Of a stretch of DNA of 41,213 bases, positions 1 to 41,213 are shown in pieces. The position numbers and the translations under genes were made by a program. Position 1 is the stretch's first letter. Each line of letters starts with the position of its first letter. The notes under the pieces are model-generated. The model did not search any database. It had not been told where the DNA came from and saw only the letters and a list, made by a program, of their open reading frames with translations. Where the stretch lies: positions 1 through 41,213 of IMG/VR virus record IMGVR_UViG_3300036104_000012; one strand, 5' to 3'. The stretch comes from a virus.

Positions 1-543
1 TCAACCGGCAGGCGAGCCAGTTATTGGAAGCGGAACGCTGTAGCGAGAAACCGAGCCACCTCTCTCAGCCCGCATTGCGGCGAATTCGTTCACACTCAAA
101 CAATCGCCCATAACCAGCGCGGCGAAGAGCGCGCCTTCGTCACCCGGCGTGTCCTGCTCGTTAAGGATGGTATCCAGGCCGTGTCCGACCTCTTCCAGGA
201 GAACGCGCAGCACCGCTTGTGGGTGTGTGCCAGGGTGGTCCATCCAACCCTGCGCCAGCAGCACCGCATGGAGGCTTGCGGCATAGGCTGCGGGATGCCC
301 GAGTAGAATGCTGTCCTCGACCAGCCGGAACTCCGGCAAATCATCGAAGCGGCCCAGGCGCCATGATTGAAGGATGGTTGCCAACGTGGCGTCGCAGAAG
401 CCATTGCCGAAAGCGGCCCGGAACACCGCGCGCGCGTTCTCCGTTGCCGCCAGCCGCGTCAGGGCAGCGCGCAAGGCGGCATGGTGCCTCCACGAAAATG
501 AAAGGCCGAAATGGAGTTCTTGTTCGACAGCAGCACTACGCAT
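1..543 (-). CDS. RTX-protein N-terminal-like ORF, probably truncated
   Basis: This 180-aa ORF has its stop at the very edge of the window. It is helical and contains the stretch LLEEVGHGLDTILN followed by DTPGDEGALFAALV near residues 115-145. From memory, that pattern is typical of an N-terminal domain in very large RTX/haemolysin-type secreted proteins of cyanobacteria and proteobacteria, where it precedes repeats. Here the ORF stops soon afterwards and no Gly-rich nonapeptide repeats follow, so I infer a truncated or stand-alone copy. The EEVGH segment loosely recalls a metalloprotease HExxH motif but lacks the first His, so I do not call it an enzyme. It points away from the FG-GAP/RTX gene at 1623. 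The assignment rests on motif recall only. Confidence 0.5.
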   Translation of the reverse strand: MRSAAVEQELHFGLSFSWRHHAALRAALTRLAATENARAVFRAAFGNGFCDATLATILQSWRLGRFDDLPEFRLVEDSILLGHPAAYAASLHAVLLAQGWMDHPGTHPQAVLRVLLEEVGHGLDTILNEQDTPGDEGALFAALVMGDCLSVNEFAAMRAERGGSVSRYSVPLPITGSPAG

Positions 544-1165
544 TTCAAACTCCCGGCAAGCAATTTTTTGCGATGTATGGAGCGACAGTCATCTGTGGCT
601 AGGCCTCCGTCAACGTCCTGTTTTGATGACTGTCCCTGCAGTCTGCGCCGCAAGGCGCCCGCCGGGGGCGCCGCGTTGGCGCAGATCGACCTGCTGGACC
701 GCAAGCAGGAGGCGATCGACGGACGCCGTTTTGACGAACAGAACTTCTATCGAGAGACGAATCTGTTTGACCGTTTTCTCTCATTCGACGTTAAGAACGA
801 GGCGAGTGCATCGCTTCGGAATTGAGGCAGAGCAGCATCCTTTGCTTGGCTTGCGGCCAGTTGGGCGTGTCGATTAGCCGCCCGGACGTTCGGTACCAAG
901 TGTTCGCTCTCGAAGTACGGATTTCGGGCAAGTGGGGTTCGAACCGTAGCAAGTGCCGACCGCGCGGAAACCGGCCTTTTACCTGGGTTTTTAAGTTCCG
1001 TACTAAACCGCCCAAGTCAGGAGGTCTGGCGAGAATTGGCCTCCGGAGAACGATTTTCGGGCTTCTCCGCGCAGGGCCAGTCAACAGGTTTGCCCCGAAA
1101 ACCCCAGGAAACCTGTCACTCAGCGCGGCGTCCGGTCAGGCGGAGAGCATGGCTCGTATGGGAAC

Positions 1166-1187
1166 TGGCGGAGAGAGTGGGATTCGA
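1166..1187 (-). other. tRNA-Ser 3'-end remnant (possible att site)
   Basis: Read on the minus strand, these 22 bases match the T-loop 3' half, the acceptor 3' strand and the CCA of a bacterial tRNA-Ser (TCGAATCCCAC, then TCTCTCCGCCA). The sequence upstream of it does not supply the matching 5' strand of the T stem, and no anticodon or D arm is visible, so it is not a complete tRNA. Such 3'-terminal copies are typically left as attachment cores by tyrosine-recombinase elements. No integrase is in view, so that origin is inferred. Confidence 0.45.
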
Positions 1188-1569
1188 GTCGAGACTACGC
1201 CCCCGATTTGAGGCGGAGCCTTGTTTGCCATAAGCTGGTCACGGTACTCGCGTGCCAGACGCTGCGGAGGCACAATGGTTATTAGCAAGGTCAGCAATCT
1301 GAATGTCGGTAAAGGAAACTCCAGCCTCCCAATCCCACCCGCAAAGGGCCGAAAGGCCCGTTGATCCCGGGAGTCCGCTGGTGGGCTGTGGCCGGCCTAC
1401 TCTGTGGGGCGGGCGATCTGCCGAAAAGCTATCGTCCTGGGCGGCGCTTTCGCCACGGCGTTGACGGTGCTGACCTGCCGCGATAGCCCGGATGCAGAAG
1501 ATTTTCATAAATTGCCGACCGCTATCCGACTGCAAATTCAGGCATGATCGGCTCCAGTATCGCGACCCG

Positions 1570-1589
1570 GGGTCCGCCGTGACGGACCC
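1570..1589 (+). promoter_or_regulatory. Stem-loop in leader of FG-GAP/RTX gene
   Basis: GGGTCCG and CGGACCC form a perfect 7-bp stem with a 6-nt loop, 33 bases ahead of the ATG at 1623. There is no T-tract, so it is not an obvious terminator. It could be a leader structure or the end of an upstream transcript. Confidence 0.3.
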
Positions 1590-1622
1590 TCAGATCTATC
1601 ATCGAAATCGAAAAGGCGCCCC

Positions 1623-3890
1623 ATGTCGTTCAGCAGCACCGTGAACCTCGCCACCCTGAACGGCAGCACTGGATTTCGACTCGACGGCGTCGCAGAGGAC
1701 GACGGCAGCGGCACGCGCGTGTCCTCGGCCGGGGATGTGAACGGCGATGGCTTCGCCGACGTCATTGTCGGCGCCTACCAGGCCGACCCGAATGGCAGAT
1801 CCAATGCCGGCAGCAGCTATATCGTCTTCGGCAAGGCGGACGGCTGGAATTCGGCGATCAACCTCTCCTCCCTCGATGGCAGTAGCGGCTTCCGGCTTGA
1901 TGGCGTCGCGGCTGATGACGTGAGCGGCTTTAGCGCGTCATCAGCCGGGGATGTGAATGGCGATGGCTTCGCGGACCTCGTCGTGGGCGCTCGGGGTGCC
2001 GCCTATGTCGTCTTCGGCAAGGCCAGCGGCTGGAATCCGGTCATCAATCTCTCCGGCCTGGATGGCGGCAACGGCTTTCGCATCAGTGGAAGCTCGAGCA
2101 GCAGCAGCGCCCGCATCGTGTCGGCAGCTGGGGATGTGAATGGCGACGGCTTCGCCGACATCATCATCGGCAATGTCGATCGAATTACCGAAAACTTCTT
2201 CCCATCCTCCGGTTTCAGCTATGTTGTTTTCGGTCGGCCCAGCGGTTGGACGTCGAACATTGCTATGTCCAGCCTGAATGGAAGCACCGGCTTTCGGCTG
2301 GACGGCGTTCAAATCTACACTAGCGGGGGTTCTGTGGCTTCGGCCGGCGATGTGAATGGCGATGGCCTTGCCGACATCATCGTGGGGGAAAGCTTGGGTG
2401 GCAACTCCGGCACCAGCTACGTCGTGTTCGGCAGAGCGACCGGCTGGGCTTCGAGCATCAGTCTTGCCACCCTGAGCGGCAGCACCGGCTTTCGGCTCGA
2501 TGGCGGCTCGTCCGGCGACCAAACCGGCGTCTCCGTGGCCTCGGCCGGAGATGTCAATGGTGATGGCTTCACCGACCTCATTGTCGGTGCCAACCAGGCC
2601 GATCCGAATGGTCCGGACACCGGCTCCAGCTATGTTGTCTTCGGCAAATCCGCGGGCTGGAGTTCATCCATCAGGCTCGCCACCCTGAACGGCAGCACCG
2701 GCTTTCGCCTCGATGGATCCGAGGCGAATGAACTCAGCGGCGGGTCCGTGGCCTCGGCCGGGGACATCAATGGCGATGGTTTCGCCGACCTGATGATCGG
2801 TGCTTCCGCGGCCAGCCCGAATGGCTACAGAACGGGCTCCAGCTATGTCGTCTTCGGCGGTTCCGGCGGCTGGGCTTCGAAAATCAACCTCTCCAGTCTG
2901 AACGGCAGTACCGGCCTCAGGCTCGGTGGCAGCGAAAACAATGACTTCAGCGGCGCCTCCGTGTCCTCGGCAGGGGATGTGGACGGTGATGGCTTCGTGG
3001 ACATCATTGTCGGCGCACCGGGCGCCGACCCGAATGTTCTGATCAGTGCAGGCTCCAGCTATGTGTTTTTCAGCCCGGCGACCGGCGCTGCGACCTATCG
3101 CGGCACCACCCTGGCCGACACGCTGCGCGGCACGCCCGACAATGACGTGATGAATGGCTACGGCCAGAACGACAGGCTTTTCGGCAATGCCGGCGACGAC
3201 ACGATCAATGGCGGCACCGGCAACGACACCATGGATGGCGGCGATGGTCGCGACACCGCGGATTATTCCACCGCCCTGGCCGATCTGGTGATCGATCTCC
3301 GCATCCAGGATTTTATCCAGGACACCCGTGCCGCCGGTCTCGACATGCTGCGCAACATCGAAAACCTCGCCGGCGGCGCCGGGCAGGACAGGCTGGGCGG
3401 CGATGCCGGCGCCAATATCGAGCTCAGCTACCTCTATGGCGGCGCCGGCGGCATGACGGGCAGCACCGTCCATGACGTGCTGGTGGCCAATGCCGGCCTC
3501 TCCAGCAGCCTCGATGGTGGCGCAGGCAACGATACGCTCTGGGGCCAGGGCGGCCAGGACACGCTGCTCGGCGGCGCCGGTGATGATGTGTTGCGCGGTG
3601 GCCTGGGCAATGATGTGCTGATCGGCGGCGCGGGCAATGACCAGCTGGTGGGCGGCCGCGGTGCCGATAGCTTCGTCTTCAACGCCCCGGGCTGGGGCTA
3701 TGACCAGATCTTCGATTTCAACCGCGCCGAGGGGGATGTGATCAGCCTGGTCGGCTCCGGCGTCACGGGCTTCGACGGCTTGGGCTTCTATTTTGCCGAT
3801 GGAAACACGGCGGTGCTGTTCGGCGGTGCGCGCATCGATGTCTATGGGATGGCCAGTCTGGCAGCGGCGGATTTCCTGTTCGGGCCGTGA
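1623..3890 (+). CDS. Secreted FG-GAP (integrin-like propeller) protein with RTX repeats
   Basis: The 755-aa product has seven FG-GAP units, each with an AGDVNGDGFADIIVGA-type calcium-binding core, at about residues 36, 107, 169, 241, 308, 379 and 450. Seven units is the number needed for one closed beta-propeller. From about residue 500 come RTX nonapeptides (GGAGNDTL type) in two blocks, about 502-545 and 631-680, and then a FVFN...YDQIFDFN C-terminal tail typical of type I secretion substrates. There is no Sec signal peptide. The protein is inferred to be exported by a type I system and to act outside the cell, perhaps in adhesion. No transporter genes are present nearby. The repeats are also very similar at DNA level, which favours unit gain and loss. 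The RBS is weak. Confidence 0.85.
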   Translation: MSFSSTVNLATLNGSTGFRLDGVAEDDGSGTRVSSAGDVNGDGFADVIVGAYQADPNGRSNAGSSYIVFGKADGWNSAINLSSLDGSSGFRLDGVAADDVSGFSASSAGDVNGDGFADLVVGARGAAYVVFGKASGWNPVINLSGLDGGNGFRISGSSSSSSARIVSAAGDVNGDGFADIIIGNVDRITENFFPSSGFSYVVFGRPSGWTSNIAMSSLNGSTGFRLDGVQIYTSGGSVASAGDVNGDGLADIIVGESLGGNSGTSYVVFGRATGWASSISLATLSGSTGFRLDGGSSGDQTGVSVASAGDVNGDGFTDLIVGANQADPNGPDTGSSYVVFGKSAGWSSSIRLATLNGSTGFRLDGSEANELSGGSVASAGDINGDGFADLMIGASAASPNGYRTGSSYVVFGGSGGWASKINLSSLNGSTGLRLGGSENNDFSGASVSSAGDVDGDGFVDIIVGAPGADPNVLISAGSSYVFFSPATGAATYRGTTLADTLRGTPDNDVMNGYGQNDRLFGNAGDDTINGGTGNDTMDGGDGRDTADYSTALADLVIDLRIQDFIQDTRAAGLDMLRNIENLAGGAGQDRLGGDAGANIELSYLYGGAGGMTGSTVHDVLVANAGLSSSLDGGAGNDTLWGQGGQDTLLGGAGDDVLRGGLGNDVLIGGAGNDQLVGGRGADSFVFNAPGWGYDQIFDFNRAEGDVISLVGSGVTGFDGLGFYFADGNTAVLFGGARIDVYGMASLAAADFLFGP

Positions 3891-3997
3891 CGGGCGCCGG
3901 GAAGGCTTGACTTCTGGGGCAAATAGCTTTATTTTCCTAACGCTTGTGCTGTTTGGAAAACCGCATCCCCACCCCCGCCTCCGCCCCCCTGCCCGGG
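3891..3997. other. Host-prophage junction flank
   Basis: This short host spacer after the FG-GAP/RTX gene ends in a pyrimidine-rich tract (CCCCACCCCC-type) and CCCGGG directly before the inferred phage terminus. No gene is seen. The target-site duplication cannot be defined because the other phage end is outside the window. Confidence 0.4.
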
Positions 3998-4006
3998 TGT
4001 AGCTTG

Positions 4007-4044
4007 CGAATTGAAGCTGGGGTGATTTCGAATTGAACCTGGGG
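4007..4044 (+). repeat. Two transposase-binding-like repeats at phage right end
   Basis: CGAATTGAAGCTGGGG (4007-4022) and CGAATTGAACCTGGGG (4029-4044) agree at 15 of 16 bases and are spaced exactly 22 bp apart in direct orientation. They begin 9 bp inside the proposed terminus. MuA binds repeated sites of about 22 bp at each Mu end, so these are likely R1 and R2. The left-end partners are outside the window. Confidence 0.65.
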
Positions 4045-4100
4045 CATGTCGCGTGTCTCCGTAGCCACCCATCACGCCCCTCTAATCGGTCGATCATTGA

Positions 4101-4907
4101 TCAACCATGAGGCCCTATCAGCAACTCGCCAACCACACCTCGGCCACGGCCTGAACCTATCGAGTATCGGGTCTCCACCGCCTCGACCCGGAACCCGGCG
4201 AACACGCGTCGCACCTCCGGCACATCGTTGAGGCTTAGCAGCCACCGCCCCTTCAACCCAGCCAGAGCCTCCGCCATGGCGCCGAACTCCTCCCTTCTGA
4301 ACAGCCCATCGCCATAGTCGCCTTCGCAGCCCCAATAGGGCGGGTCCAGGTAGAACAGCGTCTGCGGCCGGTCGTACCGCGCCAGTAGCTCCCGCCACGG
4401 CAGGCACTCGATCACCACCCCGGCAAGCCGTTCATGCACCGCCTCCAGGAGGGCCGCCAATCTGGTCACGTCGAACCTGGCCGGGCTGGTGGGCGACACC
4501 CCGAAATTCTGCCCGCGCACCTTGCCACCGAAGGCCGTCCTCTGGAGGTAGAGAAAGCGCGCCGCGCGCTCCAGGTCGGTCAGGGTCTCAGGCACCGCCG
4601 CCCGCAGCCGCTCGAACTCAGCGCGCGAGGTCACCTGCCAGCGCAGCAGGTCCATCAGGGGCACGAAATGCCTCTGCAGGATGCGAAACAGGTTCGCCAC
4701 ATCCCGGCTGGCATCATTGATCACCTCGGCGCGGGCTCGGAATGGCCGGCGCAGAAAAATCCCGCCCTGGCCGACGAAAGGCTCCACATAGGTCGTGTGG
4801 GGCGTCGCCTGCAGTCGTGGAATGATCCGCCCCGCCAGGTTGCGCTTGCCGCCGAGCCAAGGGGCGACGGGAGAAACTGGGCAAGCCAGAGTCAGTTCAT
4901 CGGTCAT
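4101..4907 (-). CDS. D12-class DNA adenine-N6 methyltransferase
   Basis: The 268-aa protein (from MTDELTL) transfers a methyl group from S-adenosylmethionine to adenine in DNA. Visible motifs are PWLGGKR near residues 16-22, the SAM-binding FVGQGG at 44-49 and catalytic DPPY at 188-191, as in Dam-type enzymes. The ATG at 4907 is preferred to an upstream in-frame ATG because it fits the family's N-terminus and has a GAGG 6-9 bases ahead. It is the last gene before the right end, the position held by mom in Mu, so it probably protects phage DNA from host restriction. Its recognition sequence is unknown; two GATC sites lie at or just past its stop codon. Confidence 0.85.
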   Translation of the reverse strand: MTDELTLACPVSPVAPWLGGKRNLAGRIIPRLQATPHTTYVEPFVGQGGIFLRRPFRARAEVINDASRDVANLFRILQRHFVPLMDLLRWQVTSRAEFERLRAAVPETLTDLERAARFLYLQRTAFGGKVRGQNFGVSPTSPARFDVTRLAALLEAVHERLAGVVIECLPWRELLARYDRPQTLFYLDPPYWGCEGDYGDGLFRREEFGAMAEALAGLKGRWLLSLNDVPEVRRVFAGFRVEAVETRYSIGSGRGRGVVGELLIGPHG

Positions 4908-5020
4908 AAATGCCTCGCAGGTATTGTGCCCACGCCGCCTATGGCGGTGGCGGGGCGGTCTATCCGTGCGCGGGGCCAACCGCGCGGCTTGGGGGCCTGG
5001 AACCCCCCAGCCCCCGTCCC

Positions 5021-5185
5021 TTATCCCTTGGGGACGGGTAATCCGTTGACCACCCGCCAGAGATGGCCGGGGTAATACCCATCGAGCCGGCCGCAGCCGG
5101 AAGGCGGCTCCGGCGCATCACCGCCGGTTTGCCAAAGGACAATCTCGCCGGTGGCAATCACGTAAATGGACCATGCAGGCGGCAT
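5021..5185 (-). CDS. Small protein coupled to tail tip gene
   Basis: This 54-aa product begins MPPAWSIYVIATGEIVLW. Its ATG overlaps the TGA of the tip protein gene by one base (TGATG), so translation is coupled. Short proteins of this shape often follow J-like tip genes in alphaproteobacterial phages, and their function is unknown to me. It contains a single Cys and ends with VVNGLPVPKG. No membrane segment or signal peptide is seen. Confidence 0.6.
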   Translation of the reverse strand: MPPAWSIYVIATGEIVLWQTGGDAPEPPSGCGRLDGYYPGHLWRVVNGLPVPKG

Positions 5186-7677
5186 CAGCGAGCCCTCAGA
5201 AATGCTGTGATGGTGCGGTCGAAGAGCTGGATCCCGCTCGTCGCGCCCTCCCATGTCAGCAGGATGGTGTGGCTGCCAGCGGCCAAGCTCACCGGGAAGG
5301 TGAAGTTCGGGTAGTCATTGCCAAAGGTCCCACCACGGGAAACGGTCAGCGTGCTGTCGATGTAGACACGGAAGGTGTGGGCCACGGCGCCGGAGGCATA
5401 GCCATGCGCCGCCGCAAAGGTCACCACACCGATACGGGTATCAGACAGCGTGAATGACATCGAGACCGCATTCTGCTCTGTCGCGTTCCCCGTCAGCGTG
5501 GTCAATGCGGTGGCGCTCACATGCGTGGTGATGGCGTCGGTCTGCACAGCCGAGGTCGGCACGCTGAGGTTGGCCAGGTCTCCCGCCACAACCTGCCCTG
5601 GCCCTGCCACCGCCTCGGCCGACATTCCACTGATATTGCCGCTGCGGTCTACCGCCTTCACGGCATAGCGGAAGTTCCCGGCACCTGGCGCCAGGCCAGT
5701 GCGCAGGAAGTTCCGGGCATAGGTCTCGCCGATCAGGGTCCAGCTGCTGCCGGTGGTGTCCGGCCTCTCAAAGACCTGATAGCGGTCGATATCGCTGGGC
5801 GGCGTGCCATCCCACTGGATCTGCACCCCACGGAAGGTAGAAACCGCCCCGATGCTCGACGCCGTGGAAGGCACCCCGGCATCCGCCACAGCCGCGGTGC
5901 TGGCGCTGGCGGAGGTCACGCTGCGCGCCAGCGCGCTCACCGCCACCAGCCGCACCTCATAGGTCGTGCCCGCGACCAGCGGCCAGAGCACATAGCGCTG
6001 GTCACCCACCGGCGTCAGCTCGCGCGACCAGGCGCCACCGGCCTCGCGCCACTGCACCTCTATCTGGGTGACGAAGGCATGCGACACGGCCGTCCAGGTG
6101 ACCACGATGGAGGGGATGAGCGAGCCATCGGCGTTCAGCACCGTGCTGGCGGTCAGCGTCGGCGTGCCCGGCGTGGGCAGAGTCAGCGGGTCGATCAGCG
6201 TCGTGTCGGGCGGGCTCGGGGCAGAATAGGCATAATCGTAGACCCAGGCGTAGGTGCTGGAGGCCTCGGCCTGCATCTCCACCATCACCACGCCGCTCTC
6301 AGGCTCATACTCCCAATCGATGACGCGCATCGGCTTGGCATCGAGCCCGAGGTCGGGGTGGGTGAGTGCCACCATCTGCCAGACGCAGAGCCGCAGCGCC
6401 GCGTACTTGAGCGGCACCTTCACCTTCAGCGACTGGCGCGCGCGCAGCAGCAAGGTGCGGGCGAGGCGCTGGGCGCGGATGTTATCCGTGGTGAAGGGAA
6501 GCTGGATATCTTTCCAGACCCGCTCACCGCCATCCTGGGCATCGTATCCGGTGTCGAAGACAGCCCCGAATTCGCCGGCCTGCCAGTTTCGCGCCGGATC
6601 GATGAAGGTGCCGCGGACCCCGTTGAACAGCTCCCGTCGGGCGGCGCGCGGCGTGGCCACGCATTCACCCGCCATATCAGCCGGGCCGATGCTGGCCGTG
6701 GGGGCGGAATAGACCGCGCCATGCAGCCGGTAGCGGCCCTGCACATAGACCAGCGCCCCGCCGCCGGCCGAGAGCATATCCTCCATGATGGAGAGCGGCG
6801 CGCGGTCCAGCTTGAACCCACCCGCGCAGGTGAAGCGCACCTGGGTGGTACCATCGGCCGCGATCTGCACATTCTCATCGCTGAGGTTGGCGGCGGCCGA
6901 GAAGCTGTCGAGGTCGAGCTCATTGTCCGCGCAGGCAAGGCCATAGCTGTTGCGCAGGTAATCCAGCACGCAGAGCGCCCAATTGTCGGTGTAGCCGGTG
7001 CCGCCGGAGCGCGGGTCATAGATGTCGCTCTTGCCGCGCAGCTCGAAATCCAGGCTGTTCAGCCCCGGCATCCGCTCCTGGTCGTATTCGAGGCGGAGAT
7101 AGACATAGGTGCAGCCGAGCAGGGCATGGGCGGTGGTCCAGCCATCCGGGCTTTCGGAGGCGAGGGTGGAGGAGCCGGCGGTCTGATCGCCATGGAATTT
7201 CTCCACCCGCACCCGACCGCGCTGGGGATGGTCGGAGCGGGTGACGTTGCCGGCGCCGTCGCAATCGGTGGAGCGGATGGCCTGGCCGTTTAGCCAGACG
7301 ATGTCGATCTGCTGGGTTTTGTGGGTGGCCAGCACCACCACCAGGTGGAGATAGCGCAGATTGGCGCCGGAGCTGGCGGCATAGACGATGGCGCCGCTGA
7401 CGCGGCAATAGCCATAAATGATCTGGCGCGGTTCAACCGAGCCACGGATGAGTTGCTTGCGGTCCTCAGCCATGCCTGAGGATGTCGGCCGCGCAGCCTT
7501 GGGCTTGTTGATGGCACCCATGACGATGCTGGCGCCCAGAGAAACGACGGTTCCGATGATCCCCGCGACGAAGGTCGAGCTCAAGCCGACTGAGGCGCCT
7601 ATGACCAGCGCCAGACCGCTGGCTTCGGCGGCAATCCCTGCTGCAATCGCAACAACAACGGGGATAATCTGCGGCAT
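5185..7677 (-). CDS. Tail tip / host specificity protein (J-like)
   Basis: The 830-aa protein has a hydrophobic Gly/Ala-rich N-terminus (about 1-55), then AARPTSSGMAEDRKQLIRGSVEP and IIYGYCRVSGA, typical of phage lambda J-like tip proteins. A central beta-rich body is followed by two fibronectin type III-like domains around residues 510-690 (ALVTQIEVQWREAGG-like and SDIDRYQVFERPD segments). The C-terminal ~100 residues form a beta-sandwich-like domain that could contact the host surface. It follows the NlpC/P60-like gene by one base, as in lambda (K, I, J). I infer that it forms the distal tail tip and contributes to receptor binding. Confidence 0.8.
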   Translation of the reverse strand: MPQIIPVVVAIAAGIAAEASGLALVIGASVGLSSTFVAGIIGTVVSLGASIVMGAINKPKAARPTSSGMAEDRKQLIRGSVEPRQIIYGYCRVSGAIVYAASSGANLRYLHLVVVLATHKTQQIDIVWLNGQAIRSTDCDGAGNVTRSDHPQRGRVRVEKFHGDQTAGSSTLASESPDGWTTAHALLGCTYVYLRLEYDQERMPGLNSLDFELRGKSDIYDPRSGGTGYTDNWALCVLDYLRNSYGLACADNELDLDSFSAAANLSDENVQIAADGTTQVRFTCAGGFKLDRAPLSIMEDMLSAGGGALVYVQGRYRLHGAVYSAPTASIGPADMAGECVATPRAARRELFNGVRGTFIDPARNWQAGEFGAVFDTGYDAQDGGERVWKDIQLPFTTDNIRAQRLARTLLLRARQSLKVKVPLKYAALRLCVWQMVALTHPDLGLDAKPMRVIDWEYEPESGVVMVEMQAEASSTYAWVYDYAYSAPSPPDTTLIDPLTLPTPGTPTLTASTVLNADGSLIPSIVVTWTAVSHAFVTQIEVQWREAGGAWSRELTPVGDQRYVLWPLVAGTTYEVRLVAVSALARSVTSASASTAAVADAGVPSTASSIGAVSTFRGVQIQWDGTPPSDIDRYQVFERPDTTGSSWTLIGETYARNFLRTGLAPGAGNFRYAVKAVDRSGNISGMSAEAVAGPGQVVAGDLANLSVPTSAVQTDAITTHVSATALTTLTGNATEQNAVSMSFTLSDTRIGVVTFAAAHGYASGAVAHTFRVYIDSTLTVSRGGTFGNDYPNFTFPVSLAAGSHTILLTWEGATSGIQLFDRTITAFLRAR

Positions 7678-7678
7678 C

Positions 7679-8110
7679 TCAGACGCTCCAGGCGCGCTGG
7701 ATGCAGTCCGGCTTCAGGAAGACCAGCCCCTCCGGGCCCGGCACAGCAACCGCCTCACCCACCACCACGCCCATGGCCAGCGCATTGCCGTGCCGCACCA
7801 GCGCCACATCGCCGCGCTGGGCGAAGCGCGGGTGGCAGGCGCCCAGCCCCGCCTCGGCCGCCTGGCGCTCGGCCAGCGCCTCCAGCCCACCGGCCTCGGC
7901 CAGCAATGCCTCGGCCCCGGCCTCATCCTTATACCGGCCGCGCCAAGCCGCTATGGGGTCCAGCCCCGTCATCGCCAGCACCAGGTCGGCCGCCAGTGTG
8001 CAGCAATCCTGGCTGCCCCAGGCGAAGGGCACGGCCACGCGCGCCTCGATCTCCTGCGCCAGCACCTCAGGCCAGTCCTGGCAGCGGCGAAGGGCGGATC
8101 GTTCGCGCAT
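7679..8110 (-). CDS. NlpC/P60-like tail peptidase (DUF6950 type)
   Basis: This 143-aa protein carries PFAWGSQDCCTLAADL near residues 28-43, which fits the catalytic Cys segment of small phage NlpC/P60-type cysteine peptidases. RGDVALV with a nearby His (RHGNALAMGV) fits the second active-site segment. The role is inferred to be local peptidoglycan cleavage during DNA entry, like lambda gpK. Adjacent cysteines (36 and 37) leave it open which is catalytic. The start overlaps the preceding stop by one base (TGATG), and the tip gene begins one base after its stop. Confidence 0.75.
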   Translation of the reverse strand: MRERSALRRCQDWPEVLAQEIEARVAVPFAWGSQDCCTLAADLVLAMTGLDPIAAWRGRYKDEAGAEALLAEAGGLEALAERQAAEAGLGACHPRFAQRGDVALVRHGNALAMGVVVGEAVAVPGPEGLVFLKPDCIQRAWSV

Positions 8111-8718
8111 CAGAACCCGAAGCCCGAATTCTTGCTTGGGCCGTTGTCGCCGGTGAAACCCTTGCTCGGCCAGATGATCTCCTTGTCGGCCGTGGCGGTG
8201 ACGAATTCGAAGCCACGGTCGGTGCCATAGACCCGCTTTTGGTCCTCATCGGTGTAGCGGCGCAGGCGCGGGCGTTCCCAATCCGCCAGGCGGTTGGTCA
8301 TGGTGAGCGCGATGGTGCTGGGGTCGCCCAGGGACACCACCATCTGGTCCATCCGCCCCCGAAAGACCACGATGGGGTCGGCGATGGGCAGATGCGTCGT
8401 CGCATCGAGCGGCACCTCCCATACCGTGCCGGCGCGGCCCTGGTAATGCTGCCCCATGGCGATCGCCACCGTGTCCCGCGGCACGCCCGCCAGTTTCAGG
8501 GTGAGGCCATAGCTGCGCAGCTCGGCGCTCTCCTCGATCCTGGAGATCCCGCCCAGCGCGCCCACGCCCACGAAGGTGTTGCCGCCGAAGCTGAGGTCCA
8601 TGGGGCTGCCGGCCAGGCGCACGAAGCCCGAGGCGAAGTCGAGCTCGACGGCGCAGGTGCGCATCACCGTCTCGGCCTGCACCGCATTGGCGGCGGCGGT
8701 GGTCATGGAGCGGGTCAA
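8110..8718 (-). CDS. Minor/distal tail protein
   Basis: This 202-aa beta-rich protein has features of the phage minor tail family often annotated DUF2163-like: an N-terminal TCAVELDFASG segment, a central RVEESAELRSYGLTLKL-like region and the late NRLADWERPRLRRYT segment. It sits between another distal tail protein and the NlpC/P60 gene, the position of lambda L-like and baseplate-hub proteins. The start overlaps the upstream gene by four bases (ATGA). It probably forms part of the tail-tip hub. The exact family is from recall. Confidence 0.65.
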   Translation of the reverse strand: MTRSMTTAAANAVQAETVMRTCAVELDFASGFVRLAGSPMDLSFGGNTFVGVGALGGISRIEESAELRSYGLTLKLAGVPRDTVAIAMGQHYQGRAGTVWEVPLDATTHLPIADPIVVFRGRMDQMVVSLGDPSTIALTMTNRLADWERPRLRRYTDEDQKRVYGTDRGFEFVTATADKEIIWPSKGFTGDNGPSKNSGFGF

Positions 8719-9362
8719 AACAGCGCCTCCTCGATTTCGATGGTGACGGAGGCCTTCATGCCAGCGGCGAAGGCCGCCGGGTTCACGTCCCGGCTCAGCC
8801 GGAAGAGGCCGAAGGGGTTGGTGAAATTCGTGCCCGCGCCGTCATTGGGGCTGCGGCGGATGGGTGGGCTGACGTTGAATGAGTTCAGGCCACCCGCGGT
8901 GCTCTGCACAGCCACCATATTGCCGAGGTAATCGGAGGTGACGATGTGCAGCTGTGGCCGCCCTGTCGGGTCAAGCCAGGTCACATAGTCGCCTGGGTAC
9001 AGCACCTGGGTGCGCGAGGCCGGCCACCCCCGAAAATACACCAGCGTGCCCGTCTGCCCCGCGCCGTTCAGCACCACCGAGCCGCCATCGGTACCGGCGG
9101 TGCCCAGCGGGCCCCAGGCGGGCACAAACCAGTAGAAGCGCCCCGCCCGGCCGCGCAGGCTGGCCAGCCAGGCCGCCATCAGCCGCCCCTCGCCCAGCGT
9201 AAGGTTCTCGAAGGTGAGCTTCGCCACCCATTTCGCGCCGGGCTGCTCGAGCGTCTGCTCGGTACCATCGAAGGGGCTTCGGCCACCGGATTGGGTGTTC
9301 GCGGCGAGATGCAGCTCATAGCTGCTGGGCAGAAGCGCGGTGGGCCAGGTGAGAATGGGCAT
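8715..9362 (-). CDS. Distal tail protein following tape measure
   Basis: The 215-aa product begins MPILTWPTALLPSSYELHLAA and is rich in beta-strand and aromatic residues (RFYWFVPAWGP, VYFRGWPASR). Position immediately after the tape measure, with a one-base TGATG overlap, and composition fit a distal tail (Dit- or lambda M-like) component. No enzymatic motif is visible. The assignment comes mostly from context. Confidence 0.6.
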   Translation of the reverse strand: MPILTWPTALLPSSYELHLAANTQSGGRSPFDGTEQTLEQPGAKWVAKLTFENLTLGEGRLMAAWLASLRGRAGRFYWFVPAWGPLGTAGTDGGSVVLNGAGQTGTLVYFRGWPASRTQVLYPGDYVTWLDPTGRPQLHIVTSDYLGNMVAVQSTAGGLNSFNVSPPIRRSPNDGAGTNFTNPFGLFRLSRDVNPAAFAAGMKASVTIEIEEALF

Positions 9363-12300
9363 CAGCGCCGACCCACCACGCGGGCGGCGTTACCGCCGCG
9401 GCTGATCTCGCCCATGGTGTAGGCATGGCTGGTGCGGGCGATGTCGGGCATGGCTTCGGCCAGCACGGCCATGACCTGCGCGCGCATCTGCGCCAGCAGC
9501 GCCACCCGGTCGGTTTCGCTGCCGCTATCGCCGGAGAAATTCACCGGCATGTGGAAGGTGATGTTGTTGGCGCCGCCGGTGGCGGCGCTGAGATGGTCAC
9601 CCCGGCCGAGGGCGGCCATCTGCTCGGCGGTGAATACGCCCTCGCCACGCTGGAGGATGGCGGGCACCTCGTCGGGCGCGAGGATACCGCCCTCGTGGAA
9701 GCGGGGCGCGCCGATGAAGAGGTTGTCGTTCACGGGGCGGGTGAAGGTGGGCGTGCCGCCAATGATGCCGCCGGAATGGTAGAAGCCGCGGCCGGTCGGG
9801 GCGTCGCCCACGCCATAGGTCGTAAGCGGCGTGCCGACCGGTGCTACGCTGCTACCCAGGCTGGGGTCGGCCCCAACAACACCGCCCAGCAGCCGAGCAA
9901 AAATGCCTCCCACATCGCCCAAGGTCGGCGCGTTGCCGCCAGCCAGGTTCTTGATGGGGTTGATGACCGCCAGGCGCAGGAAGGCCTGGCCCAGCTCGCT
10001 CACCACACTCTGGCCGATGCGGCCCATATCCTTCAGCGTCAGCGTGCCGGTGGTGACGGCCTGGCCAATGCGATCGAAGGCCTGCTCACCCACCCGGCCG
10101 ATCTCGTTGTAGGCGGCCTGGGTGCGCTCCAGCTCCACCTGGTTGGCGGCGAGCGCGCGTTCATTGGCAATGGCGCGCTGCCCATCCTGCGTATCGGCGC
10201 CGGCGCCCAGCCGCTCGCGGGTGCGCAGCTCCGCCGTCCGCTGCGCCCGCTCCGTGGCCGAGGCGCCGATCAGATCGCTGTCCAGCGCCTGGCGGTCCCG
10301 CCGCTGGGCCTGGTCGACCAGCAGATTGGAGATCCGCGGCATGGAGGCCAGCTTCGTCAGGCGCTCGGTCAGCTGCTGGACCTGCGCGGCGTATGCGGCA
10401 GTGCCCGCCTCCGCGGTACGCAGCGCCTCGGTCTCCGCCTCGTGCATGAGGGTGGCGCGCTCGACCGCGGCGGCGCCCTGCTCGGCGACGGCGAGCTGCT
10501 GGCGCTGGCCCGCGATGGCCTGGTCGCGCTGGGCGAGATTGTCGCCGAATGTGGTGTTGAGCTGCGCCTGGGCCTGCGCCCGGCGCGTCTCGACCATCTG
10601 GGCGGTCTGCGGCTCATCCAGCCCCAGGGTACGGGCCTCATTGCGCGCGCGGATTTCCGCATCCACCAGCTCGCGCGCCGCGCCGCTCGCTGCCCGCATC
10701 CGCTCGAACTGGTCGGAGAGCTGGCGGCTGGCGACGGTGAGGGGGCTGTCCAGGGCGGCGAGCGAAGTCCTGACCTGCCGCAAGGCCTCGGCATAGCGCT
10801 GGGCCTCTTCAGGATCGAGGCCCGGCAACTGCAGGGCCGACTGCAGGGTTTCCTCTTTCCGCAGCAGCAGGGCTCGCTGGTCGCTGGGTACATCCTGGCC
10901 TCGCGTGATGTCCCGCGCGCGAACCAGTTCGGGCGGCAACACCGGCCCAATCAGGCCGCCGGGCATCGCGGCATCCCGGCCGCCGAACTCCCGGTAATAG
11001 GTGGAGAGCCTGGTGCGATTGGCGTCTGCTGGATCACCACTTCCCGCCAGGAAGCGGCGCAGGCCGCCCTCGCCGCCCAGATGCGCCACTGCGCGCAGCC
11101 CGTCCTGGCTATAGGCATCGGCACCTGGGATGTTGGCGATCGCCCGATCGATATCAGCGAGGTGCCGGGCGAGGGCCGCATCCTGTGCCCGCGGGTTCTC
11201 GCGAAACTGCCCGATGTTCCGCACCTCGGGGAAGCCCGGGATGTTGAACTGCCCAATCCAGTCGCGATTGCCACGCAGCTGCTCGCCATCGGCGGGCTGG
11301 TACATTCTCAGCTGGCTGAGGCGTTCGCGCCCGAACTGGTAGAGCCCGACATAGCCCTGATCGTTCATCACGTCCGGGCGATTGCTGCTCTCCCGCGTGG
11401 CGAGCCGGCGGGCGAAATCCCACTGGCTCTGCGGCAGCTCCGGCGCATTGGGCGGATTGTCGAACACCGTGCGGCCAGCGCGCTGGCCGAAGCCGGCCGC
11501 GCCATTGGCCAGGCGCGCGATGGCGTCCGCGGCCTGGGAGAGCACATTGCCCAGGTTCTGGACTGCGGCCTGCAGCGGCGTCAGCGCCTCCGCCGCGCCC
11601 TGGCTGGCCCGGCCGAACTGTTCGAGTACCAGGCGCGCCGCCTGGCCCCGGTCGCCTGACGCCGCCAGCAGCTCGACCTGGCGGCGCAATGCATCATTGA
11701 ACCCCAGCAGCCCGCCCGCCGCGGCCTCCCGCGCCGCCGCCGCCGGGTCGCGGATGGCCTTCGCCACGAACTGGTCCGCCGCCTGGGTGACATCCACCCC
11801 CATCACCCGCGCCAGGTCGGCCGAGAGCCGGATCAGGCCCTCGATCTCGGCCCGGTCGCCGCTGAAGTTGCGCTGGCCGGCGATGATGCGGCCCACCTCA
11901 CGCGCATCGCCCCGGCCCACGCCGCTGGTTTGGGAGACGTTCTGCGCCGCCTGGTCGACATCGCGCGCCAGGCCCGCCGCATCGGCCCGGGTGGCGCGCA
12001 GGCGCTGCGTCAGGTCATTCAGGGCGCGGGCATCGCGCTCCATGTTCACGAAGATGGCGCCGCCGGCGCCGAGGCCCAGCAGGCCCGTAATGCCGGCAGG
12101 CCCCAGGAAGCTCGCCAGCGCGGCGAGCGTGTTCCGCACGCCCCCGAAGATCTGGGTGATCTGCCCTCCCTGGGCGGCGAGGATCATGAAGGGCGACTGG
12201 CCAAGGGCCAGCTGGGTGGCGATATCGTTCAGCTGCGGGGCAAGCTGCCGCATTTGGTTGGCGGTGACGCCCACGGCCTGGCCGGCGCCGCGCGCCGCCA

Positions 12301-12526
12301 CCTCCGTATCGCGCAGGCCCGCTGCTACCCGTGGCAGCGGCGCCGCAGCGCCCGCCGCGGCCTGCCCCATCTGCGCAAGGCTCGCGCCGGCCGCCTGGCC
12401 TGCCGCCGCGCCGGCCGGTGCCAGCTTCTCGACCTCCTGGCGCACGCCGCCGATCGCGCTGATCGCCTGGCTGGCATCGGCGGTCAGCTGGACCGAGACG
12501 CGCATGGTGCTGGCGCTGCCGCTCAT
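9362..12526 (-). CDS. Tail tape measure protein with embedded lysozyme-like domain
   Basis: The 1054-aa protein is Ala/Gln-rich and mostly helical, as expected for a tail-length ruler. A hydrophobic segment lies near 131-160 (NTLAALASFLGPAGITGLLG). Residues about 366-515 form an inserted globular region (FARRLATRESSNRP, then GYVGLYQFG) resembling lytic transglycosylase/lysozyme domains; E379 in TRESS is the likely catalytic acid. The C-terminus has Gly-rich and GVFTAEQMAALGR-type segments seen in tape measures. Such muralytic inserts help the tail tip cross peptidoglycan. The start overlaps the GT chaperone frame by four bases (ATGA). The length would predict a tail of roughly 150 nm by the usual residue-to-length rule. 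Confidence 0.85.
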   Translation of the reverse strand: MSGSASTMRVSVQLTADASQAISAIGGVRQEVEKLAPAGAAAGQAAGASLAQMGQAAAGAAAPLPRVAAGLRDTEVAARGAGQAVGVTANQMRQLAPQLNDIATQLALGQSPFMILAAQGGQITQIFGGVRNTLAALASFLGPAGITGLLGLGAGGAIFVNMERDARALNDLTQRLRATRADAAGLARDVDQAAQNVSQTSGVGRGDAREVGRIIAGQRNFSGDRAEIEGLIRLSADLARVMGVDVTQAADQFVAKAIRDPAAAAREAAAGGLLGFNDALRRQVELLAASGDRGQAARLVLEQFGRASQGAAEALTPLQAAVQNLGNVLSQAADAIARLANGAAGFGQRAGRTVFDNPPNAPELPQSQWDFARRLATRESSNRPDVMNDQGYVGLYQFGRERLSQLRMYQPADGEQLRGNRDWIGQFNIPGFPEVRNIGQFRENPRAQDAALARHLADIDRAIANIPGADAYSQDGLRAVAHLGGEGGLRRFLAGSGDPADANRTRLSTYYREFGGRDAAMPGGLIGPVLPPELVRARDITRGQDVPSDQRALLLRKEETLQSALQLPGLDPEEAQRYAEALRQVRTSLAALDSPLTVASRQLSDQFERMRAASGAARELVDAEIRARNEARTLGLDEPQTAQMVETRRAQAQAQLNTTFGDNLAQRDQAIAGQRQQLAVAEQGAAAVERATLMHEAETEALRTAEAGTAAYAAQVQQLTERLTKLASMPRISNLLVDQAQRRDRQALDSDLIGASATERAQRTAELRTRERLGAGADTQDGQRAIANERALAANQVELERTQAAYNEIGRVGEQAFDRIGQAVTTGTLTLKDMGRIGQSVVSELGQAFLRLAVINPIKNLAGGNAPTLGDVGGIFARLLGGVVGADPSLGSSVAPVGTPLTTYGVGDAPTGRGFYHSGGIIGGTPTFTRPVNDNLFIGAPRFHEGGILAPDEVPAILQRGEGVFTAEQMAALGRGDHLSAATGGANNITFHMPVNFSGDSGSETDRVALLAQMRAQVMAVLAEAMPDIARTSHAYTMGEISRGGNAARVVGRR

Positions 12527-12852
12527 GAGCGCCGCATCCGGTCCGCCATCACCTGCACCGCCTCACCCTCCAGCACCCGCAGGCGGTCCAGCAGCGCGGC
12601 ATCGAGCGCGACATCGAGCGCGCCGCACACCACCGGCAGGGCGGCGTAGTCGAGCCCGGTGGCCACACCCACCATGCCCGCCCTGCGCCATTGACTGCCC
12701 ATGCCGAAAAACACCCGCACCGCTCCCCAATTGCCCGGCATCACCTCCAACACCTCGGCCTGCCGTTCCCGCCGCCGCGACAACATTGGCGCCACCGCCT
12801 CGGCCGGCACGCCCAGCAGGGCCGCCTGCTCCGCCAGCTCGGCCGGCACCAC
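12523..12852 (-). CDS. Tail assembly chaperone GT extension (DUF1799-like), frameshift-expressed
   Basis: The frame encodes a DUF1799-like product (WGAVRVFFGMGSQWRRAG, GLDYAAL). A GTG at 12852 could start a 109-aa protein, but the same frame is open back to 12900. There it joins the upstream chaperone gene through a -1 slip at a slippery A AAA AAC. The fused product would be 118 plus 125 residues, about 243 aa, equivalent to lambda gpGT, which recruits tube subunits to the tape measure. There is no good RBS before the GTG, which supports expression by frameshifting. The stop overlaps the tape measure ATG by four bases. Confidence 0.75.
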   Translation of the reverse strand: MVPAELAEQAALLGVPAEAVAPMLSRRRERQAEVLEVMPGNWGAVRVFFGMGSQWRRAGMVGVATGLDYAALPVVCGALDVALDAALLDRLRVLEGEAVQVMADRMRRS

Positions 12853-12858
12853 CTCATC

Positions 12859-12906
12859 GCCATCGCGCGGCCCGGCCCAGGCGCGCGCGATGGCCTTCAG
12901 TTTTTT
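12859..12906 (-). promoter_or_regulatory. -1 ribosomal frameshift signal (slippery site plus hairpin)
   Basis: The heptamer A AAA AAC occupies 12906-12900 in the correct phase of the upstream frame (GCA AAA AAC TGA). Five bases later a perfect 11-bp stem (GCCATCGCGCG, 12894-12884, with CGCGCGATGGC, 12869-12859) encloses a 14-nt loop. After a -1 slip, reading continues CTG AAG GCC into the GT frame. Slippery sequence, spacing and stem all match known -1 signals in tail chaperone genes. Confidence 0.85.
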
Positions 12907-13253
12907 GCTTCGGCCGCCGCGGGTTGGCCGGACAGCGCCTCGCCATAGGCCTGGGTCAGGCCGCGCAGGATCAGCGGGTTGGCCAGCATCGCCTCGCGCA
13001 GGGCATCGGTCAGCGCGAGCGGCGCATCGCGCTCATCCACCACGTCATAGATCTCGACCAAGGCGGCGCGCATCAGCACGGCCGTGCGCTCCTGCAGCTC
13101 GGCATCGCTGCGTGCGAAGGCGATCTCGTGGCGCAGATGGTCCGGCGCCAGGCGGAACTTCGCCCGGAAGTGCTGCGTCACCACCGCGCCGCCATCCGGC
13201 ACGGCCACGGTGACGGGCCAGACCCAGCTCATCTCACTCTGCAGCTTGAACAT
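12897..13253 (-). CDS. Tail assembly chaperone (gpG-like)
   Basis: This 118-aa protein lies between the tail tube gene and the tape measure, the standard position of the siphovirus tail assembly chaperone. It starts MFKLQSEMSWVWPVTVAVP with a short beta region and continues into helices (LRHEIAFARSDAELQERT, LREAMLANPLILRGL). It ends within a slippery A AAA AAC directly before its TGA, so part of the ribosomes should extend it into the next frame. It is thought to coat and chaperone the tape measure during assembly and is not in the mature virion. Confidence 0.8.
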   Translation of the reverse strand: MFKLQSEMSWVWPVTVAVPDGGAVVTQHFRAKFRLAPDHLRHEIAFARSDAELQERTAVLMRAALVEIYDVVDERDAPLALTDALREAMLANPLILRGLTQAYGEALSGQPAAAEAKN

Positions 13254-13262
13254 CAGGGGCTC

Positions 13263-14201
13263 CTACCGGGCGGTGATCAGGACTTCGTCATTGCCGTTGG
13301 TGGGCTGTGGCATGAACGGCACGCGGATCATCGCCACATCGCCATCGGCCTCGTACTTGATGCCTGGCATGAAGCGGGCCTTGCCGAATTGGACTTCCAC
13401 CGTGTCGCCGGCCGCGCCTGCGAGCGAGATCAGGATGGGGTAATCGATCTCGCCATTCACGGCGGCAAAAAGGTTGGCCGGGCTGAGGCTGTTGGGCGCC
13501 TCCAGCAGCAGTTCCAGCGATGGCTGGCGCTCGGTGATCCGCACCTCGTTCCGCAGCGGGATGTCGCGCACCTGCAGGCTGTTGCCATGGGTGTAGCGCA
13601 TGCTGCGCATGGGATAGTTGACGCTGTTGATCGTGCAGGTCAGGGAACCCGAGCGCGGGATCAGCGCATTCCGCCAGGCGGAATAGACGCCGGTGGGCAG
13701 CGCCACCGCCGTAGGGTCGGTGTAGAGGCCGGTGAAATCGAAGTCGATCGTCGGCTCGTCGCCAGCAACGATGTTGATGCCGAAGGTGCCGCGCGTGCCA
13801 ACCGCCGTGTGCCGGGTGCCATCCATCAGATAGTGCAGCGTGCCGCTTTCCTGCGCGGCGGAGATCGGCGAATAGTCGGCCTTGGTCGAGGCGGTCAGCG
13901 TCTCCGCCATGCCGCACATGCGCATGAGTTTCGCCCAAGCCGGTGCGGTGCCCGCGGCGCCACTGCCGCAGAACGGGACGGAGCCGCTGAACTTCAGCGC
14001 CCGATTATAGATGCCGGGATTGCCCTTGTTGCCGTGCCAGGGCTGCACGCGATCGCGCGTGACGACATCGGCCTCCACCGGCATGACCGACATCTTCTCG
14101 CACAGCACCATATCCGCCGCCGTGCCGGCCGCGGGTGCGATGTCGGTGCCATAGGTCGTCTCGATCTTCGCGACGGCGATGGAATGGGTGATGCGTGCCA
14201 T
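13263..14201 (-). CDS. Major tail tube protein
   Basis: The 312-aa protein begins MARITHSIAVAKIETTYGTD, a start common among siphovirus tail tube proteins of transposable phages, and is beta-rich throughout, without a signal peptide or membrane segment. It lies between the small gp38-like gene and the chaperone pair, where the tube gene belongs. It should polymerise as stacked hexamers to form the non-contractile tail. Its ATG overlaps the upstream stop by one base (TGATG). Confidence 0.8.
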   Translation of the reverse strand: MARITHSIAVAKIETTYGTDIAPAAGTAADMVLCEKMSVMPVEADVVTRDRVQPWHGNKGNPGIYNRALKFSGSVPFCGSGAAGTAPAWAKLMRMCGMAETLTASTKADYSPISAAQESGTLHYLMDGTRHTAVGTRGTFGINIVAGDEPTIDFDFTGLYTDPTAVALPTGVYSAWRNALIPRSGSLTCTINSVNYPMRSMRYTHGNSLQVRDIPLRNEVRITERQPSLELLLEAPNSLSPANLFAAVNGEIDYPILISLAGAAGDTVEVQFGKARFMPGIKYEADGDVAMIRVPFMPQPTNGNDEVLITAR

Positions 14202-14410
14202 CAGGCCGGCTCCTCACTGGTGGGGGCGGGCGGGGTGCCCAGGCTCATGCTCTCGATCGGCGAGGCCTGCTCGGGCTCCGCGTCATGCGGCATCTCGGTG
14301 AAGGCCACGCGCTGCAGCGTGCCGTCGCCCAGGCGGATGTAGCTGCCGCCCTGGCTCGGCATCACCGGCACGGGCTCGCTCATCGCGGGCTTATTGGGCG
14401 ATTTGGCCAT
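14201..14410 (-). CDS. Small Mu gp38-position protein
   Basis: The product is about 69 aa, Pro/Ser-rich at both ends, with a short ordered core (GGSYIRLGDGTLQRV). The second ATG (14410) is preferred over 14416 because a GGAG lies nine bases ahead of it but only three ahead of the first. A short gene lies between the tail terminator and the tail structural genes in many Mu-like phages, and its function is not known. It is coupled to the tube gene by a TGATG overlap. Confidence 0.6.
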   Translation of the reverse strand: MAKSPNKPAMSEPVPVMPSQGGSYIRLGDGTLQRVAFTEMPHDAEPEQASPIESMSLGTPPAPTSEEPA

Positions 14411-14422
14411 GATCATCGGCTC

Positions 14423-14881
14423 CTAAGCGTAGAGGGTGAGGGCGGCGGAGAGGGCGTATTGCTCGGTCCAGGCCAGCACGCCGTCCGCGATGTCGGTCAG
14501 GCTGCCGCCCACCAGCTCCAGCGGCTCGATGGTGGTGAGTTTGGCGCCGGTCGCGGGCTGCGTGGGGATCGCCGGCGTCCAGCCCACCAAGGCGGCGCGC
14601 ATGGCATAGACCAGCGGTTCCAGCGCCGCGGCGGCGGCATCACCGCGCGGGTCGCGCGCGTTGGTAGCCAGGATCACCACGGCCACGCGGCGGGTGATCT
14701 CCTGGCGCAGCACCATGGAGGCCATGGAGTTCGGCCGGGCGGTGTCGTCCATCGGCAGCACATAGGCGGCCGGGAGCTTTTCCCGGGGCGGCGCATTGAG
14801 CTGGGCATATTCGCCAGCGCCGGCGACCAGGCGCAGCGCGGTGACCTGGCTGCGCACGCGGGCCTCGATGGCGTCCATCAT
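14423..14881 (-). CDS. Tail terminator-like protein (gp37/DUF1834 type)
   Basis: This 152-aa protein has the alternating helix-strand pattern of phage tail terminators: N-terminal helix (MDAIEARVRSQV), then strands around AAYVLPMDD and RRVAVVILATN, then a helix (AALEPLVYAMRAALVGW). It lies between the gpG-like morphogenesis gene and the tail tube. It is expected to cap the tail tube and join it to the head connector. Two start codons (14881 and 14878) lie in tandem over the upstream stop. Confidence 0.7.
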   Translation of the reverse strand: MMDAIEARVRSQVTALRLVAGAGEYAQLNAPPREKLPAAYVLPMDDTARPNSMASMVLRQEITRRVAVVILATNARDPRGDAAAAALEPLVYAMRAALVGWTPAIPTQPATGAKLTTIEPLELVGGSLTDIADGVLAWTEQYALSAALTLYA

Positions 14882-15486
14882 GCCGGCACGCCCCCGCCGC
14901 GGGTGATGCGCAGGATGGCCTGGGTGATGATGGCGGAGACGTCTTCGCGATCATCATCATCAAAGCCGAGATAGGGCCGCGCCGGCATGGTGATGGTGCG
15001 GGCGGGGTATTCCACCACCTTCAGATCGACGCGCTTGGGCGCCTTGGAGCCCTTCATGATGGCGAAGAGGCTGCGGGTGATGGTCTCGCCAGCCTTGTTG
15101 GTGCCGGCGACCTGCCGGAAGGCAACCTTGCGGCCATAGGCGCGCTGCTCGATCTGCCCGCCGAACTGATGGATCGCGGCATAGGCAACGCCATTGCTGC
15201 CGACCTCGACGCCGCGCGGCCCGGCCTGGCGCACGATGCTGCGCTGGAGGTGCTGGCGGTCGATCAACGTCTTGCCGCCGGTCTTCAGGACGCGGCGGCT
15301 GGGCTTCCACGGCACGCCGCCGGGGCCGCGCCCTTTCTCGAAGCGGTCGATGGTGATCCGGCTGACCATCCCATCGCCGATATCGGCCATCACGGGCGTC
15401 ATGTCGTCCATCAGCGCGGCGAGCTGGCGCAGGATGACCAGCGTCGGCGCGTCATCGACCGTGATGGTGATCCGCGCGCCGGTCAC
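14878..15486 (-). CDS. Virion morphogenesis protein (Mu gpG-like)
   Basis: The 202-aa protein shows the signature of the phage virion morphogenesis family (PF05069): a long N-terminal helix, SRITIDRFEKGRGPGGVPWKP, LIDRQHLQRSI, and YAAIHQFGGQI with the conserved HQFG. The C-terminal MPARPYLGFD motif is also typical. Members act at head completion or tail attachment. Overlaps of four bases with both neighbours show tight coupling in the head-tail joining cluster. Confidence 0.85.
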   Translation of the reverse strand: MTGARITITVDDAPTLVILRQLAALMDDMTPVMADIGDGMVSRITIDRFEKGRGPGGVPWKPSRRVLKTGGKTLIDRQHLQRSIVRQAGPRGVEVGSNGVAYAAIHQFGGQIEQRAYGRKVAFRQVAGTNKAGETITRSLFAIMKGSKAPKRVDLKVVEYPARTITMPARPYLGFDDDDREDVSAIITQAILRITRGGGVPA

Positions 15487-15920
15487 CCCAGATACTCAGC
15501 CAGGCCGTCGCGGGTCAGCAGCTTCTCGCCGCCGGCGTAGCTGATGCGCGCGGTCGGCACGGCGGGCGAGGCGTCGATCGGCGCCGCGGCCACGCCCACC
15601 AGGGTCGCGCGGCCATCCGCCAGGTCGCGCAGCATCTTCAGCGCATCCTCCTGCGCCTGGCGCACCGCCTCGGTCGGCCGGTCCTTCCAGAGCAGGGCGC
15701 GGGCGATATCGGCGGCCAGGCGCAGCAGCAGCTGCGGCGTGGGGCTGACCGGCACGGCATAGCGCGCGGCGAGGTAGCCATTGATCATCGCATCCGCATC
15801 GGTCAGCGCCGTGGTGACCACGCTGCTGTCGATGGTGCCGGCGTTCGTGCGGTCGGTGAGCTGGATCAGCTCATCGGAGCCGAAACGGGCGACCAGATCG
15901 GCCTGGGATGCGTAAGGCAT
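15483..15920 (-). CDS. Head-tail connector, Mu gp36-like (DUF1320)
   Basis: The 145-aa helical protein begins MPYASQADLVARFGSDELIQLTD and contains ALTDADAMINGYLAARYAVP, hallmarks of DUF1320 / Mu gp36. These proteins are connector or adaptor components beneath the portal. It lies directly after the capsid-region gene at 15933 and before the gpG-like gene, as in Mu-like phages. It overlaps the latter by four bases. Confidence 0.85.
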   Translation of the reverse strand: MPYASQADLVARFGSDELIQLTDRTNAGTIDSSVVTTALTDADAMINGYLAARYAVPVSPTPQLLLRLAADIARALLWKDRPTEAVRQAQEDALKMLRDLADGRATLVGVAAAPIDASPAVPTARISYAGGEKLLTRDGLAEYLG

Positions 15921-15932
15921 GCGGTGGCGCCG

Positions 15933-16262
15933 CTATTCGGTCGCATAGGCGGCGGCGCCGGCGGCGACCAGTTCGCGCGCGGCGGCCGGCGTGACAACCA
16001 TCTGCTCGCCGATCTCATGGCGCGTGCCGTCGTCGATCGGCGAGAGCACGTCGATCACGACCATCTCAGGCGTAGCCTCGGGCGCGGCCGGCGGTTGACT
16101 GGCCGACGGTGCGTTGGCGGCGGCCACCACGGGCTTGGCCGCGGGCTCGGGCGCAGGCTCGGGCGCAGCAGGGCTGGCCGGCGCCGCGGCATCCGGCACC
16201 GGCACTTCGACCGGCACTTCGGACGCCGGGCCGCTCTCGGCGAGTTTCGGCTTCGCTGCCAT
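15933..16262 (-). CDS. Mu gp35-position protein, Pro/Ala-rich with FluMu-like C-terminus
   Basis: The 109-aa product from MAAKPKLAES has a long disordered Pro/Ala/Glu-rich region (residues about 10-65) and a small folded C-terminus (GTRHEIGEQMVVTPAAARELVAAGAA). Between the capsid and gp36 this matches the Mu gp35 position, where short proteins ending in such a domain are common. The role is unproven, perhaps a capsid accessory. The ATG at 16262 is chosen because it begins five bases after the capsid stop. Confidence 0.6.
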   Translation of the reverse strand: MAAKPKLAESGPASEVPVEVPVPDAAAPASPAAPEPAPEPAAKPVVAAANAPSASQPPAAPEATPEMVVIDVLSPIDDGTRHEIGEQMVVTPAAARELVAAGAAAYATE

Positions 16263-16267
16263 GGCGC

Positions 16268-17224
16268 TCAGGCCACGCAGTTCTGGAAGAAATAGCCGAG
16301 CGAGGGCGCGGCGATCACTTCGGCGACGCTCTCGCCATAGCGGACCCAACGACCGCCGCGCATGCCCATGTTCTTGTCTTCGAGCGCGCCGGCGATCGGA
16401 TCGCCCCAGGGCACTGTGTAGCCGAAGCTGGGCATGTCGAACGGGCCGCTGAACGGGTCCTGGTAGAACATGGCCATGTGCTTGCCCCAGGCGCGGGCAT
16501 TGACCATGGCCTGGCCGGGACGCGCTGTGTTCCAGTAGGCTTGGCCCACCATCACCTCATCCACCTCCAGCAGCTGCGCGATCTGCTCCGCACTCACAAC
16601 GCCGGTGGTGCCCGCGTTCTTGAAGATCGAGCTCACGACCTTCGGGTGCTGCTGCAGTGTGGTGTAAGCCAGCTGGCCGATCACCACCTTGTTGGGGCGC
16701 TGCAACATCCCATCCATCGCCGCCTTAATGGCGCCGATCGGGTTGCTGTTCGTGTAGTCGGACCATTGCGAGGTGCCGCTGAGCGTCGTCCGGTTGGCGG
16801 CGGGATAAGTGCCCAGCGCGAAGACCAGGTTAGCCACGCGCACCTCGCGGTCGAGCATGATGAGGTTCTTGCTCATCAGCGTCGCCTTCACCTCGGGGTC
16901 CATGCCGCGGGCCGCGTTCGGGTCCAGCTGCCCGGCCGCGTTCATGACGTCCGCATTGGGCACGGGGATATCGAGCGAGTAGTCGAGGGTGCTGCCCGCC
17001 ACTTCGGCGGCGCCGAGCGTGACCTGGTTCGGCCTGCCGATACGATCCACCCGCGTGTCCGGGATCGTGAAGCCGTCCGCCATGTTGTGGAGCAGATACT
17101 TGAAGGCCTGGGTACCGACCGGGGCGACGCGCGGAAGCACACGGTCGGCGATCAGCTTCGTGTTGGTGAAGAGCCCGGCAGCGGCGACCAGCGCCGGCTG
17201 AACGGGGAATGGGGTGTTTGCCAT
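16268..17224 (-). CDS. Major capsid protein
   Basis: The 318-aa protein begins MANTPFPVQPALVAAAGLF and carries segments expected of major capsid proteins of B3-like transposable phages (AARGMDPEVKATLMSKNLIMLDREVRVANLVF, broken here by family-typical VGQAYWN and GPFDMPSFGY). It lies directly after the decoration protein gene and has a good GAGG RBS. It should form the icosahedral shell. The family is inferred from order, length and sequence style; no catalytic motif is expected. Confidence 0.85.
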   Translation of the reverse strand: MANTPFPVQPALVAAAGLFTNTKLIADRVLPRVAPVGTQAFKYLLHNMADGFTIPDTRVDRIGRPNQVTLGAAEVAGSTLDYSLDIPVPNADVMNAAGQLDPNAARGMDPEVKATLMSKNLIMLDREVRVANLVFALGTYPAANRTTLSGTSQWSDYTNSNPIGAIKAAMDGMLQRPNKVVIGQLAYTTLQQHPKVVSSIFKNAGTTGVVSAEQIAQLLEVDEVMVGQAYWNTARPGQAMVNARAWGKHMAMFYQDPFSGPFDMPSFGYTVPWGDPIAGALEDKNMGMRGGRWVRYGESVAEVIAAPSLGYFFQNCVA

Positions 17225-17233
17225 GGTGGTTCC

Positions 17234-17611
17234 TCAGCCCTGCATGGTGTGCTGAGAGAACAGCACCCGAATGATGTCGCCCGAAACGCCAGCCTCGTAG
17301 GCGAAGCCAACGACACGGTTGTTGACGCCTGCGGATGGGGCGGCGGCCACGCCGGCGCCATTGGCGTCGGAGGTGATCGCGGCGCCCGCGGCCACGGTGC
17401 CGCCCAGCACCACCGGATGCAGGCCGGAAAGCCCAAGGCTCATCCGCTCGCCGGCGGCGGCATTGCCGCCCGTGGTGCGGTTGACGCCCACGATCAGGTC
17501 GGTCGCGGCGGTGGCCAGGACCATCTGGCCCGCTGTGCCGCCGGGCTTCACCAGGCGGTTTTCACCAACGGCGCCCCCGGCGGTGGAGGCAATGACGGAA
17601 AACACATTCAT
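17234..17611 (-). CDS. Capsid decoration-like protein
   Basis: This 125-aa, Gly/Ala/Val-rich, beta-type protein (GQMVLATAATDLIVGVN, VLGGTVAAGAAITSD) resembles the DUF2190-like or lambda D-like head stabilisers that sit between protease/scaffold and major capsid genes. It overlaps the protease gene by four bases and precedes the capsid by nine. No enzymatic motif is present. Its role is inferred from position and composition. Confidence 0.65.
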   Translation of the reverse strand: MNVFSVIASTAGGAVGENRLVKPGGTAGQMVLATAATDLIVGVNRTTGGNAAAGERMSLGLSGLHPVVLGGTVAAGAAITSDANGAGVAAAPSAGVNNRVVGFAYEAGVSGDIIRVLFSQHTMQG

Positions 17612-18735
17612 GCGGCGTGTCCCTGCGTAACGGCCGAGATGGCCTCGGAGATGGAGGTCTGGAGCCCTTCAGCGGCGCGGCGACTGATATAGGCCTGGGC
17701 GAGTTCACGGATCTGATGGGAGCTGTCAGGGTCGGCCAAGGCCACGGCCTCACCGCCCGCGACCTGGCCGAAGGCGACCATCTTGGGTTGGCGCTCCAGC
17801 AACTCGCGCAGCGCGGCGCGCGGGCTGCGCGGCTCGCCCTGGCTGAAGGCGACCATGTCGGCGCCCTCGGCCGGTAGCGCGGCCAGCAGGGCGAGGGTGT
17901 CGGCACGGTTGACGGGCAGCGCCCGGCCCTCGGCCTGCAGCCGGTCCAGGAAGGCCGCATCCTCGGCGGCGCGCAGCGCGGCCTGGCCCTGGGCGAAGGT
18001 GGCGCGCTGGCGCACCAGCTCGGCACGCTCGGCCTCGACGGCGTCCTTCTCGGCCTGCAGGCGCTGCCGCTCGGCAGCGAGCGCCGCCTCTTGGGTGGGG
18101 TCCACCGGGGTCTCCTTCGGACGCTGGGAATAATCGGGGCCGGAGGACATCTCCTCGGGCTCGGGAATGATCATGGCGAGCAAGTCGATGTCGCTGCTGG
18201 GCGCCACGCGGTCGGCAGCCTCCTGGCCGGCGGAGCCGATCATCCACTCACGAAACCTGCGCCACAGCGATGCGTTCACACTCTGCTGAATTGGGGCCAT
18301 CGAAAATCTGACGGCGACGAAGGCCGCATCGGCGGCGAAGGTTGCGGGCTTGAGGCCGGTCACCGCAGGCAGTTGCGCACCCAGGAAGCCGACATGGCGC
18401 AGCGCCCACTGGCCGGGCGTGGGGTTGTGCGCCTCGTGAGGCAGGAAGAGGGCGGCGCTGACGTGGCGAAAGCGGCCATCGCGGACGGCCTGGGCGAAGC
18501 TCGGCTCCACCTGGTCGATCTCGGCCACCAGCAGATCGCCATCGGCGCGCAGGCTCTGCACCCAGCCATAGGCCGGCGCGTCCGCGGCCGGGTGGCCCAG
18601 GACCACGGGCGCCAACTCCTTGTGCTGGCTGTAGCCGGCGGCCATGGCGGCGATATCGGCGCGCGAGAAGGTGCGGCGAACGCCGGCGCCATCGGTGTGC
18701 GTGCCGGCGCGGAAAATCTCGATGGTCTGCGGCAT
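17608..18735 (-). CDS. Mu gpI-like prohead protease with C-terminal scaffold
   Basis: The 375-aa protein starts MPQTIEIFRAGTHTD; the ATG at 18735 is chosen over an in-frame TTG at 18765. Residues about 1-140 match the Mu-like protease domain (RTFSRADIAAMA, PVVLGHPA, and the HVSAALFLP segment typical of gpI). The rest is a charged coiled-coil region rich in Ala, Glu and Arg (about 205-260) that would act as an internal scaffold. As in Mu, scaffold may also be made from an internal start. It processes prohead proteins during head assembly. A dyad element typical of this phage's late promoters lies 75 bp upstream. Confidence 0.85.
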   Translation of the reverse strand: MPQTIEIFRAGTHTDGAGVRRTFSRADIAAMAAGYSQHKELAPVVLGHPAADAPAYGWVQSLRADGDLLVAEIDQVEPSFAQAVRDGRFRHVSAALFLPHEAHNPTPGQWALRHVGFLGAQLPAVTGLKPATFAADAAFVAVRFSMAPIQQSVNASLWRRFREWMIGSAGQEAADRVAPSSDIDLLAMIIPEPEEMSSGPDYSQRPKETPVDPTQEAALAAERQRLQAEKDAVEAERAELVRQRATFAQGQAALRAAEDAAFLDRLQAEGRALPVNRADTLALLAALPAEGADMVAFSQGEPRSPRAALRELLERQPKMVAFGQVAGGEAVALADPDSSHQIRELAQAYISRRAAEGLQTSISEAISAVTQGHAA

Positions 18736-18809
18736 CGGGTGAATGGGCTTCCAGATGGGTTGCAACGGCGTGCTGTGATGTGCACCCTATGCGCGCCATG
18801 GAATGGCTT

Positions 18810-18830
18810 TCAGGCCGACATCTGTCGGCC
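18810..18830 (-). promoter_or_regulatory. Putative late-activator site upstream of protease (PI-like)
   Basis: GGCCGAC-N4-GTCGGCC is a perfect 7-bp dyad (18813-18830 on the plus strand). With its flank TCAG it shares 18 of 21 positions, in the same orientation, with the element at 29813-29833. It precedes the gpI-like gene by 75 bp, where Mu has the C-activated PI promoter. A weak -10-like CATAGG lies at 18791-18786. Binding by the Mor/C-like protein is inferred. Confidence 0.55.
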
Positions 18831-18902
18831 CTCCACGCCCCTCATCCGGCTGCTGTTATGCGCCCGCGGGTGACACCGCCTTGGACGTTTCCTCCCGAAC
18901 TC

Positions 18903-18940
18903 GGGGCGCTGCTGGTGACGGTGGCGCCCCGTCTTTTTTT
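18903..18940 (+). terminator. Intrinsic terminator, plus strand
   Basis: GGGGCGC (18903-18909) pairs with GCGCCCC (18924-18930) over a 14-nt loop and is followed by GTCTTTTTTT. This is a strong intrinsic terminator for rightward transcription. No plus-strand gene lies upstream of it, so it may end a short antisense or small RNA starting near 18780-18850, or insulate the moron at 18997. Confidence 0.7.
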
Positions 18941-18996
18941 GGTGCGGGAGCATTGGTCGTCTGGCACGCTGCCCAGCACACAACGCGGAGCGACCC

Positions 18997-19386
18997 ATGC
19001 ATACCAGCCTCTACGTCATCGGCGGCCTGTTGACGCTCGGCGGCATCGCGATCGTCGGAAATGCCGGCGGCCTGAACACGCAGAATGTCATGCAGCAGGC
19101 GGTGCAATTCATTCAAATCCAGACCGGCGCCATCATCAGCCTTGCTGGTGCCGTCTTCCTCGCCGCAGGCGCCATCGTCAGCGCGATGACAAGCCGCTCG
19201 GTGCTCACGCAGAGCCGGCTTGATGATATCCATCAGGTTCTTCGCCGGATGGCTCCAGACCCAGTGGTGCATGGGCCGACCGCGTACAAAAAGCCTGCAG
19301 GCGTGCTGTCGCCGGATTTGAGCAAAGAACGGGTCGGGCCGGTCATCCCCGCCGGGATCCCTCGTCCGCCTTCGCGACTAGGCTGA
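18997..19386 (+). CDS. Moron: small two-helix membrane protein
   Basis: This 129-aa ORF runs against all neighbouring head genes. It has a good RBS (GGAG six bases before ATG) and two hydrophobic segments, about residues 5-23 (LYVIGGLLTLGGIAIVG) and 43-65 (GAIISLAGAVFLAAGAIVSAM), then a charged, Pro-rich cytoplasmic-type tail. I recognise no family. Position between the protease and MuF genes, opposite strand and a terminator just upstream all suggest an independently expressed moron, perhaps acting in the lysogen, for example in superinfection exclusion. The function is a guess. Confidence 0.65.
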   Translation: MHTSLYVIGGLLTLGGIAIVGNAGGLNTQNVMQQAVQFIQIQTGAIISLAGAVFLAAGAIVSAMTSRSVLTQSRLDDIHQVLRRMAPDPVVHGPTAYKKPAGVLSPDLSKERVGPVIPAGIPRPPSRLG

Positions 19387-19400
19387 TCACCGCCGCCGCC

Positions 19401-19472
19401 CTATATCTCCCGGCGTAGCCGGTCCCGAATGCGCTCGACCGGCTGGGTGATCCGGCCCTGGTAGTCGGCCAT
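19401..19472 (-). CDS. Possible 23-codon ORF after MuF gene
   Basis: MADYQGRITQPVERIRDRLRREI ends at TAG (19401). It looks protein-like (amphipathic C-terminal helix) and lies just after the MuF stop, where Mu-like phages often carry an additional small gene before the protease. There is no good RBS. It may be a remnant left when the plus-strand moron was inserted. Confidence 0.25.
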   Translation of the reverse strand: MADYQGRITQPVERIRDRLRREI

Positions 19473-19501
19473 CCAGGGAGGGCCTGGCGCTCCTCCACCG
19501 G

Positions 19502-20776
19502 CTACACCGCGCCCGCCAGCACCTCGTACACAGCAGGCGCCCTCAGCACCTCACGCTCCACCAGGCCGCCCGATTTGATGGCGTTGAAGGTCAGCGCGAA
19601 CCGCTCGGAACCCTCCCTGACCTTCTGCCGGTAGCCGAGATGCACCACGAGCTTCGCGCCATCCCGCGCATCAGCGCCGGTGGGCGTGAAAACCAGCAGG
19701 ACATCACCATCGCGCTTGTCGCGCAGGATGGCGTCCGGATTGGCCACGATCGCGGGTAGCCGCAGCAGGTCGGCCTCACTGAGCCCCGCGCCGCGGGCCT
19801 GCTTCGAAGCGCGGCCCATGTGCAGCAGCGCATCGGCCGTCACCATGATATCCGGGTCGCCCGCCCCCTCGGCGCCGCCGGGCAGCTGCGCCAGCACATC
19901 GTCCGGCAGCGTCCCGACCTTGCGGAAAGTGCCGTCCGACTTTCCGGCATCGAGCACCGCACGCGCCCAGAGCGGGAATGGCGTCGGTTCCGGCGGCACC
20001 GCCGGCATCGCGCCGATCGGCGGCGGCACCAGCGACGGCCGCGCCGCCTCCGCGATATCCGCCGGCGCCCGCTTCGCCGCCTCAGCTGCCCGAGCCTGCG
20101 CCTGGCGCAGCTGCGCCCCCTTGCCGGGATTGTACCCGAAGCCCGGGTCGATCCCCTCCGGCACATCGATCACGCCGCGCCCCGTCACCTCGCGCTTGAC
20201 CATGGTGACGCCCGGCGGCGGGTCGCTCACCTTCCACCCGCGCTTGTCCAGGTCACGCTGCGCCAGGCTCACCACGCTGCAGCGGCAGTTCCAGCCATTG
20301 GGCGGGAAATGCGTGTTCCACCAGGCATGGCCCACCGGCAGGATTGTGCCGTGCCATTCGCGGTGCAGCAGCCGGGTGCGGTTGTCCATCACCGCCGAGT
20401 AGCGAAGGAACGGCCGGTCGGCCTTCACCTGCTGGATCTGCGCCCAGCGGCCGGCCGAATAGGCCATGCGCAGGTTCGTCTCGTAGATCACGCGCGAGCG
20501 CCAACCCGGAGATCCGCGATAGGTCCAGCCATAGCGTTTAGCGATGGAGGCGAATTGCCGCTGGAACTCGTCCTTGGTCATTTCTTTGGCGATGGCCTCA
20601 TCCACCGCCGCCCTGAAATCGGCCAGCATCGCCACGTTGCGCGCGCCGGCGACGACGAAGCTGACCTGATGCGCCTCGTGCCAGGTGTCGGTCCAGGTGT
20701 CGGTGCCGAGCAGCTGCTTCGCCCGGAAAAAGGCGATGGCCTCGCTGAACGGCACCTGGCCGATGCGCGGCGTCAT
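19502..20776 (-). CDS. Head morphogenesis protein, MuF-like, with possible C-terminal nuclease domain
   Basis: The 424-aa protein has the MuF domain (PF04233) at about residues 70-170: YETNLRMAYSAGRW, DNRTRLLHREWHG, and GWNCRCSVV near 161-169. A Pro/Ala linker (about 225-270) leads to a C-terminal domain (about 308-420) with ALLHMGRASKQ, LLRLPAIVANPDAIL, VLLVFTP and KLVVHLGYR. That layout recalls the PBECR nuclease-like domains fused to MuF proteins in many phages. The N-terminal part acts in head assembly at the portal; a nuclease activity for the tail is inference. It overlaps the small gene before it by an ATGA. Confidence 0.8.
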   Translation of the reverse strand: MTPRIGQVPFSEAIAFFRAKQLLGTDTWTDTWHEAHQVSFVVAGARNVAMLADFRAAVDEAIAKEMTKDEFQRQFASIAKRYGWTYRGSPGWRSRVIYETNLRMAYSAGRWAQIQQVKADRPFLRYSAVMDNRTRLLHREWHGTILPVGHAWWNTHFPPNGWNCRCSVVSLAQRDLDKRGWKVSDPPPGVTMVKREVTGRGVIDVPEGIDPGFGYNPGKGAQLRQAQARAAEAAKRAPADIAEAARPSLVPPPIGAMPAVPPEPTPFPLWARAVLDAGKSDGTFRKVGTLPDDVLAQLPGGAEGAGDPDIMVTADALLHMGRASKQARGAGLSEADLLRLPAIVANPDAILRDKRDGDVLLVFTPTGADARDGAKLVVHLGYRQKVREGSERFALTFNAIKSGGLVEREVLRAPAVYEVLAGAV

Positions 20777-20985
20777 GGCGCCTCCAACACGGCGTCAGGC
20801 CCTGCAGATGCAGGGGGGTTAGTTATGGGGTTTTTAAGCGTTCTTAAGAGGCCATCAGGCGCCTCTGAGGGTGTCGGGGCGATAGGGAGCCGCGCCAGAG
20901 CCCTCTGGCGCCTCCTGCGTGCCCTGGCGCGGGATTTCGCGATCAGGCCCCGCCGGCGCGGCTTGGGCGCATCACGCCACGCCAT
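20773..20985 (-). CDS. Small basic protein between portal and MuF genes
   Basis: A 70-aa ORF starts 14 bases inside the end of the portal gene and ends in an ATGA overlap with the MuF gene, so it fits the operon exactly. The N-terminal half is extremely basic (RARARRRRQRALARL), the rest Pro/Ala-rich. I know no function. Arg-rich shadow ORFs are common in this GC-rich DNA, but the coupling on both sides and the otherwise empty interval favour a real gene. Confidence 0.5.
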   Translation of the reverse strand: MAWRDAPKPRRRGLIAKSRARARRRRQRALARLPIAPTPSEAPDGLLRTLKNPITNPPASAGPDAVLEAP

Positions 20986-22486
20986 CGGTCAGGTCCGATC
21001 GGCCCGCCAGGTTGGCCAGCGCCAGCGCCTCGCCCATCAGCGCCGCCATCTTCTCGGTGCCCAGGTCGGGGAACAGCTTGGTCAGGCCGTCGCGGAACTC
21101 CACGAGGCTGGCGCTGCGTTCCAGCAGCCCACGCACCTGGTCCAGCGCCGCATCCTGCAGGGTGCCGGTGATCTGGTCGAGCTGCGCGGCCAGAAGGTCG
21201 GCCGTGTCGCGCGGCTCGCTGGCCTGGGCAAAGGCGGCGGCAGGCGCCAGGCCGGGCAGCAAGCGGTTGAGGCCGGGTGGGGGTGCCTTCAGCTCCCAGC
21301 CCTCGCCATAGGTCTCGGTGATGTAGTCCAGCGTGGGGGCGAAGCCGAGGCTGCCGATCTTCACGTCGCGCTCGGCGCGGGCGTTCAGATCCTCGTCCTG
21401 ATCCACCTCCCACCAGATCTTCGGCAGGGGCCCGGCATAGCCCGGCGCGTTCAGCTCCACGATCCAGCGCACCAGCGTGGCGTTCATGGTGCCCGAGAGG
21501 CTGTCGGCATCGGCCTTGGTGATTTCCAGGCGCACCTGGTTGTGCACCTGGCCCAGCGCCCGGCTGCCATTCTGCCCGGCATTGGTGGAGAGCGTCTCGC
21601 CCAGCACGATCTTGGCGATCTCGTCATCCATATAGGCGGCCAGCGTCTGGTAGCTGTCGAAGCTGCCGGCGCGCTTGGCCTCCAGCAGCTCCACCACCAT
21701 GCCCTCGGGGAAGGTGACGCCGGTGTCGCTGGCGATTGCGCTGACGGCGGCCAGCAATTCATCCTGCTGCTCGGCCGAGGAGCCCGTGGGATAGCGGCCG
21801 ATGACGGTGGGCTGGCCGAATTTCTCCAGCGCCGCCATCCAGAAGCCCACGCCCTGGCGCTTGAAGTAGACCGGCCAGAACAGCCGATTGCCCAGGCCCA
21901 GCCCCCAGGGGTCGCCATAGCGCCCGCCGAAGCGGTGCACGATGAACTTGCGGGCGGGCACCTCATCGCCATCGAGCATGCTCTGCCGCGTCAGCAGCTT
22001 CAGCATGGGCGTGCCGTCCTGGCCCACCTCGAAGCCGAAGCGCCGCGGGTTGCGCGGGATCAGGCCGGCGGGCAGCAGGCGGTCGCCGCGCTGCTCCCAC
22101 ATCACCTCCAGCACGGACAGGCCGGTCAGCAGCGCCGCCAGCGCATCCTCCACCACCCGGTCGAAGGCCAGCGCCTCGATCGCCTCGCGCACCAGCTCGG
22201 CCACGGCGGCGGCGGCGGCGCTCTCATCGCCCGGCTTCACCGACCATTCGCGGCCGACCAGCGCCAGGCGCCGCTTCTGCAGCACCGCGCTGACCTGCGG
22301 GTCGCGCTCGAGATCCTCATAGACCAGCAGGCCCGCGCTACCGCCGCGGGTGGACAGCACCGTATCGGTCGGCAGCAGCCGCCGGCCATAGATGCCGCGC
22401 GTGGGGTCGCTGAGGACGGAGGCGAATTCGCGCTTCAGCGCCACGCGGCCGAGGCGGCCGGGCACCTGGTCATTGCTGCCGCTCAT
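20972..22486 (-). CDS. Portal protein (Mu gp29-like, DUF935)
   Basis: The 504-aa protein shows the DUF935 pattern: DPQVSAVLQKRRLALVGREW near residues 62-81, VLEVMWEQRGDRLLPAGL, FIVHRFGGRYGDPWGLGL, and MDDEIAKIVLGETLSTNAG in the second half. It forms the dodecameric ring at the unique vertex through which DNA is packaged. It overlaps the large terminase gene by four bases, the usual Mu order of gp28 then gp29. The C-terminal helical extension (about 410-500) is typical of the family. Confidence 0.9.
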   Translation of the reverse strand: MSGSNDQVPGRLGRVALKREFASVLSDPTRGIYGRRLLPTDTVLSTRGGSAGLLVYEDLERDPQVSAVLQKRRLALVGREWSVKPGDESAAAAAVAELVREAIEALAFDRVVEDALAALLTGLSVLEVMWEQRGDRLLPAGLIPRNPRRFGFEVGQDGTPMLKLLTRQSMLDGDEVPARKFIVHRFGGRYGDPWGLGLGNRLFWPVYFKRQGVGFWMAALEKFGQPTVIGRYPTGSSAEQQDELLAAVSAIASDTGVTFPEGMVVELLEAKRAGSFDSYQTLAAYMDDEIAKIVLGETLSTNAGQNGSRALGQVHNQVRLEITKADADSLSGTMNATLVRWIVELNAPGYAGPLPKIWWEVDQDEDLNARAERDVKIGSLGFAPTLDYITETYGEGWELKAPPPGLNRLLPGLAPAAAFAQASEPRDTADLLAAQLDQITGTLQDAALDQVRGLLERSASLVEFRDGLTKLFPDLGTEKMAALMGEALALANLAGRSDLTDGVA

Positions 22487-24051
22487 CGGTCGATCCCCAT
22501 GAATTCACGTGATGCCTGGCGGGCGATGCGGCGCTGGCCGGTGCTGCGCCATTCGATGCGCACCTCGCCCGTCTTGGTGGCGGCATGGGCCAGCAGGTGG
22601 GCCACCAGGCTGTCACCGTGCCGGCCCTCGCCATCGGACCCCTTGAAGCGGGCATCCGAGATGCCGGGCAGGCCGGCGCGCAGGATGGCGGCGCGGTGGT
22701 CGGTCAGCACATCCTCGCCGGCGGGCAGGATATAGCTGCGGTCCTCCAGCGCGGCGCGATAGGTGGGGAAGTGCTCGGCATACCAGCCCTGGGTCGCCTT
22801 GACGCAGGTGATGCGAGCCTCGCCATATTTCTGCTGCGCCGCTTCGGCATGCGCCTGGCCGTTGCCGCGTGCATCGAGCGCTCCGGTAAAGCGGGTGAGT
22901 TCGGCCAGGATGCCGTCGAGGATCAGCCACTGCACATCGAAGGGGATGCGCCGCAGCTCCACCTGGAATTCGCAGCGCCACACCGCCGGGCGCTTCTCCT
23001 CGCCCACCGCGATGACCGAGAGGTCACCATCGCGGCCCATATCCTGCCCGAAGACGTGGCGCCGGCTGCGGTCCAGCGCGCGCAGCAGCGGCGCTAGGTT
23101 CTCCTCGAACCACACCGCCGCCTCGTCCAGCCGGTTGGGGTCGAGATACCAGCCCTCGCGCTGCGACCAGGTGATGATGGGGATGCCGGGCTGCTGGGAG
23201 GCGGCGACCAGGCTGCGCGGCAGATAGGCGCCGGAGCTGCGGCGGGGGATCGCCTCCAGCTCCTCGTCACGCGCTTCATGCCGGGGGCCGTAGCTGCGCA
23301 GGATCCTGTTCAGCCACTCATCCTTCGCGGCGGGCGAGGGCTGCCAGCCGCGGATGAGGCAGACCCGCTCATAAAGCCCATTGGCCACGGCCGCGCTGAA
23401 GGGAATGCGGTGGATGGAGTAGTCGTAAAGGCCGGCGCGGCTGTCCTTGATCAGCTGGTTGAAGGCGTTGTCCTCGCCATTGTGGGTGGAGATGATGCGG
23501 ATGCGGCCACCCCAGATCAGCAGGGCGTTCACCGCGTCCAGCACCGCGGCGACATCGTCATGGAACGCCGCCTCGTCGATCACCACGGTGCCCTGCAGGC
23601 CGCGGATATTCGCGGGGCGGGAGGAGAGGGCGACGACGCGGAAGCCGCTGCGAAAGCTCACCCGATAGGCGGCGATCTGGCGGCTGGAGCCGTCGTCGCG
23701 GCGATCCTCGAAGAGGAATTCGTCGACCTGGTGCAGCTCCTTTGCCACCACGCGGGCGAAGTGCGCGACGTAGCGGATGAACTCCAGGCCCTTCTCCTTG
23801 CTGTCGCCGATGTAGAAGATGTTATCGCCGCCGGCGGATTTGCTGGCGGCAGCGATGAGCGTGTCGTCCAGCGCCTCGGCATAGGTGATGCCGGTGCGGC
23901 GGCCCTTCTCGCAGATCTTCAGGGCGCTCTTATCCTCCAGCCAGTCGACCTGGTGCGCCATGAGGATGCCATCGGCCAGCGGGTCGTGGTCGCGCGGCAG
24001 CTCGGCCGGCGGCAGAAGATTGGCAATGTCGGCGGCCGAGGGCATGGTCAC
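22483..24051 (-). CDS. Terminase large subunit (Mu gp28-like)
   Basis: The 522-aa packaging motor has an ATPase domain with an atypical Walker A (EKGRRTG, residues 48-54) and Walker B VVIDEAAF (156-163), then a nuclease domain with GQDMGRDGDLS and a late SDGEGRHGDSLVAHLL segment supplying acidic residues. It translocates DNA into proheads and cuts it, by headful packaging in Mu-like phages. The ATG at 24051 has a weak RBS; a CAGGAGG lies further upstream in the 45-bp gap. Unusually, its normal neighbour, the small terminase, lies 3.6 kb upstream beyond an inserted cassette. Confidence 0.9.
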   Translation of the reverse strand: MTMPSAADIANLLPPAELPRDHDPLADGILMAHQVDWLEDKSALKICEKGRRTGITYAEALDDTLIAAASKSAGGDNIFYIGDSKEKGLEFIRYVAHFARVVAKELHQVDEFLFEDRRDDGSSRQIAAYRVSFRSGFRVVALSSRPANIRGLQGTVVIDEAAFHDDVAAVLDAVNALLIWGGRIRIISTHNGEDNAFNQLIKDSRAGLYDYSIHRIPFSAAVANGLYERVCLIRGWQPSPAAKDEWLNRILRSYGPRHEARDEELEAIPRRSSGAYLPRSLVAASQQPGIPIITWSQREGWYLDPNRLDEAAVWFEENLAPLLRALDRSRRHVFGQDMGRDGDLSVIAVGEEKRPAVWRCEFQVELRRIPFDVQWLILDGILAELTRFTGALDARGNGQAHAEAAQQKYGEARITCVKATQGWYAEHFPTYRAALEDRSYILPAGEDVLTDHRAAILRAGLPGISDARFKGSDGEGRHGDSLVAHLLAHAATKTGEVRIEWRSTGQRRIARQASREFMGIDR

Positions 24052-24096
24052 GGTTGCGCGGCCCGGATGAACGATGCCTCCTGGGCGCGCACCACG

Positions 24097-24879
24097 TCAG
24101 CCCACCTGGGGCGTGAACGGCAGACCATAGGTCTGCACGAAATGCCGCTCGATGCTGGCCAGAAGGGCGACGTTGGCGGAGCTCAACAGGTTGGTCCCCT
24201 GGAGCCACATGACGTCCGATATGCGGCCGGTGTAGATCAGGGAGTTTGGAGGGGTCACGTTGAATGCTGTCCCCAACCAAAGAGGGTTGGCTGCGATTGG
24301 CGAAGCCAGCGTTGAGGCGACTGAATTCTGCGTGACGCCGTTCACCCGAGAATATGCCCGCGTAGTGTCGAAAGCGAACACCCCAAAAACATACTGCGTC
24401 GGGTCGGCAATTAGTGTGGCAACCTGCGCACTGCCCACCTGCCACGCCAATAGCCGGCCGCCTGATGTATAACTGCTGATATACATGTGGTCGCTGGAGC
24501 CTGTTCCGCGCTTGGACAGCAGGTATTCTCCCACTGCGCCAAGCCGAAACAGCGCGACCACGCTGAAAATCGCCGCCGTGTTGAAGGCGGTGCCATCGCC
24601 GACGTTGTAGAACGGATTGGTCGCACCGAAGTCGAGGTTGGCATACCCGCCCGGCCCGGTCAGCGGCAGTGTCGCGGACTGCCCAGCGTTGGTCCGCATG
24701 AAATGCTTTGCCGCAGCTTTTCGGTCGCTGATCTGGCTGACCAGCCCACCCGACGCCACGCAATCGAGCGGGTCGCCCCGCCACCAGTTGGAGATGCGGC
24801 TGTCAGCCAGCAGGAGCGCATCGGTGTCAGTCACCAACGCACGTGCGGCGGTGAATGTGGTGTTCGTGATGAGGGGCAT
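24097..24879 (-). CDS. Concanavalin/LamG-like lectin protein, virion-associated
   Basis: The 260-aa protein reads as a jelly-roll lectin of the LamG type: IFSVVALFRLG, EYLLSKRGTG, ATLIADPTQYVFGVFAF, NPLWLGTAFN, and YTGRISDVMWLQG before a C-terminal helix ending VQTYGLPF. Similar modules attach to phage fibres and bind glycans. It follows the esterase-like gene by two bases, so both are probably displayed together on the virion. Codon use has lower GC than nearby head genes in many stretches, which suggests recent acquisition. The substrate is unknown. Confidence 0.65.
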   Translation of the reverse strand: MPLITNTTFTAARALVTDTDALLLADSRISNWWRGDPLDCVASGGLVSQISDRKAAAKHFMRTNAGQSATLPLTGPGGYANLDFGATNPFYNVGDGTAFNTAAIFSVVALFRLGAVGEYLLSKRGTGSSDHMYISSYTSGGRLLAWQVGSAQVATLIADPTQYVFGVFAFDTTRAYSRVNGVTQNSVASTLASPIAANPLWLGTAFNVTPPNSLIYTGRISDVMWLQGTNLLSSANVALLASIERHFVQTYGLPFTPQVG

Positions 24880-24881
24880 GG

Positions 24882-26597
24882 CTACAGTCCCGAGGTGATG
24901 TTGAGCGGGCAGAGGTAGTGGCGAATTTCCGTAGGTGTCGCCAAACCGAGCCGGCTGGATGGCGATGTGACCCCCGTCCCGATGCAGACGGTCCCGCGCG
25001 CCGCTGCCCAGACAGTGTTGCCGCTACTCGCAAAGGGCAGGTTGCCGTCGTAGGCGTAGGAGATCGCCTTGCTTGTGCCGGTTGGGGTGCCGCTCAGTGT
25101 GACCACCACCGCCGGATTGCCGCCAACGCTGGTGCCAAAAGCAACGCTGCTGACCGTCGCACTGACCGTGCTGTCGGTGTAGACAAAGCCCTGGCCATCC
25201 ACTGCCGCAACCCAGGTGCTATCCAGCGCGAGTTGCGCCGCAGTGCTGCCCGGCGGCAGTTGCAGGGGGATGGTGATGACAGCCCCGGAGCGATATGGCG
25301 CTTCGGTCGGGTGCTTTCGCAGTGGGTTCCATGTCGCGCCCTGTCGCACCACTTTGTCGTAGATGTGCCCCAACATGTCGCCATGCACCGCGCGCCCCAA
25401 CTCGGTCAGGTGGATCGCCTCTTTCCGTGTTGGGAAGCCCGATACTGTAGTGCCCTCCCACCACTGCGGGCACTGATACATCGGGCCGGCGCAAATCACA
25501 CCGATGATGCTGTCAATGCCGGCTTGTTCCAATCGCTGCGGCATGGCGGTGTTGTATCCGCCGTTATTGTTGGTGATGGTAACGGCGATGATCGGGTTGG
25601 CTGCCTGCCCCGTCGCCGCCTTGATGTCTGGCACCAACGTGCCGACGAGCGTTGCGAACAGTGTCGACCAGCCGGAGCTAGGGCCGCTCTCACCCTGGAT
25701 GATATTCAGCATCGGCACGGTCACGCCCGTCTTGCCGTAGGCGGCTGCAGCCGAGACAAGGCGCCCAAGCGTGGTGATGAGATTGGTGTATGCCGTCTGG
25801 CCGGACACAAAAGACGAAAGCGGCTGACCGCCGTACGAGACGGCGTGCATGATAGCGCCGGGGGTGCGGACCTTTCGGTCCCGCGCCAGTTGTTCCTGAG
25901 CGAAGCCGGTCCAGGCGCTTACGAAACAGCCCGTTGCTGCGAGCTGGGCCAGCGGCAGAAGCGTGGTTGCATCGCTGTCAGCCAGCGCGGTTTCGCTTTG
26001 GATAACCACCGGTGACCCACTCAGCGCGTGGTTGGGTTTTGCCGCTGTCAGGTATGTCGCCGTCTCGCCCGACTTCTGCACATTGGACTGGCCATAAAAC
26101 GCATGGATTTCCAGCGGGGCCGAGGTGAAAACTGGCGAGGCAGTCGGGCTGCCAGTGGCCGGCTGCGTGACTTCGTAGGTCAGCAGATCGGCGTCTTGCA
26201 CCAATGCCAGCAATCGGCCGCTCGCCGCGCCCCGGCGCACATTGCCCACCCACCATTGCAGTGATGCCGTCGTCAGGGCGGTCGGCGCCAGATACAGCTG
26301 CTCGGCGAGATAGACCTGCGACGCCGGCGCCAGCGTCATCTCCAGCCGGCCGGCGCCGTCCACCGCCAAGGCGGCAGTGCCGAAAGCGTCGGTCGCGATC
26401 ACCTCGGCCGATGTGCCCGTCCGGTAAGGCGTCACACCTTGCAGGCGCAACTCGTTGACGGTGATGTCGATGTCACCCGCGGGGCGCAGTCCAAAATATA
26501 CGCGCCCGGCGGCGTCGAAAAGCAGATAGCTGTAGCGATGACTGCTGCGATATGGCGTGGAGGGTAGCGGCAGAGGCGGAGGATATGTGACCGGCAT
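24882..26597 (-). CDS. Virion carbohydrate esterase-like protein (SASA/SGNH type)
   Basis: The 571-aa protein has an N-terminal beta region (about 1-155) probably for virion attachment, then a domain with FYGQSNVQKSG (GQSN at 169-172, catalytic S171), QGES at 301-304 and a late IHLTELG with H396. These match the sialate O-acetylesterase/SGNH motif series. The C-terminal ~130 residues are another beta domain. I infer removal of acetyl groups from host surface polysaccharide during adsorption. The usual Asp of the DxxH box is Glu (E393). The start at 26597 has GAGG too close for an ideal RBS, but coupling to a mini-ORF ending at 26601 is possible. Confidence 0.7.
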   Translation of the reverse strand: MPVTYPPPLPLPSTPYRSSHRYSYLLFDAAGRVYFGLRPAGDIDITVNELRLQGVTPYRTGTSAEVIATDAFGTAALAVDGAGRLEMTLAPASQVYLAEQLYLAPTALTTASLQWWVGNVRRGAASGRLLALVQDADLLTYEVTQPATGSPTASPVFTSAPLEIHAFYGQSNVQKSGETATYLTAAKPNHALSGSPVVIQSETALADSDATTLLPLAQLAATGCFVSAWTGFAQEQLARDRKVRTPGAIMHAVSYGGQPLSSFVSGQTAYTNLITTLGRLVSAAAAYGKTGVTVPMLNIIQGESGPSSGWSTLFATLVGTLVPDIKAATGQAANPIIAVTITNNNGGYNTAMPQRLEQAGIDSIIGVICAGPMYQCPQWWEGTTVSGFPTRKEAIHLTELGRAVHGDMLGHIYDKVVRQGATWNPLRKHPTEAPYRSGAVITIPLQLPPGSTAAQLALDSTWVAAVDGQGFVYTDSTVSATVSSVAFGTSVGGNPAVVVTLSGTPTGTSKAISYAYDGNLPFASSGNTVWAAARGTVCIGTGVTSPSSRLGLATPTEIRHYLCPLNITSGL

Positions 26598-26600
26598 ACC

Positions 26601-26684
26601 TCACCAATCCCGCGCCGCTATGCAGCAGCCGCTGGTGATCCGCAGCAGTGGTTGCGTCCGAAGCGGCCCTCCGCGCAGTCGCAT
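26601..26684 (-). CDS. Possible 27-codon leader ORF before esterase gene
   Basis: An ATG overlaps the stop of the preceding gene (TGATG), and the ORF MRLRGGPLRTQPLLRI... ends at a TGA three bases before the esterase start. Both junctions follow the coupling style of this phage, so it may be a real peptide or a translational relay. No family is recognised. Confidence 0.35.
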   Translation of the reverse strand: MRLRGGPLRTQPLLRITSGCCIAARDW

Positions 26685-27004
26685 CAGACGATACCCCGCC
26701 CGACAGCGCACTCCACCACCGTCGAGCCGCTGGCCGTGCGGATGCCGATACTGTCGATGCCCTCGGGTAGGTTGAATTCCTGGATGGCCCCCGCGCGGAG
26801 GCGAAGCGCGCCTGCCCCGGAATTAGCAACGGTAAAGCTGGTTCCGACCCCGCCGAGGAGGAACAGGTCAGACGCGCCGGTGTTGTTGATCAAGATGCCT
26901 GTCCCACCGGTCGGTACCAGTCCGGCCAGCGAGATGTAGCTCGTGGTCGTGGTGGCCGTGGCCGACAACAGATTTGCCGCCACACTCGGAAGCGCGAGCG
27001 CCAT
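26684..27004 (-). CDS. Small beta-rich protein of fibre cassette
   Basis: The 106-aa protein is Ala/Thr/Gly-rich with alternating hydrophobics (TSYISLAGLVPTGGTGILI, NNTGASDLFLLGG, GAGALRLRAGAIQEFNLP), typical of a compact beta-sandwich virion decoration or fibre-attachment domain. It lies between the vWA gene and the esterase gene. No catalytic residues are evident. The function is inferred from the company it keeps. Confidence 0.55.
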   Translation of the reverse strand: MALALPSVAANLLSATATTTTSYISLAGLVPTGGTGILINNTGASDLFLLGGVGTSFTVANSGAGALRLRAGAIQEFNLPEGIDSIGIRTASGSTVVECAVGRGIV

Positions 27005-27007
27005 ACG

Positions 27008-27643
27008 TTACCTCCATCTTCCAAGATCATGTTGCTCGGAGGGAGCGCCGCTCACTGCCGCCAGCTCCATCGCCAGCTTCCGCCGCATCGCCCGGGCGAA
27101 GCCACTCCAATCCTCGGCCGCCAGCGCGAAGCCGCCGGGGGTGACCGCGTTCTCGCGCAGCCAGTCCGCAGGGCTGCCCCCGGGTAGCCGGCCGATGCCG
27201 ATGGCGTTCACCCGCACCCCGCGCGCCGCCGCGGCATCCCGCGCGCGGGTCACCGGCGCCGCGTCCGCATCACCGTCCGAGGAGATGTCGACCACCTGCT
27301 GCTCAGCCTCGCAGGGCGCGGCATCGAGCGCCTCCAGCGCGCCATCCAGCGCCTCACCCAGCCGCGTGCCGCCGTATTGGGTGCGCGGCGCCTGGCGCAG
27401 CGCGGCGGCGAAGCCCTCGGCCGTCTCGGCCCCCGTCACGATCTGCCAGGGCACCAGCGGGCGGCTCTCATCCGAGAAGGCGATGGCGGTGATGGCCACC
27501 GCGCCCTGCCGCTCGATCACCCGCACCACCGCCGAATCTGCCAGCGCATCGGCCGTGCCCGTCGCCTGCAGGCGCCAGCTCTCGCTCGAGACCGAGCCCG
27601 AGGCATCCAGCAGCAGCACGAGGGCAACGGCGCAGCTGATCAT
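27008..27643 (-). CDS. von Willebrand factor A protein (DUF1194-like)
   Basis: This 211-aa protein begins directly with a beta strand and the metal-binding MIDAS motif DASGS (D13, S15, S17). Later segments (YGGTRLGEALDGAL with the MIDAS Thr, VVDISSDGDAD, and RGVRVNAIGIG) complete the vWA fold and match DUF1194. Bacterial DUF1194 proteins usually have a signal peptide; this one does not, so it is cytoplasmic or virion-bound. It overlaps the small terminase gene by four bases. A role in binding a virion protein or host surface through a metal ion is possible. Its position in a head operon is unusual. Confidence 0.7.
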   Translation of the reverse strand: MISCAVALVLLLDASGSVSSESWRLQATGTADALADSAVVRVIERQGAVAITAIAFSDESRPLVPWQIVTGAETAEGFAAALRQAPRTQYGGTRLGEALDGALEALDAAPCEAEQQVVDISSDGDADAAPVTRARDAAAARGVRVNAIGIGRLPGGSPADWLRENAVTPGGFALAAEDWSGFARAMRRKLAMELAAVSGAPSEQHDLGRWR

Positions 27644-28188
27644 GCCGCGTCCCTCACCCGCCCCACGCCCAGCACCTCGCGCCGGATCTGCGCGATCTGC
27701 GCCTCGCCCAGCCCGGCCTCGCGCGCCGCACCGGCCGCGGCCTCAGCGGCCTCGCCCTTGATGCGCGCGCCGACCCGGGCCTCGGCTTCGATCTTCAGCT
27801 TGTCGAGCGAGCCGAGATCCTTCAGGGCGCGCGCCAGCATGGCCAGGTCCTTCGGGCCCGGCGCCTCGCCGTCTTCCTGCATCTCCATCTGGGTGCGGAA
27901 GGCCAGCAGCTTCAGCATCTCGCCCAGCATCCGGCCGATATCGCCATCGGGGTCGGCGCGCAGCTGGCGTACCCATTCGCCCGCGATCTCCTGCGTCTCC
28001 CGGAATTTCTGGAGCCGCTCCACGCTCACCTTCCGGTGCCGCCCCATGGCGGACCGGCTGACCATGTGGCCGGCGCCATTCACCATCGTCACCAGCTCAT
28101 CCACCGTCGCGCGGCCCTGCTGAATGGCGCGCTCCAGCGCCTCCAGCAGGTGGTCCGGCAGGGCGGAGATGCTGGATTTACGGGGCAT
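27640..28188 (-). CDS. Small terminase subunit-like (Mu gp27, DUF3486)
   Basis: The 182-aa helical protein starts MPRKSSISALPDHLLEALERAI and continues with a helix-turn-helix (GHMVSRSAMGRHRKV), matching DUF3486, the presumed small terminase of Mu-like phages. The C-terminal half is helical and Ala-rich (LAMLARALKDLGSLDKLKIEAEAR-type). It recognises the packaging site and recruits the large subunit. It is coupled to the winged-helix gene upstream by TGATG and to the vWA gene downstream by ATGA. Confidence 0.85.
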   Translation of the reverse strand: MPRKSSISALPDHLLEALERAIQQGRATVDELVTMVNGAGHMVSRSAMGRHRKVSVERLQKFRETQEIAGEWVRQLRADPDGDIGRMLGEMLKLLAFRTQMEMQEDGEAPGPKDLAMLARALKDLGSLDKLKIEAEARVGARIKGEAAEAAAGAAREAGLGEAQIAQIRREVLGVGRVRDAA

Positions 28189-28490
28189 CAGCGGCGCACG
28201 GGGCGCTTGACGCCGGGGATGGTGGCGCGGCCGGCGGCGGCATCCTGCCCACGTGCCAGGATATGCCCCACGGCCAGGCCATGCAGGTCGCTGGTCTCCA
28301 CCAGGCCCTGCTCGGCCAGCCAGGCCAGGTCGGCGCGCACCTGGTCCAGGCTCGCCTCATGGCCATAATCGGGCAGCGCCGCCTGCAGCAGCGCCTCGTT
28401 CGCCGCGCCGCCGGCCGAGGCAGCGAGCAGCAGCAGTATCGACAGGCGCCGGTCCTCCGCCATGCGCTGCTGGTAGGAGATGCCGCTCAC
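28188..28490 (-). CDS. Winged-helix protein (Mu gp26-position)
   Basis: The 100-aa protein begins MSGISYQQRMAEDRRLSILLLL and contains HEASLDQVRADLAWLAEQGLVE, a clear winged-helix pattern, ending GRATIPGVKRPVRR. Closely similar proteins occur in the same place, between DUF2730 and DUF3486, in many Mu-like phages. It could assist DNA packaging or regulate. It is coupled on both sides (ATGA from DUF2730, TGATG to DUF3486). Confidence 0.75.
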   Translation of the reverse strand: MSGISYQQRMAEDRRLSILLLLAASAGGAANEALLQAALPDYGHEASLDQVRADLAWLAEQGLVETSDLHGLAVGHILARGQDAAAGRATIPGVKRPVRR

Positions 28491-28900
28491 TGGTGGTTTT
28501 CCCGCAGATGGGCGTCGATCAGGTCGAGCCGGCGCGCGATGCCGCCGACCTGCGCCTCCATCCGCTCCACGTTTTCGCCCATCTGCTGCGTCACGCCGCG
28601 CACGGCCTGGCCGACGACATGAAGCTCGCCGCGCAATTCGGCGATGGCGACGTTCAGCGTGTTCACCTGCGCTGCGGAGGGCAGGTGCTGCATTGCCGTC
28701 TCGATGGTCATCAGGCGGTCGCCATGGGCGCCGACCCTGGCGGCCAGCAGCTCCATCGCCGTCTTGCTCGCCGCCTGGTCCATGGCTTTCTGCACCAATT
28801 GCGTGAGGTGCTGGCGGAATGCCCAGCCCATCCAGCCGAGCACCAGGGTGCCCAGGAAAATCAACGCGGGTTGGCTGCGGATGAGGAGATCGACGTCCAT
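28487..28900 (-). CDS. DUF2730 family membrane coiled-coil protein (Mu gp25-like)
   Basis: The 137-aa protein has one N-terminal transmembrane segment (about residues 11-29, ALIFLGTLVLGWMGWAF) followed by a long coiled coil (about 50-130), the layout of DUF2730. In Mu-like phages it follows the lysis genes, and a role in lysis or as a spanin-like factor has been suggested but is unproven. No separate Rz/Rz1 pair is visible here, which makes such a role more plausible. A GAGGG lies seven to nine bases before its ATG. Confidence 0.75.
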   Translation of the reverse strand: MDVDLLIRSQPALIFLGTLVLGWMGWAFRQHLTQLVQKAMDQAASKTAMELLAARVGAHGDRLMTIETAMQHLPSAAQVNTLNVAIAELRGELHVVGQAVRGVTQQMGENVERMEAQVGGIARRLDLIDAHLRENHQ

Positions 28901-28910
28901 CAGCCGGCCC

Positions 28911-29291
28911 TCAGACGCCGCTCAGCCGCGTCTGAATGATCCGCCGCAGGCCCTGCGGCGTGATGCCAAAATGCGCCAGGGCGTCAGGCACACGGGTGGC
29001 GACGTAGCCGGCCGCGCTGTCCACCGCCGTGTGCCAGTCGTCGGCCGTGGGCTTGGGCGCCTCGCCCACGGGACCGATGCGCGCCAGGCGGGCCTTCATA
29101 TCCGCCTCCGCCCAGCTCACCGCATTCTCGATCACCTCATTGAGGTAGCCCCGCACCTGCGCGTCATTCGACAGCCGCAGCCAATCCGCCGCGCGCTTGG
29201 CGGCATAGGAGCCCACCGCCAGCATGGCTGCGCCGAGCAGCGGCACCAGCTGGTCCAGCAGCGGGGCGAGGATGGAGATGAGGGTCTGCAT
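28911..29291 (-). CDS. Holin-like protein (LL-H holin type)
   Basis: The 126-aa protein has a hydrophobic N-terminus (ILAPLLDQLVPLLGAAMLAVGSYAA, about residues 7-31) and a helical soluble part ending HFGITPQGLRRIIQTRLSGV. This resembles the LL-H phage holin family. It starts two bases after the endolysin gene, the expected partner. I infer that it permeabilises the inner membrane to release or activate the endolysin. Confidence 0.65.
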   Translation of the reverse strand: MQTLISILAPLLDQLVPLLGAAMLAVGSYAAKRAADWLRLSNDAQVRGYLNEVIENAVSWAEADMKARLARIGPVGEAPKPTADDWHTAVDSAAGYVATRVPDALAHFGITPQGLRRIIQTRLSGV

Positions 29292-29293
29292 GG

Positions 29294-29779
29294 CTATGCC
29301 TTCGCGTTGAGCTTGATGCCGGCCAGCCGCATGGCCTCGTCGATCGTCGCATCGTCGTAGGGCTGCTGGCCGTTTTCCTGGCGGATAATGGCGCCGAGCA
29401 GAGGGCGCATCCTGTCGGGCTGGGTCAGATCGATCTCATCATCCGGCGCCACGCCGAGCGCCGCGGCGACGCGCGAGACGTAGCCGCGCGTGTCCTGCGC
29501 CTTGGTCGTACCATCGGGGAAGGTGTGCACCGGCGGGCACCAGCGGCCGATGATGCCGCGCACCGTGCGCAGCTTGTGCTGGCGCTGATAGGCCAGCAGC
29601 GTGACCGCCATGGCGCGGATCCCGAAGGCCGGGGTGGTGAAGACCTCGAACTCGATGTCATCGCCGGCCGCGAAGGGCGTTTCGCCCTGCCAGGCCGTGC
29701 GGCCACGCAACACGTTGCCCGGGTTGTTGTTCCGGATGCCGCGTGGAACGGCCTTCGAGCTAGGGCGGGTCTGGGACAT
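29294..29779 (-). CDS. Endolysin (lysozyme-like, P5 type)
   Basis: The 161-aa protein contains PRGIRNNNPGNV at residues 12-23, the signature start of phage P5-like lysozyme/transglycosylase proteins, followed by FAAGDDIEFEVFTTPAFGIRA and a helical body (AVTLLAYQRQH, RGYVSRVAAALGV). It would cleave peptidoglycan at lysis. No signal peptide is seen, so it depends on the adjacent holin. It is the first gene of the late run, directly after the Mor/C-like gene and a dyad element, just as lys follows C in Mu. The RBS is poor. Confidence 0.8.
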   Translation of the reverse strand: MSQTRPSSKAVPRGIRNNNPGNVLRGRTAWQGETPFAAGDDIEFEVFTTPAFGIRAMAVTLLAYQRQHKLRTVRGIIGRWCPPVHTFPDGTTKAQDTRGYVSRVAAALGVAPDDEIDLTQPDRMRPLLGAIIRQENGQQPYDDATIDEAMRLAGIKLNAKA

Positions 29780-29803
29780 GCGCGATCTTGTCGCGCGCGC
29801 AGG

Positions 29804-29833
29804 GGCCTGAACTCAGGCCGACATGCGTCGGCT
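29804..29833 (-). promoter_or_regulatory. Putative late-activator site before endolysin (Plys-like), overlapping palindrome
   Basis: GCCGAC-N4-GTCGGC (29817-29832) matches the site at 18810-18830 at 18 of 21 positions. It abuts the stop codon of the Mor/C-like gene and lies 34 bp before the endolysin start, the place of Mu Plys. A second perfect palindrome, GGCCTGAACTCAGGCC (29804-29819), overlaps it and could form a competing hairpin. A -10-like CAAGAT lies at 29790-29785. Confidence 0.55.
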
Positions 29834-30237
29834 CATGACGCGTCGAACGGCAATGAACCTTGCCGCAGACGGTCGTCGGTCGCAATCCTCTCGCGCAGCC
29901 GCTCGACCTGGCGGACATGCAGCGCGAGCTCGCGTGCGATCTCATTGGCGGAGCAGCCGCGCGCCGTCATCGCCCGCACCACATCCAGCCGGGCCTGCCT
30001 TGCCGCCCAGGCCGCCTTGGGCACGATGATGCGGGCATTGCGGTCGTGATGCTCGATCAGCCAGGCCAGCACGCCCATGCCGGAGTGCTGGGCCACGGGG
30101 TGGTTCGGCCGCGCCTCCACCGGCAGATGCAGATACTGCCCCCCGAAGCGCTGCGCGAAGGCCAGCGCCGTGGCCAAGCCATGCGCATCGGCCATTTCCC
30201 GCAGTAAATTCGGCAGCCAGGGGCGGCGCGGGGCCAT
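29833..30237 (-). CDS. Mor/C-family transcription activator
   Basis: The 134-aa protein fits the Mor/C family of Mu: N-terminal helical dimerisation part (WLPNLLREMADAHGLATALAFAQRFGGQYLHLP) with a conserved G-x-Y/HLP, then a C-terminal helix-turn-helix (RGCSANEIARELALHVRQVERL, about residues 95-117). Family members bind dyads upstream of phage middle or late promoters and recruit RNA polymerase. Only one such gene is present, so it may combine Mor and C roles. Two matching dyads, one touching its own stop codon, are its likely targets. ATG 30237 is chosen for conservation of MAPRRPWLP. Confidence 0.8.
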   Translation of the reverse strand: MAPRRPWLPNLLREMADAHGLATALAFAQRFGGQYLHLPVEARPNHPVAQHSGMGVLAWLIEHHDRNARIIVPKAAWAARQARLDVVRAMTARGCSANEIARELALHVRQVERLRERIATDDRLRQGSLPFDAS

Positions 30238-30241
30238 ATTT

Positions 30242-30520
30242 TTAGGCCTGGCCCGCCACGGCGGCATCGCTCAGCGCGCGGCCACGGCAGGCATCGCGCG
30301 CGGTGGCGAGGGTGGCGGCCAGCACCTCCTCCCGCGCCGATGGCAGGGCCAGGACGGCGGTGACATTGCCCAGCGCCGAGGCCGCGCCCTGCAGGATGGC
30401 GGCGGGGTTGGTGACGCCGGACTGGCGCAGAAGCTCGATCGCCTGCAGCACGGTGTTGCACACCGCCTCGGCCTGCTGCTGCCGGTCCATCACCGGTTGG
30501 CTTGGGTACTTATCGCTCAT
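30242..30520 (-). CDS. Small helical phage protein
   Basis: The 92-aa product begins MSDKYPSQPVMDRQQQ and is almost entirely helical and Ala-rich. There is no signal peptide, membrane segment or known motif; it has Cys at 21 and 78. It overlaps the preceding gene by 11 bases and precedes the activator gene by four, so it belongs to the same transcript. The function is unknown. The start was chosen because upstream in-frame codons lie deep in the neighbour gene. Confidence 0.65.
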   Translation of the reverse strand: MSDKYPSQPVMDRQQQAEAVCNTVLQAIELLRQSGVTNPAAILQGAASALGNVTAVLALPSAREEVLAATLATARDACRGRALSDAAVAGQA

Positions 30521-30818
30521 AGAAAGCCTCCCGCAGACGAAATTTGAAGTCGCCCATTTGGCGGCGAGTGGCTCTACGGCATGCGCGCTGCTGCTTCTCG
30601 GTCTGCCCCCCCTCGCCATACCAAAACGAAACAGGGAAGGCCGCCTCCTCTCGAGCGCGCATCATGTCCCCCCCGTTGCGGCAGACGCGCCCTTTTGTGT
30701 CCACGCAGAGCGCATTGGTTCCGCCGATCCAGGCTGTGGCCTTGTTCACCCACTCGCTGAAGTTGGTAAACGCTCCGTCTGCCTCGCGCGCCGGGACGGC
30801 ATCGTCAGGCCCGCTCAT
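30510..30818 (-). CDS. Conserved-looking phage protein of middle operon
   Basis: This 102-aa protein has a folded appearance: FTNFSEWVNKATAWIGGTNALCVDTKGRVCRNGGDMMRA-type core, an aromatic FPVSFWYGEGG segment and a basic C-terminus (RRATRRQMGDFKFRLREAFYER). I do not recognise the family. Two Cys in VxCxxxGRVC spacing could bind metal but no second pair is seen. ATGA coupling to the gp16-like gene places it under the same control. Confidence 0.6.
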   Translation of the reverse strand: MSGPDDAVPAREADGAFTNFSEWVNKATAWIGGTNALCVDTKGRVCRNGGDMMRAREEAAFPVSFWYGEGGQTEKQQRACRRATRRQMGDFKFRLREAFYER

Positions 30819-31510
30819 CGCCGCGCCCCCTTCGTGTGCCGCTGCCACCAGGCCGTCAGCCGGCCCACGGCATCGCGCGCCTGCTCCTCGCTAAGGTTCT
30901 CCACGTGGCGCTGGCCATAGCCGCAGCGCAGCAGCCAGGTCTCCAGGCTCGCGAAGACGCCTGTCTTCATCGCGTCGGCGTCGATCAGCGCCGCCCACAG
31001 CGCGCGGATCATCGCCTGGTCGCGGGTTTCGCCCGGCTGCGGCTCCGGCTCGGGCAGCGCGCCACGGCGGCCCCCCATGTCCTTCAGCGCCTCGATCACC
31101 TGGTTGAGTTGCGCGCTGTCGCAGAAGCGCAGGCTGTCGCGGCCGGTGACGCGCTTGGCGAAGGCGTCCAGCGCCCGCTCGCTGCGGTCACGCACCAAGC
31201 CTGCCTTGCCCAATTCGATCCAGAGCCCGCGGGCCATGCGGGCCTGGGGCCGGCTGTCCAGCGTATTGGCCTGGCGGCCGGCGGGGTGGCCGGCGCGGCG
31301 CGGGGCGCCACGCTGATGCAGGGCATCGACCACGCGGCCAAGCTCGCCACCGGTCATGGCGCGCAGGCTGTCCTTGCCCGTGGTGCGGGTGAGGAAGCCG
31401 CGCCAGGCCACCTCATCCGCCAGATCCGGCACCTGCCGGCGGCAGGCATGCACGGCCTGCATCAGGCGCGGGTCCGCGCCGCGCGGTTTTGTGGGCTCAG
31501 GCTGGGGCAT
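30815..31510 (-). CDS. gp16-like protein (DUF1018) with three repeats of the fold
   Basis: The 231-aa protein belongs to the gp16/DUF1018 family of Mu-like phages (GLWIELGKAGLVRDRSERALDAF, RVTGRDSLRF, QVIEALKDMG). The family unit appears three times: about residues 15-66, 92-147 and 167-223, with the shared pattern of two helices, then TGKDSLR or TGRDSLR and a final EL..VVDAL helix. The third copy is diverged (CGYGQRHVENLS). Family members are thought to be regulators or DNA-associated. Start ATG 31510 has GGAG seven bases ahead; it overlaps the upstream gene by 14 bases. Confidence 0.75.
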   Translation of the reverse strand: MPQPEPTKPRGADPRLMQAVHACRRQVPDLADEVAWRGFLTRTTGKDSLRAMTGGELGRVVDALHQRGAPRRAGHPAGRQANTLDSRPQARMARGLWIELGKAGLVRDRSERALDAFAKRVTGRDSLRFCDSAQLNQVIEALKDMGGRRGALPEPEPQPGETRDQAMIRALWAALIDADAMKTGVFASLETWLLRCGYGQRHVENLSEEQARDAVGRLTAWWQRHTKGARR

Positions 31511-32039
31511 GCTGGCTCTCCTGGGTGACAACGAGCTGGCGCGCGCAATCCGGGCAGCGGCCGAGGCGCAGCGCGGCGGCGGGGCCGTGCCAGCCGCAGC
31601 GGCAGGCCTCGGCCGCCGGCGGCAGCATCACGGGCAGCGGGGGCGGCAGCAGGGCGATGGCGCGCTGGGCATGCAGGGCCGCGCGGGTCAGCGCGAGCGC
31701 GCGGGTGCGGCCGTGGCATTCGAAGAAGCGGGAGGCGGGCGCAGCCGGATCGGCACACCAGGCCAGGATGCGGTCGCGCACCGCCACGCCTTGGTGCCAG
31801 CCGGCGGGCATCAGGCCGAAGGCCGCGCCCTCATCCCGGCTGGGGGTGGGCATGCGCAGCCATTGCCGGCCGCCGGGGTTGCGGATGGAGAGGCGGCCAT
31901 CGGTGCCGCGCATGACCAGCCAGCCCAGCGCATCATGGATGCGGGCATCGAGGGCGGCGCCAGCCGGCGCGCCGTCTTCGATGGCCGCCAGGACATGGCC
32001 GAGGGCGGTGGGGTTGGGGAGGGGGAGAAGCGACTTCAT
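31497..32039 (-). CDS. Zinc-ribbon-containing phage protein
   Basis: The 180-aa protein has a helical N-terminal half with a winged-helix flavour (ALDARIHDALGWLVMRGTDGRLSIRN) and a C-terminal zinc ribbon: CRCGWHG, then CPDC, near residues 146-166 (CxC and CxxC ligands). The middle part has DRILAWC and RFFECHGRTRALALTRAALHA. I do not recognise a characterised family. DNA or RNA binding is plausible from the ribbon. It is the first minus-strand gene after the plus-strand moron pair. Confidence 0.6.
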   Translation of the reverse strand: MKSLLPLPNPTALGHVLAAIEDGAPAGAALDARIHDALGWLVMRGTDGRLSIRNPGGRQWLRMPTPSRDEGAAFGLMPAGWHQGVAVRDRILAWCADPAAPASRFFECHGRTRALALTRAALHAQRAIALLPPPLPVMLPPAAEACRCGWHGPAAALRLGRCPDCARQLVVTQESQHAPA

Positions 32040-32078
32040 GGTGCCCCGACGCCATCGTGTATCGCCGGCAACTTCTCG

Positions 32079-32108
32079 ATTGACGGGGCATGCACCTGAC
32101 CGGAGGAT
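32079..32108 (+). promoter_or_regulatory. Weak candidate promoter for lipoprotein moron
   Basis: TTGACG at 32080-32085 is followed after 17 bases by GAGGAT (32103-32108), upstream of the lipoprotein ATG at 32138. The -35 is good, the -10 poor. It would allow the plus-strand pair to be expressed independently of phage operons. Confidence 0.3.
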
Positions 32109-32137
32109 TGCGGCCTCAATCCCCGGGGGAGACGACG

Positions 32138-32509
32138 ATGCGGGCAGCTATCCTGATGGCTTGTAGTTTGGTGTTGGCCTCCTGCGGCACCTCGACCTCC
32201 CTGATCACGCGACCGCCTGAAGGCTACGAAGCGCTTCGCTTTTTGCAGACTGTGCAGATGCGCGGTCTGCTCGGCATGACCTGGGAATTCCCTGCCGGCT
32301 CGACCTGGGTGAATGACCGGGTGCGCGAGAACGATGGCGCACGGCTGTGGTGCGGCGCCTATCGCCTCGGAAGCTACGCGCAGGCCGGAATGGAACAGTC
32401 CTGCATGGTGTTCGACGGCCGCGTGGTCGGCGTCACCATCGCTTCCAACCCGGTGGTCTTCACTCACGAACTGCCCGAAGGCAGCTTCGAGATGACCAGG
32501 CTGCGGTGA
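32138..32509 (+). CDS. Moron: small lipoprotein
   Basis: The 123-aa product has a lipoprotein signal: MRAAILMACSLVLASC with lipobox L13-A-S-C16, and a strong GGGGGAG RBS before ATG 32138 (an upstream in-frame ATG at 32090 is rejected for that reason). The mature part is small and beta-like (LLGMTWEFPAGSTWVN, LWCGAYRLG, MVFDGRVVGVTI) with two Cys that could form a disulfide. It runs opposite to surrounding phage genes. Phage-encoded lipoproteins often block superinfection or alter the cell surface; that role is inferred here. I recognise no family. Confidence 0.7.
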   Translation: MRAAILMACSLVLASCGTSTSLITRPPEGYEALRFLQTVQMRGLLGMTWEFPAGSTWVNDRVRENDGARLWCGAYRLGSYAQAGMEQSCMVFDGRVVGVTIASNPVVFTHELPEGSFEMTRLR

Positions 32510-32521
32510 GAGGCAGTTGCG

Positions 32522-33100
32522 ATGATGACGGAACAAGAGCGCAGACGCGCTTCCTGGCATGATGGCTTCAATCGAGCGATCGGACGCACGACAATTGCGG
32601 AGGCGATTGCCAGAGATCTGGCCTCGAACCTTTTTGACGAGGGCTTTTCGAAGCGGGCTCAACAGATCCTGCGGAGCACACTGCTTTTCCGGCATGAGTG
32701 GGGTTGGCCAGAGCTCGATGAATGGGCTGGCCGGTTTAGCGCATCTCGAAGGTGGCCTGAGATATGGAAGAACTACGCCGACGCATACCGGGCGGCCGAC
32801 GACAACGAAAAACGGAGCGAGCGCATCGCGCTCCTCCATCATTACCTGCTGTTCGCAGCCAGCAACGCGCAGCTCCTTGCCGACTTTCTCGCCGGGCAGC
32901 AAAGCGGCTGGTCGCAGCGCCGACTGGAGCTCAGATGCACCGAAGATCGGAGTGGAGCGATCGAAAAGTCGATCGCTAAGACCTTCCAGAAACTTATCGC
33001 GGCCGGCGATTATTCGCAGCTTCCGCCGTTCTTTCCGGGAGATAGAACGTCCCTTGTCTCCATTCGGATCGGCGGGCCTCACGAACGGCCCTCCCAATAA
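32522..33100 (+). CDS. Moron: helical protein paired with lipoprotein
   Basis: The 192-aa soluble protein begins MMTEQERRRASWHDGFNRAIG with GAGAGGCAG ahead of its ATG, 12 bases after the lipoprotein stop, so the two form an operon. It is mainly helical and rich in Trp and Arg (WGWPELDEWAGRF, RWPEIWKNYADAYRAAD). There is no signal peptide and no recognised domain. Third-position GC is visibly lower than in nearby phage genes, a sign of separate origin. It converges with the replication-like gene and overlaps it by 22 bases. Defence or superinfection immunity are possible roles but unproven. Confidence 0.65.
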   Translation: MMTEQERRRASWHDGFNRAIGRTTIAEAIARDLASNLFDEGFSKRAQQILRSTLLFRHEWGWPELDEWAGRFSASRRWPEIWKNYADAYRAADDNEKRSERIALLHHYLLFAASNAQLLADFLAGQQSGWSQRRLELRCTEDRSGAIEKSIAKTFQKLIAAGDYSQLPPFFPGDRTSLVSIRIGGPHERPSQ

Positions 33101-33621
33101 ATCCGAGAGCAACCCAGAGCCGCCTTGAGCGGCTCGGAATACCGCTCGCGCACATGGTCACGATGAAAGGCCGAGGGCGCGCGCAACGTGGCGTTGAGCG
33201 GCCGGCCTTCGCCATCCGTCACGCCGCCCACGCACACCAGCGGCGCAATCCACTGCGCGAAGCCGGCGGGCGTAATCCAGCCCCGGAATGCAGGCCACCA
33301 GGGGTGCGCGGGCTCGACCATTTTGCTGGTCTCGGGAAGATGGTTCGCCGTCGCCGGCGCCAGGTAGTCCTCGAACCGCCGCTGCGCCAGGAAGGTGCGG
33401 GCGTGGACGATGAACTCCTCCTTCACACCCTTCGCCCGGCATTCGGCAGCATAGGCACCAGCAGCAGCCACAAGCTGCTTCGGCGTCGCACCCGCCTTCA
33501 CCGCGGCGGCAAACGCCGCCTCGGCGAGGGCGCGCGGGTTCGGCCGGCGTGGCGGATAGGCCGCCCAGAATTCGGCGAAGGCCGGCGCCAGCTCGGCCGG
33601 CAGGGTGACGCCGCGCCTCAC
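33079..33621 (-). CDS. Replication-like protein with DnaA domain I-like C-terminus
   Basis: The 180-aa protein starts at a GTG that overlaps the upstream stop (GTGA). Residues about 12-88 (FAEFWAAYPPRRPNPRALAEAAF... HARTFLAQRRFEDYL) match the C-terminal part common in phage replication-initiator proteins. Residues about 107-175 (PWWPAFRGWITPAGFAQWIAPL, LRAPSAFHRDHVRERY) follow the pattern of DnaA domain I, which contacts DnaB helicase. I infer recruitment of host replication proteins to phage DNA. An ATG deeper in frame would lose the N-terminal domain and an upstream extension is Arg-rich shadow. Confidence 0.65.
   Translation of the reverse strand: MRRGVTLPAELAPAFAEFWAAYPPRRPNPRALAEAAFAAAVKAGATPKQLVAAAGAYAAECRAKGVKEEFIVHARTFLAQRRFEDYLAPATANHLPETSKMVEPAHPWWPAFRGWITPAGFAQWIAPLVCVGGVTDGEGRPLNATLRAPSAFHRDHVRERYSEPLKAALGCSRIYWEGRS
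33117..33135 (+). terminator. Hairpin after moron pair (weak terminator candidate)
   Basis: GAGCCGC and GCGGCTC make a perfect 7-bp stem with a 5-nt loop, 17 bases past the stop of the plus-strand gene. It has no T-tract and lies within the coding region of the convergent gene, so termination there is uncertain. Confidence 0.25.
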
Positions 33622-33842
33622 CGCCCAGCCCTCCGCGCCACAACCGGCGGGGCCGCGCGCAGGCCCACATCGATGCAGGCTACGGCGTGCCACAGCCGGT
33701 CCGGCCGCATGGCGGCGCCGGCCAGCGCCAGCGCCTCCTCGCAGGTCTCGCCCCGCACCTCGCGCGCCACGCAGGCCATGGCCGCGCCCTCGGCGGCGGG
33801 CGGCGTGCAGAGATAGACCAGCAGCAGCATAGCAGGGGTCAT
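33618..33842 (-). CDS. Small exported protein with four cysteines
   Basis: The 74-aa product begins MTPAMLLLVYLCTPPAAEGAA, which reads as a cleavable signal peptide, and keeps cysteines at about 24, 34 and 56 besides one at 12. The mature protein would be about 55 residues (REVRGETCEEALALAGAAM). The function is unknown. It is coupled by four-base overlaps on both sides (ATGA, GTGA). An early phage gene with an exported product is notable. Confidence 0.6.
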   Translation of the reverse strand: MTPAMLLLVYLCTPPAAEGAAMACVAREVRGETCEEALALAGAAMRPDRLWHAVACIDVGLRAAPPVVARRAGR

Positions 33843-34015
33843 ACCCGCTTCTCCTCGGCCATCGCCGCCAGCCGCCGCCGGACCTCCTCGTCGATCTGCG
33901 CACCGATGACGATGACGGCCAGGTCGCATTCCTGCTCCCGGGGCCTGCCGCGTCGCCCGGCGTCATAGGTCTCGCGGATCCGGCGCAGCAGGTATTGCTC
34001 CAGCTCGGGGCTCAT
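33839..34015 (-). CDS. Small helical early protein
   Basis: The 58-aa protein MSPELEQYLLRRIRETYDAG... is helical and charged, ending RRLAAMAEEKRV. It has ATGA overlaps with both neighbours, which fix the start at 34015. There is no membrane segment or motif. The function is unknown. Confidence 0.65.
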   Translation of the reverse strand: MSPELEQYLLRRIRETYDAGRRGRPREQECDLAVIVIGAQIDEEVRRRLAAMAEEKRV

Positions 34016-34554
34016 GCCCGCACATCCCGCAGGGATGTCGCGACGGCCGCCTTCTGCTCTGCGTCCACCTCGGCGCAGACGGTTTGGGCGTACTGCAGCG
34101 GCCAGCCGTACTCCGCGGAGATCCACCTCGCCCGCTTCCCGTCCCGGATGTGCTGCCGCACCTCGGCCAGGTCCCCAGGGAAAGGCTCGAAACGGTCCGC
34201 CACCACTGAATGCGCCACCACCGGCGATGGCGGCGCCGGTGCCGCCTTGTCCGCCCCAGTGTCCGGCGGCGGCTCGGCCTGCGCTCGCGCCGCCCGGCGC
34301 GCCTCGGCATGGCGCTTCTGTGTCTCGCTGCGCTTGCGGTTCGCCTCAGCCTTTCTGGCATCCAGGGTCGCCGCATCGCGCAGTATGGCGCGCAGCACCG
34401 GCGGCTCCGGCCGTGGCGCGGGCGGCATCTCGGCCTCCCGCGCCTTCTCCGCGGCCATTGCCGCGGCCAGGGCGGCCTGAAACTCCGTGGTCTTGATGGC
34501 CGACAGCATTACGTCCCGGAAGGCGCGCCGCACCGCGCGGTCCAGCGCGCTCAT
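34012..34554 (-). CDS. Charged helical early protein, unknown
   Basis: The 180-aa protein is strongly helical. Its N-terminal part (LDRAVRRAFRDVMLSAIKTTEFQAALAAAMAAEKAR) is followed by an Arg/Ala/Glu-rich segment (about 60-95) suited to a coiled coil, a Pro-rich linker and a folded end (DGKRARWISAEYGWPLQYAQTVCAEVDAEQ). The C-terminus has a possible helix-turn-helix feel (ISAEYGWPLQYAQTV). I cannot place it in a family. Overlaps of four bases with both neighbours show it is co-translated. Confidence 0.6.
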   Translation of the reverse strand: MSALDRAVRRAFRDVMLSAIKTTEFQAALAAAMAAEKAREAEMPPAPRPEPPVLRAILRDAATLDARKAEANRKRSETQKRHAEARRAARAQAEPPPDTGADKAAPAPPSPVVAHSVVADRFEPFPGDLAEVRQHIRDGKRARWISAEYGWPLQYAQTVCAEVDAEQKAAVATSLRDVRA

Positions 34555-34922
34555 CGCACCACCTTCGTGAACACCAGGCGGAACGGCGCATCACCCACGC
34601 CGGCGCGGCGCCGGTTTGCCTCTTCCAGCGCCTCGGCATGGGTCAGCAGCGCCACGCGGTCCTCGGCCGCCAGCCGTGTCGCGCCGCAGGCATAGAGGTT
34701 CATGGCCAGCCAGGCCCGCACCTGCTTGGGCGTGGCGAGGATCGGCGCCTCAATGCGCGGCGGCGGGGGCCGCACGGGCGCCGGCGGCGGCGGCGGGGCG
34801 CTCGGCGCAGGCTTCGGCCGCGCCTCGTAATGCGCCAGCGCCCATAGCCGCTTGCGCTCCCGTGCGCGCTCCAGGCTGGCCTGGCGCTCGGCCTCATTGC
34901 GCGGGCGCTGGCCTGGCCGCAG
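34551..34922 (-). CDS. Possible separate gene: Pro-rich protein downstream of gam
   Basis: The C-terminal part of the 436-codon ORF reads as an independent protein: basic helix (ERQASLERARERKRLWALAHYEA), Pro-rich linker, and a helical domain (ATPKQVRAWLAMNLYACGATRL, LLTHAEALEEANRRRAGVG). No ATG, GTG or TTG is available after gam in this frame; a CTG at 34922 has GAGG eight bases ahead. It is coupled to the next gene by ATGA. I cannot decide between a CTG start and synthesis as part of the long ORF. Confidence 0.4.
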   Translation of the reverse strand: MRPGQRPRNEAERQASLERARERKRLWALAHYEARPKPAPSAPPPPPAPVRPPPPRIEAPILATPKQVRAWLAMNLYACGATRLAAEDRVALLTHAEALEEANRRRAGVGDAPFRLVFTKVVR

Positions 34923-35861
34923 CTGTCGAACCTCGGCTACGCCGCCAGCTCCACCACCAGCGGCTCCGCCAGGAATTCCTCCCCGGCACTGCCGATCGTC
35001 ACCCCGGGGATGGTCGCCGCCTCCGCCGGCGCCGCCAGCAGGGCCTCCTTGTTCACCTCGTGCTTCGTGCGCAGGAACTGGTCCTTGCCCATCGCCCGCA
35101 GAGTCTCGATCACCGCCGCCACATCCCGCAGCCGCACGCTGGGTGGCCGCAAGCGCCAGAGCAGTTCCCCGGTGGAGAGCTTCACGGTCTTGTGCCGTCC
35201 CCCATCCGTCAGTGCCGCGCGGTTCGCCTCGGCATAGAGCTGCAGGCCGCGCAGCAGCTGCTCCGCCTCGGCCACCAGCGGCTTCGCGGCCGTCTCCGCC
35301 GCCTCCTTCATCGCCGCCACGCCCTCCTCCAGCGCTGCGGCCGAAACCGCCAGATCCCGCCGGATGGCACCCAGCCGGGCCAGCATTACCTCGGCCTCCG
35401 CCCTGTCCGCCGGCGCGCGCGCCGTCTCCGCCGGGCGCCTGAGCTTGCTCTTGGTCATGGATAAATGGCTCCTGAGGTTCGAATTTACCGGCCCCGCCGG
35501 TGGGTTGGGTCTGGGTGCTGAGGCGCCAGGCCTCGATGATGCCGGCCACGCGGCGTGCGAAACCCGGGTCGGTCAGCAGCCGCTGCCGCACCAGGTCGGT
35601 GCCGTGGATGACGGTGCTGTGGTCCAGCCCCAGCACCCGGCCGATCTGCGGGTAGCTCATGATCGTGTGGTGGCGGGCGATGTACATCACCACCTGGCGC
35701 ATCAGCGCGATGGGCTGCCGGCGCTCGCGGCGCAGCAACACCTCGGGCTCGACATCGAAGCCCGCGGCGGTGGCGCGCAGGATCCGGCGCATCCATGGCG
35801 GCGGCAGTGGGCTGGCGGGCGGCGGCGCGGCCGGCACAGCGTTATGGAACTGCAGCTCCAT
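34551..35861 (-). CDS. ORF with DnaA domain IV-like N-terminus, open through gam
   Basis: Starting at the ATG that overlaps the MuB stop (TGATG), the frame is open for 436 codons. Residues about 25-112 match DnaA domain IV: ILRATAAGFDVEPEVLLRRERRQP, RHHTIMSYPQIGRVLG and the signature LGLDHSTVIHG (77-87), which in DnaA binds DnaA boxes. Residues about 135-308 overlap gam in another frame and are Gly-rich, probably not a normal fold. The last ~120 residues look protein-like again. With no stop codon in between, a ribosome starting here must make the whole chain unless it frameshifts. It could equally be two genes whose separating stop is lost. Confidence 0.6.
   Translation of the reverse strand: MELQFHNAVPAAPPPASPLPPPWMRRILRATAAGFDVEPEVLLRRERRQPIALMRQVVMYIARHHTIMSYPQIGRVLGLDHSTVIHGTDLVRQRLLTDPGFARRVAGIIEAWRLSTQTQPTGGAGKFEPQEPFIHDQEQAQAPGGDGARAGGQGGGRGNAGPAGCHPAGSGGFGRSAGGGRGGDEGGGGDGREAAGGRGGAAAARPAALCRGEPRGTDGWGTAQDREALHRGTALALAATQRAAAGCGGGDRDSAGDGQGPVPAHEARGEQGGPAGGAGGGGDHPRGDDRQCRGGIPGGAAGGGAGGVAEVRQLRPGQRPRNEAERQASLERARERKRLWALAHYEARPKPAPSAPPPPPAPVRPPPPRIEAPILATPKQVRAWLAMNLYACGATRLAAEDRVALLTHAEALEEANRRRAGVGDAPFRLVFTKVVR
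34937..35458 (-). CDS. gam: Host-nuclease inhibitor Gam
   Basis: The 173-aa protein matches Mu Gam: a long coiled-coil pair in the N-terminal half (VMLARLGAIRRDLAVSAAALEEGVAAMKEAAE), then LSTGELLWRLRPPSVRLRDVAAVIE and FLRTKHEVNKEALL, and a C-terminal GVTIGSAGEEFLAEPL. Gam is a Ku-like dimer that binds DNA ends and shields linear phage DNA from exonucleases. It has a strong AGGAG RBS and starts inside the long DnaA-like ORF in another frame. The symbol is by family similarity. Confidence 0.9.
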   Translation of the reverse strand: MTKSKLRRPAETARAPADRAEAEVMLARLGAIRRDLAVSAAALEEGVAAMKEAAETAAKPLVAEAEQLLRGLQLYAEANRAALTDGGRHKTVKLSTGELLWRLRPPSVRLRDVAAVIETLRAMGKDQFLRTKHEVNKEALLAAPAEAATIPGVTIGSAGEEFLAEPLVVELAA

Positions 35862-36871
35862 CAGGCGGCCTCCTCTTCGCGGAGGCTGCGGTCGGCCAGG
35901 TCAATATGCCGGGTGTTCAGCGGCACCTGGTCCCGCGCGGCGACCAGCTGGGCCAGGCGCAGCGTCTTCGTCATGGCGCGCAGCGCGCCGGGCCGGCGCG
36001 AGATGCCGACGAGCATGTCCCGCACATCCTCGTCATCGATCTCGGAGGCGTTGAGCAGTGCCGCCGCATCCCCGGCGCGGGTGCTCTTGCGGGTCAGCCG
36101 CCGCCCGACGCGGGAGGAGAGCTGCGCGAATTCCGGGCGCGGCGTGGTGCCATTGCCGCCGCGCATCCGCCCCAGCACCGCCTCATTGCCCAGGAGCACC
36201 ACGCCCACCTGCGCCTGGTCATGCAGGCTGCGCAGCTCATCCAGGGCGTCTGGCTTCAGGTGCTGCGCCTCATCGACGATCAGCAGGCCATTGGTGCCGC
36301 GCAGCTTCTGCACCATGACGTGGTGCATCGCATGAAGAGCCATGCGGTTGGTCAGCCCCATCGCCCGGGCGAACTCATCCTGCACCGCCCGCGGCACAGT
36401 GACGGTGGGCGAGCAGGTGATCTTCCACACCCCCAGCGTGCTGCGGGCATAGTGGCAGGCGGCCGATGTCTTGCCGATGCCCGGCGCGCCGGTGATGACG
36501 GCGAAATCCGGCAGGTGCTGCGCATGGGCGAAGATTTCCAGGAACTCGTTCGCGCTGGGTGTCAGGGTGAAGGCGGGGGCGGGCGGTGCCACAGCGCGCA
36601 CCTTCTCCCGGTCCGCCCGCTGCTGCAGGCCGCTGCGCACCAGCACGGCCTGCAAGTCGTTCCGGCCGGCATATTTGCCGGACAGCCAGGCCGCGAAGGT
36701 CACCGGTTTGACGTTCAGCTCGGCCGCCAGCCTGGCGCCGCTCATGTTGCTGGCCTTCAGGATCGCGCGGCATTCCTGCCGCAGCGCCTCGATCTCGTGG
36801 TCCTGCATCTGGACGGGCGCGGCGATGCGCCCTCCTGGTCCATTTTCGGTTGCGGTGCTGTCGGATGGCAT
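35861..36871 (-). CDS. Transposition ATPase MuB
   Basis: The 336-aa AAA+ protein has an N-terminal helix-turn-helix (MSGARLAAELNVKPVTFAAWLSG, about residues 43-65), Walker A GAPGIGKT (128-135) and Walker B LLIVDEAQHL (196-205), and a C-terminal helical domain. MuB binds target DNA with ATP, delivers it to the MuA transpososome and enforces target immunity. It follows the transposase gene after 67 bp and is coupled to the DnaA-like ORF by TGATG. All key ATPase residues are present. Confidence 0.9.
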   Translation of the reverse strand: MPSDSTATENGPGGRIAAPVQMQDHEIEALRQECRAILKASNMSGARLAAELNVKPVTFAAWLSGKYAGRNDLQAVLVRSGLQQRADREKVRAVAPPAPAFTLTPSANEFLEIFAHAQHLPDFAVITGAPGIGKTSAACHYARSTLGVWKITCSPTVTVPRAVQDEFARAMGLTNRMALHAMHHVMVQKLRGTNGLLIVDEAQHLKPDALDELRSLHDQAQVGVVLLGNEAVLGRMRGGNGTTPRPEFAQLSSRVGRRLTRKSTRAGDAAALLNASEIDDEDVRDMLVGISRRPGALRAMTKTLRLAQLVAARDQVPLNTRHIDLADRSLREEEAA

Positions 36872-36902
36872 TTATCTCTTGTCCTCTCGTGGTTGATATC
36901 CG

Positions 36903-36930
36903 CCCCCGTCGCGCTCCAACGCGGCGGGGG
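36903..36930 (-). promoter_or_regulatory. Stem-loop between transposase and MuB genes
   Basis: CCCCCGTCGCG (36903-36913) pairs with CGCGGCGGGGG (36920-36930) at 10 of 11 positions over a 6-nt loop. On the plus strand it is followed by GTTTTCG, so it may weakly stop rightward transcripts. On the minus strand it lies in the mRNA between two genes and may tune MuB expression or protect an end. Confidence 0.4.
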
Positions 36931-36938
36931 GTTTTCGT

Positions 36939-38888
36939 TCAGGCCTCGCCGCCCTCGATCACCCGCGGCGTCCAGCCCGCCGGCCAGATGCCGGCCAGCG
37001 CGCTGGGCGCGTCCTCGATGTCCTGGCTGGACTGGGGTTGGGGCTTGGGCACCGCATTGCCGGTGAAGATCTGGAAGACCGCGGGCTGCGGGATCTCGGG
37101 CTCCGGCAGCTTCGGCATGGACTTCGCCAGCTGGCCTGCGCTCATCCGGCCGATCGTCTCGGCGAGGCCGCGCTCGAGCCGCAGCAGGCCCTTCTTCAGG
37201 CGAGCATGTTCCTGGGCTCCGGCCACATCGTTGAAGCCCACCGGCGCGAAGACCGGCGCCTCGCCGAGGTGCTTGCCGTCCAGCGAATAAACCTGCAGCG
37301 GCTCATGCAGCCGCTCGGGGTCGAAGCGCACGGTCAGGCGCTGGCCCATGTGCCGGGTCAGGAACTGCGCGTAATACTCGTTGCCGAAGATGACGATCTT
37401 GCCGTCCTGTCGCCGCGCCCGGATGCCCTCGGCGGCCAGCAACCACAGCCGGCGCTGCTCCACCGTGGGGCGTTTCACCGTGGCGGCCTGGAAACTCTCG
37501 GCGAAGACCTCATCGAAGCTGCGGCCGCGGCACACCGGCGATTGCCGGCCGGGCCGGGCATTGTGCTGGATGATCCCCTGCCGGACCACGGCCAGAAATT
37601 CGTCCAGCTTCACCGCGCGCTGGCCGTAATTCGCCGGCTTGTTCATCGGCGAATTGCCGGCATAGGCGCCATCAAAGGCGGGGTGCCGCGCCACGTGGCT
37701 CGCCATGTCGCGGAAGGCGCGCTCGATGGGCTTGGCCTGGCCGTGATAGGGCGTGGTGAAATGCACCTGCACGCCCAGCGCGGTCATCAGCCCCTCGGGC
37801 TCATCATCGCGGATGGTGAAGCGGTAGCGGTTCTTCTGCCCGCCGGTGATGCGCTTGGAGGCGAATTCCCGGCCATTATCCATCCAGCAGTGCTGGGGAA
37901 TGCCGTAGTTTTCGACCACATCGCCGAAGGCCAGCCGCACCTCATGCCAGGACGGCGTTTTGGAGAGCCGCCAGGCCAGCACCTTGCCGCTGTAGAGATC
38001 CTGATAGGCCACCATCTCGGGCCGGGAGACCGTGCCATCCGGCCATTCCACGAAGACATCCCAGGTGTGGAAGTCGGTGTTCACCGCCTCCAGCGCCTTG
38101 AAGACCGACTTGTCGCGCCGCTGCGCCGGCAGGCGGCGCTTCAGCGCCTCCTCACCCTCCCGCCGCAGGATGCGCGTGGTCTCCGGCAGGGCCATGATGC
38201 GCGCGCGCAGCGTCTGGTCGGAGGGCAGCGTCCAACCCTCTTCGCGGGCCTTCAGCCGCGTCTGATCCAGGCACCAGGAGAGGCTGGTCCGGCTCTGCTT
38301 GAGGTAGAGGCTGGACAGGAACTCCCAGGCCCGCTCATCGCATTCCGCCTGCGGCCGGCCGCCGCCATGGCCCGGCGCCAGGTGCGGCAACCAATGCTCG
38401 CGCGGCAGGTCGCGCACCAGGCTGTCCCAGATCTGCAGGGTGGAGATGCCGATACCGCGGGAGCGGGCGACGGCGCACAGCGCCTCGGTCTTGCCGATGC
38501 CGCTGTCGGTCAGCGCATAGATCGCGGTGACGGCCGCCAGGCGCTCCTGCGCGCGGGCCTTGGTCTTGTCGGTCTGCCGGTCGAACCAGGCCCAGCGTTC
38601 ACTGGCCGGCGGGGTACCGCTCGCCACAGGCGTGGCATTGGCCGAGGCCGCGAGCAGCAGATGCGCCTGCTGGTGGGAGGTGAGGGCGCAGCGGTGGTAC
38701 TCGACGCCGCCGCCCCGCCCCTCGCGGTTGCGCCAGATCAGGTTTTCCCGCTCCGGCGCGTTCCAGCCATAGGTTTCGGCGTGCGCACGGACACCGCGGG
38801 CTGTCGCCGGCAGGCCCGGGACGCGCAGCGCCGCCAGCTCGGCTGCGCTCAGCCATTCGCTGCTGTCATAGGGCTGCGTGTCGGGCAT
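36939..38888 (-). CDS. DDE transposase MuA
   Basis: The 649-aa protein (Mu: 663) catalyses cleavage and strand transfer for integration and replicative transposition. ATG 38888 overlaps the upstream stop (TGATG), and the protein starts MPDTQPYDSSEWLSAAELAA. Domains: N-terminal Mu-type DNA-binding (about 10-80), end-binding helical domains, catalytic RNase H-like core with D272 (AVNTDFHTWD), D337 (CWMDNGREF) and E389 (KPIERAFRD), a beta-barrel (about 490-560) and a C-terminal MuB-interacting tail. The DDE spacing (65 and 52 residues) is close to Mu (D269, D336, E392). The enzyme looks intact. Its binding sites are presumably the repeats at 4007-4044. Confidence 0.95.
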   Translation of the reverse strand: MPDTQPYDSSEWLSAAELAALRVPGLPATARGVRAHAETYGWNAPERENLIWRNREGRGGGVEYHRCALTSHQQAHLLLAASANATPVASGTPPASERWAWFDRQTDKTKARAQERLAAVTAIYALTDSGIGKTEALCAVARSRGIGISTLQIWDSLVRDLPREHWLPHLAPGHGGGRPQAECDERAWEFLSSLYLKQSRTSLSWCLDQTRLKAREEGWTLPSDQTLRARIMALPETTRILRREGEEALKRRLPAQRRDKSVFKALEAVNTDFHTWDVFVEWPDGTVSRPEMVAYQDLYSGKVLAWRLSKTPSWHEVRLAFGDVVENYGIPQHCWMDNGREFASKRITGGQKNRYRFTIRDDEPEGLMTALGVQVHFTTPYHGQAKPIERAFRDMASHVARHPAFDGAYAGNSPMNKPANYGQRAVKLDEFLAVVRQGIIQHNARPGRQSPVCRGRSFDEVFAESFQAATVKRPTVEQRRLWLLAAEGIRARRQDGKIVIFGNEYYAQFLTRHMGQRLTVRFDPERLHEPLQVYSLDGKHLGEAPVFAPVGFNDVAGAQEHARLKKGLLRLERGLAETIGRMSAGQLAKSMPKLPEPEIPQPAVFQIFTGNAVPKPQPQSSQDIEDAPSALAGIWPAGWTPRVIEGGEA

Positions 38889-39352
38889 CACAGGCCTCCC
38901 TTGGCGCGGGCTTCGCGCCGCTTTGCCTCGTGCATGCCCTTGAGCTCGGCGATGCGCTCGCTCACCAGCGCCATCTCGATCAGCGGCAGGTGCTTCCGCT
39001 CGATCACCGCCAGCCCGAAGGGCTCGGCCAGCAACTCCAGCAGCCGCTGGTCGCCGGTGGCGTGCATCAGGGCGAGGAAGCGCGGCAGGGAGATCGTGTG
39101 ATCGTCGCGCGCCGCGCTGGCGTATGAATTCAGCATGGGCAGGCTGATCTTCTGGCCGAGATAGGCGCTCATCCGCGCCGCGATCTCGTCGCGCGGCACC
39201 TTGCATTCCTGCATGGCCACGGAGACCGCGCGGGCGATCCGCGCCGCGAAGGTGGCGCCCCGCACCATATCGGGTGGGAAGGCGCGCACCACCTCGGGCT
39301 GCTGCCAGGCCAGGAGGTCCATCTGGTCGGGATGAGCGGCACGCGGCGGCAT
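38888..39352 (-). CDS. CII-like regulatory/DNA-binding protein
   Basis: The 154-aa protein, from MPPRAAHPDQMDLLAW, has a helical DNA-binding look: MQECKVPRDEIAARMSAYLGQKISLPMLNSYAS reads as a helix-turn-helix, and HTISLPRFLALMHATGDQRLLELLAEPFGL matches the pattern of phage CII/CP76 regulators. The C-terminus is a charged helix. Sited directly upstream of the transposase with TGATG links at both ends, it probably works with transposition or early control. The start at 39352 is fixed by the coupling. Confidence 0.65.
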   Translation of the reverse strand: MPPRAAHPDQMDLLAWQQPEVVRAFPPDMVRGATFAARIARAVSVAMQECKVPRDEIAARMSAYLGQKISLPMLNSYASAARDDHTISLPRFLALMHATGDQRLLELLAEPFGLAVIERKHLPLIEMALVSERIAELKGMHEAKRREARAKGGL

Positions 39353-39840
39353 CAGGCGGCGCTCTCCATCGGCCGCCAGGCGATCAGCGTCATAGGCAGC
39401 CGCCACAACCCGGCCTCGGACGGCGCATCGAAGAACGCGCGCATCTCCGCGGTGCTCGCGAAGCCATCCGTGCGGGCGAATTCCTCCATCTCATCGGCTG
39501 CAAGTGGCCGCCCGCTTCTGATCAACCGATGGATGATCGGCGCGGCCATCTCAGGCGCCTCCCAAGAGGCCTGGCCCATCTCGCTTCGAAGGCTAAACGG
39601 GTGTTCGCTCCCCACGAGTACGGTGACAGAAATGACGTGGGTGGCGATGGCGCGCCCGATGAGCCGACAATGCTTGGTTCGCATGGCAGTGTAGAGCTGC
39701 AAGGCATCATCCAGCCGCGCGTGGCCACGTTGACGTGGCAGGCGGAGGGTGTGGCGCTTCATGCCGGGCAGCCACGGACCTGGCTCCAGCCCTGCCTGCA
39801 CCCGGCCCACGAAGCGTTTCTGGAAGCTGTAGGCGACCAT
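39352..39840 (-). CDS. ASCH/PUA-like domain protein
   Basis: The 162-aa protein begins MVAYSFQKRFVGRVQAG and has KRHTLRLPRQRGHARLDDALQLYTAMRTKHCRLIGRA, a pattern of ASCH-type domains that occur in many alphaproteobacterial phages. ASCH folds are related to PUA and are expected to bind RNA or modified nucleotides. The function in this phage is unknown. TGATG overlaps join it to both neighbours. Confidence 0.65.
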   Translation of the reverse strand: MVAYSFQKRFVGRVQAGLEPGPWLPGMKRHTLRLPRQRGHARLDDALQLYTAMRTKHCRLIGRAIATHVISVTVLVGSEHPFSLRSEMGQASWEAPEMAAPIIHRLIRSGRPLAADEMEEFARTDGFASTAEMRAFFDAPSEAGLWRLPMTLIAWRPMESAA

Positions 39841-40046
39841 CAGAGCATCGCCCCCTGCGCATCCGGAGGGACCAGGGAGAGCAGGGTTTGCTCCACGGCC
39901 TTCATGGCTGCGATCTCGGCATCAGCCTTCGCCTGGGTCATGCGCCCGGCCGCGACCCAGCGCGGATAGACCCGCTCGCGAAGGGCGACCTCGCGGGAAA
40001 CACAGGCCAGCTGCGTTTCGAGAGGAATGGAAGGAGCCTTGGCCAT
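39840..40046 (-). CDS. Small helical early phage protein
   Basis: The 68-aa product MAKAPSIPLETQLACVSREVALRERVYPRW... is helical (REVALRERVYPRWVAAGRMTQAKADAEIAAM) and resembles short proteins found in early regions of transposable phages. Start 40046 is preferred to an upstream in-frame ATG at 40073 because the latter adds a poor N-terminus. It is coupled to the ASCH-like gene by TGATG. The function is unknown. Confidence 0.65.
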   Translation of the reverse strand: MAKAPSIPLETQLACVSREVALRERVYPRWVAAGRMTQAKADAEIAAMKAVEQTLLSLVPPDAQGAML

Positions 40047-40110
40047 CAGGCGTAGACTCCCTTGCTGGTGCATGGGAACGTCTCACAACCCATTGCCAGT
40101 GGAGACCTGA

Positions 40111-40266
40111 ATGGCAGACAAGCCAGCGCCGCCACGCAAGCCCACGGAGACCAGAGAGCGGGCGGAGTACAGCCAACCCAGCAAGCCCAGCCAGCCCCGC
40201 CCGCCGCCTCCGACGCCTCCGCGCCCTGCAGCGCCGCCAGCTCCGCCCAGGAAGCCGGGCGGCTGA
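40111..40266 (+). CDS. Proline-rich small protein on opposite strand
   Basis: A 51-aa ORF, MADKPAPPRKPTETRERAEY..., has GGAG exactly six bases before its ATG and ends one base before the stop codon of the convergent membrane protein gene. The second half is nearly all Pro, Ala, Arg and Lys, ending APPRKPGG. It fills an otherwise empty 220-bp gap in the minus-strand early operon. No family is recognised; Pro-rich peptides can bind SH3-like or ribosomal partners. Its RBS and exact fit favour a real gene. Confidence 0.5.
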   Translation: MADKPAPPRKPTETRERAEYSQPSKPSQPRPPPPTPPRPAAPPAPPRKPGG

Positions 40267-40761
40267 CTAAAGGCGCGTGTGGAGCAGCAGAAGTGTGATG
40301 GCACCAAACACTGGCGCCGCCACCATGAGGATGGCTGCGATGTTCAGCGCCCTGCCGAACATCTGCAGGCGCGGGGAATTCGCCCCCAGCGTTTGCGAGA
40401 GGGTGCCGGCCATGACTTTCAGGCACTCCTCCTGCGCAAACGCTTCGTATCCCGACATGTCCGCTGGATCGATGCCCGGAACGCCCCAGCCCGGCCTCGG
40501 CCGCATCGCCCGCATCAGAATGATCGCAGCGGAAAACAGCGAGATCGCAACAACCGCCGCTGCCACCGCCTTTGCGGGTGACGTGGGCCAGGTGGAGGCC
40601 GCCGCGGCGCCCAGCGCAACGACGGATGCGGCGCACACGCCGAGCAAGCTGGTGGCGCGCGCCTCCATGGCTGCAAGGGCTGTGGCCTGTGCCGCCAGAC
40701 GCAACTCCGCTTGGCGCATCATCTCCTTCCCGAGCCAGGCGTCCGTCTTGGGTTCGGTCAT
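40267..40761 (-). CDS. Multi-pass membrane protein, early region
   Basis: The 164-aa protein, from MTEPKTDAWLGKEMM, has an N-terminal helix, two close membrane segments (about residues 39-60 and 66-86), a soluble stretch with MRPRPGWGVPGIDPADMSGYEAFAQEE, and a third membrane segment at the end (ALNIAAILMVAAPVFGAITLLLL). This topology recalls SLATT-type or Pycsar-type membrane effectors, but no diagnostic motif is visible. ATG 40761 is chosen for its GAGGAG RBS six bases ahead. It may act in superinfection exclusion. Confidence 0.65.
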   Translation of the reverse strand: MTEPKTDAWLGKEMMRQAELRLAAQATALAAMEARATSLLGVCAASVVALGAAAASTWPTSPAKAVAAAVVAISLFSAAIILMRAMRPRPGWGVPGIDPADMSGYEAFAQEECLKVMAGTLSQTLGANSPRLQMFGRALNIAAILMVAAPVFGAITLLLLHTRL

Positions 40762-40791
40762 GTCTCGCTCCTCGGTTCGGATGGGCATTTA

Positions 40792-40917
40792 TCACGGCAC
40801 CCCTCCCAACATGTTGTCGATCCAGAAAACCAGCGCGATGCAGGCCCAAAGGCCAAGCCCGGCGGCGATCCCCGCCAGCGCATCGCGAATGCGGAAAGGC
40901 GGTTCGGACCGGTTCAT
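40792..40917 (-). CDS. Tiny single-pass membrane protein
   Basis: The 41-aa product MNRSEPPFRIRDALAGIAAG... has one membrane helix (about residues 14-33, LAGIAAGLGLWACIALVFWI) with basic residues before it, so the N-terminus is likely cytoplasmic. The ATG overlaps the stop of the upstream gene (ATGA). It may work with the following larger membrane protein. Confidence 0.55.
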   Translation of the reverse strand: MNRSEPPFRIRDALAGIAAGLGLWACIALVFWIDNMLGGVP

Positions 40918-41213
40918 GCCGCACCGCCGATTGGGCCTTGCGCGGCCTCGGCCCGCCGCTGCTCGACCAGATCCGCCAGCGCCTGCAGGCTGCCCCGGCC
41001 CATCGCCCAGTCCAGCATGTCCACCGGCCACAGCGTCACGCCGCAGGCCTCTTCGACCAGCTCGAACAAGCGGCTGATCTGCTGGCCGGACATGCCGAAC
41101 TGACCCACCAGATCCACCCAGCTCACGGCCGTGCAGGCATCATCATCCATCGCCGCCGGCAGCAGCGTGCCCAGCTGGGCCATCAGGATGGTGCGGGGCG
41201 ACAGCGCGCTCAT
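40914..41213 (-). CDS. Acyl carrier protein-like small protein without the carrier serine
   Basis: The 99-aa protein begins at the window edge. From residue 32 its helices follow the acyl carrier protein pattern: WVDLVGQFGMSGQQISRLF, LVEEACGVTL and a final SLQALADLVEQRR. In an alignment by eye the DSL motif that carries phosphopantetheine is replaced by SGQ, so it should not carry acyl groups even if the fold is right. Alternatively it is an unrelated four-helix or helix-turn-helix phage protein. It is coupled to the membrane protein gene by ATGA. Upstream context is outside the window, so an extended N-terminus cannot be excluded. Confidence 0.5.
   Translation of the reverse strand: MSALSPRTILMAQLGTLLPAAMDDDACTAVSWVDLVGQFGMSGQQISRLFELVEEACGVTLWPVDMLDWAMGRGSLQALADLVEQRRAEAAQGPIGGAA

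Follow-up and report, generated by a model that had tools for sequence, protein, structure and literature searches.

The window, a viral DNA of 41,213 nucleotides that is the entire IMG/VR record IMGVR_UViG_3300036104_000012, shares with phage Mu the gene order activator, endolysin, packaging and portal, protease and capsid, and its portal, gpF, gp27 and GemA proteins have Pfam matches to Mu families. On the minus strand, a gene for a 134-residue protein with a C-terminal helix-turn-helix (29833-30237) matches PHROG 836, "late transcriptional activator" (E=1.6e-19), the endolysin gene (29294-29779) matches PHROG 873 (E=1.5e-53), and the gene for the gpI-like head maturation protease (17608-18735) matches PHROG 976 (E=6.1e-97). 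The host is likely a member of the Acetobacteraceae, because the closest terminase relative in the genome collection belongs to a prophage of Neoroseomonas alba (71%). A plus-strand open reading frame (ORF) of 755 residues (1623-3890) runs opposite to the late genes and contains about seven repeats of about 213 bp that encode DGFAD-type repeats, followed by glycine-aspartate-rich repeats; it is possibly a moron or a flanking host gene. Between the putative protease promoter and the gpF gene, the plus strand carries a strong hairpin that resembles a terminator and has a T run (18902-18931), followed by an ORF of 129 residues with hydrophobic stretches (18997-19386); both run against the late operon.

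Two matching dyads stand at the borders of these operons. The stretch 18810-18830 reads TCAGGCCGACATCTGTCGGCC and the stretch 29813-29833 reads TCAGGCCGACATGCGTCGGCT, and in a shared orientation they are identical at 18 of 21 positions. The dyad proper is GGCCGAC-ATCT-GTCGGCC on the protease side (18813-18830) and GCCGAC-ATGC-GTCGGC on the endolysin side (29817-29832); on the minus strand, that of the late genes, both read GCCGACnnATGTCGGCCTGA. Copy 1, a putative Plys-like operator (GCCGACGCATGTCGGCCTGA, 29813-29832, minus strand, dyad centre between 29824 and 29825), directly adjoins with its dyad the TGA (29833-29835) of the activator gene and lies 37 bp 5' of the ATG (29779) of the endolysin gene, the first gene after it. 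Copy 2, the putative PI-like member of the sequence pair (GGCCGACAGATGTCGGCCTGA, 18810-18830, minus strand, dyad centre between 18821 and 18822), has its dyad 78 bp 5' of the protease ATG (18735), which likewise opens the first gene after it. The whole record holds two matches with 0 mismatches and no third copy; the next-best site, with the reverse strand of one copy set aside, has 4 of 17 mismatches, for which about three sites per genome are expected by chance. The preliminary description of this DNA had reported the two dyads, their identity and orientation, the lack of a third copy, and their placement between the Mor/C-like stop codon and the endolysin gene and before the gpI-like protease; letters, coordinates, whole-record scan and PHROG matches all agree with it. 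A loose scan of the window for the arms alone remained at background, with no enrichment in GC-rich DNA, so the significance of the dyads rests on the exact pair and on its relatives. An overlapping palindrome at 29804-29819, GGCCTGAACTCAGGCC, was considered as part of the site and rejected, being not conserved in L006, L087 and L007.

These relatives are three contigs (L006/L086, L087 and L007) whose activators are 92, 80 and 72% identical to that of the window, L007 being the most diverged. Relatives with the same activator that lack the dyad were looked for and none was seen: all three have a matched pair, with a copy at each of the two places. In L006 and L087 the dyad is the same as in the window at both places. 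In L007 both copies are changed identically, with compensating changes in the arms (GGCTGACACCTGTCAGCC), and the dyad is GGCTGACACCTGTCAGCCTGA at both places, a two-sided change that preserves the base pairs in each copy. The L007 activator has a single substitution (E to H) in the helix HVRQVERL of the helix-turn-helix. Each of the L006, L087 and L007 records contains only two full copies. L007 also has two tandem GC-rich units of the CGCCGCGTTTGCTGCGCAAGCCGCGTCTGG type (5240-5312) on the 5' side of the operator at the activator end. A single similar unit lies 5' of its protease operator, the arrangement that would result if one promoter had received a longer block from the other.

The comparison was extended to Mu-like loci gathered from viral and genome collections, in which activator and protease genes were found with iterated profiles. 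Within each genome, the region after the activator was compared with the region before the protease, and the pair was scored by counting the symmetric base pairs that the two regions share letter for letter (maximum 9). Among 117 non-redundant loci with both genes, 36 (31%) reach a score of at least 6, which 1.7% of random regions of the same genome reach, and 15 reach at least 7, compared with 0 of 702 random same-genome comparisons; pairs taken across genomes score at least 6 in 2.7% of cases and at least 7 in 0.14%. All 36 matched pairs lie at most 330 bp after the activator stop codon and 40-230 bp before the protease. About two thirds of the 117 loci have no matched pair. The letters of the dyad vary by lineage and include CCCCGGAACTTGTTCCGGGG (L160), GGCCCGCCnCGGCGGGCC (L088, a Neoroseomonas alba prophage), CCGGTGACAnnTGTCGCCGG (L186), CTGACA-n-TGTCAG (L183 group), TGTAACCnnGGTTACA (L166), GTGAAAnnTTTCACCCTTA (L130, L155), ACCCGCACACCCGTGCGGGT (L256) and CTTTAAACGACTTTAAA (L152), among others. 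Mu and D108 give chance-level scores only, and Mu's own C sites are not recovered by the matched-dyad test, so that Mu does not serve as a positive control. A search of the open-access literature turned up no previous account of matched late operators that differ by lineage in Mu-like phages.

Other arrangements were also seen in the survey. Three loci (L197, L198 and L199) share CAACCTTCCCAATGTA-type sequences at both places, with poor dyads and without a -10 element at +32, which possibly represent another arrangement. In three Mu-like prophages of the Pasteurellaceae type, a third copy of a TTTAAA-type operator (L152:20494, L355:20989 and L343:21086) is located about 5.3-5.4 kb after the protease copy and about 75-80 bp 5' of a gene that resembles a tail assembly chaperone; the leader after it contains an inverted repeat that would cover an AAGGAG ribosome site.

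A pair of dyads could also arise by chance or belong to a dispersed phage or host repeat, and the loose dyad pattern is indeed common in GC-rich DNA. Such an origin is exceedingly unlikely after the survey of 117 loci and the spacing test described below, given that the window and each of the three relatives' records carry exactly two copies and that many lineages carry matched pairs of unrelated sequence.

The sites were further aligned on the dyad centre and scored for xAxxxT, the two most conserved positions of the sigma70 -10 element. A fixed rule was used, namely a score of at least 6 and one representative per activator lineage, without manual removal. The motif is found exactly 32 bp from the dyad centre at 25 of 34 sites from 17 activator lineages, where 0.8 would be expected per offset (P ~2e-33), and on the antisense strand at 2 of 34. 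Since the pairs had been selected by dyad match and position alone, without the -10 element, this spacing is independent evidence for directional activator sites, and it makes a promoter reading much stronger than position alone does. When the hexamer is set at -12 to -7, the dyad centre falls at about -44.5. In the window, the predicted -10 hexamer at 32 bp from the centre of copy 1 is GACAAG (29787-29792, minus strand), which matches the motif in its A at position 2, lacks the T at position 6 and is weak alone, as would fit an activator-dependent promoter; the corresponding hexamer in L007 is GACATT. For copy 2 the predicted hexamer is TAGGGT (18784-18789, minus strand), identical in L006, L087 and L007. 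A consensus scan for paired -35 and -10 elements found none at either window site. Both window sites show the arrangement expected of a Mor/C-dependent promoter, with a dyad near -43.5 upstream of a predicted -10 and no -35.

The location of both dyads at operon ends, together with their GC-rich hairpins, would also suit intrinsic transcription terminators that close the activator operon and the lysis-packaging operon, and D108 is annotated with terminators directly after mor and C. A T run follows the dyad in a few relatives (L160, L167), while the window dyads have no T tract and TTTTT follows only 4 of 41 sites at each of the two places. The dyad hairpin is not the favoured fold of the copy 1 RNA. 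Terminators require pairing, not identical letters at two distant places, and they leave the -10 at +32 and its direction unexplained, which makes terminators a highly unlikely account of the pair. In L160 and L167, where a T run comes after the operator at the activator end, this operator could double as the terminator of the activator transcript.

As for the protein that reads the dyads, the family profile of the activator matches Mu Mor/C relatives in a profile-profile comparison (97.8%, E=1.2e-12), and a profile built without the Mu rows still finds Mor (1rr7, E=1.1e-5). The Pfam Mor family (PF08765) is matched by 23 of 39 aligned family members, the window's own protein being without a match. 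An AlphaFold2 model was poor with 4 sequences and reached a pLDDT of 87.6 in a second run; Foldseek gave no significant match for the model, and Mor was not among the matches listed. Judged by these profile comparisons, the product of 29833-30237 is a divergent member of the Mor/C family, and the family HMM has this single match in the window.

This protein is linked to the dyad by the adjacent position of its gene, the Mor-like geometry of the sites, the presence of one operator type per activator lineage and the fact that operators differ when activators do, all of which point to the Mor/C-like protein as the reader. Where terminases are 65-80% identical and the activators unrelated, mean operator similarity is 0.41 (n=29), compared with 0.61 (n=23) where the activators are related. 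Mantel tests relate the distance between operators to that between recognition helices with r=0.51, or a partial 0.23 once the remainder of the protein is controlled for; the remainder, controlled for the helix, performs equally (0.22). Since the rest of the protein predicts the operator as well as the helix does, no specific helix-operator code is claimed, and such a code is a lead only. The association-based nature of the link and this lack of a stronger covariation with the helix would also be compatible with operators of another regulator, such as a phage repressor or a host factor. That possibility is nevertheless distinctly improbable: the dyad adjoins and co-occurs with the Mor/C gene, its geometry is that of Mor at Pm, operators differ where activators are unrelated despite 65-80% identical terminases, and a host factor would not be expected to acquire a new operator in each phage lineage.

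The best explanation is that the two dyads are operators of activator-dependent late promoters, one Plys-like and one PI-like, that are read by one Mor/C-family protein, and we regard it as very probable. A dimer of the 29833-30237 protein would most likely bind each dyad at a position centred near -44, where it would substitute for a -35 element and recruit the host sigma70 polymerase to the weak -10 hexamer 32 bp on. Recruitment at copy 1 would start the lysis-packaging operon, and at copy 2 the protease-capsid operon.

In Mu, a Mor dimer occupies a dyad from -51 to -36 of Pm, with its centre at -43.5, and replaces the -35 element (PMC4287176, PMC4390567). The Mu late promoters have related dyads to which C binds (PMC4287176), and C is needed at the lys and I promoters (PMC4461284). 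The window resembles Plys and PI in map position (after C and before lys; before I), in the dyad-symmetric putative activator site without a -35, and in having one Mor/C-family activator; it resembles Pm and Mor in a dyad centred near -43.5/-44.5 that would replace the -35, and in a presumed dimeric activator with a C-terminal helix-turn-helix. The proposal of a late regulon of the Plys/PI kind is strongly supported on the sequence level by the pair kept in relatives, the coupled change in L007 and the -10 at a fixed distance, and its further elements, a single Mor/C-type activator and a GC-rich operator unlike those of Mu, also stand, as one such gene was found in the window and the site differs from the Mu sites. 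The window operator is unrelated to those of Plys and PI, perfect or nearly so as a palindrome and nearly identical at both promoters, and the endolysin promoter has a start codon near its predicted +1. Mu has two proteins, Mor and C, with separate promoters, whereas one activator gene was found in the window, where two sites precede late genes and a search at the activator's own gene gave none. No third copy that could be an equivalent of PP or Pmom was found in the window, L006, L087 or L007 records.

From the hexamer position, transcription on the lysis side is predicted to start at 29779-29781 (minus strand), either on the endolysin ATG (29779) or 1-2 nt ahead of it, and that of the head operon at 18776-18778 (minus strand), which would give a leader of about 41 nt to the ATG at 18735 or of about 12 nt to a TTG at 18765. 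Across the survey, 18 of 34 sites have an ATG at the predicted +1, 44-46 bp beyond the dyad centre, compared with 2 of 34 on the antisense strand. This ATG starts the endolysin gene of the window and of the three relatives, and in many genomes it opens an ORF that heads the protease operon. The frequent start codon at the predicted +1 suggests, from spacing, that these late mRNAs, including that of the endolysin, are leaderless or nearly so.

Most of what is known of the textbook activator pair C and Mor comes from a single phage, Mu. Of more interest than the pair in the window itself is the wider pattern of matched operators that are specific to the lineage and keep a fixed distance to the -10. 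On balance, it seems somewhat probable that the Mor/C activators make up, together with their operators, a lock-and-key family that diverges rapidly. In this reading, each lineage would have a palindrome of its own that stays the same across its late promoters, one genome would suffice to predict the target, a recognition code might be derived (for example HERT-type helices with CTGACA, TETG-type with GCCCGC), and the late mRNAs of many lineages would be leaderless. The target of an activator would often be readable from the genome alone, as the mirror sequence of the lineage that is identical or nearly so at both switches. The matched-dyad rule could be used to find late promoters in many Mu-like phages and prophages so far uncharacterised, and the geometry predicts late mRNAs that depend on the activator, are often leaderless and have start sites specified to the base. 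The dozens of activator-operator pairs would be enough to test how specificity evolves when two distant promoters must change together.
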